NCBI GenBank assembly: GCA_028820695.1 | Contig: JAPPIB010000013.1 | Span: forward strand, 1 to 64,000 | Length of the DNA stretch: 64,000 bases | Direction of reading: 5' to 3' | Source: Acidiferrobacterales bacterium | GTDB lineage: Bacteria; Pseudomonadota; Gammaproteobacteria; Arenicellales; JAJDZL01 | In this document: piece by piece, positions 1 through 64,000 of the stretch | Numbering within the stretch: the stretch's first letter is position 1 | Layout of the letters: each line of letters starts with the position of its first letter | Program-made: the position numbers and the translations under genes | The notes under the pieces: model-generated | Database searches by the model: none | What the model saw: the letters and a program-made list of their open reading frames with translations, nothing else | What the model was told of the DNA's origin: nothing

Positions 1-105
1 CCTGCCTTAGCCTATGCCTCATTTTAAAGAAATTGAAATATTTAGACGCACACCCATGCCGCACTCGCACATTGGACCGTTTCATCGAAACCATGCACAA
101 TAGTT

Positions 106-2880
106 ATGCCAACTGGAACCGGTAAAACAGAAACGATGCTGGCACTATTTACCGCTGTCTATATCAAGAGGTTGATGGTTGTCGTGCCAAATGCGGCGTT
201 GAGGGATCAAATTGCTGAAAAGTTTCTGACACTAGGGATTTTAAAAGGTGCAGGTGTCTTGGAATCGTGTGCCGAGTTTCCTGTTGTTGCTACGTTGAAA
301 CGCCGCCCAACTTCGGTAGAGGATGTAGATGAAATATTTGAACGAGCCAATGTTATCGTGACGACGATGCAAATAGCTGGCCAATGCAATGAGAACGTTC
401 AAGAACACATGGCAGAGCACTGCTCCCATTTGTTCATAGATGAAGCACACCATATTGCCGCTCGAACTTGGCAGGTATTCAGGTCAAAATTCGATGCACG
501 AATCGTAGTTCAGTTTACAGCGACACCGTTTCGTACTGATGGAAAAAAAGTTGATGGCAAATTCATTTATGTGTATCCGCTCGCGAAAGCTCAGAAAGAA
601 GGGTACTTCCGAAAAATTCAATTTCAAGCAGTCCAAGGTTTGGATGACGTTGAAGCCGACACCGAAATAATAAAGCTAGTGGGTAACCAATTGAAAGCTG
701 ATCTTGCTAACGGATTCGACCATCTTGTGATGGCTCGTGTAAATAAAATCGATCGAGCAATCGCAATTCATAAACTCTACGAGAAAAATCTGCATGAATT
801 CAATCCGGTGATTGTTCATAGCAGAATGAGTGGTTCTGAACGGACTAATGCTATCGCTATGCTACAGAGTCGCAACAGTCGAATAATCGTGTGTGTCGAT
901 ATGTTGGGTGAAGGATTTGATCTTCCACAACTCAAAATTTCAGGTTTGCACGATCGCCACAAGAGCGTTGCCATCACTTTGCAATTTACTGGTCGATTCA
1001 CGCGCGATTGTGGAAACATTGGCGATGCGACCGTAATTGCCAACATTGAACAGTCGGATATTGATGATGCTTTGCGTTCGCTCTACGCAGAAGATGCCGA
1101 TTGGAACTATCTCTTAAAGATTTTGAGCGAAAAAAAAACCACTCGACAACTCAAGCGTGCAGAAGTGTTGGAAGGATTTAATGAGAGTTTGGAGGGGATT
1201 CCACTCCAAACGCTCAATCCAAAAATGAGTACAGTCGTTTACAGGACAAACTGTGCGGAGTGGCGACCTCAGAACATCGATGAAATTATGCCAATTGCCA
1301 GCGTTTACTCTGGCCCAGTGATAAACGAAGCGGAGCGCCTCGCTGTGTTTGTTACACGGGATCAGACAAATGTTAAGTGGAGTTCTACGAAAGAGGTTGT
1401 GAATGTCGAATGGAACTTGTACCTAGTGCATTGGGATCGAAATACGAATCTGCTCTATATAAACAGTACCAAGAAAAATGACCTCCACGAGAAACTTGCG
1501 AAAGCTATATGCGGTGATTGCGCGATCCGAATCCATGGTGAGAACGTGTATCGCATACTAGATGGAATCAATCGCTTGATGTTGGCAAACCTTGGTCTAA
1601 GCCACCCACTCGGCCGCTACATTCGTTACACGATGTTTGTCGGGTCCGATATTACCACACAGTTGAACGCTGCGTCATACAGCATGAAAAGAAAGTCGAA
1701 TCTCTTCGGTCTTGGATACAGAGGTGACGGAAAGGTAACGGTGGGGTGTTCGGCAAAGGGGAAAATATGGTCGATGCAGTCTGCTGGAGATTTTAGTGAA
1801 TGGCTTGATTGGTGTCGGTTAATGGGTTCCAAGTTGATCGATGAATCAATTACAACGAATAGTTTCATCCATAATCTAATTCAACAAGAGGTGATCACGG
1901 AGCGTCCAGCAAAACCACCAATAGCGGTACATTGGCCAGAATCGCTACTAGTAGAGTTTGAGGAGCGAATTAAATTCAGGTTCGGTTCAGGAGAATGGGT
2001 TGGTTTTCATAATTGTGAAATTGATGTTGCACATCATAATGAATCATTACCGATAAGATTCACAGTTTCGACCGAAACAGCGACCGCTACATTTGAAGTT
2101 CGACTCAGCGAAGGCGGTGCCGAGTATCCGCAGATTGATGGACCACCTGTACTGATTGACTATAAGGAAGAGCAGCCGGTTTCAGAGTTGTTTAAAAATG
2201 ACGCGCCACACATCCATTTCGCAGACGGCGACTTTCTAATTTTCAACGAGTTGTTTAAGTTACCGCAACGGGAGGATCGAATCGTTTTTGATTTAAACAA
2301 GATCGAAACACGCGATTGGAGTGGCACTGACTTGAATTCCGAATCTCAAGGTCAAGGCAAAAATCCACGGTCGATTCAGCGGGCAGTTATTGAAGAACTG
2401 TTGGCGCTTGAACCGAGGATTGACGTTGTTTTTGATGACGACGGCTCTGGAGAGATTGCAGACGTGGTTGCGGTCTCCGAAAAAGGCGAGCAATTGAAAG
2501 TAGAACTATTCCACTGCAAGTATGCGCATGGGGCTGCACCGGGAAATCGTGTTTCGGACCTGTATGAGGTATGTGGGCAGTCGCAAAAATCTGTGCGTTG
2601 GCGAGAGAATCCAGGTCGAGTTCTGAAACGGATGGTGAAGCGAGAGAATGATCGGCTCACAGCGGGACAGGTGTCGCGCTTTGAACGAGGAAATCTCGGA
2701 ATTCTAAAAAGCTTAGTTTCACGCTGGCACGAACTTGAATTGGATTACCGTGTATGGATTGTCCAACCGGGTCTTTCAAAGACGAAAATCGAACCAAAAC
2801 AGCTAGACTTATTAGCAGCTACTGAGATCTACCTGCTTGAGACTTATAGGATTCCACTTCGAGTGATTGCCAGTAAATAG
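106..2880 (+). CDS. SF2 DEAD/DEAH-box helicase with C-terminal nuclease-like domain, 5' end damaged
   Basis: Large superfamily 2 helicase. From this ATG the protein opens directly on motif I (PTGTGKT). Motif II is IDEAHH near residue 114, motif III is TATPFR near 138, motif V is DMLGEGFDLP and motif VI is QFTGRFTRD near 300. Near residue 785 to 810, GEIADVV followed by VELFHCKY looks like a PD-(D/E)XK-type core (inference). The ATG at 106 cannot be the natural start, because motif I normally follows a Q-motif region. The frame is open back to base 46 and reads HAALAHWTVSSKPCTIV there, which is typical sequence before motif I, but it is closed by stops at 25, 34 and 43. Frame 2 has an ATG at 14 and reads FRRTP just before, so a small indel near base 55 is likely. 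It heads a defence-like cluster with the next two genes. Helicase: sure. Role in defence: inferred. Confidence 0.85.
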   Translation: MPTGTGKTETMLALFTAVYIKRLMVVVPNAALRDQIAEKFLTLGILKGAGVLESCAEFPVVATLKRRPTSVEDVDEIFERANVIVTTMQIAGQCNENVQEHMAEHCSHLFIDEAHHIAARTWQVFRSKFDARIVVQFTATPFRTDGKKVDGKFIYVYPLAKAQKEGYFRKIQFQAVQGLDDVEADTEIIKLVGNQLKADLANGFDHLVMARVNKIDRAIAIHKLYEKNLHEFNPVIVHSRMSGSERTNAIAMLQSRNSRIIVCVDMLGEGFDLPQLKISGLHDRHKSVAITLQFTGRFTRDCGNIGDATVIANIEQSDIDDALRSLYAEDADWNYLLKILSEKKTTRQLKRAEVLEGFNESLEGIPLQTLNPKMSTVVYRTNCAEWRPQNIDEIMPIASVYSGPVINEAERLAVFVTRDQTNVKWSSTKEVVNVEWNLYLVHWDRNTNLLYINSTKKNDLHEKLAKAICGDCAIRIHGENVYRILDGINRLMLANLGLSHPLGRYIRYTMFVGSDITTQLNAASYSMKRKSNLFGLGYRGDGKVTVGCSAKGKIWSMQSAGDFSEWLDWCRLMGSKLIDESITTNSFIHNLIQQEVITERPAKPPIAVHWPESLLVEFEERIKFRFGSGEWVGFHNCEIDVAHHNESLPIRFTVSTETATATFEVRLSEGGAEYPQIDGPPVLIDYKEEQPVSELFKNDAPHIHFADGDFLIFNELFKLPQREDRIVFDLNKIETRDWSGTDLNSESQGQGKNPRSIQRAVIEELLALEPRIDVVFDDDGSGEIADVVAVSEKGEQLKVELFHCKYAHGAAPGNRVSDLYEVCGQSQKSVRWRENPGRVLKRMVKRENDRLTAGQVSRFERGNLGILKSLVSRWHELELDYRVWIVQPGLSKTKIEPKQLDLLAATEIYLLETYRIPLRVIASK

Positions 2881-3197
2881 AATGGCTTGGCGAATTCTCC
2901 TGATAAATCGCAATCTCATATTAATTTGTTACAACCTGGGAGCGATATTAGCAGCAATCTATACGGCGTTGGAGCAGAATTCAGGGCAAAGTTTAATGAT
3001 CTAAATCTGGACAGTTTTCTGGATGTAACTTCATCTTGTTTAGATTGAAAAATTGGATCTGAAATTTTCGAAGAAATCACTTGGTAACGGGAGTTCACGT
3101 CTGATCCGTGACAGTAATATTGTGACACAGAAACGTTGTTGGACTTTCTACATTCGACAAACTTGGCTGGGTATTCCAGCAATACTTAATTCCTTGG
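2881..3197. other. Intergenic gap, no gene seen
   Basis: AT-rich spacer of about 320 bases between the helicase and the GHKL-HNH gene. No convincing open frame, strong terminator or repeat was seen. It may hold the promoter of the downstream gene, but no clear -35/-10 pair stands out. Confidence 0.5.
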
Positions 3198-6100
3198 ATG
3201 CGGATTAACTGTATGAACGACATAGACAAATACCATGACATTGAGTTAGTTGAAGGCAACGAATTTGTTACAGAAGTAGACGAAATTCCTATCGTCTGGA
3301 ATTTTTTTGTAGGTCTTGACCGCAATGATCTTATCGCAGAACTTGTTCAAAACGATATTGACCAAGATGCTACTAGGACAACTGTCCGATTTGAAAAAGA
3401 TCAATTGATTTGTGAAGGAAATGGCCAACAAGTGGATTCCGACGGTTGGGCGCGCCTTAGAAAATTGCAAGGTGCAGGTAACAGTGTGCCGGCAAAACGA
3501 GGGAAAATTGGTGTAAAAAACCACGGCCTCAAAACTTCGTTTACTATCGGGGATGAGATTCACCTGTCTTCTGCTGGACAGAAAATAATTCAAACTCTAT
3601 ATGCGGAAGGTAGAGACAAACCACCACGTCCCGGTGCATCTAAGGAACCGGTTCAAGACCCGGATGCTCCAGAAACCGGTTGTCGCGTAGTCATTATGCG
3701 GCGTAGTGAAGAAATTACCCCTAGCGTGGGAGAAGCGATTACGCTTGCGGTTACTGATCAAACGGAGATGGATGAATTGTTCGAAAGGTCCTGCCAAAGA
3801 ATTCCAGATCAGTTCATAGGAATCGTTTCGCCATACGCTATCAAGAAGTTCGAGTTAGAGCTTAGTCACTGGCAACTTGGGACGGTCAGCTTCAAATTCA
3901 ATTGTTCGTATCCCAAAAAAGTAAAGAGAAAAAACAAATACTTTGAGATCTTTCGCAGGCGTTGTACTGTCAGTGGAAACAAGGACCCACTTCCATCGAA
4001 ATTAGTAGAAGAAGTTTCAATTCGAACGTTTCCTCTAGAAAGACAGCTTAAGCAGCGCATCCCATTTTTCTATAAACGTGATCGCAATCGTTACTTCGTT
4101 GAGGTTTCTTGGTTTGTGAACAGTAGAGGAAAACCTATAGGTGGTGTAGGAAAATACCGATATCCAATTGGCTATCCGGAGGGTTCAACTAACGCATATA
4201 CAGGGCATGGTATGTCCTTTAGTGCACCGATCGTATCTAATACTGAACGTCACGGTCCTGCAGCGAATGATTCGACAAACAAGCTATTAAGTGGGTTATG
4301 TGAAGATCTGTTGGTTGACACTATTGAGTTCCACCTGATTAAGAGGTGGGGAGTGAACGGATTGAATCCCCTTATCCCGAACCTAAAGATAAGTAATAGA
4401 GACGAAATAGTACGACCTCTATTGGCAAAAATTGCAAGTAACGGTGCTATGCCTACACTTGCATGGAAAGCTGCAACCCTCCGGGTAACAAAATCCAAGA
4501 AACAAAAAACACGGTCTAAGTTATCCGCTGTGCTAAACCGAGTAAGCAGGGAGGATATTCTTGTAAAGCCGAAGTATCAATTCATAATTCCGATTACACT
4601 TGGGGAAGAAGTTGAAGAAATCAATGTGCCATTAGCCGCAGTTTCTCCACGATCAGAATTTCAGCTAGATTCAAACATTGACTCTGAACTACTTAAGTTT
4701 CTCGTCGATGGCAAAACCGAAGGGTTTTGTGATGAATTCATAACTTTTGATGAGAACGACGCGTTCGCTCGAATTAAACAGGAGGGAAACAAATGGTTCC
4801 CTGTATGCACCAATATTGAAGCTGAGTGTGCCGAACCACAATTTGTGCGCTATTACCTTGATGTGATTCACAGTTGGCTTAATCGCAAAGACAAAAATAG
4901 CGACAATGATCTTGAGAATGTTTTGCAAGAAACATTATTGCTCCCTGATTCGAATGTCAACCCGGTTCGATTCGATGAGTTGTATGCTAGCGCGCCTCTG
5001 CCAAGCGAAATACCAAGTTTGAATTTGCCACATGTTTTACACCCTGACGTGGCCAATCATCCCATATTCAATAGAACGAAATGGCGTAGACCAACATTCA
5101 AGTTTAAAGACTTCATTGAGAGCGGGAAAATACAGAATTCGGATCACTTAACAAAGAAACAATTTTGGGATTGGTATTGCCAAAATAAACGAAAGATTTC
5201 CAAGCGAGACCGCGCTAAATTGGCTCAAATTGAAATTTGGCCAGACAAAACTATGAATTTCTTCAGAATTTCGGATTTTTGCGCTCCAAAGGATAGGCGA
5301 ATCGCAAAGATTCTTGAGAACGCGATAAAACAACCGCATGAGAGTGTTCTCAGTTTGAATCTTGTAACTATTGGCAAGAAAGGAAAAACTTCAATTCGAT
5401 GCATTCCCACACAAAATGAAATCGACACTTGGATATTCAAACGTATCGAGCAGTTTTCAATTGGCGATTTCCCGGATAATCAAGAGAAAGAATCGTTAAA
5501 ACGATTCGAAACTGAATTAATAGTCCTATTGAAGAATCGAGGCATTGCGAAACTGTTTCAACATAATGAAGCGATACTTCCCGCGTTAGCGAAGGATGGG
5601 TCAATTCAGCCTCGAAATCAACTCGTTATTCCGAGCAGAGAGAATAGTCGTATCGAACTGAGAAGCAGGTTCTTGCTGACAAAAAGTTCTGCTAGTATGT
5701 CACTAGACAAGATTTCTAGTGCTCTGCCAACACCAAAATTGGATATGCTTCTGTCAACTTTCAAGGAAGACCCTCAAAATGATGGTGCTTTACACGCACG
5801 TCTAGATTTGTTCATTAGGCTTACTCAGGATACTGGGGATACACTTCACGAGATCACTGAGACGCCTATCATACCAGTTAGAAACGAGTATAGATCACCT
5901 TGCGAACTCGCATTCAAGGCTGGAGGCAGCAAACCTGACTACTACGGAGAGTGGAAAATCCGAATTCCCGGGAAGGGTCTTTCCCAAGATGATCAAACTC
6001 GTTACAGGAAAATCGGAGTCACTTCTGCAACACTAAATTCGTCGACAAGCATTAAGTTTTTCAGGTGGTTGTCGAGGCAGAGCAGCGATGTCCTCGAGAA

Positions 6101-7535
6101 GCACTTAGGATGCATTCTGCATCAATTTAGAGATAAAAATGGCCCCGGTGACTGGATTAATGATTATCCCTATGACTCTGTGATTCCAACATTAAATCGT
6201 TCCAATTATCAATTAGTTTCTCTGAACCATGCGAGAAAGAAACCTGTATACATTCCCGATGTGGTTGAATCGCTCGCTAAGAAAGTCAATGAGAATGATC
6301 GGTATGTTTCTCTAGCTGTGATTTCGGTTAAAGGGATTCGGAATCCAATTTCAGGGAGTTTGAAAGATTTAGGCGTGCGTTCACTAAAAGAAGCTTTCGG
6401 CGAACCTCAGTGTGTCACAGGTCGCGGTGCAAGAGAAGAAAAATCGTCTGAATTTGTAGAAATTTTTCAACGACTGAATGAACGAAAATTTCATAAAGAT
6501 GTTATGAAAAACTTTGATTCACTTGGAGTCGATTCCGGCCTAATGAGACAAAACTGGCAACACCGACTGTCAACGATTAAGAAGTTAGTTATTGCCGATA
6601 AAGTCGATGTGACTTACCGATTCCGACGTAGAAATTACACAATTGAGGAGAAAGCAGGTTTTGACCAACAGTCTGGAGTGTTCTATGTAAACAAGAAGTT
6701 TGGTAAGGATACAGAAATAGTGTGCGAGGCAATTGCTCGGCAATTAATTTTCAAATCATCAGCACAAACGATGCACCACTTGACATTAAAGCGGGCCTTG
6801 GAAATGGAATTTAAAGATCGAGGATTAGAAGTAACGGCATCGACTGTTTCTAGTGAGAAAACCAGTTCGAACACGGATACCCCAAATGACGGAGATGGTG
6901 TAATTATTGACGATACCGAAACTGCGGAAGCAACCTCTGGACATTCTCCATTTGAGCCGGACTCTAAAAAAAACGTTCCGGTACTAGTTCCCTTTTCTGA
7001 AGGCGATTCGGGTTCATCAGAACTTTCACGGGCCGGTGCGGATATAGATAATGAAACAAACTCTGGGGAACATCGTAGTTCGTCTTCGAAACAATCAAAT
7101 ATACAATCAACTAAACTTGAAGAAAAGCACAAGAGAGAAATTAGAGACCATTATGCTAATCATTGCCAAGTCTGCCTTTGTGAACAAAATCCAAATATTC
7201 TTGCCCCCAAAAAAAGTTATGTAGAATTTTCGGAACTAAGACAAAAATTGATTGAGATTCACCACGTAGACCCAAAACATGCGGAAGGTGCGAGGCACGC
7301 TGGCAATTTGATTTCTTTGTGTAAATTTCATCACGATAATTTTGGTCGGAGACTTGCAAGAGAATGGATTACAAGCGCACTCAAAGATAATCCTCAAAGC
7401 GAAACAATCCTATTTCCAAGCGATAGAGGCAAATTTAAACTAAAGGGTAAGATAGTGAAAATCAAGTTCCGAGATAAGGGAGATTCCATTTCTATTTTTT
7501 TTGATGATCGACATGCTGATTACTGGCTCAACTGA
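3198..7535 (+). CDS. Sacsin/Hsp90-like GHKL ATPase fused to C-terminal HNH nuclease
   Basis: Very large protein of 1,445 residues; a second in-frame ATG at 3213 is an equally possible start. The N-terminus has a GHKL-type ATP-binding fold: ELVQNDIDQDAT near residue 49 has the N-box pattern (E, N, D), and GKIGVKNHGLKTSF near 98 fits the glycine-rich lid of Hsp90, MORC and sacsin ATPases. The long middle is not recognised. Residues of about 1,215 to 1,310 form a Ser/Asp/Glu-rich linker. The C-terminus is an HNH nuclease: CQVC near 1,322, EIHHVDP near 1,352, then NLISLCKFHH near 1,368, giving a Cys/His zinc site around the HNH core. GHKL ATPases joined to nucleases occur in prokaryotic conflict systems, so with the helicase upstream and the GIY-YIG gene downstream a DNA-targeting defence role is inferred. 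The domain calls are firm; the function is not established. Confidence 0.8.
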   Translation: MRINCMNDIDKYHDIELVEGNEFVTEVDEIPIVWNFFVGLDRNDLIAELVQNDIDQDATRTTVRFEKDQLICEGNGQQVDSDGWARLRKLQGAGNSVPAKRGKIGVKNHGLKTSFTIGDEIHLSSAGQKIIQTLYAEGRDKPPRPGASKEPVQDPDAPETGCRVVIMRRSEEITPSVGEAITLAVTDQTEMDELFERSCQRIPDQFIGIVSPYAIKKFELELSHWQLGTVSFKFNCSYPKKVKRKNKYFEIFRRRCTVSGNKDPLPSKLVEEVSIRTFPLERQLKQRIPFFYKRDRNRYFVEVSWFVNSRGKPIGGVGKYRYPIGYPEGSTNAYTGHGMSFSAPIVSNTERHGPAANDSTNKLLSGLCEDLLVDTIEFHLIKRWGVNGLNPLIPNLKISNRDEIVRPLLAKIASNGAMPTLAWKAATLRVTKSKKQKTRSKLSAVLNRVSREDILVKPKYQFIIPITLGEEVEEINVPLAAVSPRSEFQLDSNIDSELLKFLVDGKTEGFCDEFITFDENDAFARIKQEGNKWFPVCTNIEAECAEPQFVRYYLDVIHSWLNRKDKNSDNDLENVLQETLLLPDSNVNPVRFDELYASAPLPSEIPSLNLPHVLHPDVANHPIFNRTKWRRPTFKFKDFIESGKIQNSDHLTKKQFWDWYCQNKRKISKRDRAKLAQIEIWPDKTMNFFRISDFCAPKDRRIAKILENAIKQPHESVLSLNLVTIGKKGKTSIRCIPTQNEIDTWIFKRIEQFSIGDFPDNQEKESLKRFETELIVLLKNRGIAKLFQHNEAILPALAKDGSIQPRNQLVIPSRENSRIELRSRFLLTKSSASMSLDKISSALPTPKLDMLLSTFKEDPQNDGALHARLDLFIRLTQDTGDTLHEITETPIIPVRNEYRSPCELAFKAGGSKPDYYGEWKIRIPGKGLSQDDQTRYRKIGVTSATLNSSTSIKFFRWLSRQSSDVLEKHLGCILHQFRDKNGPGDWINDYPYDSVIPTLNRSNYQLVSLNHARKKPVYIPDVVESLAKKVNENDRYVSLAVISVKGIRNPISGSLKDLGVRSLKEAFGEPQCVTGRGAREEKSSEFVEIFQRLNERKFHKDVMKNFDSLGVDSGLMRQNWQHRLSTIKKLVIADKVDVTYRFRRRNYTIEEKAGFDQQSGVFYVNKKFGKDTEIVCEAIARQLIFKSSAQTMHHLTLKRALEMEFKDRGLEVTASTVSSEKTSSNTDTPNDGDGVIIDDTETAEATSGHSPFEPDSKKNVPVLVPFSEGDSGSSELSRAGADIDNETNSGEHRSSSSKQSNIQSTKLEEKHKREIRDHYANHCQVCLCEQNPNILAPKKSYVEFSELRQKLIEIHHVDPKHAEGARHAGNLISLCKFHHDNFGRRLAREWITSALKDNPQSETILFPSDRGKFKLKGKIVKIKFRDKGDSISIFFDDRHADYWLN

Positions 7536-7620
7536 ATATTCAGATAAAGTTGAATTGGTAACATATAGGGAATGTGATTGAGGAAAATACTTGTTCAAGA
7601 ATGATCGGGAAAGATTTGTG

Positions 7621-7656
7621 AGCCCCAGTGGGCTGAGACAGCGCGGTGTAGGGGCT
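7621..7656 (+). promoter_or_regulatory. Possible alternating hairpins in leader of GIY-YIG gene
   Basis: AGCCC (7621) can pair with GGGCT (7630 to 7634) over a CAGT loop. The same 5' arm, as AGCCCC, can instead pair with GGGGCT at 7651 to 7656. The two folds exclude each other and lie 17 to 52 bases before the ATG at 7673, so they could affect expression. This is seen only as base pairing. Confidence 0.3.
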
Positions 7657-7672
7657 ATAACCTTTTGAATAC

Positions 7673-8233
7673 ATGGATTCTATCATCTCTATTTCCGATC
7701 AATTGTCTAAAATTAGAGATAGTGTAGAAAACATTCCTGAGCATCTCGGTTCCGGGATTTACGCGATTTTCGCAAAAAATTTAGACTGTCTAGCTGAATT
7801 CACCATACCATCGAGTGGAGTAATCTATATTGGTATATCTAATCGACTTGAATTGAGAAATCACTTTAAAGCAAAATATAGTGGATTTTCGACTATACGC
7901 CGTAGTATTGGAGCGATTCTTAAGAATGAACTTAATTTGTCAGCGGAGCCACGGTCGAAAGGTAACTCAGAGACAAACTATAGGGATTTTCGATTTACTG
8001 GAAACGGTGAAAAGTGCCTTAGCCTATGGATGCAATCAAATTTGGAGTATTCAATTGTCGATCTTGAGGGAGATTTGATCGAAATAGAAACTTGTTTGAT
8101 TTCGCAAAATGAACCACCACTTAATTTGACAAAGTACGAAAATTACCAAAAGAAACGCATTCGGCACCTAAGAAATCAATGTAAAGAAGAAGCAAAGAAA
8201 ATTTGGGAATGCAATCATTTGGCCAAGCGATGA
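7673..8233 (+). CDS. GIY-YIG nuclease-family protein
   Basis: Protein of 186 residues. The GIY motif is GSGIYAIF near residue 28 and the YIG motif is VIYIGIS near 50. FSTIRRSIGAIL near 73 matches the conserved segment found after the YIG strand in one GIY-YIG subgroup. EIETCLISQNEPPLNL near 138 provides the acidic metal ligand and the Pro-Pro-Leu-Asn end typical of the same subgroup. The C-terminus is basic and may bind DNA. It follows the GHKL-HNH gene by 137 bases on the same strand, so the helicase, GHKL-HNH and GIY-YIG genes may be one three-gene nuclease system. The family call is fairly sure; the partnership is inferred from position. Confidence 0.7.
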   Translation: MDSIISISDQLSKIRDSVENIPEHLGSGIYAIFAKNLDCLAEFTIPSSGVIYIGISNRLELRNHFKAKYSGFSTIRRSIGAILKNELNLSAEPRSKGNSETNYRDFRFTGNGEKCLSLWMQSNLEYSIVDLEGDLIEIETCLISQNEPPLNLTKYENYQKKRIRHLRNQCKEEAKKIWECNHLAKR

Positions 8234-8328
8234 TCAAATGACTGACACTGTTTTTAGTGAAAAGGACGTAGAAATTCTGTAGTAATTACAAAGAAAGAAA
8301 ATTTACCAAAATTGGAATTTCAATTTAG

Positions 8329-8363
8329 ATTCGGATACGTTTTTAACCACACCCACCAAGTTG
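8329..8363 (+). repeat. Module-boundary repeat, copy 1 (degenerate)
   Basis: Starts ATTCGGATACGTT and ends CACCCACCAAGTTGA, matching the shared pattern (g/a)TTCGGATACGT, then AACC, then CCCACCAAG. It lies in the gap between the GIY-YIG gene and the next module. The middle is diverged. Confidence 0.5.
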
Positions 8364-8466
8364 AATTTTCAGAACTCATTGAAATGAAAAAAAACATGAA
8401 TGGAATCAACTTGTAACTACTTTACGATGCTACGCGTGTTCGCCTACTAAATACCTAGATAACGGA

Positions 8467-9138
8467 ATGCAATCTCAAGAACCTCGCAAAGTTGGAGAAA
8501 TTACGCTGTTTGAGTTTTCTGTGGTGATCGCAGCAAATTTCAATAATCCGGCAATTCTGAATCCAGATTTCCTGCGTTACAACAAAATTGTTGATAATCA
8601 GTACGAAGTAAACGATTCACCTATTACAACTCCAGCATTTTCTCAAGTTAAATTCAACAATGGAATCTCTGTTACTTCAACTCCTGATCAATTAGTTTTC
8701 CAACAAATTAGAGACGAATTGAATTCAAATGAAATTTGCTCTCCATCAATTGCGATGCGCTACCTAAAGTGCGTTCCGCATGTTTCTTATAGTGCCGTAG
8801 GGATTAATCCGAAAGGGTATTCTGTAAATCGGTCTGAGAATCATGTTTTGAATATGCTGAGAGAGGGGGGCTCATGGATAACCTTCAAAGATACCAGCCC
8901 TACTGTAACGTTGAAAACAGCCTATGACTTTGGCGGCAGAAAGATCGCTCTTGAAATATCTGAATCGCATCAGTTGACAGCGAGCAAGAATATAACAGGA
9001 ACAGTATTCCAGGCAAACTTCCATCACGAATCAAAAGGGCAAAATGTGGGTTCTCGTATCAAACATTTAAATTCCATACTAGAATCGTGGAACCGTGATC
9101 TAATAGAATTTTTTGTTCTAGTAGACAAGTATTGTTAA
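8467..9138 (+). CDS. Unknown protein, first of a three-gene module
   Basis: Protein of 223 residues that I do not recognise with confidence. It has no signal peptide or membrane segment. Seen in it: NPDFLRYNKIV near residue 36, then FSQVKFNNGISVTSTPDQLVFQQ, where the alternating hydrophobic pattern suggests a beta-rich fold. The layout faintly recalls sporadically distributed proteins of the TIGR04255 type, but that is a weak impression. The stop lies within the region of the next start (ATG at 9147), so the two are adjacent and probably co-transcribed. It begins just after a boundary repeat at 8329. Confidence 0.6.
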   Translation: MQSQEPRKVGEITLFEFSVVIAANFNNPAILNPDFLRYNKIVDNQYEVNDSPITTPAFSQVKFNNGISVTSTPDQLVFQQIRDELNSNEICSPSIAMRYLKCVPHVSYSAVGINPKGYSVNRSENHVLNMLREGGSWITFKDTSPTVTLKTAYDFGGRKIALEISESHQLTASKNITGTVFQANFHHESKGQNVGSRIKHLNSILESWNRDLIEFFVLVDKYC

Positions 9139-9146
9139 GAAAACTT

Positions 9147-9833
9147 ATGTCTGAGCAAACTACACAACTTACCATTGAAAGTTCGACTAATGAAACTATG
9201 CCGTCGTCACAGGCATTTTGGCGAGACCAACAATTGTCTCGGAATTCTCATCCCGACTTTCAATTTACGATGTACAGATTCAATCGTGAGAATTCATCAA
9301 ATTGGCTTGTGTCTGATTCTGAGTGGATGCCGCTTACAGCACAAGAAATAGATTTACAAGTCGCTGACAATCCTTTCGGAGACGCACTTTTGTTGACGGC
9401 TCAACTAATGGTTACGAGAGTTGACCAAAGGTTGTGGGAATCTCTAGCCGAGTATCTTTTACGTGGTGCAAATGGATTTAGGGTGCAACTTGCTCAAGCT
9501 TTGAATGAACTTGATGAAATAGTGGATGAAGCAGAGTCAGAGGGATACGAAATTCCAAACAGTACTGCGATAGACAATGCAGAATACATAACAAAGCGCA
9601 TTTACGATAAATTGTCACACCCGTTTCAAATATATCCAATGCCGGATGGAGAAGTTGCCATTGATGTTACAGATGAAGATGGAAGTTCCGTGTTGATACT
9701 ATGTCGTCCAGACGGTGGTACGCTGTGTTTTGTGAACATTAATGGAAATCAACGTAGAGCACACTACTCCAACTCCGACGCACTCCCAGATGGTTTCATG
9801 TGTGAAGCCCTTGAGGAACTTCAACAAGAATAA
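9147..9833 (+). CDS. Unknown acidic protein, second of a three-gene module
   Basis: Protein of 228 residues from ATG 9147; the frame can be read from a TTG at 9132, but the ATG is preferred. It is not recognised. The N-terminal third is hydrophilic. The middle is helical and acidic (ELDEIVDEAESEGYEI near residue 130) and is followed by a beta-rich end containing FQIYPMPDGEVAIDV and ILCRPDGGTLCFVNI. It has no membrane segment. The gap to the previous gene is 8 bases and to the next gene 8 bases, which supports one transcript. Such tight triples of unknown proteins in defence islands are often a single system (inference). Confidence 0.6.
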   Translation: MSEQTTQLTIESSTNETMPSSQAFWRDQQLSRNSHPDFQFTMYRFNRENSSNWLVSDSEWMPLTAQEIDLQVADNPFGDALLLTAQLMVTRVDQRLWESLAEYLLRGANGFRVQLAQALNELDEIVDEAESEGYEIPNSTAIDNAEYITKRIYDKLSHPFQIYPMPDGEVAIDVTDEDGSSVLILCRPDGGTLCFVNINGNQRRAHYSNSDALPDGFMCEALEELQQE

Positions 9834-9841
9834 ATTTCGTA

Positions 9842-10243
9842 GTGGCGTATCACAGCAAGGTTGATCCGACTGAAGAGCTTGGGCGGGGGATATTTTCAAG
9901 TAGCATTGCGAAACGGTCCCGACGTGCGATTCCTAAGAATGTATTTCTTGAAAGGGAAGGGAATGCACGGATATCCGTTGATCGATTGAGTATAGCACCA
10001 GCTATCGAATCCATTAGAATTGCTGACGAAGTTGCCGTTCAGCGAAATAGGAAATTTTACGGTTGGGCAATTATCAGTGCTGAGAGTGCGAGCCAGAATG
10101 GACGATCGGTGGAAGCTTCTGCACTCATCCACAATCAGTTTCATGCTGATATCGTTTTGCCGCCTGAGGCAAATAAAAGAGAAGAACAAATTATGCATGC
10201 GCAGTTGTTGGCTGACCTCTCAAACTGGCGTGCACGCCCATGA
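9842..10243 (+). CDS. Unknown protein, third of a three-gene module
   Basis: Protein of 133 residues starting at GTG 9842, since no ATG is available near the N-terminus. It is not recognised. The first half carries DPTEELGRGIFSSSIAKR and then VFLEREGNARISVDRLS, an arrangement that looks like a conserved core. The second half, around YGWAIISAES and HNQFHADIVLP, resembles a short beta-rich domain with a conserved His-x-x-x-His. It closes the three-gene group begun at 8467, with an 8-base gap from the previous gene. Confidence 0.55.
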   Translation: MAYHSKVDPTEELGRGIFSSSIAKRSRRAIPKNVFLEREGNARISVDRLSIAPAIESIRIADEVAVQRNRKFYGWAIISAESASQNGRSVEASALIHNQFHADIVLPPEANKREEQIMHAQLLADLSNWRARP

Positions 10244-10402
10244 TAAAACAACGCGCGCAGAATTTTATCCCTAGGCAAATGGTGTATTCTTCGTGTACGT
10301 TCTGACGCAACTTATTCTCTAGTTTCAGATATTTACACTCACTTCCGAAGCATCATATTCGCTCGCTCCGGCCCCATCGAGTCGCAGTTATTCGCCAATA
10401 TG

Positions 10403-10417
10403 TAAGGAGATTCAAAT
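10403..10417 (+). promoter_or_regulatory. Strong ribosome binding site for the GmrSD-like gene
   Basis: TAAGGAGATTCAAAT directly precedes ATG 10418 with AGGAG about 8 bases from the start. It fixes the start of the DUF262 gene. Confidence 0.7.
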
Positions 10418-12088
10418 ATGGATATTCAACCACAACTATTGCCATTGACAAAATTACTCGATGGTCGTTTGTTTTCCATTCCCGATTACCAACGTGCATA
10501 TAGCTGGGGTTCACAGCATAGAGCGGATCTGTTTGAAGATATAGAGAATATTTTCCAAAATGGAAAACATGAAAGTCATTTTATGGCGACAATAGTTTGT
10601 TTGCGCAGAGAATCTAAATTTCCAATTGGAACAGACGAATATGATAAACTCGACATAGTGGACGGACAACAACGATTGACAACAATTGTCCTGCTTTTGA
10701 ACGCTATAAAACTGGAACTGAAGCGATGCGATCAAAGTTATGTCGAAAGAGAGTTACGAGAAATTTCTGAATTATTGGTTAAAGAGAGTAGCGACAATCT
10801 TATCCTATTACAAACCAATCAAGACTCATCCTTTTATTTCTTCAACTTTATTCGTTATGGGACGGTGGTTTCTGTAGATCAAGGGAAAACTCTGGCTGAT
10901 CGAGAGCTCTTGAAGGCGATTGAAGATTGTCAAGAATTCCTGCGTAACCGGAGAATGGATGAACAGAAACTTTTAGAATTGTATTCCTGCATAAAGAATC
11001 GATTATTCTTTGTTTTGTACGAGATATCTGAGGAGAAACTTGTATACACTGTTTTTGAGGTTCTCAATAGCCGTGGAATTGAAGTATCTTGGCTAGACCG
11101 CCTCAAGTGCATATTAATGGGTAAAGCATATGAGTTGCCCAATTCCAGTGAACAATTGATTCCAGAACTTCACACCATCTGGCGCAACATTTATAAAGAA
11201 ATCGGTTTACATCAAGGGTTGAGTTCAGAGTCCCTGCGTTTCGCTGCAACACTTTATCAATCCGGCAAGCCAAGTAAACCGCTCAGTGAACCAGACGCAG
11301 TTGCTGAGTTTAGAGATAAGGCTGTCGATGCTTCAAGTATTAGAACGGCCGCCCAGTGGCTTCTCAACGTCACTAAAGCCTGCGACAAAGTCTTTGCGGA
11401 TTCTCGACGAAATGCAATAACAAAAATATCTCAAGCGCGTCTACTGGTTGTCGCAATTCACCTTCGGGATGATATAAATGAGGATGATAAAGAAAAGCTA
11501 TTGATTTTATGGGAAAAGACCACATTTCGAATCTACGGAATGTTGGGTAAAGACGCTCGTACACAAGTAGGTAATTATGTTCGGTTATCGTGGAGAATTA
11601 AAAAAGAGAATCTATCGGTTAAGGAAATTCAATCTGAAATCCAGTCTATTGGCAAAGGATTTCCGATCAATGATGCTGTTGAGTCTCTTCGAAATTTTAA
11701 CTGCTACGAAGGATGGGGAGAAGAACTAAGGTATTTTATGTTTCGATACGAAGAGTATTTGGCAAAAAAAGAGGGGCAGGATATTTCAAAAAAACAATGG
11801 GAACTAATTTGGCAGAAAAGTACATCGGAATCGATTGAACACATCTGGCCTCAGAGTACAGCCCCAGAAGACATTAAGCATAGAATTGGAAATCTTATGA
11901 TTTTACCGCTAGGCTTAAACAAACAGTTACAAGATAATCATCCTAACCAGAAATTTGCTGCGTATGAAAGGACTGGGCTTTATAGTGCGACAGAGGTACC
12001 TCCCAGAACCAGAAGGTGGTCGAAAAAGGCAGTGAACAATAGAGAGCAAAGACTATTGGAGTTTGCAAGAATAGAATGGGGAGATTAG
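10418..12088 (+). CDS. Single-chain GmrSD-like protein (DUF262 plus DUF1524)
   Basis: Protein of 556 residues. The N-terminal DUF262 (GmrS-like) domain is marked by FSIPDYQRAYSW near residue 20 and VDGQQRLTT near 81, the nucleotide-binding ParB/sulfiredoxin-type signature. The C-terminal DUF1524 (GmrD-like) HNH domain is marked by SIEHIWPQ near 476, then GNLMILPLGLNKQL. In the GmrSD family these two halves act as a type IV restriction enzyme against phage DNA with modified bases such as glucosylated hydroxymethylcytosine. Here both lie in one chain of the usual length, and both signatures look intact. It stands alone between the three-gene unknown module and a small unknown gene. The domain call is sure; the substrate is not readable from sequence. 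Confidence 0.88.
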   Translation: MDIQPQLLPLTKLLDGRLFSIPDYQRAYSWGSQHRADLFEDIENIFQNGKHESHFMATIVCLRRESKFPIGTDEYDKLDIVDGQQRLTTIVLLLNAIKLELKRCDQSYVERELREISELLVKESSDNLILLQTNQDSSFYFFNFIRYGTVVSVDQGKTLADRELLKAIEDCQEFLRNRRMDEQKLLELYSCIKNRLFFVLYEISEEKLVYTVFEVLNSRGIEVSWLDRLKCILMGKAYELPNSSEQLIPELHTIWRNIYKEIGLHQGLSSESLRFAATLYQSGKPSKPLSEPDAVAEFRDKAVDASSIRTAAQWLLNVTKACDKVFADSRRNAITKISQARLLVVAIHLRDDINEDDKEKLLILWEKTTFRIYGMLGKDARTQVGNYVRLSWRIKKENLSVKEIQSEIQSIGKGFPINDAVESLRNFNCYEGWGEELRYFMFRYEEYLAKKEGQDISKKQWELIWQKSTSESIEHIWPQSTAPEDIKHRIGNLMILPLGLNKQLQDNHPNQKFAAYERTGLYSATEVPPRTRRWSKKAVNNREQRLLEFARIEWGD

Positions 12089-12263
12089 ACGCGAGCTGTT
12101 CTAAATTTTACTATGTCGTTAGTGCATCGGTGTTGTTTTGCATTATCACCTTTTTCCGTTGAGCCATCCCTCAACATAATTGTGCGATACAAGCATTGCA
12201 ACCGCAAATGGTTCGTCGTTGGGGGAAAGTCGCCTTGAGTAGCGTGCTGTCCAGAATACAAGA

Positions 12264-12653
12264 ATGAAACAAGATGATTTCAATAGTGGCATTCCAGAGG
12301 ATGTCTGGGAGTCGGCTAAAGAGGAGGCGCGGAAGGCGATGATCGCTGTTGCAAAACGCAAAGAAGTAATTACGTACTCTGATCTCGTTAACAAAATAGT
12401 TAGTTGTCGGTTGGAACCTCGAAGTCAGGAATTAGCGCACATGCTGGGAGAAATCTCATCGAACGAACATGGGGCCGGACGCGGAATGTTGTCAGTCTTG
12501 GTTGTACACAAGTCGGGAGACTGCATGCCTGGGCCAGGATTCTTCGAATTGGCGAGTTTGCTTGGAAGCAACGTAGAGGATCACATGGAGTTCTGGATCC
12601 GAGAATTGAAGAAAGTGCATGAGACATGGTCATCCGCACCAAGTGCACAATGA
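12264..12653 (+). CDS. Unknown 129-residue protein, winged-helix-like start
   Basis: Conserved-looking small protein without a named family that I can assign. ESAKEEARKAMIAVAKRKEVITYSDLVNKI near the start has the helix-turn pattern seen in small winged-helix domains. HMLGEISSNEHGAGRGMLSVLVVHKSGDCMPGPGFFELA follows, and it ends with an amphipathic helix rich in Trp and Glu. It has no membrane segment. It lies 175 bases after the GmrSD-like gene on the same strand and could belong to it, or it could be the remaining partner of the broken PD-(D/E)XK gene that starts 22 bases downstream. Confidence 0.6.
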   Translation: MKQDDFNSGIPEDVWESAKEEARKAMIAVAKRKEVITYSDLVNKIVSCRLEPRSQELAHMLGEISSNEHGAGRGMLSVLVVHKSGDCMPGPGFFELASLLGSNVEDHMEFWIRELKKVHETWSSAPSAQ

Positions 12654-12675
12654 ATAATGTATTCGGAAAAGACAA

Positions 12676-12867
12676 ATGGGTGTACCGAATATCTTTACTT
12701 ACGCCACGAAGGAACTATCGCAAGACGCGGTGATTTGCTGGCTAGCGGCTTGCGCGAGCCATGCGCCGCGGGGTGAATTACGTTATTGCGTTCGTTCAAT
12801 ATTTGCAAAAAATTCATTCTTTGTAAAAGTTCGACACAGCCCTTTCGTACATATCAAATCCAGCTAA
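12676..12867 (+). pseudogene. Stump of a PD-(D/E)XK nuclease-superfamily protein (PDDEXK_4-like)
   Basis: The first 27 codons read NIFTYATKELSQDAVICWL, the typical N-terminus of the PDDEXK_4 family (NIF-x-(Y/F)ATKELSQDAxxxWL). After CASHAPRGELRYC the similarity fades and the frame stops at 63 codons, whereas the family is several hundred residues long and its catalytic core lies downstream of this segment. It is therefore a remnant of a deleted gene. It starts 22 bases after the 129-residue unknown gene. Confidence 0.55.
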
Positions 12868-12966
12868 TTGGACCATTGCAAACTGCAATCAGGAGAGGAC
12901 TTTAGATGACATACCAAGTAGCATACACAAAATTGAAGCTGAAAAATTCTATTGATCAGTAAATTG

Positions 12967-13833
12967 TTATGGTTTCGACCTTGTTATCTCACACATGAAG
13001 CGAATAGCGTCTTTGACGCGAGTTTTTGTGGAGTCTAATTGCGCTAATGAGAATTTTCCAGCGGGACCATGTGTGCCCGCATTTAGTTCACCAAAGAGCA
13101 TTAAGACATTGTCAATGTCAGCACTGACAAAATTCTCAAACGTGTCATTAGCCCTACCATGTCTATTGAGACAATAGTGAATCTTTGCGCGGCGTGTGGG
13201 GGAGCCGTCTTTTGTTTTGTCGCAGTCGGGAGAATGAATTAAAACATCAGATTTCGGTGCGTTTATGTCTAAAATTTGTGTAATTATCTCACGAGAACTA
13301 GAGCAAAAATGGCGAGCCGCGTCGGGGTTGTTAGGATTAAGAGCGTAGATTGCACCGTACCAACGACTGTGTAAATCTGGAGAGACGTCAGCCAACTCAT
13401 CTGCAATTGATGAGTCACAAATATCTTCGTGAGAAATTTTGGGATCTGGTGTATTGTCAATGAGACTATTGAAAACAATTACACTATTGGCAGTTTCCTG
13501 TTCCGCAATGTCAGTAAGGAAAGAATCGGTTCCAGATATGTCCAACTGTTCGTACGCATTGGAAAGGATTTCAACAGATTTGTAGAATTTTGAATTTCGG
13601 ACATCGATGGACTGTTGGGCGAAATGATTCAGTGCTGAATTTAGGCGGTTTTGATTCGCGCGAACGCGAGTGTTGAAAGTTCGTACTTCTTGGTTATATG
13701 CAGCAACCTTCCGTTTTTGTTCAGAGTTGAACTTGCGGATCTCACTATTTAACTTATGAACCTGCTGGCGTTGTTTGGATTGCGCCTGCTTGATTCTTGA
13801 GCGAATTTGGGAGGAGCTTATACGTTGGACCAT
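12967..13833 (-). CDS. Coiled-coil protein with predicted pPIWI-associated-type nuclease domain
   Basis: Protein of 288 residues on the minus strand. Residues 1 to about 75 are a charged coiled coil. The C-terminal half contains LHSRWYGAIYALNPNNPDAARHFCSSSREIITQIL near 150, PTRRAKIHYCL near 210, and FGELNAGTHGPAGKFSL near 255. This arrangement of a conserved Arg-Glu helix, Arg-rich turn and N-x-G-T-H-G fits the predicted nuclease domain described next to prokaryotic Argonaute/PIWI genes. I recall the family from its sequence pattern, so the name is tentative. No Argonaute gene is in the window, so here it acts alone or is left over. Its upstream side ends at an insertion-sequence-like terminus at 13851. 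Confidence 0.5.
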   Translation of the reverse strand: MVQRISSSQIRSRIKQAQSKQRQQVHKLNSEIRKFNSEQKRKVAAYNQEVRTFNTRVRANQNRLNSALNHFAQQSIDVRNSKFYKSVEILSNAYEQLDISGTDSFLTDIAEQETANSVIVFNSLIDNTPDPKISHEDICDSSIADELADVSPDLHSRWYGAIYALNPNNPDAARHFCSSSREIITQILDINAPKSDVLIHSPDCDKTKDGSPTRRAKIHYCLNRHGRANDTFENFVSADIDNVLMLFGELNAGTHGPAGKFSLAQLDSTKTRVKDAIRFMCEITRSKP

Positions 13834-13850
13834 GTCAAATTCCCATGGCT

Positions 13851-13871
13851 AGTTTGTCGTCGGAAGTGACA
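13851..13871 (-). repeat. Insertion-sequence-like terminus, orphan copy
   Basis: These 21 bases are the exact reverse complement of 14329 to 14349 (read on the minus strand: TGTCACTTCC then GACGACAAACT). It lies 18 bases upstream of the predicted nuclease gene, pointing towards it. No matching partner end was found to its left. Confidence 0.6.
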
Positions 13872-14328
13872 CCAAGTATAACATCATGTTATTTCTGCAT
13901 AGTTTCGTATTTGAACTTCGACATTTGGCTAACCGAATGCAACCAATGAAGGGTATTTTGAAGCAAAATCAACGAGCGGGATACTGCTAAAATTTACTGA
14001 ATATTTTTGGCAAAAATATTATTGTGTCGCATCAGAAATTATACTTTGAATTGCAGTTCCACCAAGGTTCGGATACGTTGGAACGCCAGGCTAACTGGCA
14101 TTAGGGTAGTTGGTGAAAGTCCGATAGATGGTAAATGTTAACCACATGCTGTCGCCGCGAGCCGATACTCGTGAGGGTATTGGTGAAGTGTCGGTAGCGG
14201 TACGCATAGCCATGATGATTGAGCATCGAAAACGAAGATGCACAGAGTGTCGAGGCTGTCATCAAGGCCGAAGACAATATCGGCTGTACTGTAATGGTGA
14301 GGTACAGTTGAGCTCTGCGGTGTCGGAA
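13872..14328. other. Non-coding stretch with repeat copy 2
   Basis: About 460 bases with no believable gene, bounded by inverted 21-bp IS-like ends at 13851 and 14329. Apart from the boundary repeat at 14066 nothing was recognised. It may be the gutted interior of a mobile element. Confidence 0.4.
14066..14100 (+). repeat. Module-boundary repeat, copy 2 (degenerate)
   Basis: GGTTCGGATACGTTGGAAC is almost the same as the left half of the other copies, while the right half has diverged into GCCAGGCTAACTGGC, itself a small hairpin. CCACCAAG, the usual right end of the repeat, occurs immediately before it at 14059, as if two half-copies had been joined. Confidence 0.5.
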
Positions 14329-14446
14329 TGTCACTTCCGACGACAAACTTTACAAAAGTTCCGATGAATACTTTACAAAAGTTCCGGTTTTATGTTGAAT
14401 TCAACATAACATCGGACTAAATGTAAAGTTTTATTCGGAAGTGACA
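14329..14446. mobile_element. 118-bp MITE-like palindromic element
   Basis: Both ends begin TGTCACTTCCGA read inward. The left arm continues through CTTTACAAAAGTTCCG twice in tandem (near 14349 and 14371), and the right arm carries CTTTACATTTAGTCCGATG. The arms meet at the perfect palindrome ATGTTGAATTCAACAT. There is no coding capacity. The TG...CA ends with repeated internal binding-site-like blocks resemble IS21-family termini (inference), so this is either a MITE or two abutted IS ends. No clear target duplication is visible. Confidence 0.65.
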
Positions 14447-14522
14447 CTATGCTCCAATCTGCAGAAATGAAATATGCGCACATAAGTGTCGGGCGACGAA
14501 CAGGATGAGACATTCCGTTCAT

Positions 14523-15644
14523 TCAAAATTCTACCTCTACCGCATTTAAGAGCTGTTTTGCGATCTCGACGCAGGAGTCTGCCAAGTCTACCGTTGCAAA
14601 TCGAATTTCGTGATTCTGAATTTTTACGGCTTCATAAACGGTTCCATCTACTACTGGATGTAGTAGCAAACCTGTTGCATTGCGTGCTAATTCAGATTGT
14701 TCTTCCTGGGTTCTTAAATAGGCGTAGATTTGATAGAGATAGCCGCTATTTAATGTTTCTTTACGAAACTGCCCTACCTTCAAAATACTAGTAAATTTGG
14801 TGTCGATTATTATTCGTTTTTTAAGCTTTTTATTACTCAACACTATATCAGTTTGCATTCCAGGCAGAATGTCGTCAATTTGAGGGGTTTTACTCTCCAG
14901 GTCAACTGGCCAGTAACATCGTTCTCCAGGATAAACCCGCCATCCTTTCTTTGACAGCTTTACATCGTAAAATCCGGCAACACTTTTTTCGAACAGCTTT
15001 CGCAGCCATAGCGAATTTCTGTCTGGATTGGAAAGAACCCTAGTGCCAATCATCTCTTCGGGTAAGGCCAAATTGAAAGCCAAGTATGCCGCTTGTAACA
15101 TTGGACGGTCATTGGCATCGTGCAAACCGAATTGGTTGACTGTTATTGTCCTGTGATTTGGACGTTCACCTATTACGCCCATACGCTCCAAAGTTAGCGC
15201 AAGCGATCGGCATTTGTTGACGAGATTGGACTTAGATGACACCACCGTGGACATTTTCCTCAATGCGTCTCGAACGTAGCGATTTCGGGGGGTATCAACG
15301 GTAAATTCGTTGTAATGGCAGGCTACTTGTCCTCTGTCAAGCAATCTTTGACGTGCGGTTTGAAATAAATCTATTCTCCCTCGTACTCGGTTGAGAACAT
15401 CGTTTCTTGCAATGTATCCAAAATTCAGATTTCTACGAATTCGCTGTTCGACTCTGCGATACAGAATTTCCGCTACCAAATCCGGAATATCGTCAGGGTT
15501 ATCTTCAACCGATTTTTTTGATTGATCAAGGTCTCTGTATAGATCTGATGCATAGAGCATGAGCAGCCAGATATTACGTATCGGAATTTGATCAACGTAG
15601 TTTACTTCTTCGTTTTGAATTAAGGGCTTGGTTGCTTGATCCAT
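14523..15644 (-). CDS. mcrC: McrC-type restriction nuclease subunit
   Basis: Protein of 373 residues. IPIRNIWLLMLYASDL near residue 21 is the typical McrC start, and VLNRVRGRIDLFQTARQRLL near 102 is the conserved linker of the family. The PD-(D/E)XK nuclease core lies near 285 to 305: QTDIVLSNK, then RIIIDTKFTS with D-x-K. McrC gives the cleavage subunit of McrBC, which cuts DNA with modified cytosines and is driven by McrB GTPase. Length is normal and the catalytic residues look intact. It begins 9 bases after the mcrB stop, so the two are one operon read leftwards. The call is secure; the recognised base is not predictable. Confidence 0.9.
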   Translation of the reverse strand: MDQATKPLIQNEEVNYVDQIPIRNIWLLMLYASDLYRDLDQSKKSVEDNPDDIPDLVAEILYRRVEQRIRRNLNFGYIARNDVLNRVRGRIDLFQTARQRLLDRGQVACHYNEFTVDTPRNRYVRDALRKMSTVVSSKSNLVNKCRSLALTLERMGVIGERPNHRTITVNQFGLHDANDRPMLQAAYLAFNLALPEEMIGTRVLSNPDRNSLWLRKLFEKSVAGFYDVKLSKKGWRVYPGERCYWPVDLESKTPQIDDILPGMQTDIVLSNKKLKKRIIIDTKFTSILKVGQFRKETLNSGYLYQIYAYLRTQEEQSELARNATGLLLHPVVDGTVYEAVKIQNHEIRFATVDLADSCVEIAKQLLNAVEVEF

Positions 15645-15653
15645 ATTGATTCA

Positions 15654-18140
15654 CTACTCGCGAAGAAGACGTTTCTTTGCATCTCTATATTTTGAGGCGG
15701 CATCAAACCAGTATTCTTCAAGCAACGGTCCAATTTCGGTTTTCACTACCTGTTCAAACCATTTCCAAGGATCATCTGGTTTTATATCCGGTGTAACAAA
15801 ACTGTGCCCAATTTGGAATTGTTTACCGAGATTATCATCATTGGAAATGGTTTCATTCAGCTGTTCTATCCTTGTCTTCAACCTATCGAGAACTTTCTTG
15901 TCAATTTGATATTTTTCGTGTACCCACCTGCGCCATTCTTTGTTGAGTTCGGGTTTTAAGTCAATGAAAGCAAATCGTCGACGTAATGCAATGTCCACAA
16001 GCGTCAATGACCGGTCAGCCAGATTCATCGTTCCGATGATGAACAGGTTATTGGGAAGGTATACGCGTTCCTCACTTGATTTGCTGTAGATTAGTTTTAG
16101 ACTTTCTTCAGGCATTCGTTTGCTAGCTTCTATCAGCGTGAGCATTTCGCCGAAAATCTGTGCGGGATTACCACGATTAATTTCCTCTATGACAATTACA
16201 TAATTGGAATCCACGTCTTGTAGGGCAATATTAACAACCTCCATAAACGGTCCGTCTACCAGATCAAACCCGCTGCTGCCACTTGGTCGCCAACCACGAA
16301 TGAAGTCTTCATACGACAAACTAGGGTGGAATTGAAGCGCACTAATTTTGCGTGTATCTTTTGCTCCGATCAAGGCGAAAGCAAGCCGTCTCGCGAGCCA
16401 CGTTTTCCCTGTCCCAGGCGGTCCCTGGAGAATTAGGTTTTTTTTCATTTTGAGACGCTTGTAAATTTCTTCGAGGCGCGATTTCTTAATGAAGCACCCA
16501 TCTTCAACAATACTTTCAATGTCATACGATTTGAGCACTGGTTTCTTGTCTTCGCCCTTAACCTTCTGCTTGTTTTTCTTTATTTTGACTGGTCTATCTT
16601 CATAAGCAGCCAAAGATAGATCTGGGAATGAATTTACTGGGAAATCGTCTTCCAGAAATCGTGTTTGCAACTCCGTCATCAAATTCATATACGCACTCCC
16701 ATTTATCTGATCATTGACAATCAATTTGTCAGTCGGAATTGCGAGCCTACTTGAAAGATATTTTCGAGACTCTTGGTCAAGGGTTAAGTATTCCCAAGGG
16801 CGAATCCAATAAAGACCCATTGAGAGATTCCATTTGACGCCACGGACTCGTGCAACTTCGTCGAAAACTGTCAAGAATGATGATCGAAGGCTGTCGTAAT
16901 CTGAATCAATCAATTCCAAGGCCCTTTCGAATATCTCCCAAAGCTTGTCAATGTCACTTGTGTTCCGATCTTTTTGAAATGCAAAAAAATACATTGTATG
17001 GTTTGAGACGACTGGAATGCCTTCGAACGATTCAGGCACAGGCTGAGACATACCAAACACATCTGCGAATTTACCTGCAATGCGTATTCGATTACGGTCA
17101 GTTATCTGCCTGTTGAATCGCGCAAACGCCGAGAAAGGGCAAAAGTCATCCATAGGGAATTCCGAACCGTCCTTACCCCTATCCATTAGAGATGGTTTTT
17201 GAAAAACTTGAAACTCAATGTCGTTAATTTCCTTGAGCAATTCCTGACGCCGATTCTTAAATTCAAGGAGTTTGTTAGCAAACTCTTCGTAGAAATTTGT
17301 CCAAACAAAACGATTATTTGAGTCTCCGAAACGGTCTTTCCAATAGGAGTTATTGCGAAAAGTGTCGATGTCTTGCTCCTGTCCTTCGAACGCAAATTTC
17401 AACAACCTTTTACCGTGTTCTGCCTCCGTACTCACTTTCCAGAAATGTCGATTCCAGTCATAGAAATACCATTTTCGTGGAGTTTGGAATATTTGATGCC
17501 ACTCAACTTTCAATTTGTGGTCGTCAATTGGATGTTCCAACACTTCTCCAACAGCATCAATAGCCATCACAGGTACTGGAAGTCCGTGATTTTCGAAAGA
17601 AAGTTTATCTTTGCTTCGGTATGACTTTTTGAGTATGATTCGATCACCGGCTCTAACGGAGTTCAATTCGTCATAGAAATTGTCCTGAGTTCTATTCTTA
17701 TTCTCCCAGAATCCATTCTGTATGAAGTCGGATGTGTAATCTGAATTTCCAAATTTACTAGCAACAACCCATATAGGCCTAGTTTCCGAGTCTAGAAAAT
17801 CGTATGTTTGGGTGGTACTTAAGGCAATTTCTGCATCAATTTGTGGTTTGTAGCGGGGGGAGGGGTCTTTTTCGGGTTCCCATAAACGAAACTCACTTGG
17901 CCCCAACTTGTAGAACAGGTCAAACCCCTTTCCTGGTTTTATACTGGAATGATGACGGCGACTATTAGAATTCACCGACATGCCTTCCACGTGCATCTCA
18001 ACGGTATTGCTTTTGATATTTGGATAGTTGTCGGCGAACCAACGACTCGCATCCTTGCGAGTAAACGCCTGTCCAGGTTTTAGTTCTTGGGCTGCAAATT
18101 CGTGCATTAATTCCCTGGTGGGTTTGTCGTAAATTGGCAT
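15654..18140 (-). CDS. mcrB: McrB-type AAA+ GTPase with N-terminal DUF7669-like and EVE-like domains
   Basis: Protein of 828 residues. The C-terminal motor has GPPGTGKTWLARRLA (Walker A, near 572), IVIEEINRGNPAQIFGE (Walker B, near 648) and MNLADRSLTLVDIALRRRF (near 703), the McrB version of sensor 1 and arginine finger, where most McrBs read MNTADRS. The N-terminus (about 1 to 95) resembles DUF7669, a small DNA-binding-like module. Residues of about 120 to 230 (RPIWVVASKFGNS through VGEVLEHP and DWNRHFWKV) resemble an EVE/PUA-type reader domain, which in McrB fusions is proposed to sense modified bases. It forms an operon with mcrC. Motor and operon are firm; the reader call is by pattern only. 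Confidence 0.87.
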   Translation of the reverse strand: MPIYDKPTRELMHEFAAQELKPGQAFTRKDASRWFADNYPNIKSNTVEMHVEGMSVNSNSRRHHSSIKPGKGFDLFYKLGPSEFRLWEPEKDPSPRYKPQIDAEIALSTTQTYDFLDSETRPIWVVASKFGNSDYTSDFIQNGFWENKNRTQDNFYDELNSVRAGDRIILKKSYRSKDKLSFENHGLPVPVMAIDAVGEVLEHPIDDHKLKVEWHQIFQTPRKWYFYDWNRHFWKVSTEAEHGKRLLKFAFEGQEQDIDTFRNNSYWKDRFGDSNNRFVWTNFYEEFANKLLEFKNRRQELLKEINDIEFQVFQKPSLMDRGKDGSEFPMDDFCPFSAFARFNRQITDRNRIRIAGKFADVFGMSQPVPESFEGIPVVSNHTMYFFAFQKDRNTSDIDKLWEIFERALELIDSDYDSLRSSFLTVFDEVARVRGVKWNLSMGLYWIRPWEYLTLDQESRKYLSSRLAIPTDKLIVNDQINGSAYMNLMTELQTRFLEDDFPVNSFPDLSLAAYEDRPVKIKKNKQKVKGEDKKPVLKSYDIESIVEDGCFIKKSRLEEIYKRLKMKKNLILQGPPGTGKTWLARRLAFALIGAKDTRKISALQFHPSLSYEDFIRGWRPSGSSGFDLVDGPFMEVVNIALQDVDSNYVIVIEEINRGNPAQIFGEMLTLIEASKRMPEESLKLIYSKSSEERVYLPNNLFIIGTMNLADRSLTLVDIALRRRFAFIDLKPELNKEWRRWVHEKYQIDKKVLDRLKTRIEQLNETISNDDNLGKQFQIGHSFVTPDIKPDDPWKWFEQVVKTEIGPLLEEYWFDAASKYRDAKKRLLRE

Positions 18141-18559
18141 TCTAAAATTTCTCTTAAGTAGTTCCTGTCAGAAAAATCTCGATTTTAAGCGAGAATTCAG
18201 AAAATTTTGACCAACGATGAAACCGAGTCCGGCTAAAAATCAACTATCACAACTGCATTTAACCATCAACAGCCAAAACAGAGCAAAATAACGAATTTTA
18301 CCAACAACGACCCCTCCGTCACTCGAATCTTACACGCAATAACGAGATAAAGTGCCAAGCCGCGCGCAAGTGCTACTGTAGAGCGAGTTTCTTTCTGACA
18401 GCTGGCTCGTTGATTTTTAAGTGCCGTAAACACCATCTTGCTTTTTCTATCAGGTTGATGAGACATCAAACTGCAAGTCAAAAATATTCCTTGAGTTGTT
18501 TGCTTTTTCGCCAAACTTCCGATAACTGAGTCATCAATTCGAATCACAAATGACCAATT
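18141..18559. other. Gap upstream of mcrB, no intact gene
   Basis: About 420 AT-rich bases. A minus-strand frame (from 18679 to 18266) runs through it, but only its first codons resemble the recombinase remnant and the rest looks random. It presumably holds the mcrBC promoter; no clear element was identified. Confidence 0.4.
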
Positions 18560-19015
18560 AAACCGATACTCAAAAATGTTCGCCTGTATTGCGACCGGGC
18601 CCACCATCGCAATACAGACGGAACCTTTGTCCCATTCGTCCTGTTCGGACGGTGAGTTCATAAATACAAGAGTATTCAATGAACTGTGCGCAATGAAATA
18701 CGGCTTGTCGATATTCGAATTTTTTGTTCAAGGGTGATGGGCCAAGAACTTCTCTCAACGCCGAAGCCGATTGAGTGGCGTTTTGTTCAAGCAGGTCTGA
18801 AAGTCGATTGATGCGTACCGTTATCCATTCGATTGGAGGGTCTTGGAACACTCTGTGCCGAAATTGTCGCAATTCATTAGGTTCTGACTGAAGTTGGTCC
18901 ACCTTTCACGCTGCTTTTGTTGACGCTTTGGCAGTAACTCTGCTTCTTCGGCCTTCGCCGACAATATCGATGAAATCCGAGAGCCTACGCTCTTCCAAGT
19001 TGAGTCCTGATTCTT
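18560..19015 (-). pseudogene. Decayed serine recombinase, C-terminal part
   Basis: On the minus strand three frames in series read like the C-terminal third of a large serine (resolvase-type) recombinase. First, ESGLNLEERRLSDFIDIV (18985 downwards) is followed by a stop. Next, QDPPIEWITVRINRLSDLL, then ALREVLGP (18840 to 18735). After a frameshift near 18725 comes DKPYFIAHSSLNTLVF, then SEQDEWDKGS (to about 18630). This order (family helix, EWI-x-x-R-x-x-x-L, LREVLGP, then PYFIAHSSLNTL) is that of the long C-terminal region of such recombinases. The catalytic resolvase domain is missing. It could be what remains of the enzyme that built the island (inference). Confidence 0.6.
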
Positions 19016-19032
19016 TGGGTGGGTTAATTATG

Positions 19033-19090
19033 TTTGACACATTCTTATCGTAAGAAAATATAATATAAATCTCTGACATAATATCAGAGA
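19033..19090 (+). promoter_or_regulatory. Promoter and palindromic operator of the first AbiE pair
   Basis: TTGACA at 19033 and TATAAT at 19059 are good boxes but 20 bases apart, which is long. TCTCTGA-N7-TCAGAGA at 19070 to 19090 is a perfect dyad just after the -10 box, the place expected for autorepression by the AbiEi-like antitoxin. Confidence 0.55.
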
Positions 19091-19113
19091 GTTGCCATTA
19101 TGAATGCAGACCA

Positions 19114-19737
19114 ATGACTGGAATAGCTAGCAAAATAATGCGAAGAGTGTCCGAGAGAGAAAACGGAGGCTGGGTATGTACACCGAAAGATTTCCTGGAT
19201 CTGGGCAGTCGCTATGCTGTTGATCAATCTCTGTCACGACTTGTCAAAGCAGGGCAACTACGCAGACTGGGACACGGCCTGTATGCAGCGTTTAGGTTCA
19301 GCGATGTGCTGAATGGTCCGGCACCTGCCAGTCTGGAATCAATCATTGCAGCACTGACACGAAGGGACGGAGCGCGGATTATGACAGATGGAATGGTTGC
19401 GGCAAATCTGCTGGGGCTCACCAACGCTGTACCTGCGAAAGTAATCTACCTGACAGATGGTCATTCGAGAACGCTGGATATCGATGGCCGAACCATTTGC
19501 TTCCGGCATGCTGGCCCGAACACCATGAAGTGGGCAGGGAAACCTGCTGCGCCAGTAGTTCAAGCGTTGCGCTGGTTAGGTCCTCGCAACACCGTTGAGG
19601 GAGGGGCAGCCTTAACTTTGAACCGAATTCTTCCGAATGAGGTGAAGCAAGATTTGTTGGACAACATCCATGACTTACCGGGATGGGCTGTTGCGCTGGT
19701 GCGCGAAATCGCTCATGGTGGAGAATCTACTGCATGA
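19114..19737 (+). CDS. AbiEi-like antitoxin, DUF6088 family
   Basis: Protein of 207 residues. The N-terminal winged helix (RRVSERENGGWVCTPKDFLDLGSRYAVDQSLSRLV near residue 8) is followed by GQLRRLGHGLYA, the wing-to-body link of AbiEi/DUF6088 antitoxins, and then a type IV antitoxin body (IMTDGMVAANLLGLTNAVP). Such proteins repress their own operon and counter an AbiEii nucleotidyltransferase toxin. Its stop overlaps the start of the toxin gene (ATGA at 19734). A five-codon frame (MNADQ) at 19100 ends inside this start codon and may couple translation. A perfect dyad upstream (19070) is the likely operator. Confidence 0.85.
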   Translation: MTGIASKIMRRVSERENGGWVCTPKDFLDLGSRYAVDQSLSRLVKAGQLRRLGHGLYAAFRFSDVLNGPAPASLESIIAALTRRDGARIMTDGMVAANLLGLTNAVPAKVIYLTDGHSRTLDIDGRTICFRHAGPNTMKWAGKPAAPVVQALRWLGPRNTVEGGAALTLNRILPNEVKQDLLDNIHDLPGWAVALVREIAHGGESTA

Positions 19738-20777
19738 CTGGCGACATTAAGTCTTTTCTGGAACTTCCGACACAGGACAGAAGGGATGTATTTGAATTGG
19801 CAGCGGCGCGTCTGAATACATCGCCAAGTTATGTGGAAAAGGATTTCTGGGTTTGCTTAGCTCTTGACGCATTATTCAAACCGAAACCCGATGGGCATCC
19901 GAAACTGCTCTTCAAGGGAGGAACCTCCTTGTGCAAGGCTTTCGGACTCATTAATCGATTTTCCGAGGATATTGACATCGTAGTGTATCGTGATGGTCTC
20001 GGGTTTGGTGAAGAGTGTGATCCAACCGTTGCGAAAAATATTTCCAATAAAAGGCGAGCTGCAATGTTCGACGAACTCAGGGCGGCAAGCAGTGAATACA
20101 TTTGCGGTGACCTGCGAGCTTTTCTTGCGAGCCGAATCAATGAGATTGCACCTGAATGCCGAATCGTTAAAGATAAGCTTGATGTTGATCAGCAGACGCT
20201 CTATGTTGAATACTCCACTTTATTTCTTAAACACGAAGTCTCATATGTAGCCCCGCGAGTAAAAATTGAAGGGGGTGCCAGGTCAGCAGTAGAACCGAAT
20301 CAAGACTGTACAGTTACACCATATATTTCTGATAGCCTTGCGAATTTTTCTTTCGAATCAGGTGCTATACGCGTAATTTCACCTACGCGTACCTATTTGG
20401 AAAAGCTATTGATTCTCCACGGTGTTTATTGCGGATACAGAGATTCAGGTCGGTTACCAGCTGACAAAGATCGTATTTCACGTCATTTCTACGATGTAGC
20501 AGTATTGACGGGGACTGATGTCGGTGGCTCAGCACTAACAAGTAAAGATCTGCTTAATGCTGTGCGGAATCATAATCTTGTTGCGTTTCGTCAAGCTTGG
20601 AAGCGGTTTGACGAAGCCGTGCCCGGATCTGTGAGATTGGTCCCGCAAAAAGAACTTCAGGCGGTGATTGAGAAGGATTATCACGCTATGCAGAGTATGA
20701 TTCTCGGCGAGAGTCCAGATTTCGGTTGGATTATGAATCAACTTCGATATGCTGAAGTAGTGATTAACCGCATCTAA
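19734..20777 (+). CDS. AbiEii-like nucleotidyltransferase toxin
   Basis: Protein of 347 residues from ATG 19734, chosen because it overlaps the antitoxin stop as ATGA; the frame is open further upstream without need. LFKGGTSLCKAFGLINRFSEDIDIVV near residue 62 holds the GG-T-S loop and the D-x-D-like metal site (SEDID) of the AbiEii/AbiGii nucleotidyltransferases. YVEKDFWVCLAL before it is the conserved lead-in. In studied members the toxin transfers nucleotides to tRNA or other targets and stalls growth, aborting phage infection. The catalytic motif is complete. It forms a bicistronic operon with the preceding antitoxin. Confidence 0.87.
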   Translation: MTGDIKSFLELPTQDRRDVFELAAARLNTSPSYVEKDFWVCLALDALFKPKPDGHPKLLFKGGTSLCKAFGLINRFSEDIDIVVYRDGLGFGEECDPTVAKNISNKRRAAMFDELRAASSEYICGDLRAFLASRINEIAPECRIVKDKLDVDQQTLYVEYSTLFLKHEVSYVAPRVKIEGGARSAVEPNQDCTVTPYISDSLANFSFESGAIRVISPTRTYLEKLLILHGVYCGYRDSGRLPADKDRISRHFYDVAVLTGTDVGGSALTSKDLLNAVRNHNLVAFRQAWKRFDEAVPGSVRLVPQKELQAVIEKDYHAMQSMILGESPDFGWIMNQLRYAEVVINRI

Positions 20778-20960
20778 ACTTAACAATATGCTACTCAGAC
20801 TATCGATGTCGAGACGTACTTGCAAAACAATGGGTAACCTGATCCATGATGCTTCAAATTCTCAATATGCTCAACGCTCACTAGACCCACACAAATGTCG
20901 GGAAATACCGATAAGAGTGCGTCTTTAGTGTAGGATTACGCGAAATTCAAGACTCGCAAG

Positions 20961-20993
20961 AGTTCGGGAACATTCCAACCGGGCCCACCAAAT
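20961..20993 (+). repeat. Module-boundary repeat, copy 3
   Basis: Identical over 31 bases (20961 to 20991) to copy 4 at 21758 to 21788. It starts AGTTCGGGAACATTCC and ends GGGCCCACCAA. GTT-cg-GGA and TCC-AAC can form a small hairpin, and GGGCCC is palindromic. It lies just beyond the 3' end of yafQ. Confidence 0.8.
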
Positions 20994-21003
20994 CCAAATA
21001 GAA

Positions 21004-21285
21004 TTACAACCCCAATTCGCTGTGGGAACCAATACGCACTAACTGTAAACATTCTTTTCCAACCAATCTATAAATCAGTACCAAATTTGGAGCCAAGTGA
21101 CAATCACGGTGGTCTCGCCAGTTACCTATGAGAGCGTGATCACGATACTTTTGGTCTAGTGGGATATCGCTAGCCAATAATTTTAAAACTTCATTCAAAC
21201 GGGATTCGACTATTGGCTTGTACCGACCCTTGATTTCTCGCTTGTAGTCTCGCCTGAACTGGACTGTGCGTTCAATCCGACGCAT
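21004..21285 (-). CDS. yafQ: YafQ-type mRNA interferase toxin
   Basis: Protein of 93 residues of the RelE superfamily, YafQ group. RTVQFRRDYKREIKG near residue 6, YRDHALIGNWRDHRDCHLAPNLVLIYRL near 47 and RIGSHSELGL at the end line up with E. coli YafQ, including the histidines of the catalytic site and the terminal His. YafQ cuts translated mRNA on the ribosome. Its start overlaps the end of dinJ by 14 bases, so the antitoxin is made first. The module is read leftwards and is bracketed exactly by the two identical boundary repeats. Confidence 0.9.
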   Translation of the reverse strand: MRRIERTVQFRRDYKREIKGRYKPIVESRLNEVLKLLASDIPLDQKYRDHALIGNWRDHRDCHLAPNLVLIYRLVGKECLQLVRIGSHSELGL

Positions 21286-21535
21286 TTAAGTCGTCAAATA
21301 AATCCTCAACGCTATCAAATTTCTGGACTCTGCCTTCTCGCGCATCGTTCATCGCAGCAAGAGTTTTCTTATTTGGAATAAGAGGGTCAAAAACAACAGT
21401 TTTTTCTGTTGCTATACGTATCAGCAATAGTCGACATGCATCGGAAACTGACAGTCCTACTTCAGCTAAGACTTCTGCCGCTTCATTCTTGATGCTTTCA
21501 TCTATGGTCGCACTTATGGTTGAGTTACCTTGCAT
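21272..21535 (-). CDS. dinJ: DinJ/RelB-type antitoxin
   Basis: Protein of 87 residues from ATG 21535. The N-terminus (ISATIDESIKNEAAEVLAEVGLSVSDACRLLL) is the ribbon-helix-helix of DinJ, and the C-terminus (KFDSVEDLFDDL) is the flexible toxin-binding tail. The next ATG upstream (21547) has no ribosome site, whereas GGTGG precedes 21535. A good GGAGG instead serves a 15-codon frame starting at 21572 in another frame, which overlaps the dinJ start and may be a leader. A perfect palindrome at 21619 is the likely operator for autorepression. Confidence 0.87.
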   Translation of the reverse strand: MQGNSTISATIDESIKNEAAEVLAEVGLSVSDACRLLLIRIATEKTVVFDPLIPNKKTLAAMNDAREGRVQKFDSVEDLFDDLNASD

Positions 21536-21572
21536 GCAATCCACCATTTGAGTTTGATGAATAATTCTTCAT
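21525..21572 (-). CDS. Possible 15-codon leader peptide before dinJ
   Basis: ATG 21572 stands 6 to 7 bases after GGAGG, the best ribosome site in the region, and encodes MKNYSSNSNGGLHAR before TAA at 21525. It overlaps the first codons of dinJ in a different frame, so it could couple or dampen antitoxin translation. No family can be assigned to so short a peptide. Confidence 0.35.
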   Translation of the reverse strand: MKNYSSNSNGGLHAR

Positions 21573-21618
21573 GTGTTCCTCCAAATACGCGAACTAAATT
21601 GCTAAATCTTGAAGATTT

Positions 21619-21632
21619 TGAATGGTCATTCA
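21619..21632 (-). promoter_or_regulatory. Palindromic operator candidate of dinJ-yafQ
   Basis: TGAATGGTCATTCA is a perfect 14-bp palindrome 84 bases before the dinJ start and beside a TATACT box read on the minus strand (near 21635). Ribbon-helix-helix antitoxins bind such sites to repress their own operon. Confidence 0.5.
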
Positions 21633-21757
21633 TATAGTATATCGCTACAGCAGTTCTCATTTTGACCTTGTCATTTTATTTTCGGTTTTTCAATTGTGTG
21701 TCCTTGAATTGAAGTAGATGAAAGATTCAGTTGGATCGAAAGTTTGCATTCAGCAAT

Positions 21758-21790
21758 AGTTCGGGAACATTCCAACCGGGCCCACCAAGT
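21758..21790 (+). repeat. Module-boundary repeat, copy 4
   Basis: Exact 31-base match to copy 3, 797 bases further right, with one mismatch in the preceding GCAAxA. It separates dinJ-yafQ from higBA. Confidence 0.8.
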
Positions 21791-21860
21791 TCATCAATAT
21801 TTAGGAACTTCGAAATTGAAAATAAGTAGCATTCCAATGTTGAGTTTTTCAATTTACGCC

Positions 21861-21875
21861 TTACGAAAAGCGTAA
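21861..21875 (+). promoter_or_regulatory. Palindromic operator candidate of higBA
   Basis: TTACG-AAAAG-CGTAA is a perfect dyad 20 bases before the GTG start of higB and next to the -10-like TAATAT. A further TTACG lies at 21854. HigA-type regulators bind such sites in their own promoter. Confidence 0.5.
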
Positions 21876-21894
21876 TATAACGTATCATACTTTT

Positions 21895-22173
21895 GTGATT
21901 CGAAGTTTTAGTAATAAGGAGACTCGGCGTTTTTTCGAAGGAAACCGTGTTAAGAAATTCCAGCAATTTGAACATCAAGCTGTTCGAAGACTTACTATTC
22001 TAGACAATGCCGAAACGCTTGAGGATTTGGCCAATCTGCCGAGCAATCGACTGAAAACATTGAGCGGTAACCGAGCCGGAGGGTACAGCATTCGAATCAA
22101 CAAACAATGGCGAATTTGTTTTCGATGGACGTTACAAGGTCCATCCGAGGTTGAAATTACCGACTATCACTGA
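21895..22173 (+). CDS. higB: HigB-type mRNA interferase toxin
   Basis: Protein of 92 residues from GTG 21895. IRSFSNKETRRFFEG is the standard HigB start, LEDLANLPSNRLKTLSGNRAGGYSIRINKQWRICFRW is the RelE-fold core with its Arg and Lys residues, and VEITDYH is the conserved end. HigB cuts mRNA on the ribosome, usually at A-rich codons. As usual for this family the toxin gene comes before the antitoxin, with a 9-base gap. A perfect dyad overlaps the promoter. The module is bounded by repeats at 21758 and 22711. Confidence 0.92.
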   Translation: MIRSFSNKETRRFFEGNRVKKFQQFEHQAVRRLTILDNAETLEDLANLPSNRLKTLSGNRAGGYSIRINKQWRICFRWTLQGPSEVEITDYH

Positions 22174-22182
22174 GGGGAACTG

Positions 22183-22506
22183 ATGATGAGTATTCAAAAC
22201 GGAATGACACCGGTTCATCCAGGCGAGATTCTCCGCGGGGAACTGGATGAACTAGAGTTATCTGCCAGTAAATTAGCGGAAGCGTTATGCGTGCCAGTCA
22301 ATCGAATTACATTGATTCTTAATGAACAAAGAGGTGTGAGTGCAGATTCGGCATTGCGACTTGCGAGATACTTTGGAACAAGTCCGGAATTTTGGCTAAA
22401 TCTTCAGAAATCTTGGGAATTACGCCAGGCAGAAATCGAAAATGGCAGTAGGATCGCCAAGAATGTACTACCTAGGGTGGCGGTAGTCCAAGAGGGTAAC
22501 TGCTAA
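22183..22506 (+). CDS. higA: HigA-type antitoxin, XRE/VapI family
   Basis: Protein of 107 residues. MTPVHPGEILRGELDELELSASKLAEALCVPVNRITLILNEQRGVSADSALRLARYFGTSPEFWLNLQ is the whole HTH core of the HigA (VapI) family. The last 25 residues form a short charged tail. GAGGGGAA precedes two tandem ATGs at 22183 and 22186. It neutralises HigB and represses the operon. Length is normal and nothing seems damaged. Confidence 0.92.
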   Translation: MMSIQNGMTPVHPGEILRGELDELELSASKLAEALCVPVNRITLILNEQRGVSADSALRLARYFGTSPEFWLNLQKSWELRQAEIENGSRIAKNVLPRVAVVQEGNC

Positions 22507-22710
22507 ATCTGATTCCTGGTACATCTTCAGCACATTGAATTTCTCGACACATGCGGAGCCAGTCCGATTGGGTAATATCCAATCATTTATTTTCTCAAGA
22601 TATTATTGAACCAGTGCATTGGCACATATTGTTATAGTCGCTACTTTTTTCACCCATATCGGAAGACAGTTTGATTAGCCTAATCTGAGCTGAACATCCA
22701 TTTTGCTCAC

Positions 22711-22741
22711 GGTTCGGATACGTCGCAACCGGGCCGCCAAG
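22711..22741 (+). repeat. Module-boundary repeat, copy 5
   Basis: GGTTCGGATACGTCGCAACC followed by GGGCCGCCAAG. It matches copies 3 and 4 at most positions, and GGTT and AACC pair around the centre. It lies between higBA and the second AbiE pair. Confidence 0.65.
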
Positions 22742-22947
22742 TCTGGATTGTTTATTCTGCTGAACTCGCAGCAGTTAATTCACCAGTTGATTTTTACGTT
22801 GCAAAAATTTTCGAATTTTCCAAGTATGACAATGAAACCTCACATTCTTCATCGTTCGACATTTGCAGGATAAAGTGTTCGAATATTCGAACTAAATCAG
22901 ATAAAATTATTAGATACAGATAATTATGGCACTATATCACTATTATG

Positions 22948-22984
22948 ATGTCGTATAATTGCATCTTCTAAATGTCGTATATTT
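22948..22984 (+). promoter_or_regulatory. Direct-repeat operator candidate of the second AbiE pair
   Basis: ATGTCGTATAATT (22948) and ATGTCGTATATTT (22972) are near-identical 13-mers 24 bases apart, just before the start at 22998. The first contains TATAAT, so a bound antitoxin would block the promoter. The rest of the gap from 22507 holds only repeat copy 5. Confidence 0.5.
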
Positions 22985-22997
22985 GTAGAATAGTATT

Positions 22998-23417
22998 ATG
23001 GTTCTAAAAACTTTGGAAAGCAGAATCAGATATAGATTGAGTCGCAGCAAAGATTCGGTCTTTACGCCCATGGATTTCTTAGACTTATCAGACCGGGACC
23101 AAACAGGTCGAGTGTTGAGAAACTTGGTTGCTGAACAGTCTCTTGTCAAGATTGGCCGCGGTTTGTATGCGAAGACCAAGAAATCCTCAGTAACAGGAAA
23201 CAAGATCCCTGCTAAACCCCTGCCTGAGCTGGCAAAGGAGGGACTGACTAAAATCGGTGCACGTGTTGTCCCGTCACGTGCTGATCTGGCATATAACTCG
23301 GGCAAATCTACTCAAGTGCCAACTGGGAGAGTTTTAGCAATCAAGGGTAAGCGTGTTTCTCGTAAGATTGGTTATAACGAAAATTACATTGTTTTAGAAC
23401 GTGGCGCTCGACAGTGA
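22998..23417 (+). CDS. Short DUF6088/AbiEi-like antitoxin
   Basis: Protein of 139 residues. LESRIRYRLSRSKDSVFTPMDFLDLSDRDQTGRVLRNLVAEQSLVKIGRGLYAKTK is the winged helix and link of the DUF6088 family, like the antitoxin at 19114 but diverged. The body is much shorter (RADLAYNSGKSTQVPTGRVLAIKGKRVSRKIGYN), so it is the small type of AbiEi-like antitoxin. It ends 17 bases inside the toxin gene. Two direct 13-mers upstream (22948 and 22972) are the likely operator. Confidence 0.82.
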   Translation: MVLKTLESRIRYRLSRSKDSVFTPMDFLDLSDRDQTGRVLRNLVAEQSLVKIGRGLYAKTKKSSVTGNKIPAKPLPELAKEGLTKIGARVVPSRADLAYNSGKSTQVPTGRVLAIKGKRVSRKIGYNENYIVLERGARQ

Positions 23418-24327
23418 ATTGATAAACGACGTAGCCACTGAGATGAATGTTGATGCATCATTCATCGAAAAAGACTACTACGCCACCAAGGTTGTTCAAG
23501 CAATCGCTAAATGTTCTCATAGCAAGATTGAGCCTGTATTTTGCGGTGGTACAAGCCTCTCCAAAGGTTACGGGATTCTCAATAGATTTTCCGAAGACGT
23601 GGACTTTCGTGCACAGTTCAACGTCGGCACAACGCCAACTAAATCGATTCGTAGAAGTTTTAGGCGCGAAATATGCAGCTTGATTGAATCTGTGGAAGGG
23701 ATTACACCGGATATGGAACAGATGGAAACGGGAGGGGATTATTTCAAAATCCCTTTGATGTATCCACAATTTGCCGATGTCTCGTCAGCATTAAGACCAC
23801 ATTTGAAACTGGATTTCAGTTACACACAACCCAGACTCAAGCCCCAAAGTCTTCCAATATCTTCTTTTCTTACAGAGTTTTCCAACAATCAACCGGATAC
23901 TAGGATATTGTGTCTCGCCCCGTTAGAGACAGCTGCAGATAAATTCAGCGCACTCGTATGGCGAGTGAATAAAACCAGCCGTAGTGATGAGCACTATGGT
24001 CCTGCTATGATCCGACACCTCCATGATTTGTACTTCCTGAGGAACTATGTGTTTTCACAATGTAAAGACTTTAGGGAGATGGTACATGCTTCATTTGAAG
24101 CAGATAACAAGAGGTTCAACCGTTTTCTTGGTATGGCTCTACGAGAAGCGATTGAACAGATGTTGGGCACATTGAGTAAAGACGGATCGTATGAAGCAGA
24201 GTACGAACACTATGTTTTAAGCATGTCCTATGCCAGGTCACAGGAATTAGCTAGATTTGATGCAGCAATTGATTGTCTAAAGAAACTGTCACGAATATTT
24301 CAGATTGATACGGATAAAACCGAGTAG
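23401..24327 (+). CDS. Second AbiEii-like nucleotidyltransferase toxin
   Basis: Protein of 308 residues from GTG 23401, overlapping the antitoxin by 17 bases. SFIEKDYYATKVV near residue 21 and PVFCGGTSLSKGYGILNRFSEDVDFRA near 46 give the nucleotidyltransferase site (GG-T-S and SEDVDF). The middle has PLETAADKFSALVWRV and RHLHDLYFL, conserved helices of the family. It is clearly distinct from the toxin at 19734, so the two pairs were acquired separately rather than by local duplication. Role as in AbiE-type growth arrest during phage infection (family knowledge). Confidence 0.86.
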   Translation: MALDSELINDVATEMNVDASFIEKDYYATKVVQAIAKCSHSKIEPVFCGGTSLSKGYGILNRFSEDVDFRAQFNVGTTPTKSIRRSFRREICSLIESVEGITPDMEQMETGGDYFKIPLMYPQFADVSSALRPHLKLDFSYTQPRLKPQSLPISSFLTEFSNNQPDTRILCLAPLETAADKFSALVWRVNKTSRSDEHYGPAMIRHLHDLYFLRNYVFSQCKDFREMVHASFEADNKRFNRFLGMALREAIEQMLGTLSKDGSYEAEYEHYVLSMSYARSQELARFDAAIDCLKKLSRIFQIDTDKTE

Positions 24328-24441
24328 GCTATTGTTATTTCCACCAGGTGGTCGCGACGGATGATGCGCTCAGCAGTTTGGATTTTTCTCATAGTGCAAA
24401 ATATTTCGCACAAGAGCCAGACTATCCTCGAAAATGCACAA

Positions 24442-25116
24442 TCAGGTCATCGCCTGCTGCAGGTCTGATTGCCGCTGGGTAATATAGAAGTTTATCGCAT
24501 GTTCTGCGGCTTCTGCGTCGCGCTCTGCGATTGCTTTTGCTACATCATGGGTCATTACTTCATGAGCTTCTGCAATGGAGTGCCAATTTCCGAGCCTCAT
24601 CGATATCATGAACCAAAGGCGCAGATGTAAGTTCATGATGCGGGGAATCGTTTCTTTAATGAATGAGTTTCTGGCAGCTTCGCCCAACACTTTGTAGTAC
24701 TCGTTATTGGCACCAACATAGGCATCAATATCATTGTTGTTAGTCGCCTCAAGTAGCAATTGATGAATTTTCATCAACTCATCAGTATGTACCGCACTGG
24801 CACGAGCGCATGCCAGACGGCAGGCGGCACTGTCAATAATCCTTCGAAACTCGTAAATTTCCTGTACTTCCGTAAAACTGACTTCAGAGACAAACATACC
24901 GCGGTTGATTCTGTGGGTAACAAGTCCTTCCATAGCGAGTCGCTGTAACGCTTCACGTACCGGTGTGCGCCCAATTCCAATATCTTGAACTAAAGAAACT
25001 TCCGCAAGTACTGCACCTGGCGGCAGTTCCAAACGGGTGATTCGTTTGACAAGAATTTCATAGGCTTTATCACCAAGTGATTTACTCTGCTCTTCGTTAG
25101 GCGTGATTTCATTCAT
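24442..25116 (-). CDS. GntR-family transcription regulator, FadR/FCD type
   Basis: Protein of 224 residues. The winged helix (KAYEILVKRITRLELPPGAVLAEVSLVQDIGIGRTPVREALQRLAMEGLV, residues 17 to 66) is typical GntR, and the all-helical FCD domain (EIYEFRRIIDSAACRLACARAS to the end) is the ligand sensor with metal-binding His and Asp positions. Such proteins control catabolic operons in response to organic acids. It stands at the edge of the AT-rich island next to the catabolic cluster and may regulate it: the string TTGTATTATT occurs 39 bases upstream of this gene and again between the dioxygenase and dehydrogenase genes. The target is inferred. Confidence 0.88.
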   Translation of the reverse strand: MNEITPNEEQSKSLGDKAYEILVKRITRLELPPGAVLAEVSLVQDIGIGRTPVREALQRLAMEGLVTHRINRGMFVSEVSFTEVQEIYEFRRIIDSAACRLACARASAVHTDELMKIHQLLLEATNNNDIDAYVGANNEYYKVLGEAARNSFIKETIPRIMNLHLRLWFMISMRLGNWHSIAEAHEVMTHDVAKAIAERDAEAAEHAINFYITQRQSDLQQAMT

Positions 25117-25883
25117 TTTGCAACATCTCGTCTTCCGACTGCTTAATCATTTGTTTGTATTATTCGTGTTGTCGAAACTCCATTTACTCAGGTTTCGGGG
25201 TTAACATTCGATTCAAACAAACTTTTTTTGTATCAAATAAAAAGACAAAATGGCCTCATATCGACCACAATAAACGAGTTGACGATCCAAAAAGATCTTG
25301 GACCGCGGTAACGTCTCCCTCAAACAAATCCAGAGGCGTTTCAACACACTCAAGGCAGAATTATAAGACGAAGCGGCCCGAACTGACAAAATTCATTGAA
25401 AAGCAGGTCACCAATCAAAGTGTGACGCTCAGAAAAGTACATTGGGCAGTTAGGCTCACACCGAAGCAAGGCAGATGTGTGGTCGCGGTGATGACCGCGA
25501 GGATTATGCCTGAATTGCGAACTTCCAATTCGATTCCTATTGGACGAGAGAAGTGTTATCGTAGGGCGAATTGAAAGCAATTGCTGCTCAAAGATCCGAT
25601 ACGTTGCGACTGAGTTCGCTCCATCAAATTTGTACTGACAAAAATTCCAGGACCGCGCAGAAAAATTGTACCGAATGATTTTCAAATGGCTGTTGATTCA
25701 ATTGTCACCGACAGTTCGAGACGTTCTGTGCCGACCTTTGTATCGTTCAGGCATCAGTGGCGGGGTCAACCCACTTCAACTGCCAGCATGGAGCAGCTTC
25801 GCTTCAGCCGAAGAGAGAACCGCCTGTTCAGGTCGATAGAAACCGATACCCAAAACGTCACGCTCATACTCTCTCAGCACCTT
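25117..25883. other. Long intergenic gap with repeat copy 6
   Basis: About 770 bases without a believable gene. TTGTATTATT at 25155 may be a regulator site, and the last boundary repeat lies at 25592. An open frame at 25155 to 25574 has no protein-like pattern. The frame of the methyltransferase fusion extends upstream to 25686, but that segment is unlike the family. Confidence 0.5.
25592..25628 (+). repeat. Module-boundary repeat, copy 6 (most diverged)
   Basis: AGATCCGATACGTTGCGACT then TCGCTCCATCAAATTTG keeps the spacing and about half of the bases of the other copies (GATACGTTGC-AC, then CC-TCAA). It marks the right end of the AT-rich island. Confidence 0.35.
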
Positions 25884-27626
25884 ATGTCGCACCAAGCCAA
25901 AAGACAGACTTTGGACCAAAGATGGTACGAAAACAACGCCGAAAAAATTTTCGAGGAATACGAACGACATTCGTTTGAAAGTACCCACAAAGCACTGCTG
26001 GATCATCTGCCAACCGAGCCGGCCATCGTATTGGATATTGGTGCTGGAACAGGTCGAGATGCCGCCGGGTTCGCCCGGCTGGGGCATGATGTTGTTGCTG
26101 TCGAACCAAACGACAGGCTTCGAACCCTTGCCCGAAAGAAACATCTTTGTGAAAGAATCTGTTGGGTGAAAGACAGTCTGCCCAAACTTGAGAAAGTGCG
26201 TCACAAAGGGTTGACTTTCAACATCATGCTTTTGAGTGCGGTCTGGATGCATGTTGCTCCGTCACAAAGGCGTAAAGCGCTTCGTAGATTGGCCAGCTTG
26301 CTTTCGCCAGGTGGCGTGATGTGTTTTACTCTCCGCCACGGGCCATCCGAACCCGATCGCGGGTTTTGGGATGTCCATCGTGCCGAAGTGCTTGAGATGG
26401 CTCGAGATCTGGGTCTTTTCGAGATCAGCACATTAACCGAGGAAGACCTGCTGGAACGCGAAGGAATCACTTGGACCCGGATCATATTGCAATCTCCCGG
26501 CGACGGTACCGGAGCTTTGCCATTGTTACGTGGAGTAATCCTGAATGATGCCAAGAGCTCAACCTATAAACTTGCCTTGCTGCGGGTTTTAGTTCGTATC
26601 GCACAGTCTTCTGCCGGATTGGCTCGCCTCGAAGGTGAGGACGACGTCATTCTGCCATTGGGGTTGTTCGCACTGTACTGGCTGCGACTGTATCGTCCGC
26701 TGCTGGACAAAGATCTTCCGCAGTCGCCGACCAATACAAGTGGGGCGGTAAGTATCGGATTTGCAAATAATGCATTTGAACAACTTGAGACCACTCCAGA
26801 ACTGAATTTTCGAGTGGGAATGAACTTTCCATCAACTCCGGCAAATGCGCTGCATCGCGCACTCAATGACATTTGTTCAACCTTGAGCAAAATGCCAATG
26901 CATTACATTACCTACCCCGGTAGTTCCGACCAGGTTTTTGTGGCCAAAAAGGAGTCGAGAGTTCGATCGCCTTCATCGATGACACTTGATGCCGATTATC
27001 TTTTCAGTTTCGGAACTGTGCGCATTCCGTACGACTTGTGGCAGGCAGCACAGAAGTTCGGTGCATGGATTGAACCGGCAATCGTTGCGGAGTGGAAGGA
27101 GTTGATGAAGGGTTATGCGAATCGACAAGGCCGGGAAATCAACATTCAGGAATTGGATCAGGCACTGGTGTGGAATGAACCTAAGCACACCACTGCCTTG
27201 TCTCGCGAAAGAGCAAAACAAATGGTCAAAGGGGGGCATGACTTGTACTGTGTCTGGTCTGGCAAGAAATTGATTGCCGGCTATTTTGACATTGACCATT
27301 GTTTTCCTTACTCCGCCTGGCCGTGTGATGATTTATGGAATCTGATGCCAGCGAATCCAGCCGTGAACCAAAAACTAAAAAGAGACAAGTTGCCAGGACT
27401 GTTCACTCTGGGCGAATCCCGCGAAAGAATTACTGAATGGTGGGAATCCGCGTATATTCAGCACAACGAGATCATCAAGCAAAGGTTTTTCAATGAAGTC
27501 CGGGCAAGTTTACGCTTGAATTTCAGTGAGCAAGACCCTGAAGATATCTTTGATTCATTGGAAGTTCAGCAGATACAACTCAAATTCAATCAGCAAATTC
27601 CGGAGTGGAATTACCCTCCGCCATAG
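25884..27626 (+). CDS. SAM-dependent methyltransferase fused to HNH nuclease
   Basis: Protein of 580 residues from ATG 25884; the 66 codons upstream in the same frame look random. Residues 1 to about 190 are a class I methyltransferase: VLDIGAGTGRDAAGFARLGHDVVAVEP near 49 is motif I and the acidic strand end, followed by LLSAVWMHV. Residues of about 220 to 400 are an unassigned middle (LPLGLFALYWLRLYRPLL). The C-terminus is an HNH nuclease: DIDHCFPYSAWPCDDLWNLMPANPAVNQKLKRDKLP near 468. Methylation plus cutting in one chain suggests a restriction-modification-like or modification-gated defence protein (inference), although the methyltransferase half resembles small-molecule or generic types more than DNA methyltransferases. 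Domains sure, role unknown. Confidence 0.8.
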   Translation: MSHQAKRQTLDQRWYENNAEKIFEEYERHSFESTHKALLDHLPTEPAIVLDIGAGTGRDAAGFARLGHDVVAVEPNDRLRTLARKKHLCERICWVKDSLPKLEKVRHKGLTFNIMLLSAVWMHVAPSQRRKALRRLASLLSPGGVMCFTLRHGPSEPDRGFWDVHRAEVLEMARDLGLFEISTLTEEDLLEREGITWTRIILQSPGDGTGALPLLRGVILNDAKSSTYKLALLRVLVRIAQSSAGLARLEGEDDVILPLGLFALYWLRLYRPLLDKDLPQSPTNTSGAVSIGFANNAFEQLETTPELNFRVGMNFPSTPANALHRALNDICSTLSKMPMHYITYPGSSDQVFVAKKESRVRSPSSMTLDADYLFSFGTVRIPYDLWQAAQKFGAWIEPAIVAEWKELMKGYANRQGREINIQELDQALVWNEPKHTTALSRERAKQMVKGGHDLYCVWSGKKLIAGYFDIDHCFPYSAWPCDDLWNLMPANPAVNQKLKRDKLPGLFTLGESRERITEWWESAYIQHNEIIKQRFFNEVRASLRLNFSEQDPEDIFDSLEVQQIQLKFNQQIPEWNYPPP

Positions 27627-27742
27627 TGCGTATCAGTGCGTTTTGCGGCAATTGGTCCCGCCGCGACCGTTTCGGAAACAGTTGCGATCGCGCCACCGGA
27701 TCGGCCAGTCATTCAGGCATCAATGCGAATCTGAATTCTTCG

Positions 27743-27760
27743 GTTGCCAAATTTGGCAAC
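27743..27760. repeat. Perfect 18-bp palindrome
   Basis: GTTGCCAAATTTGGCAAC reads the same on both strands. It lies in the 212-base gap between the convergent methyltransferase-HNH and tctA genes. It may be a terminator stem or a protein site; no T-run follows. Confidence 0.6.
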
Positions 27761-27838
27761 GATCTCAGGTGGAGCATCGACGTCAAGTGGGAAAATCGAC
27801 CACTTTCGACATTCCTTATCGGAGACTGCTCGACCACT

Positions 27839-29335
27839 TCACCGCTCTTCGCCGCTTTTCGCCACCTCCTTTCGACTCTTCAGGTATGAGCCGATATGAA
27901 TGGCGATAACAAGGACAATCAGGCCGAAAATGATAGCTGCGATGGGGCGGTCAATAAAATCAAGCGGAGTCTTGACCCTGGCCATTGCCGATCGCAGCTT
28001 GGTCTCCATGATTCCCCCGAGTACCATGCCCAAAACGATCGGAACGACCGGAAGGTTCAAACGTTTCAGAATGAGACCGAAAATTCCGAATCCGGCAGCA
28101 ATCGCACAGTCAGTCATGGAGTTCCGCAAGGAGTAGACCCCGACGAATCCCAGTGTCAGGATCACAATTCCCAGAAATCGGGTCGGAATTCGTACGACAT
28201 GCAACAGTGTGCGCGTGGAAAACGCAAGAAACAGGAGCACGATGATGTTCAGTACGAGAAGCGCGAGATACAGTGCCAGCACAAAATCCATCTGACCGGC
28301 AAACAGTTGTGGTCCCGGAATCACATTGTGGATATAGAAAACCGACAGCATCATCGCCGTCAAAGCCTCACCGGGAATTCCCAGTGCAAGCAGAGGAATC
28401 ATCGCAGCCCCCGGAACGGCATTGTTGGCCGCTTCAGACGCAATCAGGCCTTCCGGGGCGCCCTTGCCGAATTTTTCCGGTTCTTTGGAGGTCTTCTGCG
28501 CATAGGTGTATGAAAAGAACTGGGCGGTGAACTCTCCCACACCCGGAACCATTCCCATTCCCACTCCGAATGAGGAAGAGACCGCTGCCACCCGCTTGTA
28601 GCCCAGAAGTTCCTTCAATCCATCAAACAGCCCGCCTCTGACCTCTACGGGGTCTGGCCTCTCATCTTTCTGAACCAGCAACAAAAAAGCTTGCGAAAGT
28701 GCAAATAGTCCCAGCACGACAACGATCAGATCAAAACCGGAAGTGAGCCAGGACTGGTCAAACGTGTATCGGCGCGTGTACTTGATCGGCTCCAGGCCAA
28801 CGGTATTGATGAATATGCCAAGGCATGCAAGCAGACCGGCAGCAAAGGTCTGCCCGCGGTGTGCCAATACGACCAGGACAATTCCAAACAACGCAGCCAG
28901 GAATATCTCCCGGCTCCCGAAGTGTGGTGCGACGAGTGCCAATAACTGAGCTAGAAACATCAGGCAGATGATTGAGAATATTCCACCGAAAAATGATGCG
29001 GAATAGGCCAGGGAAAGGGCGCGTTTGGGGTTGCCGCCTTTTGCAATCGGATAACCATCGTACGTGGTCAATGCGTTAACCGCGGTCCCGGGTGTATTGA
29101 CCAGGATAGCGGGTATCGCACCACCGTACATGGAAGATCCGTAAATGCCCAGCAGCATCGTCAGACCAACAATCGGTTCCATTGCGAACGTGGCGGGCAG
29201 CAGGATTGCAATGGCGACAGCCGGCCCGACTCCGGGAATGGCGCCGATGACCACACCACCGATCGATCCGACCATCAGTGCCAGAAGTACATCCCAGCGA
29301 AGCAGAAGTTCCAGTGCAGATGTCAATAACTCCAT
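27839..29335 (-). CDS. tctA: Tripartite tricarboxylate transporter, large membrane subunit
   Basis: Protein of 498 residues, highly hydrophobic with about a dozen membrane spans. GGVVIGAIPGVGPAVAIAILLPATF near residue 24 and MGMVPGVGEFTAQFFSY near 263 are the paired family motifs, and SEAANNAVPGAAMIPLLALGIPGEALTAMML near 303 is the second signature. TctA forms the proton-driven transport channel for carboxylates in the inner membrane. It is the last gene of the leftward operon dioxygenase-tctC-tctB-tctA and starts 9 bases after tctB. The substrate is probably an aromatic or organic acid, judging from the neighbours (inference). Confidence 0.93.
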   Translation of the reverse strand: MELLTSALELLLRWDVLLALMVGSIGGVVIGAIPGVGPAVAIAILLPATFAMEPIVGLTMLLGIYGSSMYGGAIPAILVNTPGTAVNALTTYDGYPIAKGGNPKRALSLAYSASFFGGIFSIICLMFLAQLLALVAPHFGSREIFLAALFGIVLVVLAHRGQTFAAGLLACLGIFINTVGLEPIKYTRRYTFDQSWLTSGFDLIVVVLGLFALSQAFLLLVQKDERPDPVEVRGGLFDGLKELLGYKRVAAVSSSFGVGMGMVPGVGEFTAQFFSYTYAQKTSKEPEKFGKGAPEGLIASEAANNAVPGAAMIPLLALGIPGEALTAMMLSVFYIHNVIPGPQLFAGQMDFVLALYLALLVLNIIVLLFLAFSTRTLLHVVRIPTRFLGIVILTLGFVGVYSLRNSMTDCAIAAGFGIFGLILKRLNLPVVPIVLGMVLGGIMETKLRSAMARVKTPLDFIDRPIAAIIFGLIVLVIAIHIGSYLKSRKEVAKSGEER

Positions 29336-29344
29336 TTCGCAGCC

Positions 29345-29881
29345 CTACATATACAGAATCATGAAATTGCGAATTGAGTCCGGAAGATGTTCGTAAAGCA
29401 GCGCACCTGGAATTTTCACGGAAAGAAATCCCTTGAAGACGACAACAATGACGACGCTGACCGCGCACGCCATCATGAAAGTGCCCTTGTCTCGATATCC
29501 GCTACGCCAGCTCAAGGCGCAGACAAATAGGATCGTGCACAATAAGTAACCAAAAATCGGAACAACCAGAACATAAGCCATAAACCATAAGGCGTACTCA
29601 AGCGACTTCGCCCATAGGATGGTTTCCCTGAGGTCCTCCTTGTCCCGATAGGAGAAAAACGAACCCAAAAAGTAGATCAGGGCAAACCCGGTCATTCCGA
29701 TCAGGCTGACAGCCGGCCAGAATCGGGGTTGCGAGAAGAACTTGGTACCTTTGACCCAAGTTGTCTCGCTTCCGATTTGTGACAGGAGCAAAACCGCGAC
29801 CACAAGCAAGAAAGACGCGAAATAGATGTCGCCGGGCGAACGACGGCGTTCAGAGCGTCGCATTGATGACTCAGCAGGCAT
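29345..29881 (-). CDS. tctB: Tripartite tricarboxylate transporter, small membrane subunit
   Basis: Protein of 178 residues with four predicted membrane spans (IYFASFLLVVAVLLLSQ, FWPAVSLIGMTGFALIYFL, YALWFMAYVLVVPIFGYLLCTILFV and ACAVSVVIVVVFKGFLSV). This is the layout of the poorly conserved TctB family (DUF1468), with the characteristic FWP near the second span. It partners TctA in the inner membrane. It lies 9 bases upstream of tctA and 84 bases downstream of tctC, with a strong hairpin in that gap. Confidence 0.87.
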   Translation of the reverse strand: MPAESSMRRSERRRSPGDIYFASFLLVVAVLLLSQIGSETTWVKGTKFFSQPRFWPAVSLIGMTGFALIYFLGSFFSYRDKEDLRETILWAKSLEYALWFMAYVLVVPIFGYLLCTILFVCALSWRSGYRDKGTFMMACAVSVVIVVVFKGFLSVKIPGALLYEHLPDSIRNFMILYM

Positions 29882-29891
29882 CTTGAGGGGT

Positions 29892-29948
29892 GTGAGTTGC
29901 CGAATTCTGGCGGTAACTCACATCAGGCGACCATGCGGTCGCCTGATG
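29892..29948 (-). terminator. Intercistronic hairpins between tctC and tctB
   Basis: CATCAGGCGACC-atgc-GGTCGCCTGATG (29921 to 29948) is a perfect 12-bp stem. GTGAGTT pairs with AACTCAC in a second stem at 29892 to 29921. There is no T-run. Such hairpins often protect the upstream message or cause partial termination, so that more binding protein than permease is made. Confidence 0.7.
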
Positions 29949-29965
29949 TTGGAAATATCTATGTG

Positions 29966-30886
29966 TTATTCGAGATTGCCGAGCACTTCGATATCGCTTT
30001 CGATCTGGGCGTTCGCGGCTTCGGCGTCCTGCCAATAGACCAGTGCACCGGTTTCGTCAGCAATCTTTTGGGCTGCATCGGAGAGAACCACTTCCTTGGC
30101 AACCGCAGCAATCTTGTCCCGGGCGTCCTGAGGGGTATCCTTATGCACAAACAGACCGTTCCATAGCGCGACATTCAGATTCGGCGCGATTTCTCCGACG
30201 GTCGGAACATTCGGGGTCAGACCGATTCGTTCATTGCCGATCGACGCCAGAATCTTGAGCTTGTCCATGCAGGGCAGCACCAATTGCAGCGTCGTATTCA
30301 TGACATCGACATCCCCTGACGCCAATGTATTGCAATCCAGCGCGTCAAAGGCTGCATCCGAACTGAAACTGAACCCCAGTTCCCTGGCCAGCGCCAGCGT
30401 GACCTGGGTCGGAATCAATGGCGCACCGAAATGTCCTAAAGCCACTTCATTGCTCTTTGCATGTTCCGCCAGTCCCTGCATGTCGTCATAAGGTGCATTC
30501 TCACCTGCGACAATGACAAATGGGTAAGTCAGAAAAATACCCAGCGGTTCAAAGGGGTTGGGATTCAATTCCGGTATGCCGATATTCGGACCGATGGTCG
30601 GAACCGCAATAATGAATGATCCGACTGTGTATCCATCTGCAGGTGCATTGGCCACCTCGATGGCGCCGGGGAATGGACCGCCGCCGCCACCGGGCTTGTT
30701 CACAACCGCGGCTGCCACGCCATGGGTCGCCTGGAATTGATCGGCGATCATCCGCGTGAGGACATCCTCAAGGTCGCCCGGAGGCCACGGGACAACAAAC
30801 GAGACCGGTTTTTCAGGATACTCCGCTTGTGCGAACGGCACAAACAGGAACAGCCCGAGTATCATGACTTTCAAAATCTTCTTCAT
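29966..30886 (-). CDS. tctC: Tripartite tricarboxylate transporter substrate-binding protein
   Basis: Protein of 306 residues. The signal peptide (KKILKVMILGLFLFVPFAQA) ends near residue 21, and the mature start EYPEKPVSFVVPWPPGD is typical of TctC/Bug proteins. VVNKPGGGGGPFPGAIEVANAPADGYTVG near 60 is the ligand-loop signature. It works in the periplasm and delivers a carboxylate to TctA/TctB. It follows the dioxygenase gene by 39 bases on the same strand, which links uptake with ring cleavage. The exact ligand is unknown. Confidence 0.92.
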   Translation of the reverse strand: MKKILKVMILGLFLFVPFAQAEYPEKPVSFVVPWPPGDLEDVLTRMIADQFQATHGVAAAVVNKPGGGGGPFPGAIEVANAPADGYTVGSFIIAVPTIGPNIGIPELNPNPFEPLGIFLTYPFVIVAGENAPYDDMQGLAEHAKSNEVALGHFGAPLIPTQVTLALARELGFSFSSDAAFDALDCNTLASGDVDVMNTTLQLVLPCMDKLKILASIGNERIGLTPNVPTVGEIAPNLNVALWNGLFVHKDTPQDARDKIAAVAKEVVLSDAAQKIADETGALVYWQDAEAANAQIESDIEVLGNLE

Positions 30887-30925
30887 AATTCACTCACTTC
30901 CTAAGATCTAACGTACTAAATTGAA

Positions 30926-31804
30926 TCAATGATCATGCCACCCGCGGTCCGGCCGGTCAAACCAGACATGAACCTGACCGGTACCGGTGGCATTCTCGTA
31001 ATCGCTGAACATTCTTCCTTTTGCCCGGCATGCGTCTGCGCCAAGTGCGCCAACCATCATCAGATAGTGTCCGAACTTTCCCTCCGGCGCGTGTTTTCTA
31101 TATTCATCCATATGGCTGATTACGGACTTGTGGTCACCGTGATGCCACCATTGCAATCTTTGTTCGTCTGCAGCTCGGGCTTGCGGTGAAATGACATTAC
31201 ATGGATCTGACGTTTCATGCTGTTCAAGTTCGTCCAACGGCCAGAAACGGTGGCTCATGCCGCCGCTCGCAAGCAGGACCACCCGTCGATCGGATGCGGC
31301 GATGGCGGCCGCAACACCCCTTCCCACAGCAAGAAAATTGCGATCCTGTGCGGTCTGACACACACCGATGGAAATCCACGCTTCGCCGCAATTGAGGTAG
31401 TGTGCGACGTTGATGGTGGGATAGTGAATGGGCAATACACTATCCTCACTTGCGTGGCAGCGAACACCTTGCGAATTGACGTGGTCACAAATCCCCCTCG
31501 CCAGATCCGGATCCCCTTTGAGATCGTAGGGAATCCTGGCCATCCCGCGAGGCAGTTCTTCAGAGGTGTAAAGACCCTTTCTTCTGGCATGGGCTGAAAC
31601 GACAAATTCCACGGTCGTAAACCAGTGTGTATCGAATACCACAATGACATCCGGTCTGAGTTCATCGAGCACCTCAGTGCGCAGTCGTTGCAGTCCGGGA
31701 ACCAGGCTGATTTCCTTGCCATCATTCATCGCCCGACGCATTTGTTCAGAAAACATGATCGTTGGCGCATGAGATACGAAACCAGCACCGACAACTTTTC
31801 CCAT
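30926..31804 (-). CDS. Class III extradiol ring-cleavage dioxygenase (homoprotocatechuate type)
   Basis: Protein of 292 residues of the LigB/HpaD superfamily. VGAGFVSHAPTIMF near residue 4, VVFDTHWFTT near 56, LPIHYPT near 123 and LLASGGMSHRFWP near 175 supply the His and acidic residues that hold the non-haem iron. The layout matches 3,4-dihydroxyphenylacetate 2,3-dioxygenase, which opens the ring of homoprotocatechuate next to its hydroxyls. It is the first gene of the leftward operon with tctCBA, transcribed divergently from the aldehyde dehydrogenase that would take the next step. Family firm; substrate inferred. Confidence 0.83.
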   Translation of the reverse strand: MGKVVGAGFVSHAPTIMFSEQMRRAMNDGKEISLVPGLQRLRTEVLDELRPDVIVVFDTHWFTTVEFVVSAHARRKGLYTSEELPRGMARIPYDLKGDPDLARGICDHVNSQGVRCHASEDSVLPIHYPTINVAHYLNCGEAWISIGVCQTAQDRNFLAVGRGVAAAIAASDRRVVLLASGGMSHRFWPLDELEQHETSDPCNVISPQARAADEQRLQWWHHGDHKSVISHMDEYRKHAPEGKFGHYLMMVGALGADACRAKGRMFSDYENATGTGQVHVWFDRPDRGWHDH

Positions 31805-31932
31805 TCCCGCATCCCCTTTTCAGGTAAAGACCGACACAATCCTGGAGCGAATTTAACTTCGCCTCGCTCGTGCACAATAATACAATAATTTGCTAAAGGG
31901 CACGCTTTATCGGCAACCGTCCGGAATGGAAA
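31805..31932. promoter_or_regulatory. Divergent promoter region with GntR-site candidate
   Basis: The 128 bases between the dioxygenase (left) and the aldehyde dehydrogenase (right) must hold both promoters. ACAATAATACAAT at 31874 to 31886 includes the reverse of TTGTATTATT, which also stands before the GntR gene at 25155. Confidence 0.45.
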
Positions 31933-33402
31933 ATGAATGGATCCGACGCGAGAATCAACATTGACGGTGTTTCGGTGTCTCCGCACCACTTTATCGGTGG
32001 CAGACGAATTACGTCAGACAGCAGTTTCGAGGTGCGGTCACCGCTTGACTGGGACATGAAACTGGCTGATGTCTCTCGAGGTGATGAGACAACTGCACAC
32101 CTTGCGGTTTCGGCCGCAGTTGAAGGTTACAGGCAATGGTCGGCAATGCAGCAGTCGGAGAGAAACGACATTCTGTTCACACTGGCAGACCTGATTGACG
32201 AGAACGCTGCACAGATTGCCAAAATCGAGTGTCTCGACATGGCGATGCTCCATGAGAGCCTGAGATTGAGGCTTGTTCCCAGAGGCGCCTTGAACTTTCG
32301 CAACTACGCCGAAATGGCTGCCGGGCACGAGGAGAGAAGCTGGAGTTCCAAAGGTACCATCAATCGGGTCATTCGCCAATCAGCCGGACCGGCTGTTGTC
32401 ATTACGCCGTGGAACGCTCCATTCATGCTTTCCACCTGGAAGGTCGCACCGGCATTGGCCGCCGGAAACTCTGTGATCCTGAAACCCGCCGAATGGGCGC
32501 CCCTGTCAGCAAGCTTGCTTGCGGATATGATCAACGAGGCAGGATTCCCCGATGGTACTTTCAACATCGTTCAGGGGTTCGGCAATGAGGTGGGCGCTGC
32601 GCTGGTGTCCGACCCGAGGGTTCGTCGAATCTCATTTACCGGCTCCCCGGAAACCGGTCGCGCAATCGGTGTCGCCGCCGCTAAAAACCTGGTTCCGTTC
32701 ACGGCTGAACTCGGCGGCAAGGGACCGCTGATCGTATTCGCTGATGCGGACATCGATGCGGCGGCCAAGAAGGCGTCAGCCCAGTTTGAGGACTCCGGTC
32801 AGGTTTGCCTGGCCGGTACAAGATTGCTGGTGGAAAAAACGATCAGATCCGAATTCATGGAAAGATTTGTTGACTACACCGCTCAGCACCGTTACGGCGA
32901 CAGCCGGAATATCGAGACCACATTGAGCGCTGCAATACATCCGACTCATCTGCACAAGGTAGAGGGTTTCGTCCAAAGAGCCAGGGCCAATGGCGATCGA
33001 GTCATTTTCGGCGGCGAAAGATTCGAGGAGGGGAAGCTGTGGTACAAACCGACTTTGATTGAGCCGGACTCAAACGAATCCGAAGTCGTCCAAAGGGAGA
33101 TATTCGGTCCGGTACTTACCATACAGACGTTCGACAGTGAAGATCAGGTGATCGCGCTCGCAAACAGTACAGAGTACGGCTTGTCCGGCATCATCTACAC
33201 ATCGGATGCGGCGCGTGCGACAAGGGTGGGACGTGCGGTAAGAGCCGGAACCGTTTGGGTGAACTCCTTTTTGGTGAGGGACCTGACGGCGCCATTTGGC
33301 GGCATCGGGATCAGTGGAATCGGTCGCGAGGGTGGAGACTATGCACTGGACTTTCACAGTGATCTGCAGACCTTGCAGATTCTACAAGGTTCAGTGCACT
33401 GA
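31933..33402 (+). CDS. Aldehyde dehydrogenase (semialdehyde dehydrogenase, HpaE-like)
   Basis: Protein of 489 residues with the full ALDH fold. VVITPWNAPFMLSTWKVAPALAAGNSVILKPAEW near residue 154 binds NAD(P). SFTGSPETGRAIG near 236 is the cofactor turn, AELGGKGP near 259 has the general-base Glu, and DSGQVCLAGTRLLV near 290 has the catalytic Cys. From its position opposite the extradiol dioxygenase it probably oxidises the ring-fission semialdehyde, as 5-carboxymethyl-2-hydroxymuconate semialdehyde dehydrogenase does. The enzyme family is sure; the substrate is inferred from context. The sulfatase gene follows on the same strand. Confidence 0.88.
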   Translation: MNGSDARINIDGVSVSPHHFIGGRRITSDSSFEVRSPLDWDMKLADVSRGDETTAHLAVSAAVEGYRQWSAMQQSERNDILFTLADLIDENAAQIAKIECLDMAMLHESLRLRLVPRGALNFRNYAEMAAGHEERSWSSKGTINRVIRQSAGPAVVITPWNAPFMLSTWKVAPALAAGNSVILKPAEWAPLSASLLADMINEAGFPDGTFNIVQGFGNEVGAALVSDPRVRRISFTGSPETGRAIGVAAAKNLVPFTAELGGKGPLIVFADADIDAAAKKASAQFEDSGQVCLAGTRLLVEKTIRSEFMERFVDYTAQHRYGDSRNIETTLSAAIHPTHLHKVEGFVQRARANGDRVIFGGERFEEGKLWYKPTLIEPDSNESEVVQREIFGPVLTIQTFDSEDQVIALANSTEYGLSGIIYTSDAARATRVGRAVRAGTVWVNSFLVRDLTAPFGGIGISGIGREGGDYALDFHSDLQTLQILQGSVH

Positions 33403-33492
33403 ATTCGCGAGCCGCTCGACTCGCCCCGTTACTGATTGAAGGCAACCTCGAGCGACCCGAACGATCCTGCCATCTCAAGACGGACTGAACGG

Positions 33493-35073
33493 ATGAAAAA
33501 CCGACCGAACATAGTATTCATCATGTGTGATCAGTTAAGGCAGGATTATCTGTCGTGCTACGGTCACCGGACTCTTGAGACACCGAATATTGATTCATTG
33601 GCCCGCCGCGGCGTGCGTTTTGACAACGCATTTTGCCAATCACCCCTATGTGCGCCGTCACGCGCAAGCTTCTATACCGGCCGCTACCAGTCATCGCACG
33701 GGGTCTGCACCAATGATGATGCCACCCGACTGGGTGAATATATGCTGGGAGACTACCTTCGACCCTTGGGTTACCGCACTGCGGTGGTCGGGAAGACGCA
33801 CAGTTACAAGAGCCAGGACGAGGTCTGGAAAAACGCAATCGACCCGGATTCGGATCTTGCACGAACTGCCGGCAGTGGCGGATTCGAGCCGTACGAACAT
33901 CATGAAGGCTTGTATCCGGACCCGATTCTGCCCGAGAATCTCGGCTACGCAAGCTATCTGCATTCCGTCGGATATACCGACGACAATCCCTGGCAGACCC
34001 GGGCCAATAGCGGAATCGACGAGACCGGCACACTTCATTCGGGCTGGTCACTTCGAAGCTCAGTCTACCCGGCAGCGCTGGCCGAAGAATATTCCGAAAC
34101 CGCGTTTACCACGACACGGGCGATCGAGTTCATTGAGGAAACCGATGACCGGCCATGGTGTCTGCACCTCAGTTACATCAAACCCCATTGGCCGATCATT
34201 GCGCCCGCCCCGTACCACAATCTGTTTCACGCCGATCAGGTTCAGGACGCTGTTCGAAGTGAATCGGAGCGCGAAAACCCTCACCCGGTGGTCGATGCGT
34301 TTGTGAAAGCCGAATACAGTCAGAATTATGCCAATGATGAGATACGCGACATCGTTCTGCCCGCCTATATGGGGCTGGTCAAGCAGGTCGATGATCACAT
34401 CGGACGACTGATGGAATTTCTCAGGCAACAAAAACTGATCGATAACACCATGATTGTCTTTACCTCTGATCATGGAGATTATCTGGGTGACCACTGGCTG
34501 GGTGAAAAGGATCTGTTTCACACGCCGTCGGTCAAGATCCCATTGATTGTTGTTGACCCCGATCCGGGTGCGAACATCACGCGAAATACGGTGTGCAGTG
34601 AATTGGTTGGGGCGGTTGACGTTGTCCCCACACTGGTTGAGTTTGCAGCTGGCGAAGTCTGCCAGGAACGGGTTGAGGGGAACTCCCTGCTGCCTCTTCT
34701 GAGAGCGCCTGCTCCAGTTCAGGACTGGCGCGAATTCGCGATCAGCGAGATCGACTATTCGGACCGAGGTGCGCGTTATGTTCTAGGGCTCCATCATTAC
34801 GAATGTCGTGCGACCATGGTTTGCAACTCGCACTGGAAGTACGTTTACTATCAGGGATTCCCCCATCAGCTGTTCGATCTTGAACAGGACCCGGATGAAC
34901 TCAATGATCTGGGCGGGAATCCGAATCTTGCCTCGGTGACCCGACGCATGCAGGACGCATTGTTTGACTGGCAGTACTCGCTCAAGCGTCGGGTTGGAAT
35001 GGACTACTGCCAGGCTCAGGGGCAGGGTCCAGAGCGGGACGAGGAATACGGAATCATCATCGGTCGGTGGTGA
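33493..35073 (+). CDS. Type I sulfatase / phosphonate monoester hydrolase family
   Basis: Protein of 526 residues from ATG 33493; the upstream TTG at 33436 is less likely. NIVFIMCDQLRQDYLSCYG near residue 5 gives the first metal-binding Asp. CAPSRASFYTGRY near 53 is the sulfatase signature, whose Cys is converted to formylglycine. IVFTSDHGDYLGDHWLGEKDLF near 318 completes the metal site. There is no signal peptide, so the enzyme is cytoplasmic, as is common for the phosphonate monoester hydrolase and choline-sulfatase-like branch. It follows the aldehyde dehydrogenase and could remove sulfate from an aromatic sulfate ester before ring cleavage (inference). No formylglycine-generating enzyme lies nearby. 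Confidence 0.87.
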   Translation: MKNRPNIVFIMCDQLRQDYLSCYGHRTLETPNIDSLARRGVRFDNAFCQSPLCAPSRASFYTGRYQSSHGVCTNDDATRLGEYMLGDYLRPLGYRTAVVGKTHSYKSQDEVWKNAIDPDSDLARTAGSGGFEPYEHHEGLYPDPILPENLGYASYLHSVGYTDDNPWQTRANSGIDETGTLHSGWSLRSSVYPAALAEEYSETAFTTTRAIEFIEETDDRPWCLHLSYIKPHWPIIAPAPYHNLFHADQVQDAVRSESERENPHPVVDAFVKAEYSQNYANDEIRDIVLPAYMGLVKQVDDHIGRLMEFLRQQKLIDNTMIVFTSDHGDYLGDHWLGEKDLFHTPSVKIPLIVVDPDPGANITRNTVCSELVGAVDVVPTLVEFAAGEVCQERVEGNSLLPLLRAPAPVQDWREFAISEIDYSDRGARYVLGLHHYECRATMVCNSHWKYVYYQGFPHQLFDLEQDPDELNDLGGNPNLASVTRRMQDALFDWQYSLKRRVGMDYCQAQGQGPERDEEYGIIIGRW

Positions 35074-35117
35074 ACCCGCCGCCGGATCAGTCCCCCGAAC
35101 CTCGGGTGGTTTCCAGT

Positions 35118-36401
35118 CTAGATGTAGTGAATGTAGTAATCCCGAAGCTGTCGCTGATCCATATCAGCGGTACTTTCGAGTTCATATTCCTTGATCACCG
35201 CGAGATTTCCGACCAGCTCGGCACCGACTGCGTCGACGAGGTCTGTATCAGCCTTGAGTTCCGCAAGCGCTGCGCCCAGATCGTCCGGTACGCCTTGTGT
35301 CGCATCATGATTTTCCAGACAGTCAGCGGTCTCGGCAGGTGGCAGATCATAGCCCTTTTCATACCCCAGCCGGGCCGCTTGCAGCACAGTCGCCGTCGCA
35401 GTATAGGGATTGACCGCTCCGTCTGCCATGCGGTGCTCAATCCTGGCCTGGTCGCCTGTCTCACTGCTGATTCGAGTGGTCACACCGCGATGATCCTCAC
35501 CCCAGTTGCGCCAGTATCCCGATAGACTGGCCGGTTGCAGGCGCATGTATGAATTGACTGTGGGAGCGAGCAATCCAGCCATTGCGCGATGATGATGCAT
35601 CAGTCCCGCCACACAGCGTCGGCCGAGATCAGAGAGTTTGTCTGCGGCTCCCGCGTCACCGATTGCGTTGGTACCCTGAGCGTCCCACAAACTGAAATTG
35701 ATGTGCACACCTGAACCACTGAGTTGCGGAATCGGCTTCGGCATGAAAGTCAGCAATACACCGTCCCTGATCGCAATCTCCCGAGCCATCAGTCTGAAAA
35801 GAAAAATATCGTCGGCGGCTGTCAGTGCATCGGCATACCGCAGTGTGAACTCGAACTGTGGTGAGTCGAATTCCGATGTAATCATTTCAAGTGGAAATCC
35901 GCAAACTTCAGCCTGATGAAAGATCCTGTCCGTCAATTCCAAAGGATCGATGAAAGGTCCGGTGCCGTAAACGAAGGCACCGGGTGTGTCATAGGGACTC
36001 CAATTGCCGTCGGCATCGCGAGTGAACGCATAGGCTTCGAGTTCAATACCGACCTTGACCTGGTAGCCGATCTCGTGCCATTGCCCGACTGTGTTTCTCA
36101 ATAAGGTACGGCCATCCACGGCCAGACTGTTCCCACAACTGTCGAACTGGTCCGCAATGACAACGCTTTCGTCGCCCAGCCACCCCTTGCGCGCTTCGCT
36201 GGCATCATACCGGACAACCATATCCGGCAATCCTTCCAGCAGCATTGAACACGGCGCGGGCAATAATTCCTTGTCGTAGGCCAGGGCGTACACGCCCTGG
36301 CAGAATCTTGATTCTCCTGAAGCAAGATTTCCGGGCAGATATTTTCCTCGTGCCAGATTGAGATGATCACAAAACAGCACTCTCAGTTTCTTATCGTTCA
36401 T
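35118..36401 (-). CDS. Glutamine-synthetase-family gamma-glutamyl ligase
   Basis: Protein of 427 residues. VGIELEAYAF near residue 116, EMITSEFDSPQFEFTLRYADAL near 166, SGSGVHINFSLWD near 229 and ARIEHRMADGAVNPYTATATVLQAA near 316 are the glutamine synthetase active-site blocks for metal, ATP and glutamate. The sequence differs from true GlnA and fits the GlnT/PuuA-like group, which joins glutamate to amines. It forms a leftward operon with the P450 and acetoacetate-decarboxylase-family genes, so it may glutamylate an amine during catabolism, as in aniline or polyamine pathways (inference). It is convergent with the sulfatase, 44 bases apart. Confidence 0.82.
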   Translation of the reverse strand: MNDKKLRVLFCDHLNLARGKYLPGNLASGESRFCQGVYALAYDKELLPAPCSMLLEGLPDMVVRYDASEARKGWLGDESVVIADQFDSCGNSLAVDGRTLLRNTVGQWHEIGYQVKVGIELEAYAFTRDADGNWSPYDTPGAFVYGTGPFIDPLELTDRIFHQAEVCGFPLEMITSEFDSPQFEFTLRYADALTAADDIFLFRLMAREIAIRDGVLLTFMPKPIPQLSGSGVHINFSLWDAQGTNAIGDAGAADKLSDLGRRCVAGLMHHHRAMAGLLAPTVNSYMRLQPASLSGYWRNWGEDHRGVTTRISSETGDQARIEHRMADGAVNPYTATATVLQAARLGYEKGYDLPPAETADCLENHDATQGVPDDLGAALAELKADTDLVDAVGAELVGNLAVIKEYELESTADMDQRQLRDYYIHYI

Positions 36402-36432
36402 CAGAGGTTTCCGTATGGGTTGGATAAAATGG

Positions 36433-37695
36433 TCAGTTCAAAGTCATCCTGACCGGCAATCGTTTTATGCCGCCGACGAAGTTCGACCGCACATACTCGA
36501 TTTCGTCGACAAGTTCGATCGACTTGATGCGACTGACGAGTTCCTGCAACAGCACTCGCAGTTCCAGCCGCGCGAGCCACATGCCGAGACACACATGCGG
36601 GCCACCCTGACCAAACGCCATGTGCCGATTGGGCTGACGCTCAAGATTGACGTCAAACGGGTTGTCAAATCGGTTTTCGTCGCGGTTGGCGGACGCAAAC
36701 CAATACACCACCTTGTCGCCTTCTTTCACTTTCTTCCCATGCAATTCGAAGTCTTGTGTTGCGGTTCGCCGAAAATGCATGGTCGGGGACGCCCAACGGA
36801 TGAACTCCTCTGTCGCGGACGCCCATAACCGCTTGTCGGCGAGTTGCAGCTTGTGCAGCAGTTCCGGCTTCATTGCCAGGGCGTGCATGGTTGCTGACAG
36901 GGTATAGCGCGTTGTATCGTTTCCTGCTGACACCAGCAGGCAGAAAAAGTTACGAAATTCGGTATCACTGATGACTTCACCCCGCTCATTCGGCTGCAGT
37001 ACCAGATTCAGCACGCCCTCACTGTCGATCTGTTCGGATGTTTCCTGCATCAGTTTCTTTGCGTAGCGGAAAAGTTCCGCTCCGGCAGGTGAGCGAAATG
37101 GCATGTACCGAAACTCATCGGTGTCGGTCTTGTCCAGCACAAAATTGGAGTATTCAGGGTCGGTGTTGGCGATCAGCTCATCGCCTTTCGTAACCAGCCA
37201 GTCCAGGTCTTGCGGCGGCAGCCCCAGAATTTGACCCAGCATGCGCATCGGCAATTGCCGGCTGATGTAAACCGCGGCATCAAATTCCTTGCGGGACAGA
37301 GCGCTTTCCAGGATATCCTCGCATAAACTGCGAATGACGCTCTCCGATCGATCGATCACTTTTTTGGAAAACGCCTCGCTTACGATCTTGCGTGTGACTG
37401 TGTGCTCCGGGGGATCGATTTCCTGAAAGGTCCGCCGGGCGAGATATTCTTCCCGGCTTTGGTCCTCCATGCGAATTCCCTGGGCGGAACTCAGCAATGA
37501 CGGGTTTCGATTGTGTTGCAGGATGTCGTCGTAGCGGGTCATGGACCAGTAGTCCTTGTACTGCCCGCCGTCGCACCAGGCAAGCGGATCTTCCCGTCTC
37601 ATTCTGGCAAAGGTATTGTGCGGCACGCCGTTCACAAAGGTATCGTGATCGGACAGGTCGGCGTAGCCATCGTCGGTTGGGTGCCAGATTGTCAT
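36433..37695 (-). CDS. Cytochrome P450 monooxygenase
   Basis: Protein of 420 residues from ATG 37695; eight codons further upstream are open from a TTG. All P450 marks are present: LVSAGNDTTRYTLSATMHALA near residue 250 (I-helix with the oxygen-activating Thr), TEEFIRWASP near 298 (ExxR) and MAFGQGGPHVCLGMWLARLEL near 358 (haem loop with Cys ligand). It lacks a membrane anchor, as usual in bacteria, so it needs a ferredoxin and reductase encoded elsewhere. It lies 31 bases before the ligase gene and 45 bases after the decarboxylase-family gene in one operon. The substrate is unknown, perhaps the same amine or aromatic compound. Confidence 0.93.
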   Translation of the reverse strand: MTIWHPTDDGYADLSDHDTFVNGVPHNTFARMRREDPLAWCDGGQYKDYWSMTRYDDILQHNRNPSLLSSAQGIRMEDQSREEYLARRTFQEIDPPEHTVTRKIVSEAFSKKVIDRSESVIRSLCEDILESALSRKEFDAAVYISRQLPMRMLGQILGLPPQDLDWLVTKGDELIANTDPEYSNFVLDKTDTDEFRYMPFRSPAGAELFRYAKKLMQETSEQIDSEGVLNLVLQPNERGEVISDTEFRNFFCLLVSAGNDTTRYTLSATMHALAMKPELLHKLQLADKRLWASATEEFIRWASPTMHFRRTATQDFELHGKKVKEGDKVVYWFASANRDENRFDNPFDVNLERQPNRHMAFGQGGPHVCLGMWLARLELRVLLQELVSRIKSIELVDEIEYVRSNFVGGIKRLPVRMTLN

Positions 37696-37740
37696 GTCAT
37701 GCCATGCCCGTTGCAACAATCCGTGATCTGAAGCTGATGA

Positions 37741-38550
37741 TCAGTCAATCGCAGGAAGGTTGCGTCGTCGCAGCGTGGTACCGCTTCTCCAGGAGAATGC
37801 GATTTCCCGCCAATATCCGGCGATGTTCTCAATCGGTTGCAGTCGCGTCAGCTCTTCAACCGGGGACTCAAACAGCTGCAGATCGAAATTTCCCGTAAAT
37901 GATCGTCCCACTTCGGCCTGATAGGCGCTCATCGTGACCAGCTCATCCAGGCTGTCTTCACCAACACCCTCAATTGACGGCATCCAGCGGTTGTGGAGCA
38001 TCGGGTGACTGTTTACAAATCCCGCATGATCACATTCATCGGTAATCTCAAATGTTGCATGAATGAGCTTGTGGTCGTAGGCGCAGACACTTGCACCGAA
38101 TCTGCCCCCGGGCTCAAGTCTGGGGCCCGCCCGCCCGACGGTAATCGGGCGAGACAGGTAAATTGATGCGAGCTTCTTGGGATACCCTTGATGATGTCCC
38201 CGAACCATCGCATAGTCAGAATCAACCCATATGTACACACAGCGCGAATAGGTTTTGCCCTGATACTTGCATCTGACAACAACAAACACCTCCATGTATT
38301 GGCTTCGCGCCGGGTCAAGAATTTCGCTGTAGTCATCCCGGCAGTTCTGCCAGTCGGCCCAGATCACCGCGACTGCATCGGGATTCTCGTCGGCAGGTTC
38401 CAGGTAATCGGGAAGCAATTCAGTGACGTTTTCGGGTTTCGTCAGGTATTCCAGTGTCAGCGTCGCACCCGAATAGTGCCAGGGAGTGTCCGGCACCAAT
38501 GAGGACTTGCCGGTCGCGCTTCGGGGGAACATAAAACCTTTCAGGGACAT
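37741..38550 (-). CDS. Acetoacetate-decarboxylase-family protein
   Basis: Protein of 269 residues from ATG 38550 (MSLKGFMFPRS); the frame extends nine codons further upstream. SQYMEVFVVVRCKYQGKTYSRCVYIWVDSDYAMVRGHHQGYPKKLASIYLSR near residue 85 is the family core. The Lys pair in GYPKK corresponds to the Schiff-base lysine of acetoacetate decarboxylase. Many relatives are aldolase-dehydratases rather than decarboxylases, so the reaction is open. It is the first gene of the leftward operon with the P450 and ligase genes, and direct repeats stand just upstream. Confidence 0.82.
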   Translation of the reverse strand: MSLKGFMFPRSATGKSSLVPDTPWHYSGATLTLEYLTKPENVTELLPDYLEPADENPDAVAVIWADWQNCRDDYSEILDPARSQYMEVFVVVRCKYQGKTYSRCVYIWVDSDYAMVRGHHQGYPKKLASIYLSRPITVGRAGPRLEPGGRFGASVCAYDHKLIHATFEITDECDHAGFVNSHPMLHNRWMPSIEGVGEDSLDELVTMSAYQAEVGRSFTGNFDLQLFESPVEELTRLQPIENIAGYWREIAFSWRSGTTLRRRNLPAID

Positions 38551-38585
38551 CTCGATTGTTTCACACAGTCTGGTCAAGTCGGCAT

Positions 38586-38611
38586 TGAGTTATTTTATTA
38601 TGAGTTATTTT
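38586..38611. promoter_or_regulatory. Direct repeats upstream of the decarboxylase-family operon
   Basis: TGAGTTATTTT occurs twice (38586 and 38601), 15 bases apart, 36 to 61 bases before the start at 38550. Spacing and place suggest a regulator site. The rest of the gap to 38820 shows nothing clear. Confidence 0.4.
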
Positions 38612-38820
38612 CCGGCTCGCAAAAACTGTCGGCAGTTGTTGTTTCCGCTGCGCCGTGAACGTTGTTCAGCGCATAACCTTGCCGTCCGGCAAGCTGGGCC
38701 GAATGTCACCGCAATGCAAAAGCCTCAGCATGATTTTACCGGTGACCCTCATCTGATTTGATGTGATAATGTGTACTATACGGCCCATTCAGGGTGTCAG
38801 CAAGGCTTGAGGGGAGAGTC

Positions 38821-39711
38821 ATGAGCGAATTTCGTCGAATCCTATTGGCGGGTTATCCGACAGTTGTTGAGCGGTGCGGTGATGAGCTCATCGCGGGTGA
38901 CGGTCGCACGATCAGCGTTGAGGACGCAGTTCATCTGGCGCCGGTTGAGCCTCGCAAGATCATCTGTGTGCATCTGAACTACAAAAGTCGTGTAGAGGAA
39001 TACATGACCAGACTTCCGGCAACACCGACTTACTTTCATAAACCGGTTACCGCACTTTGTGGCCATAAGGCGGATGTTGTCAGGCCGAAGCGTTGTGAGT
39101 GGCTGAACTATGAGGGCGAGATCGCAATCGTCATCGGCCGGTATTGCCGAAACATCAGCCGATCCGACGCTTCACAATACATTGCGGGGTACGCGGTCGC
39201 CAATGATTATGGGCTGCACGATTTTCGCGATACCGATGCGGGTTCGATGCTGCGGGTGAAAGGAACAGATACCCTGTGTCCGGTTGGTCCGGGTTTGGTG
39301 ACCGGCTGGGATTTTCGCGGCAAGCGAATCCGTACGATCGTCAATGGTGAAGTGAAACAGGATGGCAACACAGATGAGATGGAATGGGATATGCATTATC
39401 TCGTCGCTGACATTGCCAGAAACATCACATTGGAGCCGGGCGACCTGTTGCTGTCAGGCACTCCGGCCAATAGCCGTCCGGTGAAACCAGGCGATGTTGT
39501 CACGGTTGAGGTTGAGGGTCTCGGTGCGTTGACCAACACTATTGTGGAGGGGCCCGCTTCGATTCGGGACGATGTCGGGCACCAGCCGATGACAACCGAG
39601 GAGGTGGTCTCTACGGCAATGGGTGGAGATTGGGAGTTTCGCGGCATTCGCGCACCGCGAGGCCCGGGGGCCGCCCATTACAAGAGCAAACTGGATGGCG
39701 ATTCGGATTGA
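38821..39711 (+). CDS. Fumarylacetoacetate-hydrolase-family protein (HpaG-like)
   Basis: Protein of 296 residues from ATG 38821, preceded by a GGGGAG ribosome site. KIICVHLNYKSRVEEYMT near residue 49, WLNYEGEIAIVIGR near 94 (metal-binding E-x-E), GYAVANDYGLHDFRDTD near 122 and LEPGDLLLSGTPANSRPVKPGDVV near 205 are the FAH signatures. The group includes the decarboxylase and isomerase that follow ring cleavage in the homoprotocatechuate route, which fits the dioxygenase and semialdehyde dehydrogenase 7 kb to the left. It is transcribed away from the decarboxylase-family operon. Family sure; reaction inferred. Confidence 0.86.
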   Translation: MSEFRRILLAGYPTVVERCGDELIAGDGRTISVEDAVHLAPVEPRKIICVHLNYKSRVEEYMTRLPATPTYFHKPVTALCGHKADVVRPKRCEWLNYEGEIAIVIGRYCRNISRSDASQYIAGYAVANDYGLHDFRDTDAGSMLRVKGTDTLCPVGPGLVTGWDFRGKRIRTIVNGEVKQDGNTDEMEWDMHYLVADIARNITLEPGDLLLSGTPANSRPVKPGDVVTVEVEGLGALTNTIVEGPASIRDDVGHQPMTTEEVVSTAMGGDWEFRGIRAPRGPGAAHYKSKLDGDSD

Positions 39712-39774
39712 TGGTGTGATCCAATGCCTCCGAATCAGGTCATCCGAAAGTCATGCCTGACCGCTGAACTTTGA

Positions 39775-40233
39775 TTGCCGCTGCAGCCGGGCAACTATGC
39801 CTATGAGCAGGTAATGCAGACAATCCGCGAGCTGGGACTCGGCATGTCTGTCGTTGAACAGCAGTTCCGTCGAACCGTGTTCAATATTGTCGGCCGCAAT
39901 CAGGACGATCATGTCAAGAACATTGCGTTCTTGATGGATCAGTCTGGCAAGTGGCGTCTTTCGCCCGCTTGCGACGCGGTCTATGCATATAACCCGTCGG
40001 GTATTCAGACCCGCGATCATCAAATGAGCATTGTCGGCAACCGCAACAATTTCGAACTTGAGGATTTGCTCAGCTTTGCTGAATCTTTAGGACTGACGAG
40101 ATCAACCGCTCGCGGTATCATTGCGCAAGTTGTATCAATTGTGACAGATTGGCCGCAATTCGCAAGGCAGGCCGGTATCGATGAAAAGATTATCGCGCGA
40201 GTTGGTCAGACTCTTCGAACAAAGCTGCGATGA
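39775..40233 (+). pseudogene. HipA C-terminal fragment
   Basis: The 152 codons align with the last third of HipA-type serine/threonine kinases: AYEQVMQTIRELGLG, then EQQFRRTVFNIVGRNQDDHVKNIAFLMDQSGKWRLSPACDAVYAYNPSG, then DHQMSIVGNR. The NQDDHVKN block holds catalytic residues, but the N-terminal two thirds, including the ATP-binding region and start, are missing, and no HipB gene lies upstream. No good start codon exists (TTG 39775). It is a leftover of a HipBA system. Confidence 0.75.
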
Positions 40234-40300
40234 TTGCAGGCCCAGTCAGGCTTGGCCGGCTTTCCGCGCAATCGATCGGGCGCACAATGCGATTGATTGC

Positions 40301-40327
40301 GGCGGGCGACCGCATCTAGCGCCCGCC
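40301..40327. terminator. Hairpin after HipA fragment
   Basis: GGCGGGCG and CGCCCGCC form an 8-bp GC stem over an 11-base loop just before the EamA gene. Only a weak T-tract follows, so it is a possible terminator only. Confidence 0.35.
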
Positions 40328-40347
40328 TGATTTCGCAGTTTAGCGCC

Positions 40348-41280
40348 ATGGCGATCCGTTTCGCAGCATCCAATCAGCCGTCTCGCGTTCTGACAGGCGG
40401 TCTTATGATCATCGGCGCAATGTCCGTGATCGGTTTTGTTGACAACCTGATCCCCTTCATCCAGCAGGAAGCCGGATTATTTCAGTTTCAGGCATTTCGG
40501 TCGGCGATTTGCTGCACCATTATCGTGTTGTACTGCTTGATCAGAAAGCAAGGCCTGAGGCCCAAACGATACTGGGCAATCGCAGTCAGGGGGTTCTTGA
40601 TGGCATGGGCCATCTTGCTCTACTTCGGTGCTTTGTCACTGATGCCGATCGCGGAGGCCGGTGCGACACTGTTCAGTGCACCGATCTTCGTGCTGGTGTT
40701 TTCGGTCATCGTATTTCGAATGAAGATAGGCGTGTGGCGCATCGTTGCTGTTGCCATCGGATTTACAGGTGTGCTGCTGGTGTTGAAACCAAGTCCTGAC
40801 AATATTGGATTTCTGACCGTGTTGCCACTGCTGGCGGGAATTTTCTACGCTCTCGGCCAGCTTGCGACACGCCATCTTTGTTCAGAAGAGAATACAGCTG
40901 TTGTCATGATGGGTTTCTTTCTCATGATCGGATCGCTGAGTCTGCTGATGTTGGCAATTCTGCATGTACTTGAGTTGCCGCCTGAGGTGGTGGATAGCGC
41001 ACCGTTTTTTCTGCAGCCGTGGGAGGTTCCGACCAAACAGTTTCTGTTTTTTGTCTTGATTCAGGCAATGGGATCTATCGTCGGTGTGATGGGGTTGGTC
41101 AGAGGCTATCAGATTGCAGAACCGACCTACGTTGGAATTTTTGAGTATAGCTTTCTGATCTTCGCGGGGTTCTGGGGATGGATGCTTTGGGGTCAGATAC
41201 CGGATGCCGTGGCGTTTGTCGGTATCATAGCGATCGTAACGGCAGGGGTGATGATCGCATTGCGTTCGCGTCAGCAATGA
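40348..41280 (+). CDS. EamA/DMT-family permease
   Basis: Protein of 310 residues from ATG 40348. It has ten predicted membrane spans in two EamA repeats; repeat one includes SVIGFVDNLIPFIQ and FGALSLMPIAEAGATLFSAPIFVLVFSVIVF near residue 95, and repeat two QAMGSIVGVMGLVRGYQIAEPTYVGIFEYSFLIFAGFWGWMLWGQIPD near 237. These drug/metabolite transporters usually export amino acids or other small solutes. It stands between a HipA fragment and the CocE-type hydrolase on the same strand. The substrate cannot be read. Confidence 0.88.
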   Translation: MAIRFAASNQPSRVLTGGLMIIGAMSVIGFVDNLIPFIQQEAGLFQFQAFRSAICCTIIVLYCLIRKQGLRPKRYWAIAVRGFLMAWAILLYFGALSLMPIAEAGATLFSAPIFVLVFSVIVFRMKIGVWRIVAVAIGFTGVLLVLKPSPDNIGFLTVLPLLAGIFYALGQLATRHLCSEENTAVVMMGFFLMIGSLSLLMLAILHVLELPPEVVDSAPFFLQPWEVPTKQFLFFVLIQAMGSIVGVMGLVRGYQIAEPTYVGIFEYSFLIFAGFWGWMLWGQIPDAVAFVGIIAIVTAGVMIALRSRQQ

Positions 41281-41527
41281 CCCAGCCTGCCGGGCCTCAC
41301 CTAAAGACTCGACACGTTGCTGTGAGAGTGCTGCCTGTGCCCGGAGAACTTCTTGAGCACGGCTTGTGTCAAGCGGTGGAAAGGTAGCATTGTGCGTCCG
41401 GCGTTGCGGAAAATCGTCTCCGGTCCAGATATCCTGAACATTAAAATACGACTTGCAGCGGGCAATAGGCCCGCAAAGGCCGAGCGGTTCAATCCCCACA
41501 GGACTGTGCTGGCGAAACAGGAGCGAA

Positions 41528-43546
41528 ATGAAGACAGTCACCGACTTTCCCCGCAAGACCACTGTAGTCGAAGGTGAATTCATTGCACTGTCGGATGGCG
41601 TTCAGCTGGCTGTCAAGATATGGATGCCTGAAGATGCAGCGCACGACCCGGTGCCTGCTATTGTCGAATATCTTCCCTATCGATATCAGGATGGAACCGC
41701 TGAACGCGATGCACTGACTCACCCTTATTTTGCAGGCCACGGATATGCATCGGTGCGAGTCGACATGCGTGGTACGGGCAATTCGACCGGCGTGCTGCTC
41801 GGTGAGTATCTCAAGCAGGAGCAGGACGATGCACTTGAGGTTATCGACTGGATTACAGACCAGCCGTGGTGTTCGGGACAAGTCGGGATTATCGGAATAT
41901 CATGGGGCGGATTCAATGGTCTGCAGATTGCCGCCCGCAAGCCAGATGCCCTCAAGGCGATTGTGACGATCTGTTCAACGGACGATCGCTACGCCGACGA
42001 TATCCACTTCATGGGCGGAGCCATGCTGACGGACAACATTGCATGGTCGACTTATATGTTTTCCATCAACACGACTCCGCCTGACCCTCTTGTGCACGGC
42101 GATGCATGGCGCGACATCTGGCATGAACGGCTCAAGGGCAGCGGTCTGTGGCTGTCCGATTGGCTGGCGCACCAACAGCGCGACGAGTTCTATCGTCATG
42201 GATCCGTGTGCGAGAATTACGACGACATCGATTGCGCGGTCTATGCGGTCGGTGGTTGGGCGGACGGGTATTCAAACTCGATATTTCGGTTGCTGTCGAA
42301 TCTCAAGGCTCCGTGCAAGGGACTGATTGGTCCATGGGCGCACCTTTATCCTCATTTTGCAACGCCTGGACCCGCGATTGGATTTCTGCACGAATGTCTT
42401 CGCTGGTGGGATCACTGGCTGAAGGGAGGTGACACTGGAATCATGGACGAACCGCAGTTGCGTTGCTGGATGCAGGATTCCGTCCGTCCGCAAACCCATT
42501 ACGATTACCGTCCAGGGCGTTGGATTGCCGAAAGTCAGTGGCCTTCGGACAATATCGAACAGAGGCTGTACCACCTGACCGGGGATGGCTTGTCCGGACA
42601 AGCGGGCAGCGAGCATGTGATGCGTATCTCATCGCCTCAGACTGCTGGTCGTGCAAGCGGTACGTGGTGTTCATACGGTGTTGATCCGGACGTGTCCGGC
42701 GATCAGAGGGCGGAAGCCGGGAGCAGTCTGAATTTTGACTCACTCGAACTCAGTGAAGAGCTTGAGATTCTCGGTGCGCCGGTTGTGAGACTGAAGTTCA
42801 ATTCAAGCCAGCGCAACGCGTTGGCAGCTGTGTGCCTGAATGAGGTACTGGTTGACGGTTCGGTGACGCGTATCACCTACGGCATACTGAACCTGACACA
42901 TCGCAATGGTCATCTTGATCCCGAAAACCTGATACCGGGCCAAGACTGCAGTGCCGTGATCCAAATGAACGAAATTGCGCATAAGTTTGCCGCCGGCAGC
43001 AAAATACGCTTGTCGCTGACGACCGCTTACTGGCCTGTGGTCTGGCCGTCACCGGTCAAATCCGAACTTGCGCTGCTTGTACCGGCTTGTACGCTCACTG
43101 TGCCGTTTCGACCTCGACAGGAAATCGACAATGGTCTTGCCGAGTTTGCCGAGCCGGAAGCCGCACCTGCTCTCAACAAGACTGTCCTTTCGGAGCCCGG
43201 AAGTGAGTTTACGGTGACCGAGAACATACAGACCGGAGATGTCACGCTGCGAAAATGGTTCGACGAGGGGATCATTGTCTACGATGACTATCCAGGCTGG
43301 ACCGTTGCTTCCACACACGAGGAGTTTTTCTCGATTCATCCAGATGACCCCTGTTCAGCGAAGTGTGACATCACCTGGACCGAAAAGTTTTCCCGCGGCA
43401 ATTGGGAAGTTTCAACCCGTACCAATACCATGGTGACGTCGACACCGAGTCATTTCCATCTGCAAGCAAGACTTGAGGCATGGGAAGGTGATGAGCTTGC
43501 GTACGAGCAGACCTGGAACCAGCAGTTCGAGCGCAAATTTGTCTGA
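41528..43546 (+). CDS. CocE/NonD-family serine hydrolase
   Basis: Protein of 672 residues from ATG 41528. The alpha/beta-hydrolase domain holds DMRGTGNSTG near residue 78 and the nucleophile elbow GISWGGFNG near 121. The C-terminal X-Pro dipeptidyl-peptidase-like jelly-roll starts near 390 (ELEILGAPVVRLKF) and includes IRLSLTTAYWPVVWPSP near 494. There is no signal peptide, so it is cytoplasmic. Relatives hydrolyse acyl esters, amides or cephalosporin-type esters. It is preceded by GGAGCGAA and is convergent with the dehydratase gene, so it may act alone. Confidence 0.87.
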   Translation: MKTVTDFPRKTTVVEGEFIALSDGVQLAVKIWMPEDAAHDPVPAIVEYLPYRYQDGTAERDALTHPYFAGHGYASVRVDMRGTGNSTGVLLGEYLKQEQDDALEVIDWITDQPWCSGQVGIIGISWGGFNGLQIAARKPDALKAIVTICSTDDRYADDIHFMGGAMLTDNIAWSTYMFSINTTPPDPLVHGDAWRDIWHERLKGSGLWLSDWLAHQQRDEFYRHGSVCENYDDIDCAVYAVGGWADGYSNSIFRLLSNLKAPCKGLIGPWAHLYPHFATPGPAIGFLHECLRWWDHWLKGGDTGIMDEPQLRCWMQDSVRPQTHYDYRPGRWIAESQWPSDNIEQRLYHLTGDGLSGQAGSEHVMRISSPQTAGRASGTWCSYGVDPDVSGDQRAEAGSSLNFDSLELSEELEILGAPVVRLKFNSSQRNALAAVCLNEVLVDGSVTRITYGILNLTHRNGHLDPENLIPGQDCSAVIQMNEIAHKFAAGSKIRLSLTTAYWPVVWPSPVKSELALLVPACTLTVPFRPRQEIDNGLAEFAEPEAAPALNKTVLSEPGSEFTVTENIQTGDVTLRKWFDEGIIVYDDYPGWTVASTHEEFFSIHPDDPCSAKCDITWTEKFSRGNWEVSTRTNTMVTSTPSHFHLQARLEAWEGDELAYEQTWNQQFERKFV

Positions 43547-43564
43547 TCACAATTTGCAGCCAGT

Positions 43565-43580
43565 CCGGGTATTTCCCCGG
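43565..43580. terminator. Small hairpin between convergent genes
   Basis: CCGGG-tatttc-CCCGG in the 88-base gap between the CocE-type hydrolase and the dehydratase gene. Short stem without a T-run; a weak bidirectional terminator candidate. Confidence 0.3.
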
Positions 43581-43634
43581 CCCGGCCAGGAATCAGTCAG
43601 GTCGGATGCCGAAGATTGAATTCGTCATTCAAGA

Positions 43635-44618
43635 TCAGCAGCGTGACAAATCCACATCCTCGCCACAAGTGATCCGATGGTGGAGTCGCATGTCGATATT
43701 ACCGCCGCTGACCAGGGCGACGGTCGGACCTGTCGGTACGAACTTACGTGAAAGCAGTGCTGCTATTGCGACCGCACCGGCACCCTCGATGATTTGCCTG
43801 TCTTCCCAGTAGGCGTGCCGGATCGCCTGCGAGATTTCCTTTTCACTGACGAGTATCAACTCGTCTACCAGGGTTTGTACCGCTTCGAATGTGAAGTGAT
43901 TGTCCAGTCCGATACCGCCACCCAATGCATCAGCGAGCGAGGGCAGTTCTTCGACTTCGATGGGTTTGCCGGCCTTGATGCTCTCGTACATCGCTGCGCC
44001 GTGTTCCATACTGACGCCAATCACCTGGATCTTCGAATTGATTGCCTTCAGGGCGATCGCAATGCCGGCGATCAGGCCTCCTCCGGAAACCGGGACCAAA
44101 ACCGACTGGAGATTCTCAACCTGTTCTGCGAGTTCGAGGCCGATCGTGCCCTGGCCGGATATGACGTCGGATTGGTCGAATGGAGAAAGATAGGTCAGAC
44201 CTTCCGACGCGACCAGTCTGTCTACTGTGATTTGGGCCTCATCCTGGGACTTGCCGATTATCCGAACCTCTGCACCAAGCGCCTTGATCGCGTCAATTTT
44301 GTTTTGCGGAACCAGTGAGGACATGCATACGATACAGTGCGCACCAACGGTCGATGAGGCATATGCGAGCCCGCGTCCATGATTGCCGGAAGACACGCAG
44401 ACGATTCCCTTGCTGCGCTGGATGTCACTAAGTTTGCTGACTGCATGAATCGCACCGCGGATCTTGAAGCTGCCGATGCTCTGTTGATTCTCGAGTTTCA
44501 GGTAAACAGGGCAGTTCGAGTGTTGTGTAAGCGACGAGGACGAAATCAATCGCGTGTACTGACAGTCATCTGGAATGACTTCGCGGGCGGTCTCAATGTC
44601 GGAGAGTTTGATTGACAT
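43635..44618 (-). CDS. PLP-dependent threonine/serine dehydratase
   Basis: Protein of 327 residues from ATG 44618; the longer open frame upstream is not protein-like. LENQQSIGSFKIRGA near residue 43 carries the PLP lysine (K52), SSGNHGRGLAYA near 78 binds the substrate carboxylate, and VPVSGGGLIAGIA near 180 is the phosphate loop. It has the length of catabolic or EutB-like dehydratases and lacks the regulatory C-terminal domain of biosynthetic IlvA. It would deaminate threonine, serine or a hydroxy-amino acid to a 2-oxo acid. It is a single gene, divergent from rpoD. Confidence 0.87.
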   Translation of the reverse strand: MSIKLSDIETAREVIPDDCQYTRLISSSSLTQHSNCPVYLKLENQQSIGSFKIRGAIHAVSKLSDIQRSKGIVCVSSGNHGRGLAYASSTVGAHCIVCMSSLVPQNKIDAIKALGAEVRIIGKSQDEAQITVDRLVASEGLTYLSPFDQSDVISGQGTIGLELAEQVENLQSVLVPVSGGGLIAGIAIALKAINSKIQVIGVSMEHGAAMYESIKAGKPIEVEELPSLADALGGGIGLDNHFTFEAVQTLVDELILVSEKEISQAIRHAYWEDRQIIEGAGAVAIAALLSRKFVPTGPTVALVSGGNIDMRLHHRITCGEDVDLSRC

Positions 44619-45004
44619 AACGTTGGTTCGAAGTGCTGCGACCGGTGTGACCGACCGAAAAATCAATCTGTCTGGATTTTCGACTGGTTGCCGATTATGA
44701 GCGTGCGTATTGTACAGGTCTTTGCCGGTTGACTTCACATTTGAAAACGCGGCCAAGGGGACATCGTCACATGTCCAATGCGCCAAAAAGTGAAATCGGC
44801 GGCTGGGGTTTCAGGTATACTTAATAGGTTTATAGAATGGGCGCGGGCTAATTGTCAGTGCGGTTGATAACTCGAAGGGCGACGTCATATACATGGTTGT
44901 CGCCGCGTTATTCCGGATTGCGTCGAATGAATAATAACCGCGTCGTGCCAGTCTGATCGAATATCAATCTGTGAATCAATTCGTATACCTGATTCGGAGT
45001 CCAA
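44619..45004. other. Gap upstream of rpoD
   Basis: About 390 bases between divergent genes. TATACT at 44816 could be a -10 box for rpoD but no matching -35 is clear. GGAG at 44996 is the ribosome site of rpoD. The dnaG gene usually found upstream of rpoD is absent. Confidence 0.5.
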
Positions 45005-46774
45005 ATGGAACATACCAGAGAACCAGAACTCAAAGACCTCATCATCAAGGGCAAGCGACAGGGATATCTTACCTACGAGGAGATCAATGATCATCTTCCC
45101 GACAGGCTGAGTGACGTCGAGCACGTTGAGTCCATTGTCAACATGCTCAACGAGATGGAAGTCCAGGTCCTTGACGCGCCACCGGATCCGGACAGCCTGA
45201 TCCTGAATGCTGAGGAAAGCATGGATGAGGAAAACGTCGCCGAGGAAGCTGAAGAGGTGCTCAAGAGTGAATTCGGAAGCACGACCGATCCCGTTCGAAT
45301 GTATATGAGGGAGATGGGTGCCATTGATCTTCTGACGCGGGATAAGGAAATCGAGTTGGCGAAGCGCATCCAGTCAGGATTGCAACAGGCAAAAGAAGCG
45401 CTGTCTACGTGTCCGCTCGTGTTCGATAGACTGATCACGATGTTTGATCGGATCGAAGGCGAGTCGATGCGAATTACCGAACTGTTCACAGGTTTCATCA
45501 CTGATGTCAAGAAACCTGCAGTTTCCAATGATGATGAGGACGATGGAGTTGCCAACAACAACCTGCTCGAAATGAAAGAACGGGCGAGGAAGATTCGTAC
45601 ACACTACAGGAACCTGCAACGGGCGATTGCAACCGAGCCAGATGGCATCCGAAGCCGCAAGGCTGGCAAGTACCGCGGATATCTCGCGGTTCACTTCCTG
45701 GAGTTCAAATTCGTACGCAAGCAGTTGGATGACATGTTTGATTTGATTCACGAAACTGACCGGCAATTGAAGGAAAAAAGCAGGATGCTTGAGGAGATCT
45801 GTATCGGCAGGGTACGAATTCCCCGACAGAAGGTCATGGAAGTGGTGCAAGGGCAAGCTACACATCGCAACTTGTTTTCGCTGCTCAAGGCATTGTGCAA
45901 CAAGGAGCAGGCGGAGCAGTTGGAGTGCTATCGGGAAGAAATCTCAGAGATCCGCAATCGCCTGAAAAAATTTGAGATGCGTCTCGGATTGTCGATAGGG
46001 GATTTCAAGGAAATTCGTCGTGAGGTTTCGATTGGCGAGACGCGGGCCAATCGGGCGAAGAAAGAAATGATCGAGGCGAATCTGCGCCTGGTCGTGTCGA
46101 TTGCAAAAAAATACAACAACCGGGGCCTTGGTTTCCAGGATCTCATCCAGGAAGGCAATATCGGGTTGATGAAGGCGGTCGACAAGTTTGAGCACGAGCG
46201 GGGTTTCAAGTTCTCTACCTATGCGACATGGTGGATTCGTCAGGCGATCACCCGGGCCTGCGCTGACCAATCGCGAACCATACGGGTTCCGGTGCACATG
46301 ACTCAGACTCTGAGTACCCTGACCAGAATTCAACGCGAAATCAGACAGGAGGAGGGCCGCGAGGCGACGGTAGAGGAACTTGCGCTGAGAATGGAAGTCA
46401 GCGAGGACAAGGTGCGAAAAGTTCTCAAAATCCCCAAAGAGCCCTTATCGATGGAGTCTCCGACCGGAGAGGATGAGGATTCACATGTCGGCGACTTCAT
46501 AGAAGACAAGTCAGTGCGTGCACCTTTGGAAGTTGCGACAGAAGCAGGACTGCGGGCGGCGACCGATGCCGCGTTGAATTCCTTGTCCGATCGCGAGGCA
46601 AAAGTCCTTCGGATGCGATTTGGGATCGGCATGCCGACCGACCACACTTTGGAAGAAGTGGGGCAGCAGTTTGATGTGACTAGAGAAAGAATTCGTCAGA
46701 TTGAGGCGAAAGCCATCCGTAAGTTGCGCCATCCGTCCAGGTCGGAAAATCTAAAACCGTTTATCGATTCGTAG
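45005..46774 (+). CDS. rpoD: RNA polymerase housekeeping sigma factor RpoD
   Basis: Protein of 589 residues. Region 1.1 is [21 protein letters not shown]; region 1.2 is [28 protein letters not shown] near residue 96. A non-conserved acidic insert follows, typical of proteobacteria. Region 2 is [62 protein letters not shown] near 357, including the -10-binding helix. Region 4 ends with [29 protein letters not shown], the -35-binding helix-turn-helix. It directs core RNA polymerase to most promoters. It is a single gene here, without the usual rpsU-dnaG operon upstream. Confidence 0.97.
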
Positions 46775-46881
46775 TCCGGTCGGCTGAAAACTGCCCGGCC
46801 GCATTGCCGTGAGGCACTGAAGTTCCAATCTGCCCGGGATTCCAGAACCAATGGAAGTGGTCGCGGTGGTATCGCGAGGGT

Positions 46882-48393
46882 TCAAAGGCCTTCGTTACCT
46901 GCCTTTTCCGCTCGTCTCGCCCGCAGACTCGGCACAACGATCAGAAGGACCGCGATGGCAAGCAGCGCAAGCGTCATCGGTCGTTCCACAATGAACGCAG
47001 GTCCGTCATACAGCTGCATGGAGCGCGCGAAATTATCCTCAAGCATTGATCCGAGAATAAATCCGATCAAAACGGGTGCCAGCGGATACCCGGCCATCCG
47101 CAAGGCCGTCGCAACAACTCCCATACCAATCAGAATCAGCAATTCCGTAGCATTATTCTGACCGATATAGGCACCCATCAGGGTGAAAAACAAAATGAAC
47201 GGGATCAGGTAATTGCGCGGAACACTGAGCACCTTGGCGATGTATGGAATGAGCGGCAGATTCAGGATCAGCAGTATGAAGTTGCCGAGATACATCGAGA
47301 TGATCACGGCCCAAAAGATAGACGGGTTGTCGATCATCAATCTGGGACCGGGTGCGACATTCAGCGCGATCAGTGCCCCAAGCAGAATGGCAGTCGTTCC
47401 AGAACCTGGTATACCGAGAGTGAGCAGGGGAACGAATGAGCCGGTCACAGCCGCGTTGTTCGCGCACTCAGGGGCCGCAAGCCCCTTGATTGAGCCCTTT
47501 CCGAACTTCTTTTGCTCCTCCTTGCTGGCGATGTTTCGCTCAACTGCGTAGCCTAGAAACGACGATATGGTTGCACCGGCACCTGGCAGCACACCAATCA
47601 GAAATCCCTGAATCGATTGTCGGCCAATGACAGGGGCGATCATTTTGGCTTCCCGCTTCGATATCCTCAACCCCTTGATCTTGTCGGTACCCTTCCCGTT
47701 CTTCTGTGATCGCTTCGGATCCAGGATCAGAAAAACCGCTTCCGGCAAGGCAAACATTGCCATCGCCAGTGTGATAAATCCAAATCCGCTCTGCAGGTCC
47801 TGAATTCCCATCGTAAATCGCGGCAGGTTGAATAGCACACCTTCACCGACCGTAGCCATAATCAGTCCGAGCAGCGCCATCATCAGGGCTTTTGCAATTT
47901 GCCCGGACCCGGCAAAAGCTGCAATAGCGGATAGTCCGACCACCATGAGCGCAAAATATTCGGCGGAGTGGAACAGCAACGCGACGCTCACCAATGCGGG
48001 TGCAAATATCATCAGTAAGATTGCCCCGAATGTACCGCCTGCAAACGATGCAATCGCGGCAACGGTAAGCGCTTTTCCCGCCTGGCCCTGACTCGCGAGC
48101 GGAAACCCGTCAAAACTGGTCGCGACGGTCGCGGACACTCCCGGCGCGTTGATCAGAATCGATGAGGTTGAACCGCCGAAGATTGCTCCGTAGTACACAC
48201 CGGCCAGCAATATCAGCGCTGCGGACGGGTCGCCGATCGTGATTGCAATCGGAATCATGATGGCGATGATTGACATCGGTCCAAGCCCCGGGAGCATTCC
48301 GATGAATGTACCGATCAGGCATCCGCCAATCACCATCAGGAGATTGATGGGTGAAAACACCGCTGACAGCCCCAGCAACATGCCTTCGATCAT
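46882..48393 (-). CDS. tctA: Second TctA-type large membrane subunit
   Basis: Protein of 503 residues, hydrophobic throughout. GCLIGTFIGMLPGLGPMSIIAIMIP near residue 23, GVLPGAGATISSFLGYAVERN near 263 and PECANNAAVTGSFVPLLTLGIPGSGTTAILLGA near 304 are the TctA motifs, here in the more classical form than in the copy at 27839, so the two operons are not a recent duplication. It forms the transport channel of a second carboxylate importer. It ends the leftward operon tctC-tctB-tctA, 12 bases after tctB. Confidence 0.94.
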   Translation of the reverse strand: MIEGMLLGLSAVFSPINLLMVIGGCLIGTFIGMLPGLGPMSIIAIMIPIAITIGDPSAALILLAGVYYGAIFGGSTSSILINAPGVSATVATSFDGFPLASQGQAGKALTVAAIASFAGGTFGAILLMIFAPALVSVALLFHSAEYFALMVVGLSAIAAFAGSGQIAKALMMALLGLIMATVGEGVLFNLPRFTMGIQDLQSGFGFITLAMAMFALPEAVFLILDPKRSQKNGKGTDKIKGLRISKREAKMIAPVIGRQSIQGFLIGVLPGAGATISSFLGYAVERNIASKEEQKKFGKGSIKGLAAPECANNAAVTGSFVPLLTLGIPGSGTTAILLGALIALNVAPGPRLMIDNPSIFWAVIISMYLGNFILLILNLPLIPYIAKVLSVPRNYLIPFILFFTLMGAYIGQNNATELLILIGMGVVATALRMAGYPLAPVLIGFILGSMLEDNFARSMQLYDGPAFIVERPMTLALLAIAVLLIVVPSLRARRAEKAGNEGL

Positions 48394-48405
48394 GACTCGA
48401 GACTC

Positions 48406-48888
48406 CTATAGGAACATGCTCGGGAACGGTCTCATGTAGACCCCCAGCACCCCATCCACAAGGTACCAGACAACGACACTGGCCAAGACCGCGATAAAAC
48501 ACATCACAAGCCACTTTCTCTCACCGAGAATCGCGGTGGCCGCTACGATGAACAGGGTAGTTGAAACCAAAAATCCGGCGGGGCGCAAGATCAGGGCGTA
48601 GACGGCCATGAGACTCAGCAACAAGACTGCCTGTCCCAATTTGTACTCGGTAAGCCTGCGATAGTCGATTTCTATTTTCGCGGTGCCGCGGGACTTCTCG
48701 AATCCCAGAACAATCCACAAGCTCACCGCAATGCCAAGTACGCTCAGGACTTTTGGAAATGTACTCGGCCAGATCGGATTGCGCTGCATGATGGGCGCCA
48801 ATCCCTGATCCATGGTAAAAAACGCAGTGTATCCGTAAATGACACACACGACGAGGAAGATCAATGCAATGTAGCGGTCGAGTCCCAT
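48406..48888 (-). CDS. tctB: Second TctB-type small membrane subunit
   Basis: Protein of 160 residues with four membrane spans (YIALIFLVVCVIYGYTAFF, VLSVLGIAVSLWIVLGF, GQAVLLLSLMAVYALILRPAGFLVSTTLFIVAATAIL and VMCFIAVLASVVVWYLV). NPIWPSTFPKVL shows the W-P-x-F-P pattern of TctB. It lies 12 bases before tctA and 64 bases after tctC, with a GC hairpin between. Confidence 0.87.
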   Translation of the reverse strand: MGLDRYIALIFLVVCVIYGYTAFFTMDQGLAPIMQRNPIWPSTFPKVLSVLGIAVSLWIVLGFEKSRGTAKIEIDYRRLTEYKLGQAVLLLSLMAVYALILRPAGFLVSTTLFIVAATAILGERKWLVMCFIAVLASVVVWYLVDGVLGVYMRPFPSMFL

Positions 48889-48910
48889 GTCAACCTGCCG
48901 AATAGGGTGA

Positions 48911-48935
48911 TCACGCCCGCCTCAGGCGGGCGTGA
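48911..48935 (-). terminator. Intercistronic hairpin between second tctC and tctB
   Basis: TCACGCCCGCC-tca-GGCGGGCGTGA is a perfect 11-bp stem. Its place matches the hairpin at 29921 in the first tct operon, although the sequences differ. It probably sets the ratio of binding protein to permease. Confidence 0.7.
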
Positions 48936-48952
48936 ATGCGGAATTTACCAAC

Positions 48953-49936
48953 TCACAGAAATCCCAGCTTGCGCATCAGGTCGCCGATGACTGTTTCCTG
49001 ATTCTCCAGGAACATGCGAAAGTCGTCGCCGGAATTATGGACGTTCACCCAGCCATTGCGGGCACGGACATCCCCCCACTCCTGTGTTTCGTACATTTTC
49101 GTCAATACGTCCTGGTACATTGCCAGGGTTGCGTCAGGCAGTCCGGGAGCCCCGAAAAACCCACGCCAGTTGACGAACATTGTATCGATGCCTTGTTCTT
49201 TCGTGGTTGGGGCGTCTTCATAGGCGCCGACCCGGGCATCCGACGTCACGCCGAGAATCTTGACTTCGCCGGCATTCGCAAGCGCGACGGCTTCCGAGAA
49301 GCCGGTGCTGAGTGCGGCGATCTCGCCGGACAGCAGTGCGGCCATTGCCTTGCCGCCTGCGTCATAGGCAACGTACTTGACGTTGGTGGAGTCCACACCC
49401 GCTGCTTCAAATACCATTGCGGCAACCAGATGGTCCATTCCACCCTGTACCGATCCGCCACCGATCGCGGTTCCGCGCGGGTCGGAGTTGTAGGTCGAAA
49501 GCAGGTCAGCCATGGAATTCAATGGGCTGTCCTTTGCCACAACCATCGCCGCGTAATCGCCAATGGTCCCGGCGATCAGCGTGAGGTCGCGAAAGTTATG
49601 TGGGAATACGCCTGTCAGGGAACGAATGACGATCGGAGTCGAGTTGACCATCATGGTCCCATGATTGCTGTCGGCATTTTCGATCAGAAAACCGATCGCC
49701 TTGCCGCCACCGCCGCCTGACATGTTTTCGTAACTTGCCTTCCCGACGAGACCCGAATTCGTCAGCGCCTCACCGGTACCTCGGGCAGTGCCATCCCAGC
49801 CGCCACCTGCGCCGCCAGGAATCAGAAAGTGAATACTGTCGACATCCTGACCCACTGCAGACAAACTGACGCCGCAGGACAATATTGCCCCGAAGATTAC
49901 GGAAATCCAAGGCGATCTGATTCGATATTTACTCAT
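48953..49936 (-). CDS. tctC: Second TctC-type substrate-binding protein
   Basis: Protein of 327 residues from ATG 49936, chosen because AGAGGGG precedes it; the frame extends ten codons upstream. The signal peptide (WISVIFGAILSCGVSLSAVGQ) is cleaved near residue 31. DSIHFLIPGGAGGGWDGTARGTGEAL is the ligand loop, and YENMSGGGGGKAIGFLIE follows, as in the TctC group whose mature start reads LIPGGAGGGWD. It binds a carboxylate in the periplasm. First gene of the second tct operon. Confidence 0.93.
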   Translation of the reverse strand: MSKYRIRSPWISVIFGAILSCGVSLSAVGQDVDSIHFLIPGGAGGGWDGTARGTGEALTNSGLVGKASYENMSGGGGGKAIGFLIENADSNHGTMMVNSTPIVIRSLTGVFPHNFRDLTLIAGTIGDYAAMVVAKDSPLNSMADLLSTYNSDPRGTAIGGGSVQGGMDHLVAAMVFEAAGVDSTNVKYVAYDAGGKAMAALLSGEIAALSTGFSEAVALANAGEVKILGVTSDARVGAYEDAPTTKEQGIDTMFVNWRGFFGAPGLPDATLAMYQDVLTKMYETQEWGDVRARNGWVNVHNSGDDFRMFLENQETVIGDLMRKLGFL

Positions 49937-50121
49937 AGTGAACCCCTCTTTGGTTTGAGTTTGCAAAGGCTTTCATTTTACTTTTAAAGCCAAAGGCATT
50001 CACTGTGAATGCGGACATTGTGATTGTGATGCTTTTCCCTGGCCGGGAAGTGAACACACCGGTCAGCTGTGACTTAAGTCACAGACTGAATCGTTACCGG
50101 TGAATCCGAACATTCGAATCG

Positions 50122-51159
50122 CTATTTTTTCGATTGCCGCAACTCACGTGCTCGATTTCGCATGGTTGCTTGCAGTTTGTCGTGGGATTGTGCGGTTCCG
50201 TCATGAAACGAACTGAAAAACTTATCGAAAGGAACTTCCAATCCACCGTAGTTGCAATGGATGTATCGATGATGCATCTGATGATGGAAGGTACCGAGTG
50301 ACAGTATTTCCCGACCATTTTTCTCAATGGACTGATACCCGCAATGAGTCGTTGCGGCAGTCAGTGCGAAATACTGCATGTGGAACAGAAGGTGTATGGG
50401 GTGGGACAGAATGACCCAGTGAATCAGTGCGCTGCCGAGAAACAGAAGGTGTTCGATCGGATGCATGGACAACCCGGACCAGGGCCCGACATTGCTATTT
50501 CGATGGTGGACGTGATGAGCCAGCTGATAAAGCGGCTTCCAGTGCAGCAATCGGTGAATCAGATAGAAATAAATTGTTTCCCAGATTGGAACGAGGAAGA
50601 AAATTGCCACAAACCAAAGCGGATTTTGCGACCAGGACATGATTTCAATGTATCCGTTCGCAAACCCCCAGATAATCAGCGCTTCGTAACCGGTCCAGAT
50701 ACTGACACCGCTGACAATGGTCCAAAACATGTTGTCCAGCACTTGGTCTCCGAACAGGAAGGGCCGACCCTTGCCGAATGCTCTGCTGTGGAATCTAAAC
50801 CTTTGTTTCTGAGCGCAAACAACGTAAAAGTAAAGGTGAAGACCACCCGCAACGATCAGCATCAGAATGAAGTTCCGCAACCACATCAGCGATACCCAGC
50901 CGAAACTGAAGTTTCTGGCAATCTCAAGCGATGGCTGAAAGTATGTCCATGAGATATACGCAGTCGCGACCAGTATGAGTTTTTCCGAAACAGGAAACCA
51001 GCGTCGCCAAAACCAATTGAGAACTTTCACAAGATCAAGCGGCCACTCGAACAAGGGCGAGACAGCCAGCGGAACGTCAGGTCGATAGTTCCACTGAGAA
51101 GAACTTCTGTCCTTGATTGGCGCTGCGGATAGGTTGGCGTCGGTATTCACTGGCTGCAC
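50122..51159 (-). CDS. Sterol-desaturase / fatty-acid-hydroxylase-family membrane enzyme
   Basis: Protein of 345 residues with several membrane spans. Three His clusters are the di-iron ligands: FYLIHRLLHW near residue 214, LAHHVHHRNSNVGPWSG near 230, and FHHQMHHRYIHCNYGG near 305. Enzymes of this family hydroxylate or desaturate lipids, sterols or carotenoids in the membrane. It is a single gene; the next gene upstream on the same strand is tRNA-Phe. The substrate cannot be told. Confidence 0.88.
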   Translation of the reverse strand: MQPVNTDANLSAAPIKDRSSSQWNYRPDVPLAVSPLFEWPLDLVKVLNWFWRRWFPVSEKLILVATAYISWTYFQPSLEIARNFSFGWVSLMWLRNFILMLIVAGGLHLYFYVVCAQKQRFRFHSRAFGKGRPFLFGDQVLDNMFWTIVSGVSIWTGYEALIIWGFANGYIEIMSWSQNPLWFVAIFFLVPIWETIYFYLIHRLLHWKPLYQLAHHVHHRNSNVGPWSGLSMHPIEHLLFLGSALIHWVILSHPIHLLFHMQYFALTAATTHCGYQSIEKNGREILSLGTFHHQMHHRYIHCNYGGLEVPFDKFFSSFHDGTAQSHDKLQATMRNRARELRQSKK

Positions 51160-51229
51160 TGCGGAGCAAGACTTACGTTAATCATACTCTGAAAAGCACA
51201 TCAGGCAGACAGATATGGGCAACTTAATC

Positions 51230-51252
51230 AGCCAGCCTTAAGTTGGCTGGCT
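51230..51252. terminator. Hairpin downstream of tRNA-Phe
   Basis: AGCCAGCC-ttaagtt-GGCTGGCT is a perfect 8-bp stem, 80 bases after the 3' end of the tRNA on the minus strand. There is no strong T-run, so it is a terminator candidate only. Confidence 0.45.
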
Positions 51253-51331
51253 TCAGGGACAAGAGGAGGGGAGAATCGCGTTGAGATGCCGCCAAGCGAC
51301 GAGAAGCGGTGATTTTCCACATAGAATCAGG

Positions 51332-51404
51332 TGGCCAGGGGCAGAATCGAACTGCCGACACGGGGATTTTCAGTCCCCTGCTCTACCGACTGAGCTACCT
51401 GGCC
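51332..51404 (-). tRNA. tRNA-Phe (GAA)
   Basis: On the minus strand the sequence starts GGCCAGG and folds into a full cloverleaf. The acceptor GGCCAGG pairs with CCTGGCC, the D arm is GCTC-AGTCGGTA-GAGC, the anticodon stem is GGGGA/TCCCC with loop CTGAAAA (anticodon GAA), the T arm is GGCAG-TTCGATT-CTGCC, and the discriminator is A. The length is 73 bases and the CCA end is not encoded (the genome continues CCT). It is the only RNA gene found in the window. Confidence 0.95.
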
Positions 51405-51794
51405 AGATACAGCAACAAAAGGCAATTTCCGGTTGGAAACTGTGTTGCAGGATTCTCTTTGACTTAGGGCGAAATCGCGCGACCAAGATTTGCATCTGAA
51501 CAATGCCAAGAGTTCGCAAAATTATAGATTGAAGTCGAGGGAATCGCAACGGCGCATCCCGGTTTCATTGCAATACGCGATGTCAGGATTTTCTGAAGAT
51601 GACAATGATGGCCGAGTTGACCCGCAAGAGCCATAGGGTTTTCGTCCGCGATCCCCAGGCTCGCGGGACCGGAATCAGGGAGATCGTGCCAGCCTTGACT
51701 CATTTTCGACCAATGATTCCGATGGCAAGCGCCGGTGTGCCAAATCAGGTGAATAAGGCGGCCCGACCGTTGCTGCCAAAATTGATGGGCGGTT
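51405..51794. other. Gap between tRNA-Phe and alcohol dehydrogenase
   Basis: About 390 bases. The tRNA promoter should lie just after 51405 on the minus strand. Open frames here show no protein-like pattern and nothing else was recognised. Confidence 0.5.
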
Positions 51795-52817
51795 TTATTG
51801 CTGCATTGAAATGACGAGGCGACCTTGGACGTCACCGCGCGCCAATCGTTCAAATGCGTCGTTGATTTTTGCAAACGGCAGGGATTCGACGACACTTTTG
51901 ACCTTGCCGTCGCTTGCAAGCTGCATCAGTTGTCGCAGTTCTTGCCGGGTACCGTCAGCACTCCCATAAATTCTCAATCCAGATTCAATGACTTGTGAAG
52001 CGTTGAAACTAAGGTCGTGATGTGGAAGCGAAACGAGAACGAGCCGCGCCCGCGCCCTTGCACTTTCGATCATCTGTCGCCAACTGGTGACGGATGGCGC
52101 AAAATTGAAACTGGCATCGGCTCCGCCAAGCTCTCGAATCCGTTCGACAGTGTCGTCATCGGCGCACATGACGTAATCCGCCCCCAAGGCTTGGGCGAGC
52201 TTCAGTTTTTCCTCGGACAAATCAACAGCCACCACGGTCGCCCCGGCCAGTTTGGCAAATTGGATCGAATACAAACCCAATCCGCCAGTACCAAATATCA
52301 CCGCGAGCTCACCGGGCCGAAGCATTGCCTTGCTGATCGCACTGTAGGCTGCGACTCCGGCACATAGCAGCGGTGCCGCTTCAACTGATTTCAAATTATC
52401 CGGGATGACTGTAACCCAGTCTGCTCGCAGGATTGCATACTCGGCAAAGCACCCGCTTGCATCAACACCGGTGCATAACACTTCGGCACAATGTGTCTCG
52501 TGCCCGGTCAGACACTCTCTGCATGTTGTACACGTTCCGTACACATACCCGATTCCAACCCGGGTGCCAACGGCAATTCCTGTCACGTTCTCGCCGACTT
52601 GCACCACTGTACCGATACCCTCGTGCCCAAGAGTTGTCGGCATCCCGCGGGGCAAGTCATGCTCACCAAGCCAGAAATGCACATCGGAGTGACAAAGTCC
52701 GCAGACTTCGGTTTTGATCAACACCTCGCCGGGTCCTGGCGCGACAATCGGCACTTGCTGAAATTCCAAAGGTTTTCTGACGTCAACCATTTTCGCGGTC
52801 GTCATATACTCAGTCAT
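51795..52817 (-). CDS. Zinc-dependent alcohol dehydrogenase, AdhP-like
   Basis: Protein of 340 residues of the medium-chain dehydrogenase family. CGLCHSDVHFWLGEHD near residue 36 and GHEGIGTVVQVG near 64 give the catalytic zinc ligands. CTTCRECLTGHETHC near 96 is the four-Cys structural zinc site. VIFGTGGLGLYSIQFAKLAGATVVAVD near 171 is the NAD-binding fold. It would oxidise an alcohol to the aldehyde. It starts 9 bases after the ABC ATPase gene and is the last gene of that leftward operon, suggesting that the imported compound or a product of it is an alcohol (inference). Confidence 0.92.
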   Translation of the reverse strand: MTEYMTTAKMVDVRKPLEFQQVPIVAPGPGEVLIKTEVCGLCHSDVHFWLGEHDLPRGMPTTLGHEGIGTVVQVGENVTGIAVGTRVGIGYVYGTCTTCRECLTGHETHCAEVLCTGVDASGCFAEYAILRADWVTVIPDNLKSVEAAPLLCAGVAAYSAISKAMLRPGELAVIFGTGGLGLYSIQFAKLAGATVVAVDLSEEKLKLAQALGADYVMCADDDTVERIRELGGADASFNFAPSVTSWRQMIESARARARLVLVSLPHHDLSFNASQVIESGLRIYGSADGTRQELRQLMQLASDGKVKSVVESLPFAKINDAFERLARGDVQGRLVISMQQ

Positions 52818-52826
52818 GATTCAATC

Positions 52827-53621
52827 TCAAGTCAGCGGCGAATCGGCACTCGCATTTTGTTCAACCTCGCGATGCAGATAAGCCATGATTTTACGCTTTA
52901 ACTTTATGAAATGATCGTCAGTTACGACTTCGTAATGACGGGGACGCTCAAGTTCGACTGTGATGGAATCAATAATCGTCCCGGGTCTTTTTGACATCAC
53001 GTATACCACATCACCAAGAAATAGAGCCTCATCGATGTCGTGAGTGATAAACAAGACGGTTTTCTGCTCGTTTTCCCACACGTCCAATAGCAGTCTCTGC
53101 ATGATAGTGCGAGTCTGACTGTCGAGCGCGCCGAAAGGCTCGTCCATCAGCAGTACATCCGGGTCATTGGCCAATGCGCGGGCGATCGCCGCTCTTTGTT
53201 GCATGCCTCCTGACAACTGGTTCGAGTAGGCATCTTCGAAACCATTCAGACCAACAGCATTGATATAGTGGTCTACGCGTTGTGACCGTTCGCGAGCGGA
53301 TAGTTTCTGCAACGAGAGCCCAAACTCGACATTTTTACGGACTGTCAGCCACGGAAACAGCGAATAATTCTGAAACACCATTCCGCGGTCTGCTCCAGGC
53401 TCAGTGATTAATTTCTTGTTGATATGGCAACTGCCTTGTGACACCTCCGTCAGTCCGGCCACCAGATTGAGCAGACTCGACTTGCCGCAGCCCGATGGCC
53501 CTACAATGACTGCGAATTGTTTCTCCGGGATTTCCAGTGACAAATTTTCAAGCGCAGTCACTTTCCCAACCCTCTGGGAGGAAAAGTGCAACGTAACGTC
53601 TTTGATCGATAGGTGATTCAA
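52827..53621 (-). CDS. ABC importer ATPase (nitrate/sulfonate/taurine type)
   Basis: Protein of 264 residues with every ABC motif: GPSGCGKSSLLNLVAG (Walker A, near residue 39), FQNYSLFPWLTV (Q-loop), LSGGMQQRAAIARALA (signature, near 140), VLLMDEPFGALDSQTR (Walker B, near 160) and FITHDIDEALFLGD (H-loop). The closest style is SsuB/TauB/NrtD. It powers the permease encoded upstream. Operon order, read leftwards: binding protein, permease, ATPase, alcohol dehydrogenase. Confidence 0.93.
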   Translation of the reverse strand: MNHLSIKDVTLHFSSQRVGKVTALENLSLEIPEKQFAVIVGPSGCGKSSLLNLVAGLTEVSQGSCHINKKLITEPGADRGMVFQNYSLFPWLTVRKNVEFGLSLQKLSARERSQRVDHYINAVGLNGFEDAYSNQLSGGMQQRAAIARALANDPDVLLMDEPFGALDSQTRTIMQRLLLDVWENEQKTVLFITHDIDEALFLGDVVYVMSKRPGTIIDSITVELERPRHYEVVTDDHFIKLKRKIMAYLHREVEQNASADSPLT

Positions 53622-53639
53622 ACTTCCAGCCTGCCTCGT

Positions 53640-54428
53640 CTAACGAATTACAGTCCACGGCAAGAACCAGATTTTTGCCATTTTAAAAGCCTGATCCGTA
53701 ATCAGCCCAAGAATGCCTATGGTAAAGATGCCGACAAAAATCAACGCTGGATGAAGGCCTCGCATCGCTTGGAGAATCATGTAACCAAGTCCCGATGACG
53801 CTGCAACAAGTTCCGCGACAACCAAGAACGTCCACGCCCACCCCATGGTAACCCTGAGCGTATCCATTACGCCTGGCATTGTCGCAGGCAGCATCACCCT
53901 GGTAATCACCTGGCGACGGTTCGCTCCCAATGTGTAGGACACGTTGTAGAGGTCATCAGATACATTCGCCGACACATCAGCGCAAAGAACAATTTGCTGG
54001 AAAAAAGTACCCAGAAATATGACCGCGATTTTTTCCTCGATTCCGATTCCAATCCACAAGATCAAAAGCGGGATCAACGCAGTGACTGGGAGATATCGCA
54101 TGAAATTGACGACCGGCTCGATTGCCGCCGCAACTATGCGAAAACTGCCCATGAATATTCCAAGCGGAACGGCGATAATCGAGGAAAGAAAGAAGGCGAT
54201 GTAGATTTCAGCCAAGCTGACCTTCATGTGCTCAAACAATGAGCCATCTGAGACTACCTGAACGAAAGCCGACCAAACCTCGTCCGGGCGCGGAAGAAAA
54301 GTACTGCTGACCAGCTGAAGATAACTAAGCAAACACCACGTAAGCAGTATCGAACCTGCAACAGCAGTACTTATGCTAATTTCAATTGAGCGAGGAATCG
54401 ATTTCTTGGGCGTAAAAAGCCGTTTCAA
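53640..54428 (-). CDS. ABC importer permease (nitrate/sulfonate/taurine type)
   Basis: Protein of 262 residues with about six membrane spans. YNVSYTLGANRRQVITRVMLPATMPGVMDTLRVTMGWAWTFLVVAEL near residue 160 is the EAA loop that docks on the ATPase, in the form usual for SsuC/TauC permeases. It works with the ATPase 18 bases downstream and the binding protein 37 bases upstream. The substrate is likely to be a small sulfur-, nitrogen- or thiamine-precursor-type compound, but this cannot be told from the permease. Confidence 0.92.
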   Translation of the reverse strand: MKRLFTPKKSIPRSIEISISTAVAGSILLTWCLLSYLQLVSSTFLPRPDEVWSAFVQVVSDGSLFEHMKVSLAEIYIAFFLSSIIAVPLGIFMGSFRIVAAAIEPVVNFMRYLPVTALIPLLILWIGIGIEEKIAVIFLGTFFQQIVLCADVSANVSDDLYNVSYTLGANRRQVITRVMLPATMPGVMDTLRVTMGWAWTFLVVAELVAASSGLGYMILQAMRGLHPALIFVGIFTIGILGLITDQAFKMAKIWFLPWTVIR

Positions 54429-54465
54429 TCTCTTCCCACCATCTCAGTCATAAAAACCAATTCAG

Positions 54466-55443
54466 TCAGTTCAAATAGTCAGTCGTCAGAACATCAGCCG
54501 AAGTCAATCCGTCAACCTGAACCTTGTCGAAATCGGACCAGATCGTAATTGCGTCACTGAGCGTCTTATGCAGTTGACCAGGTGCATCGGCTGATCCGAA
54601 CATTTCCATGTTGCGATCCACGTCGAGATATTCGACACCGGTTACGACGGCCTTGAACTCCTCAGGGTCGGAGAGCCAGCCACCGACACCGTCCGCCATG
54701 ATCTGAAACCCTTCATCGGGGTTGGTCTGAAGAAATTCAAGCGCACGTTGCCAGCCTCGGACAAATGCCTTGAGCTTGTCTCCATGGTTGTCGACAGTTT
54801 CCTGTGTGGCTGCCACGACATCAACGATCAATCCCGGAGTCTGGGAACTGTCAATCAATCTGTGCCCATGCTCTGTCTGTTCACCTTGTGTCAAATGCGG
54901 TTCCCAGGTCACCGCGGCATCGACACGGGCGGCGACGAAGGCGGCACCCGCATCAGTCGCAGTCATATTGACCATTTCAATGTCATTCTGCGTCAGTCCG
55001 GCATTCAGCAGCAATGCATTGATAAAAAATTGTGAAACTGAGCCCTCTTCGAATGCAACTTTGTGCCCCTTGAGTTCGGCGATTGACGTGATATCCTTGT
55101 TTGACACGACGCCATCACCACCGTTCGAATTGTCGACCGCGAGAAAATACCTCACCGGAATGTCTGGTTTCATATAGATTGGAAATTCGTCAGCCGTTGA
55201 AGCGACCAAATCAACCTGTCCAGCCATAAGCGCTCCCATCTTGAGCGGCGTGTTTTCCATAATTCTAAGTTCTACATCAACCCCTTCTTCGCTGAAGAAA
55301 CCCTTGTCCCGGGCAATATAAAAGGGTCCGTACCCGACCCAGGTCGAGTGAGCGAGCGTCAGAGTCTCTGCTCGGAGCTCGACAGAAAATAGCATTACAG
55401 AAATTGACAGAATTACCGCTCCAAGTCTCTTAATCGTGTTCAT
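54466..55443 (-). CDS. ABC importer substrate-binding protein (SsuA/NMT1 type)
   Basis: Protein of 325 residues from ATG 55443. The signal peptide (TIKRLGAVILSISVMLFSVELRA) ends near residue 24. The mature part begins ETLTLAHSTWVGYGPFYIARDKGFFSEEGVDVEL, the SsuA/NMT1 pattern, followed by ALMAGQVDLVAS and VAFEEGSVSQFFINALL. It captures the substrate in the periplasm. First gene of the four-gene operon ending in an alcohol dehydrogenase. Ligand unknown. Confidence 0.91.
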   Translation of the reverse strand: MNTIKRLGAVILSISVMLFSVELRAETLTLAHSTWVGYGPFYIARDKGFFSEEGVDVELRIMENTPLKMGALMAGQVDLVASTADEFPIYMKPDIPVRYFLAVDNSNGGDGVVSNKDITSIAELKGHKVAFEEGSVSQFFINALLLNAGLTQNDIEMVNMTATDAGAAFVAARVDAAVTWEPHLTQGEQTEHGHRLIDSSQTPGLIVDVVAATQETVDNHGDKLKAFVRGWQRALEFLQTNPDEGFQIMADGVGGWLSDPEEFKAVVTGVEYLDVDRNMEMFGSADAPGQLHKTLSDAITIWSDFDKVQVDGLTSADVLTTDYLN

Positions 55444-55741
55444 AACGCACCTCACAAACGGTTAATTGCTACAACTTTGCTTGTAACTGTAACAGAAAAG
55501 ACCCACAGGCAGTCGCTTTATTTCGCCCCGCCATCGTTTTCGGTGAATCCGTTTCCGGGAACTGATGTGGGAATCATTTGAGATCGCGGGCGAATCCAAA
55601 GTGAGCTTCAGCTCCCAATGACGGGCAGTATGCGAAAGCGATTCAATTCAAGGACACTGCTGTGCAATCCGCATCCGGACTGAAGTTCCTCAAGGTGCTG
55701 TGACCCGTGTCCTTGCAGCGATTATCCAATCACTCCATGGG

Positions 55742-56011
55742 TCACGAAGGCGGAACGTAACCCTGAGGTTTGTCGAAGTCACCGCCAAACAGGAATTTTT
55801 CCATCTGTTCCTTGAGGTATTGCCGGTGATCAGAGTTGCCCATACTGAGTCGTTTCTCATTGATCAGCATCGTCTGGTGCTCCAGCCACAATTGCCAGGC
55901 CTTGTGCGAAATTTGTGCCTGGATTCTGTTACCGAGTTCACCTGGAAGGGGCGGCATTGGCATGGCAGGCAGCTGCTCGCCCAGAAGTGCACATTTGACT
56001 GTTTCAGGCAT
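55742..56011 (-). CDS. yggX: Fe(2+)-trafficking / oxidative-damage protection protein YggX
   Basis: Protein of 89 residues. VKCALLGEQLPAM near residue 5 holds the conserved N-terminal Cys, and PGELGNRIQAQISHKAWQLWLEHQTMLINEKRLSMGNSDHRQYLKEQMEKFLFG is the whole family core, as in E. coli YggX. It protects iron-sulfur enzymes from oxidative damage. In many gammaproteobacteria it lies directly after mutY on the same strand; here mutY is 730 bases upstream with a small opposite-strand gene between them. Confidence 0.96.
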   Translation of the reverse strand: MPETVKCALLGEQLPAMPMPPLPGELGNRIQAQISHKAWQLWLEHQTMLINEKRLSMGNSDHRQYLKEQMEKFLFGGDFDKPQGYVPPS

Positions 56012-56376
56012 GACAATTGATCAGTTTGGCCGGTTGAAGAACCTTAAGCTACGATTGAGACGAGTTTCTTGATTCGGGTTTTGGGCTTTGCGTTCATCAG
56101 TTGTCAGTTTCCACTTCGCATCACTGGCGCCTGACATCCGTCGCATCAGTATCCAGAAAGGGAACAGTCTTATTTTACCAATACCAATTCGCAAGGTTGA
56201 ACCGCAAATATTCTAACCTCCATAGATTGCTGAGTGTAGTATATATTTACCGTTGTGTCGAACAAATTAAAATAATATTCCAATATAGTGTCAAATAGAT
56301 GTAAATATAGTGTGTAATGACTGGCTGAAATTGTTATTATGTTCTATCATAAGTTGATCAAATTCTGGATGATGCA
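56012..56376. other. Gap between yggX and the DUF6356 gene
   Basis: About 365 bases; the right part (56200 to 56350) is strikingly AT-rich compared with its surroundings. No gene, repeat or clear promoter was recognised. Confidence 0.5.
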
Positions 56377-56637
56377 ATGAATCGATGGTCTCAACATCTA
56401 GACGAAGTGAACGAAACCTATTTCGAACACATGGGCAATGCAATGTCATTTGCCCGGCACATGCTGGCAGGAGCGATCGCCTGTGCAATTCACGCGCTAG
56501 CGCCGAACCTTTTCGAATCATCCGGCAGCAGCCGGATTGCGTATTTACATGAGCGAATGCTCGTGACGCGAAGAAATAAACAGGGCAGTTGCGCCGTCTC
56601 CCCAGACTATGAATCCAATACCAATCAGTTGAATTAG
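56377..56637 (+). CDS. DUF6356-family small membrane-associated protein
   Basis: Protein of 86 residues. HLDEVNETYFEHMGNAMSFARHMLAGAIACAIHALAPNLFESSGSSRIAYLHERM is the DUF6356 pattern: an amphipathic lead-in, a hydrophobic segment with A-C-x-x-H-A-L-x-P, and the ending LHERM. It may sit in or at the inner membrane. Its function is unknown. The last 25 residues are not conserved-looking. It is encoded opposite to and between mutY and yggX. Confidence 0.7.
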   Translation: MNRWSQHLDEVNETYFEHMGNAMSFARHMLAGAIACAIHALAPNLFESSGSSRIAYLHERMLVTRRNKQGSCAVSPDYESNTNQLN

Positions 56638-56737
56638 AGGGTTTCACGAGGAACACAAACCGAACGGTCATAGGTATTGCCGCGTGTGAAGCCTCGGGTG
56701 CCATGATCGAATTCAGCGAACCGGGTGGCAGCTGTCT

Positions 56738-57841
56738 TCATGTACGCACAGGGTTGCCGCGTGTCTGCCCGTCTTCCAGATTTGTCAGCAAGGTCCGTAC
56801 CGGAGCTGGAATTCCCATCGTCTTGGCCTCTGAAATGGCAAGCAGTGCCAAGTTGTCTGCCTGTGATATGTCACGTTCGGATTCAACCAGGTTTGCGGGT
56901 TGTGGTGTGATGACCAGCCGCAAGTGCGTAAAGTCATGAGTGATGCTGCGCCACGGTGAAGCGGTATTGACTCGTACCTTGAGCTGAGAGTGGCACCAGG
57001 ACCTGACATCGCGGGAATTGCCCGAAAATTCGGGAAAACTCCATAAGTTTCCCCAGACCCCTTCGTCCGGCCGACGCTGCAGCAATACCCGGTTGGCGCC
57101 ATCCGTAATGATCAGCATGGTCACGTACCTCACCTCGCGGCGCCTTGATGCTTTGCGTCGCGGCAAATGTTCCGTCAGATGCTGACAATGTGCGCAACAT
57201 GATCGGCTGAGGGGGCAGATCGTACACTTCGGATTCTTTGGCGTGCATACTGTCGCGCCCAAGTCCATAATCAGTTGCGTGTATCTTTGAACGTCATGTT
57301 TCGGCGTGTGTTCCTCGGCAATTTGCCACAGACGTCGGGTACGGACGGACTCGGAGTCGTCATCCACGCAGTGGTAGCGGGCATAAACACGTTTGGCATT
57401 GCCATCCAGAATGGGTGTCCTCAATCCGTACGCCAGTGCGCAGATGGCACCAGCTGTTGACTTTCCTATGCCGGGCAGTGCAAGTACATCACGAAAGTTA
57501 TTCGGAAACTTTCCGTGATGCTGATCTCGAATCGTCTTTGCCGCCGCATGAAGATTTCGGGCTCTGGTGTAATATCCAAGTCCCGCCCACAGACTCATGA
57601 CATGGTCTGTCGAAGCATCGGCCAACGACCTTACGTCGGGAAACTCGTCCACAAACCTCTCAAAGTAGTCGACAACTGTCTTGGCCTGGGTCTGCTGCAG
57701 CATGACTTCGGAAATCCAGATACGGTAGGAATCGGTACTGAATGCCCAGGGTAACCCCCGGCCGGGCAACTCGCAGTTCCAGTCAAGCAGCATTCGGCTA
57801 AAATTACCGGAATCGGATGGGTCCTTGCTGAATTTGTCCAT
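56738..57841 (-). CDS. mutY: A/G-specific adenine glycosylase MutY
   Basis: Protein of 367 residues. SEVMLQQTQAKTVVDYF near residue 49 includes the catalytic Glu, LPGIGKSTAGAICALAYGLRTPILDGNAKRVYAR near 124 is the helix-hairpin-helix with the catalytic Asp, and CTPKNPKCTICPLSRSC near 196 binds the 4Fe-4S cluster. The NUDIX-like C-terminus (VLLQRRPDEGVWGNLWSFPEF) reads 8-oxoguanine. It removes A mispaired with 8-oxoG. It is divergent from xthA, another DNA-repair gene, with 36 bases between starts. Confidence 0.97.
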   Translation of the reverse strand: MDKFSKDPSDSGNFSRMLLDWNCELPGRGLPWAFSTDSYRIWISEVMLQQTQAKTVVDYFERFVDEFPDVRSLADASTDHVMSLWAGLGYYTRARNLHAAAKTIRDQHHGKFPNNFRDVLALPGIGKSTAGAICALAYGLRTPILDGNAKRVYARYHCVDDDSESVRTRRLWQIAEEHTPKHDVQRYTQLIMDLGATVCTPKNPKCTICPLSRSCCAHCQHLTEHLPRRKASRRREVRYVTMLIITDGANRVLLQRRPDEGVWGNLWSFPEFSGNSRDVRSWCHSQLKVRVNTASPWRSITHDFTHLRLVITPQPANLVESERDISQADNLALLAISEAKTMGIPAPVRTLLTNLEDGQTRGNPVRT

Positions 57842-57877
57842 GGGTCATCAACTGCTTTACGGCTGCTACGCACGCAG

Positions 57878-58657
57878 ATGAAAATTGTTACTTTCAACGC
57901 CAATGGCATCCGCTCGGCGGCAAGAAAAGGTTTCTATGACTGGTTGTCCGACAGTACGCCGGACATCGTCTGCATTCAGGAACTCAAGGCTCAGGAAGAC
58001 CAGCTGACCGACGAACTTTTTCATCCGCCCGGTTATCAGGGATATTTTCATTATGCTGAGAAAAAAGGCTACAGCGGTACTGCCATTTATACCAGACAAA
58101 GCCCTTGCGACGTTTCCATCGGTCTGGGCTGGGATGACTTTGATTCTGAAGGACGTTGTGTACGGGTCGATTTTGAGGATCTGTCGATCCTGTCGATATA
58201 TCTTCCGTCCGGAACCAGTTCCGATGATCGACAGAAGTTCAAGGAAGTGATCCTGGACCGCATTCAGCCACTGTTGCTCAAATTCCAGTCCGACAGCCGA
58301 GACTACATCATATGTGGCGACATGAATATCGCCCACAAGCCGGTTGATCTGAGAAACTGGAGAGGCAACCGGAAAAACTCTGGATTTTTACCGCAGGAGA
58401 GGTCATGGATGGATTGGCTTTTCGGTGCGGCAGGATTCGTAGACGCGTTCCGGGTGATTGACTCGCGCCCGGGACAGTACACGTGGTGGTCCAATCGAGG
58501 CGATGCCTATGCCAAGAACGTCGGTTGGCGGCTGGATTATCACATCCTGTCCAAACGTCTGAAAACTGCGATAGAGTCGGTGGAAGTCTATCGGGCGGTA
58601 AAGTTTTCCGATCACGCCCCTGTCACCGCAGAATTTGACTTCAGTCGCGCAAAATAA
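57878..58657 (+). CDS. xthA: Exodeoxyribonuclease III
   Basis: Protein of 259 residues of the endonuclease/exonuclease/phosphatase fold. KIVTFNANGIRSAARKGF near residue 2, DIVCIQELKAQ near 29 (metal-binding Glu), YIICGDMNIAHKPVDLRN near 147 (catalytic Asp and Asn), YTWWSNRGDAYAKNVGWRLDYHILS and KFSDHAPVTAEF at the end (catalytic Asp-His) are all intact. It cuts at abasic sites and degrades 3' ends in base-excision repair. It is divergent from mutY, a common functional pairing. Confidence 0.96.
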   Translation: MKIVTFNANGIRSAARKGFYDWLSDSTPDIVCIQELKAQEDQLTDELFHPPGYQGYFHYAEKKGYSGTAIYTRQSPCDVSIGLGWDDFDSEGRCVRVDFEDLSILSIYLPSGTSSDDRQKFKEVILDRIQPLLLKFQSDSRDYIICGDMNIAHKPVDLRNWRGNRKNSGFLPQERSWMDWLFGAAGFVDAFRVIDSRPGQYTWWSNRGDAYAKNVGWRLDYHILSKRLKTAIESVEVYRAVKFSDHAPVTAEFDFSRAK

Positions 58658-58796
58658 AGTCCCGCCGCAGTTTCAGCCGCACAAAGCAATGATCGGTGTG
58701 CGTTCGTCAAGCGTACCGGGCGCGGCGCACTGTCTGCAGTCACTTGACTGACTGCCCTGGACAGGTCCGATATCAGTCCGCGATGAACGGGTTTTG

Positions 58797-60398
58797 CTAT
58801 GCCGCAGAAGCGGCCCCCGATACATCCCGGGCGACCATTCTTTCGACGACAAGGATGATGCCGATCACCGGCAAGCCAATCAGTGCTGTGATGACAAAGA
58901 ATGTCCCATATCCGACACCATCAACAATCGTACCGGAATATCCGGCGACAAGTTTTGGAAACAGCAGCATGATTGAGGTGAATATCGCATATTGCATCGC
59001 AGTGAATCGCACGTTGGTCAGACTGGAAAGATAGGATACAAATGCAGCCGATGCCACACCTGCACTCAGGCTGTCAACCACAACGACAAAAAGAAGCATC
59101 AGATCGACAGGATTGTTGGCCAGCGCCAAGAACATCAGATTGGACGCCGGCGCCAGGACCGCGCCAAGCAGCAATGTTCTCAGCACACCGAATCGCAAAG
59201 CCAGAATGCCGCCAAGCAACCCGCCGGCAAGTGACGCCATCAGTCCCCAGAACTTCGAATAGTTTGCGATCTGGGTTTTTGTGAAACCCATGTCGAGATA
59301 AAAGACGTTTGCAATGATTCCCAGCACGATATCGGATATTCGATAGGTGCCGACAAGCACGAGAATGATCAGTGCCAGACGCCCATATCGAACGAAGAAG
59401 TCCGTAACGGGCGCAACATAGGTTTCCTGTACATGGGAGAAATTGACGACACGCATGCGGATCAGCAACCATGCCACAACCCCCGCCAGGCCAATGCAGA
59501 ATACCATCCGAATTGATTCAAGTATCAGGCGGGCTGTGGTGGAATTGACGAAACTGTAATGCTCGACGACTGCCGCCCTGACGGACTTGACCAGGTCGCC
59601 GGTCGTCAAAAACCCGATTACAAAAGCAGCGACTGCCAGCGCAAAGACGGCGAAGAAACGCAGATAGTCCGAAGTGCCGGAGAATGATGTCGAGGATTCA
59701 TCAGTCTTTGGTTCCGGATTGACCAAGGTTGTGATCAGCCCGACAATCATGAAACATGCCATGATCTGATAGACCGTGGACCAGGCGCGAAAACTGTAAT
59801 CCCCGCCGCCGATAAAATCTGCGATCCAAAGCGCTCCGGCACCTGCGACCAGCATCCCGATCCTGTAACCCACGATATATGTGGCAGCCAGCATCGCCTG
59901 CAGATCAGGAGGTGCCGACTCGATACGATATGCATCAATCACGATGTCTTGGGTCGCTGAGGAAAACCCGATGCAGACTGCGCCGATCACAGTCAGGACA
60001 AGCAGGTCCGCCTGCGGATCGAAAAATGAGGTCCACAACAGACTTGCGAACACCGCGATCTGCGAAATCAGCAACCAGGAACGCCTGCGCCCCAGTTTTC
60101 GAGTCAGGTACGGCAGCGGCATGCGATCAACGATGGGTGCCCAGACAAACTTGAAGGAATATCCAAGCGCCGCCCAGCTGAGGAACGTCACGGTTGCCCG
60201 TTCAATGCCAGCTTCCCGCAACCAGACGGAAAGGGTGCCGAACACAAGCAGCAGCGGAAGTCCCGCAGAGAATCCCAAGAACAGCATGCATACCGCACGC
60301 GGATGCGTGAGTCCCCTGACAGACTCGATCCAGTTGCGTTGAGTCTGCCGTGAACCGGCGGTCTTCGCGGATTGCGCGGAAACGTCAGGATTATTCAT
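58797..60398 (-). CDS. ampG: AmpG-like MFS permease
   Basis: Protein of 533 residues with about 12 to 14 membrane spans. RAVCMLFLGFSAGLPLLLVFGTLSVWLREAGIERATVTFLSWAALGYSFKFVWAPIVDRMPLPYLTRKLGRRRSWLL near residue 33 is the AmpG signature, and SSATQDIVIDAYRIES near 148 is the second one. AmpG brings cell-wall anhydromuropeptides back to the cytoplasm for recycling and, in some species, signals beta-lactamase induction. It lies 28 bases after yggT on the same strand and is probably read with proC-yggT. An insert near 250 to 290 makes it longer than E. coli AmpG. Confidence 0.88.
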   Translation of the reverse strand: MNNPDVSAQSAKTAGSRQTQRNWIESVRGLTHPRAVCMLFLGFSAGLPLLLVFGTLSVWLREAGIERATVTFLSWAALGYSFKFVWAPIVDRMPLPYLTRKLGRRRSWLLISQIAVFASLLWTSFFDPQADLLVLTVIGAVCIGFSSATQDIVIDAYRIESAPPDLQAMLAATYIVGYRIGMLVAGAGALWIADFIGGGDYSFRAWSTVYQIMACFMIVGLITTLVNPEPKTDESSTSFSGTSDYLRFFAVFALAVAAFVIGFLTTGDLVKSVRAAVVEHYSFVNSTTARLILESIRMVFCIGLAGVVAWLLIRMRVVNFSHVQETYVAPVTDFFVRYGRLALIILVLVGTYRISDIVLGIIANVFYLDMGFTKTQIANYSKFWGLMASLAGGLLGGILALRFGVLRTLLLGAVLAPASNLMFLALANNPVDLMLLFVVVVDSLSAGVASAAFVSYLSSLTNVRFTAMQYAIFTSIMLLFPKLVAGYSGTIVDGVGYGTFFVITALIGLPVIGIILVVERMVARDVSGAASAA

Positions 60399-60426
60399 GA
60401 GATTTCGACTCCGGCAAGGTGAGTAT

Positions 60427-60996
60427 TCACGAATTCAGCAACCTGTACCCCATGACCTCAATGGAGCCGACGCCAATCCAACTGACAACTTCAAGTGCCA
60501 GCAATATCAGGATCGGGGTGAAATCCAAAGCGCCGAATGGTGGAATGAATCGCCTGGCAAAGCTCATCAGCGGCTCTGTAGTGGTAAAGATCAATCTTTG
60601 GATGCTTCGCGTTCCGATAGGCACCCAGCTCATGACGACCCGGATCAGGATGACGATGATCATGACATTGATCGCACGCTCCAGGACGATCGCAATTGTG
60701 AGAACCGAAGTTGCCGGGATATCCAATCCAATTCCATTGGATTGCATCCACACAAAGCGTTCCGCGAACGCGACCAGCAATGCAAGAACAAGCGGCGACA
60801 GGGAGTCCGAGCCTCGAACCCTGGGCACGAATACTCGCAGCAACTTGATAGGCAGTGCGGTGACGCGGTGGATAAACTGCGAAATCGGATTATGGAAATC
60901 GGAATCCAGATACTGCATCAAAGCGCGCAGAATCGCAATGAATCCGTAGATCAGCAATATCGGGTAGATCAGTTGAAGCGATAGTGGAATCTGCAT
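60427..60996 (-). CDS. yggT: YggT-family membrane protein
   Basis: Protein of 189 residues with two YggT repeats, each a pair of membrane spans. Repeat one is PLSLQLIYPILLIYGFIAILRALMQYLDSDFHNPISQFIHRVTALPIKLLRVFVP, and repeat two begins near residue 100 with VLTIAIVLERAINVMIIVILIRVVMSWVPIGTRSIQRLIFTTTEPLMSFARRFIPPFGALDFTPILILLALEVV. The exact role is unknown; it is linked to osmotic tolerance and membrane insertion. It follows proC by 12 bases, the usual proteobacterial order. Confidence 0.94.
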   Translation of the reverse strand: MQIPLSLQLIYPILLIYGFIAILRALMQYLDSDFHNPISQFIHRVTALPIKLLRVFVPRVRGSDSLSPLVLALLVAFAERFVWMQSNGIGLDIPATSVLTIAIVLERAINVMIIVILIRVVMSWVPIGTRSIQRLIFTTTEPLMSFARRFIPPFGALDFTPILILLALEVVSWIGVGSIEVMGYRLLNS

Positions 60997-61008
60997 TCGA
61001 TTACCAGG

Positions 61009-61854
61009 TCAGACAACGTGTTTTGACATTTCAGCCGCACGGTTCCTGGCTGCTTCAATTGCCTGAATGAACCTATCCTTGACCTGCGCTGACTCAAGCA
61101 CGTTCAGCGCGGCTTCAGTTGTACCGCCCGGCGAGGTGACTTTCCTTCTGAGCGTGGCGGGCGAATCGTCGCCTTGCCCGGCCAGCAAAGCGGAACCCAT
61201 CGCGGTCTCGATCGCAAGCAGCTTCGCATCTTCGGGCTGAAGACCAAGGTTTTCGGCACCTGCCTGAACAGCTTCGATCAGGTAGAAGAAATAGGCCGGT
61301 CCGCTTCCCGAAACTGCGGTGACTGCGTCAAGTTGGCTCTCCTCGCTCACCCATACCGTTTTTCCGACTGCAGAAAGAATCGATTCAGTGTACTGTTTTT
61401 GCTCCGGCGATACCCGTTCGTTCGCGTACAGTGCTGAAATACCTTTCTGGATCAGCGCAGGGGTATTGGGCATGACTCGGATGATGGCGTAGTCCCCGCC
61501 TGACCATTCGGCTATGCTGTCGGTGGTGATGCCGGCGGCAATGGAAATCAGCAACGGACGGCGTTGCCGCAACGCTTGCCGGGCATCCTCAAGCGCCTGC
61601 CTCATAACTTGTGGCTTGACTGCGAGAATCACACTGGCACAGTTTGCGATGACTTCGCTGTTGTCGGCAGTTGCCGACACCCGAAAGTGATCGGATAGGT
61701 ACTGTCGCGCTTGTGCGACCGGGTCGGAGACCATGATGGATGATCGGTCGAATTCATTGGACAGCAACCCACCGATCAGGCTGCGGGCCATATTGCCACC
61801 GCCTACAAATCCTATAGTTTTCGACAATTCAGGTTTCCGGGATAGGCTTGACAC
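61009..61854 (-). CDS. proC: Pyrroline-5-carboxylate reductase
   Basis: Protein of 281 residues. IGFVGGGNMARSLIGGLLSNEF near residue 14 is the NAD(P) fold, VILAVKPQVMRQAL near 73 follows, VMPNTPALIQKGISALYAN near 121 and SGSGPAYFFYLIEAVQAGAENLGL near 172 form the catalytic body, and VTSPGGTTEAALNVLE near 233 is the family signature. It makes proline by the last step of the pathway. It heads the leftward operon proC-yggT-ampG. Confidence 0.97.
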   Translation of the reverse strand: MSSLSRKPELSKTIGFVGGGNMARSLIGGLLSNEFDRSSIMVSDPVAQARQYLSDHFRVSATADNSEVIANCASVILAVKPQVMRQALEDARQALRQRRPLLISIAAGITTDSIAEWSGGDYAIIRVMPNTPALIQKGISALYANERVSPEQKQYTESILSAVGKTVWVSEESQLDAVTAVSGSGPAYFFYLIEAVQAGAENLGLQPEDAKLLAIETAMGSALLAGQGDDSPATLRRKVTSPGGTTEAALNVLESAQVKDRFIQAIEAARNRAAEMSKHVV

Positions 61855-61996
61855 GGGATGATTCTTGAAATCACATCAGGAGTCCAATATTTTACCCGCA
61901 CTCAGCAAGGCAACTTGCAGGTTTTTGTTGTCTAATGTCCATCACAATCCCATGTAAATGATGCCAGACCGGTCCGTATGTGAGTGTGCGAAAACC

Positions 61997-62473
61997 ATGA
62001 ACCCCGCAAATATCCGCGTCAAGTCCGCTCTGGCGCAAATGAATATTCCATGCGAGATTACCATTGTTGAGCATGACACCCGCACTTCAGCGCAGGCGGC
62101 TGAGACTTTGGGGTGTTCGATTGCGCAGATCGCCAAGTCGCTGATCTTCACAGCCGGTGACGGTGATGCCGTACTGGCTGTAACCAGCGGTGCCAATCGG
62201 GTGTGCACAGATCTGCTGGCGGATCTGGTCGGCCAGCCGATCGGCAAGGCCAATGCTGAATTTGTTCGTCATACGACAGGTTTTGTCATTGGCGGCGTGG
62301 CGCCGGCTGGTCTTGCCCATCCCGTTCGGACAGTCTTTGATCGGGACCTTTTTGTGCACGAAACCGTGTGGGCGGCTGCCGGCACCCCCAACAGCCTGTT
62401 TCCGATATCAAGAAAGAATCTGCGTGTGTTGGCCGGCGACAGGATCCGCAATTTCACGCAACCGCTGGTTTAG
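61997..62473 (+). CDS. YbaK/EbsC-family aminoacyl-tRNA deacylase
   Basis: Protein of 158 residues from ATG 61997 (MNPANIRVKSAL); an upstream ATG at 61958 adds 13 unlikely residues. EHDTRTSAQAAETLGCSIAQIAKSLIFTAGDGDAVLAVTSGANRV near residue 27 and TTGFVIGGVAPAGLAHPVRTVFDRDLF near 94 are the YbaK core, with the substrate-pocket Lys and the GGVxPxG loop. Such proteins clear mischarged tRNAs, typically Cys or Ala on tRNA-Pro. Its stop overlaps the stop of the convergent pyrC' gene (TTAG at 62470). Confidence 0.93.
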   Translation: MNPANIRVKSALAQMNIPCEITIVEHDTRTSAQAAETLGCSIAQIAKSLIFTAGDGDAVLAVTSGANRVCTDLLADLVGQPIGKANAEFVRHTTGFVIGGVAPAGLAHPVRTVFDRDLFVHETVWAAAGTPNSLFPISRKNLRVLAGDRIRNFTQPLV

Positions 62474-63741
62474 CTCACAACGAGCTTCCCGCCGCTGAAG
62501 GTATGGGTTACCCTGCCTCGCATCCGGGTTCCGGCAAAAGGCGTGTTCCGTCCTCCGCTCAGCATATCGTCAGGATTGACTGTCCAGGTCCGCTCTGGAT
62601 CAAAAATACAGATGTCAGCTGCCGACCCAGGTGTCAGGGAGCCGGTTTCAATTCCCAGAACTGCGGCGGGATTGCAGGTGAGACAGGCAATCGCCTCAGT
62701 GAGGCTGATCGCTCCTTCGTCCACCAGCTTCAAGGTGAGCGGCAACAAAGTTTCAAGTCCCGATATGCCAGCAGCCGTCTGAACAAACGGAGCCAGTTTG
62801 TCATCAATCCGACAGGGTCGGTGATCCGAGCAGATGACAGAGATTGATCCGTCCCTCAAACCTTGTCTCAATCCGCTGCGATCATCTTCGCTGCGCAACG
62901 GCGGCTGCACGTGGCACATGGTATCGAATCCCTCGACGTCGAATTCCGTGAGCAGCAGATTGTGAACGGCTACATCGGCACTGACGTTCAGTCCCCTTCG
63001 TTTCGACTCCGCAATCATGCTGACGGATCGGGCGCAGGAGATCTGGCTGAAATGTGCCCGCACACCTGTTGTCTCGACCAGGGCAAGGTCTCTCGCGACG
63101 GCGACGGTCTCTGCGGCCTCCGGTACTGCTGGCAACCCTAGGCGCGTACTGATCTCTCCCTCGTGTACACATCCATTGCCGGCCAGCCAGGGATCGAACG
63201 AATGAATGAATACCGTGATGTCAAACGTTGATGCATACTGCATCGCCCGTCGCATCAGCAAGGTGCTGCGAACGGGTGAGCGCGCATTGCTCACCCCGAC
63301 ACAGCCAGCGGCCTTCAGGGCTGCCATCTCTGTCAGAGTCTCGCCTTGAAGCCCGATGGTCAGCGCTCCCAAAGGCAGGATATTCGGACCCGACTGCTGT
63401 TCCATATTGGTACGAATCATATGCGCCATCGCCGGCGTGTCGACGACCGGCTGGGTGTCAGGTTGAATGCAGGCAGTGGTGATGCCACCGGACAGGGCGG
63501 CTTTGGACTCGGTTTGCAGTGTCGATGACTGACTTGAGCCGCGTTCGCCCATCTTTGCGTTAAGGTCGATCAGGCCGGGACAGACGATCAGTCCGGACGC
63601 ATCGATTTCACGGTCAAATGAAAGACTGGAAGCCTCGGAAGGGTCAGCAACCCGATGATTCCTGACAAAAACATCACCAACCGAGTCGACGCCATTGGCA
63701 GGGTCGATCACCCGACCGTTTCGTATCGCAGTGGTTTTCAT
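62470..63741 (-). CDS. pyrC': Dihydroorotase-like protein PyrC', probably inactive
   Basis: Protein of 423 residues of the dihydroorotase/amidohydrolase family. [20 protein letters not shown] near residue 7 and [23 protein letters not shown] near 47 mark the start of the barrel, where active enzymes have D-x-H-x-H and R-E-P-G; here both metal-binding His are replaced ([10 protein letters not shown]). [16 protein letters not shown] near 302 is otherwise well kept. Such PyrC' proteins are known as structural partners of aspartate carbamoyltransferase in pseudomonads, so it probably holds PyrB together rather than acting on dihydroorotate. It overlaps pyrB as ATGA at 63738. Confidence 0.9.
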
Positions 63742-64000
63742 GATGCCGATTCCGGCTTCTTGCCAGTGCCGCCCATGATTTTTGCAATGACCGCCATTCT
63801 GACGGCGATGCCGTTGGAGACTTGGGAGAGAATGACCGAGCGTGAACCGTCGGCGACGGATGATGCGATTTCAAGACCCCGATTGATCGGGCCTGGATGC
63901 ATGACGATCGCGTCCGGTTTCGCCAGTTTCAGTTTTTCTTCGGTCAGACCGTAACACTGATAATATTCCCTCGGGCTTGGGACCAACTGACCCTCCATAC
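63738..64000 (-). CDS. pyrB: Aspartate carbamoyltransferase, C-terminal part (runs off the window)
   Basis: The last 87 or so codons of PyrB; the gene continues beyond the right edge. [60 protein letters not shown] holds the family signature HPGPINRG, which binds aspartate and carbamoyl phosphate. An ATG lies near the edge at 63998, but it is internal. PyrB starts pyrimidine synthesis. It is translationally coupled to pyrC' (ATGA overlap), the layout seen where the two proteins form one complex. Confidence 0.95.

Follow-up and report, generated by a model that had tools for sequence, protein, structure and literature searches.

Three adjacent genes at the start of a 64,000-nucleotide stretch of an Acidiferrobacterales genome (contig JAPPIB010000013.1; hereafter the window), encoding an SF2 helicase, a GHKL ATPase fused to an HNH nuclease (ATPase-HNH) and a GIY-YIG nuclease, are probably independent modules, each acquired separately, that lie side by side at an edge of a defence island gained by horizontal transfer, as judged by sequence comparison. 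The original prediction took the three for one defence system and made this depend on their occurring together elsewhere, a test that it fails: none of 24 helicase loci (on plasmids, viral contigs and in E. coli) encodes the ATPase-HNH protein or the GIY-YIG nuclease, and the single full-length relative of the ATPase-HNH protein lacks both partners. The analysis removes a false lead, in which adjacency within a defence island had been taken for a system. The genes themselves are real neighbours, all on the + strand (ORFs 106-2880, 3198-7535 and 7673-8233), with gaps of 317 bp between helicase and ATPase-HNH and of 137 bp between ATPase-HNH and GIY-YIG, and the domain calls made for the three proteins hold in Pfam and NCBIfam profile searches, with the ATPase and HNH scores lying below cut-offs. 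PADLOC matches the trio to no named system, and we found no paper describing a combination of these three. Against a reading as independent modules stand the shared strand, the documented theme of GHKL genes beside SF2 helicases in restriction-modification (R-M) loci (PMC2292703) and the nature of the single ATPase-HNH relative, which lies on a short contig of a draft MAG, such that a partner may have been lost or may lie in a missing piece of that genome.

On sequence evidence the helicase is inactivated in this genome, split by an insertion sequence (IS) between contig C47 and the window contig (C13) just upstream of Walker A. Positions 1..55, at the contig start, hold the terminus of a repeated element that we read as an IS, ending in the 11-bp inverted repeat GACGCACACCC, and are followed at 56..64 by a 9-bp target-site duplication, ATGCCGCAC, with the same 9 bases present at the C47 break. 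The 3' part of the disrupted gene (56..2880, + strand) starts just before Walker A and runs to a PD-(D/E)xK-like C-terminal tail; its ORF (106-2880) encodes 924 aa, and the upstream frame is open only as far as the contig-start repeat. The 5' part, comprising the first ~163 residues, was found on the - strand of C47 (positions 56-551), and the reading frame is continuous across the joined halves. IS insertion at window position 55/56 replaces misassembly or a frameshift at the contig start as the cause of the broken gene, because the 55-bp end is common to three contigs (C23 and C39 open with the same 55 bases as the window contig) and because a matching 11-bp inverted repeat, together with the target duplication, adjoins the other helicase half on C47. 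The opposite IS terminus was found at only one contig end, and we assume that the assembly or bin lacks the remaining such ends. The helicase had been correctly described as damaged; with the gene split by the element, not all three genes are intact, and there is therefore no working trio in this genome.

The defence-island setting of the genes was borne out by the presence of GmrSD, McrBC, AbiEii, a pPIWI-associated nuclease and type I R-M, while their placement at the end of the island was not, as this is the end of the contig only and the island goes on in C47. After the GIY-YIG gene come three genes of unassigned function (223, 233 and 133 aa; 8467..10243, + strand), tightly spaced or overlapping, which are absent from every helicase locus examined. 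Beyond them lie a GmrSD-type (DUF262/DUF1524) type IV restriction enzyme (10418..12088, + strand; Pfam GmrSD_N 7e-31, GmrSD_C 1e-14; PADLOC HEC-06 and Orf5), a protein with a predicted pPIWI-associating nuclease domain (12967..13833, - strand; Pfam PF18165, E=7e-40) and a type IV restriction pair of McrC-like and McrB-like (AAA_5) proteins (14523..18140, - strand; Pfam McrBC 2e-23, AAA_5 2e-26). The contrast in GC3, 0.33-0.44 versus 0.62 in other window genes taken as core, supports horizontal acquisition.

The helicase motor matches Pfam ResIII (E=3.7e-18), Helicase_C (2e-9) and DEAD (5e-9), and all 82 invariant columns of the homologue alignment are kept in the window copy. Its family, of about 1,000-1,112 aa, is uncharacterised, a single gene spread by horizontal transfer, and occurs in varied neighbourhoods on plasmids from Alpha- and Gammaproteobacteria, Actinomycetota and Bacteroidota as well as in E. 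coli islands; among 369 genomes of the class, this genome was the only carrier found. PADLOC returned only fragmentary motor-domain matches for it (PbeA at 45 bits, Cas3) and thus no named system. The tail occupies about residues 740-924 of the 924-aa ORF (+ strand), and its core, DD..GE.AD...HxK...Q, is invariant in 17 homologues, every residue being retained in the window copy, with H at the position where PD-(D/E)xK nucleases usually carry an acid. Mrr_cat was weakly matched by 2 of the 16 family members in a profile search of the tail, and a tail profile run against PDB sequences found nothing. A predicted tail model of low confidence (pLDDT 50) aligns with HamA, MspJI, FokI, N.BspD6I, SduA and Cap4, but among these matches were unrelated chains, and it gave no significant match in Foldseek. 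These findings hint weakly at a PD-(D/E)xK-like, nuclease-like tail. We take the protein to be, in all likelihood, a stand-alone SF2 helicase with such a tail, whose family moves by itself and in some loci comes after type I R-M genes.

The split gene also exemplifies how a contig end can conceal both the decay of a gene and its real neighbours, in this case a type I R-M operon that lies upstream of the helicase on C47 in the order hsdM-hsdS-Abi_C-hsdR, with the helicase starting ~100 bp after HsdR. In three E. coli loci hsdR-hsdM-hsdS is followed, after 6-12 bp, by the helicase, two further E. coli loci carry hsd remnants, hsd genes lie near the helicase in Vibrio, and HsdR accompanies it on one viral contig. 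Compared with ATPase-HNH and GIY-YIG, the type I R-M operon is the helicase's better-supported neighbour. These arrangements would suit a helicase that serves type I R-M as an accessory, for example one finishing off DNA after HsdR translocation, with ATPase-HNH and GIY-YIG as unrelated neighbours. We consider such a role unlikely: most plasmid helicase loci lack type I genes in their vicinity, defence islands often contain type I R-M in any case, and the E. coli loci are relatives of one another.

The ATPase-HNH gene (3198..7535, + strand) encodes 1,445 aa, with the ATPase core at about 3297-3587 and the HNH at about 7146-7370. Residues 45-122 match the NCBIfam sacsin-type ATPase domain NF047352 (E=3e-7) at 30.8 bits, below the curated cut-off of 50, and HtpG-sized proteins score as high on this profile; residues 1350-1376 match HNH (PF01844) with E=0.0035 and 17.9 bits versus a cut-off of 21.4. 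The N box (E48, N52, D55), G1 (G74-N75-G76) and the G2 glycines (G102, G105, G110) are all present and invariant with the relative L017, such that the N-terminus is a predicted GHKL (Bergerat-fold) ATPase, and the HNH and Zn residues C1323, C1326, H1355, H1356, N1370, C1375, H1378 and H1379, though sub-threshold in profile score, are likewise invariant with L017. Structure prediction for residues 1-620 gave a pLDDT of 31. A scan of genome contigs identified L017, from an alphaproteobacterial MAG, as the only full-length relative (39% identity); its contig of 5.4 kb holds 437 bp before the gene and ~700 bp after it, and neither helicase nor GIY-YIG lies beside the gene or was detected in its draft genome. 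A genus-mate (G002) holds two decayed remnants, the only matches among relatives, and there were no homologues in plasmids, phages, viral contigs or samples of the phylum and class. The sacsin-domain family, when surveyed, yielded mainly HtpG-sized proteins. No fetched locus gave a match to the ATPase-HNH profile, and we found no GHKL-HNH defence protein described in the literature.

We infer that this rare, undescribed protein works on its own, as a nuclease under the control of an ATPase clamp. Its N-terminal GHKL domain would bind ATP, dimerise and close a large clamp around its substrate, which is probably DNA or a nucleoprotein; closure would license DNA cleavage by the C-terminal HNH domain, presumably in anti-phage defence. 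The protein might instead be a chaperone-nuclease of a mobile-element or housekeeping type that just happens to lie within the island, as it matches no PADLOC defence model and as the two decayed remnants in the genus-mate fit any dispensable mobile gene. That it has no part in defence nevertheless appears doubtful, given the density of the island around it and an architecture that parallels VcSduA, a proven GHKL-nuclease defence protein (PMC12137116).

The GIY-YIG nuclease (7673..8233, + strand; 186 aa) belongs to PF20815 (E=5e-19, 69 bits versus a cut-off of 22), and motif alignment with its relatives places all of the GIY, YIG, R, E and N residues. Relatives occur beside two N-6 DNA methylases, in the closest plasmid relative, or alone; three of their loci are without helicase and without ATPase-HNH, no relative was found in 340 genomes of the class or in viral contigs, and PADLOC gave no match. 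We read the protein as a small nuclease in its own right, from a restriction-like family.

It is highly improbable that all three genes (or helicase and GHKL-HNH) constitute a rare defence system specific to this lineage, in which a paraMORC-like clamp would work together with a helicase-nuclease and extra nucleases, too thinly sampled for other copies to be seen and recently left dead or partly dead by the IS. The adjacency on one strand and the recurrence, in R-M neighbourhoods, of GHKL ATPases alongside SF2 helicases and HNH or other nucleases (PMC2292703) are set against the lack of co-occurrence in helicase loci and in L017, the intergenic gaps and a helicase more often beside type I R-M.

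Read as independent modules, the genes each invite comparison with known systems. The helicase, an uncharacterised ~1,100-aa SF2 protein with a nuclease-like tail that is widespread on plasmids and in E. coli islands, is directly testable in the laboratory. Hna resembles it in carrying, within one protein, an SF2 helicase and then a PD-(D/E)xK nuclease, the order proposed for the window helicase (PMC13381803), but was set aside as its identity, Hna being DinG/XPD-like and of 845 aa, whereas the window family is ResIII/DEAH-like, of ~1,000-1,112 aa and with an extra N-terminal region; no Hna chain appeared among PDB sequence matches of the helicase up to E=10, in a PDB set that may not include Hna. 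Hachiman likewise pairs an SF2 helicase with a PD-(D/E)xK-type nuclease, and the low-confidence model of the tail has HamA as one of its top matches, but HamA and HamB are two genes whereas the window helicase and tail form one polypeptide, and PADLOC found no HamA or HamB match. The GIY-YIG protein is reminiscent of small GIY-YIG restriction enzymes of the Eco29kI / Hpy188I type in size and in the methylases adjoining its closest plasmid relative, but it belongs to PF20815 and has no adjacent methylase in the window. MORC and paraMORC proteins are GHKL ATPases that R-M loci encode close to SF2 helicases and endonucleases (Iyer et al. 2008, PMC2292703), and some paraMORC3 members carry a C-terminal endonuclease and stand alone (PMC2292703), whereas no conserved helicase partner was found for the ATPase-HNH family. 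VcSduA, a GHKL-type Shedu with a proposed ATP-controlled clamp and nuclease, shares with ATPase-HNH a single-protein design, with a GHKL ATPase at the N-terminus and a nuclease at the C-terminus (PMC12137116). Its nuclease is of the PD-(D/E)xK DUF4263 type, whereas the 1,445-aa protein has an HNH and no Pfam match to DUF4263, which places it outside GHKL-type Shedu. The rare GHKL-HNH fusion adds to the single-protein GHKL-nuclease architectures that include VcSduA.

ORF calling placed all three genes of 1-8233 on the plus strand, and the domains named in the original prediction were recovered by profile searches. The first gene (56-2880) represents the 3' portion of an SF2 helicase gene, with matches to ResIII, DEAD and Helicase_C; in the product of the second (3198-7535), a protein of 1,445 residues, positions ~34-130 form a GHKL ATPase core and an HNH motif lies close to the C-terminus; and the third (7673-8233) encodes a clear GIY-YIG enzyme (PF20815, 69 bits). 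The GHKL and HNH matches of the second protein lie below cut-off (NCBIfam sacsin-type, E=3e-7, under the curated cut-off; Pfam HNH, 17.9 bits), and both assignments are backed by the invariance of the motif residues in a full-length relative (L017, 39% identity). The genes are separated by 317 and 137 bp, and a simple scan of these spacers for promoter and terminator signals returned sites no more numerous than in shuffled sequence. The helicase tail carries an invariant core (DD..GE.AD...HxK...Q) with weak Mrr_cat matches and is a putative PD-(D/E)xK-like domain with a substituted catalytic acid; its low-confidence model, one of the weak structure predictions, had HamA, MspJI, FokI, N.BspD6I, SduA and Cap4 among its fold matches, mixed with unrelated chains.

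The window opens with the first base of contig C13, one of 58 contigs in a genome of 2.77 Mb, and its first 55 bases are repeated exactly where contigs C23 and C39 begin, an overlap that probably reflects a de Bruijn assembler meeting a repeat boundary. Since three contigs open with this 55-bp end, the mobile element to which it belongs is present in at least three copies and breaks the assembly. When the N-terminal region of a complete homologue was searched against the genome, the missing helicase part turned up, inverted, where contig C47 begins; it encodes ~163 residues, the last of which are ...LRPPQIGALYAA, and GGGTGTGCGTC comes next. At the window start, GACGCACACCC precedes the helicase sequence. 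Both halves share a 9-bp duplication (ATGCCGCAC), the 11-bp termini at the break are perfect inverted repeats and, judged against homologues, the halves join in one uninterrupted reading frame. From these ends we infer an insertion sequence, as the element body is absent from the assembly and its opposite terminus was seen on one contig only. Because the element interrupts the gene immediately ahead of the Walker A motif, no full-length helicase is made. All 82 columns invariant across 17 homologues are kept in the 3' part (82/82), suggesting that the insertion is recent.

The trio had also been placed at the end of a defence island, but that end is a contig end: directly upstream of the split helicase, C47 (654-6889, minus strand) carries a type I R-M operon (HsdM-HsdS-Abi_C protein-HsdR) that continues the island beyond the window. 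The operon is transcribed towards the helicase on the same strand, the helicase starting ~100 bp downstream of HsdR; the Hsd proteins were identified from sequence and gene order and the 212-aa Abi_C protein by Pfam. The island further holds GmrSD, McrBC-like genes, a pPIWI-associated nuclease and two DUF6088/AbiEi-AbiEii toxin-antitoxin-like pairs (19114-20777 and 22998-24327). GC3 is 0.33-0.44 in the trio, the following genes, GmrSD and the McrBC-like genes, against 0.62 in three further window genes treated as core, and this contrast together with the gene content indicates a horizontally acquired defence island. A tight cluster between the GIY-YIG gene and GmrSD (8467-10243; 223, 233 and 133 aa) had no above-cut-off match in Pfam, NCBIfam or PADLOC, and in a 646-aa protein (25686-27626) residues ~101-217 resemble a SAM methyltransferase domain and an HNH_4 match lies towards the C-terminus.

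The prediction that the trio forms one defence system was not supported, and three separate modules are the best-supported reading; for the ATPase-HNH, the argument draws on a single full-length relative from a short contig. In 24 helicase loci, partly non-independent and some near-identical, tblastn with the ATPase-HNH, the GIY-YIG gene, the next three window genes, GmrSD, the pPIWI-associated nuclease and the C47 hsd genes found the ATPase-HNH, the GIY-YIG and the following genes at none (0/24); type I R-M genes, at a minority of loci, were the sole recurrent neighbours. GHKL genes adjoin SF2 helicases in numerous R-M neighbourhoods (PMC2292703), which makes a partnership of the two generally plausible, but for these particular families the sequence data speak against it.

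The helicase family appears to be a solo gene. It matched 184 plasmid records by tblastn (57 at ≥80% query cover); identity peaked at 50%, in Rhodobacterales and Hyphomicrobiales, and further matches came from Enterobacterales, Vibrio, Acinetobacter, Pseudonocardia and Bernardetia. Annotated neighbourhoods vary between loci. An LA2681-family HEPN gene adjoins it on two unrelated plasmids (L010 and L032), 5' in Roseovarius and 3' in Agrobacterium. In E. coli (15/5,426 genomes), three of five chromosomal loci examined (L077, L084 and L086) have intact helicase relatives 6-12 bp after hsdS, and hsd remnants precede the helicase in the other two; either function or general clustering of defence genes may account for this adjacency. 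The three former loci are tRNA-Leu integration islands, with a ~1.25-kb hypothetical gene 153 bp past the helicase (also 3' of it in L014 and L085), then a tyrosine integrase and tRNA-Leu.

The few plasmid relatives of the GIY-YIG gene lie after two N-6 DNA methylases in Ancylobacter (37% identity) or alone in Actinomycetota, and 340 genomes of the class yielded none. The ATPase-HNH is apparently rare, and it is a lone gene in L017, the single full-length relative found: a 5.4-kb alphaproteobacterial MAG contig encoding 1,428 aa, which was the sole hit when 84,980 species genomes were scanned. Its short flanks (437 bp 5', ~700 bp 3') contain neither the helicase end nor the GIY-YIG gene, neither partner was detected elsewhere in that genome, and the 3' reading frame looks, by eye, like a Phd/YefM-type antitoxin. 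No other full-length copy came from searches of plasmids, phages and viral contigs, nor from 100 relatives, 397 genomes of the phylum and 369 of the class; diverged copies can escape the collection scans, which use short peptides. A same-genus genome (G002) holds two broken C-terminal remnants (L015, 4317-5597; L016, 4323-5081), and this patchy distribution with decayed copies fits a mobile, dispensable gene.

Because GHKL motifs and a C-terminal HNH are present, and conserved, we suggest that ATP binding would close a dimeric ATPase-HNH clamp on DNA or nucleoprotein, permitting cleavage; binding, gating, cleavage and anti-phage activity are all predicted properties of this protein. The model we apply is the ATP-closed clamp/nuclease scheme proposed for VcSduA (PMC12137116), and the same clamp scheme has been proposed for nuclease-bearing paraMORCs (PMC2292703).
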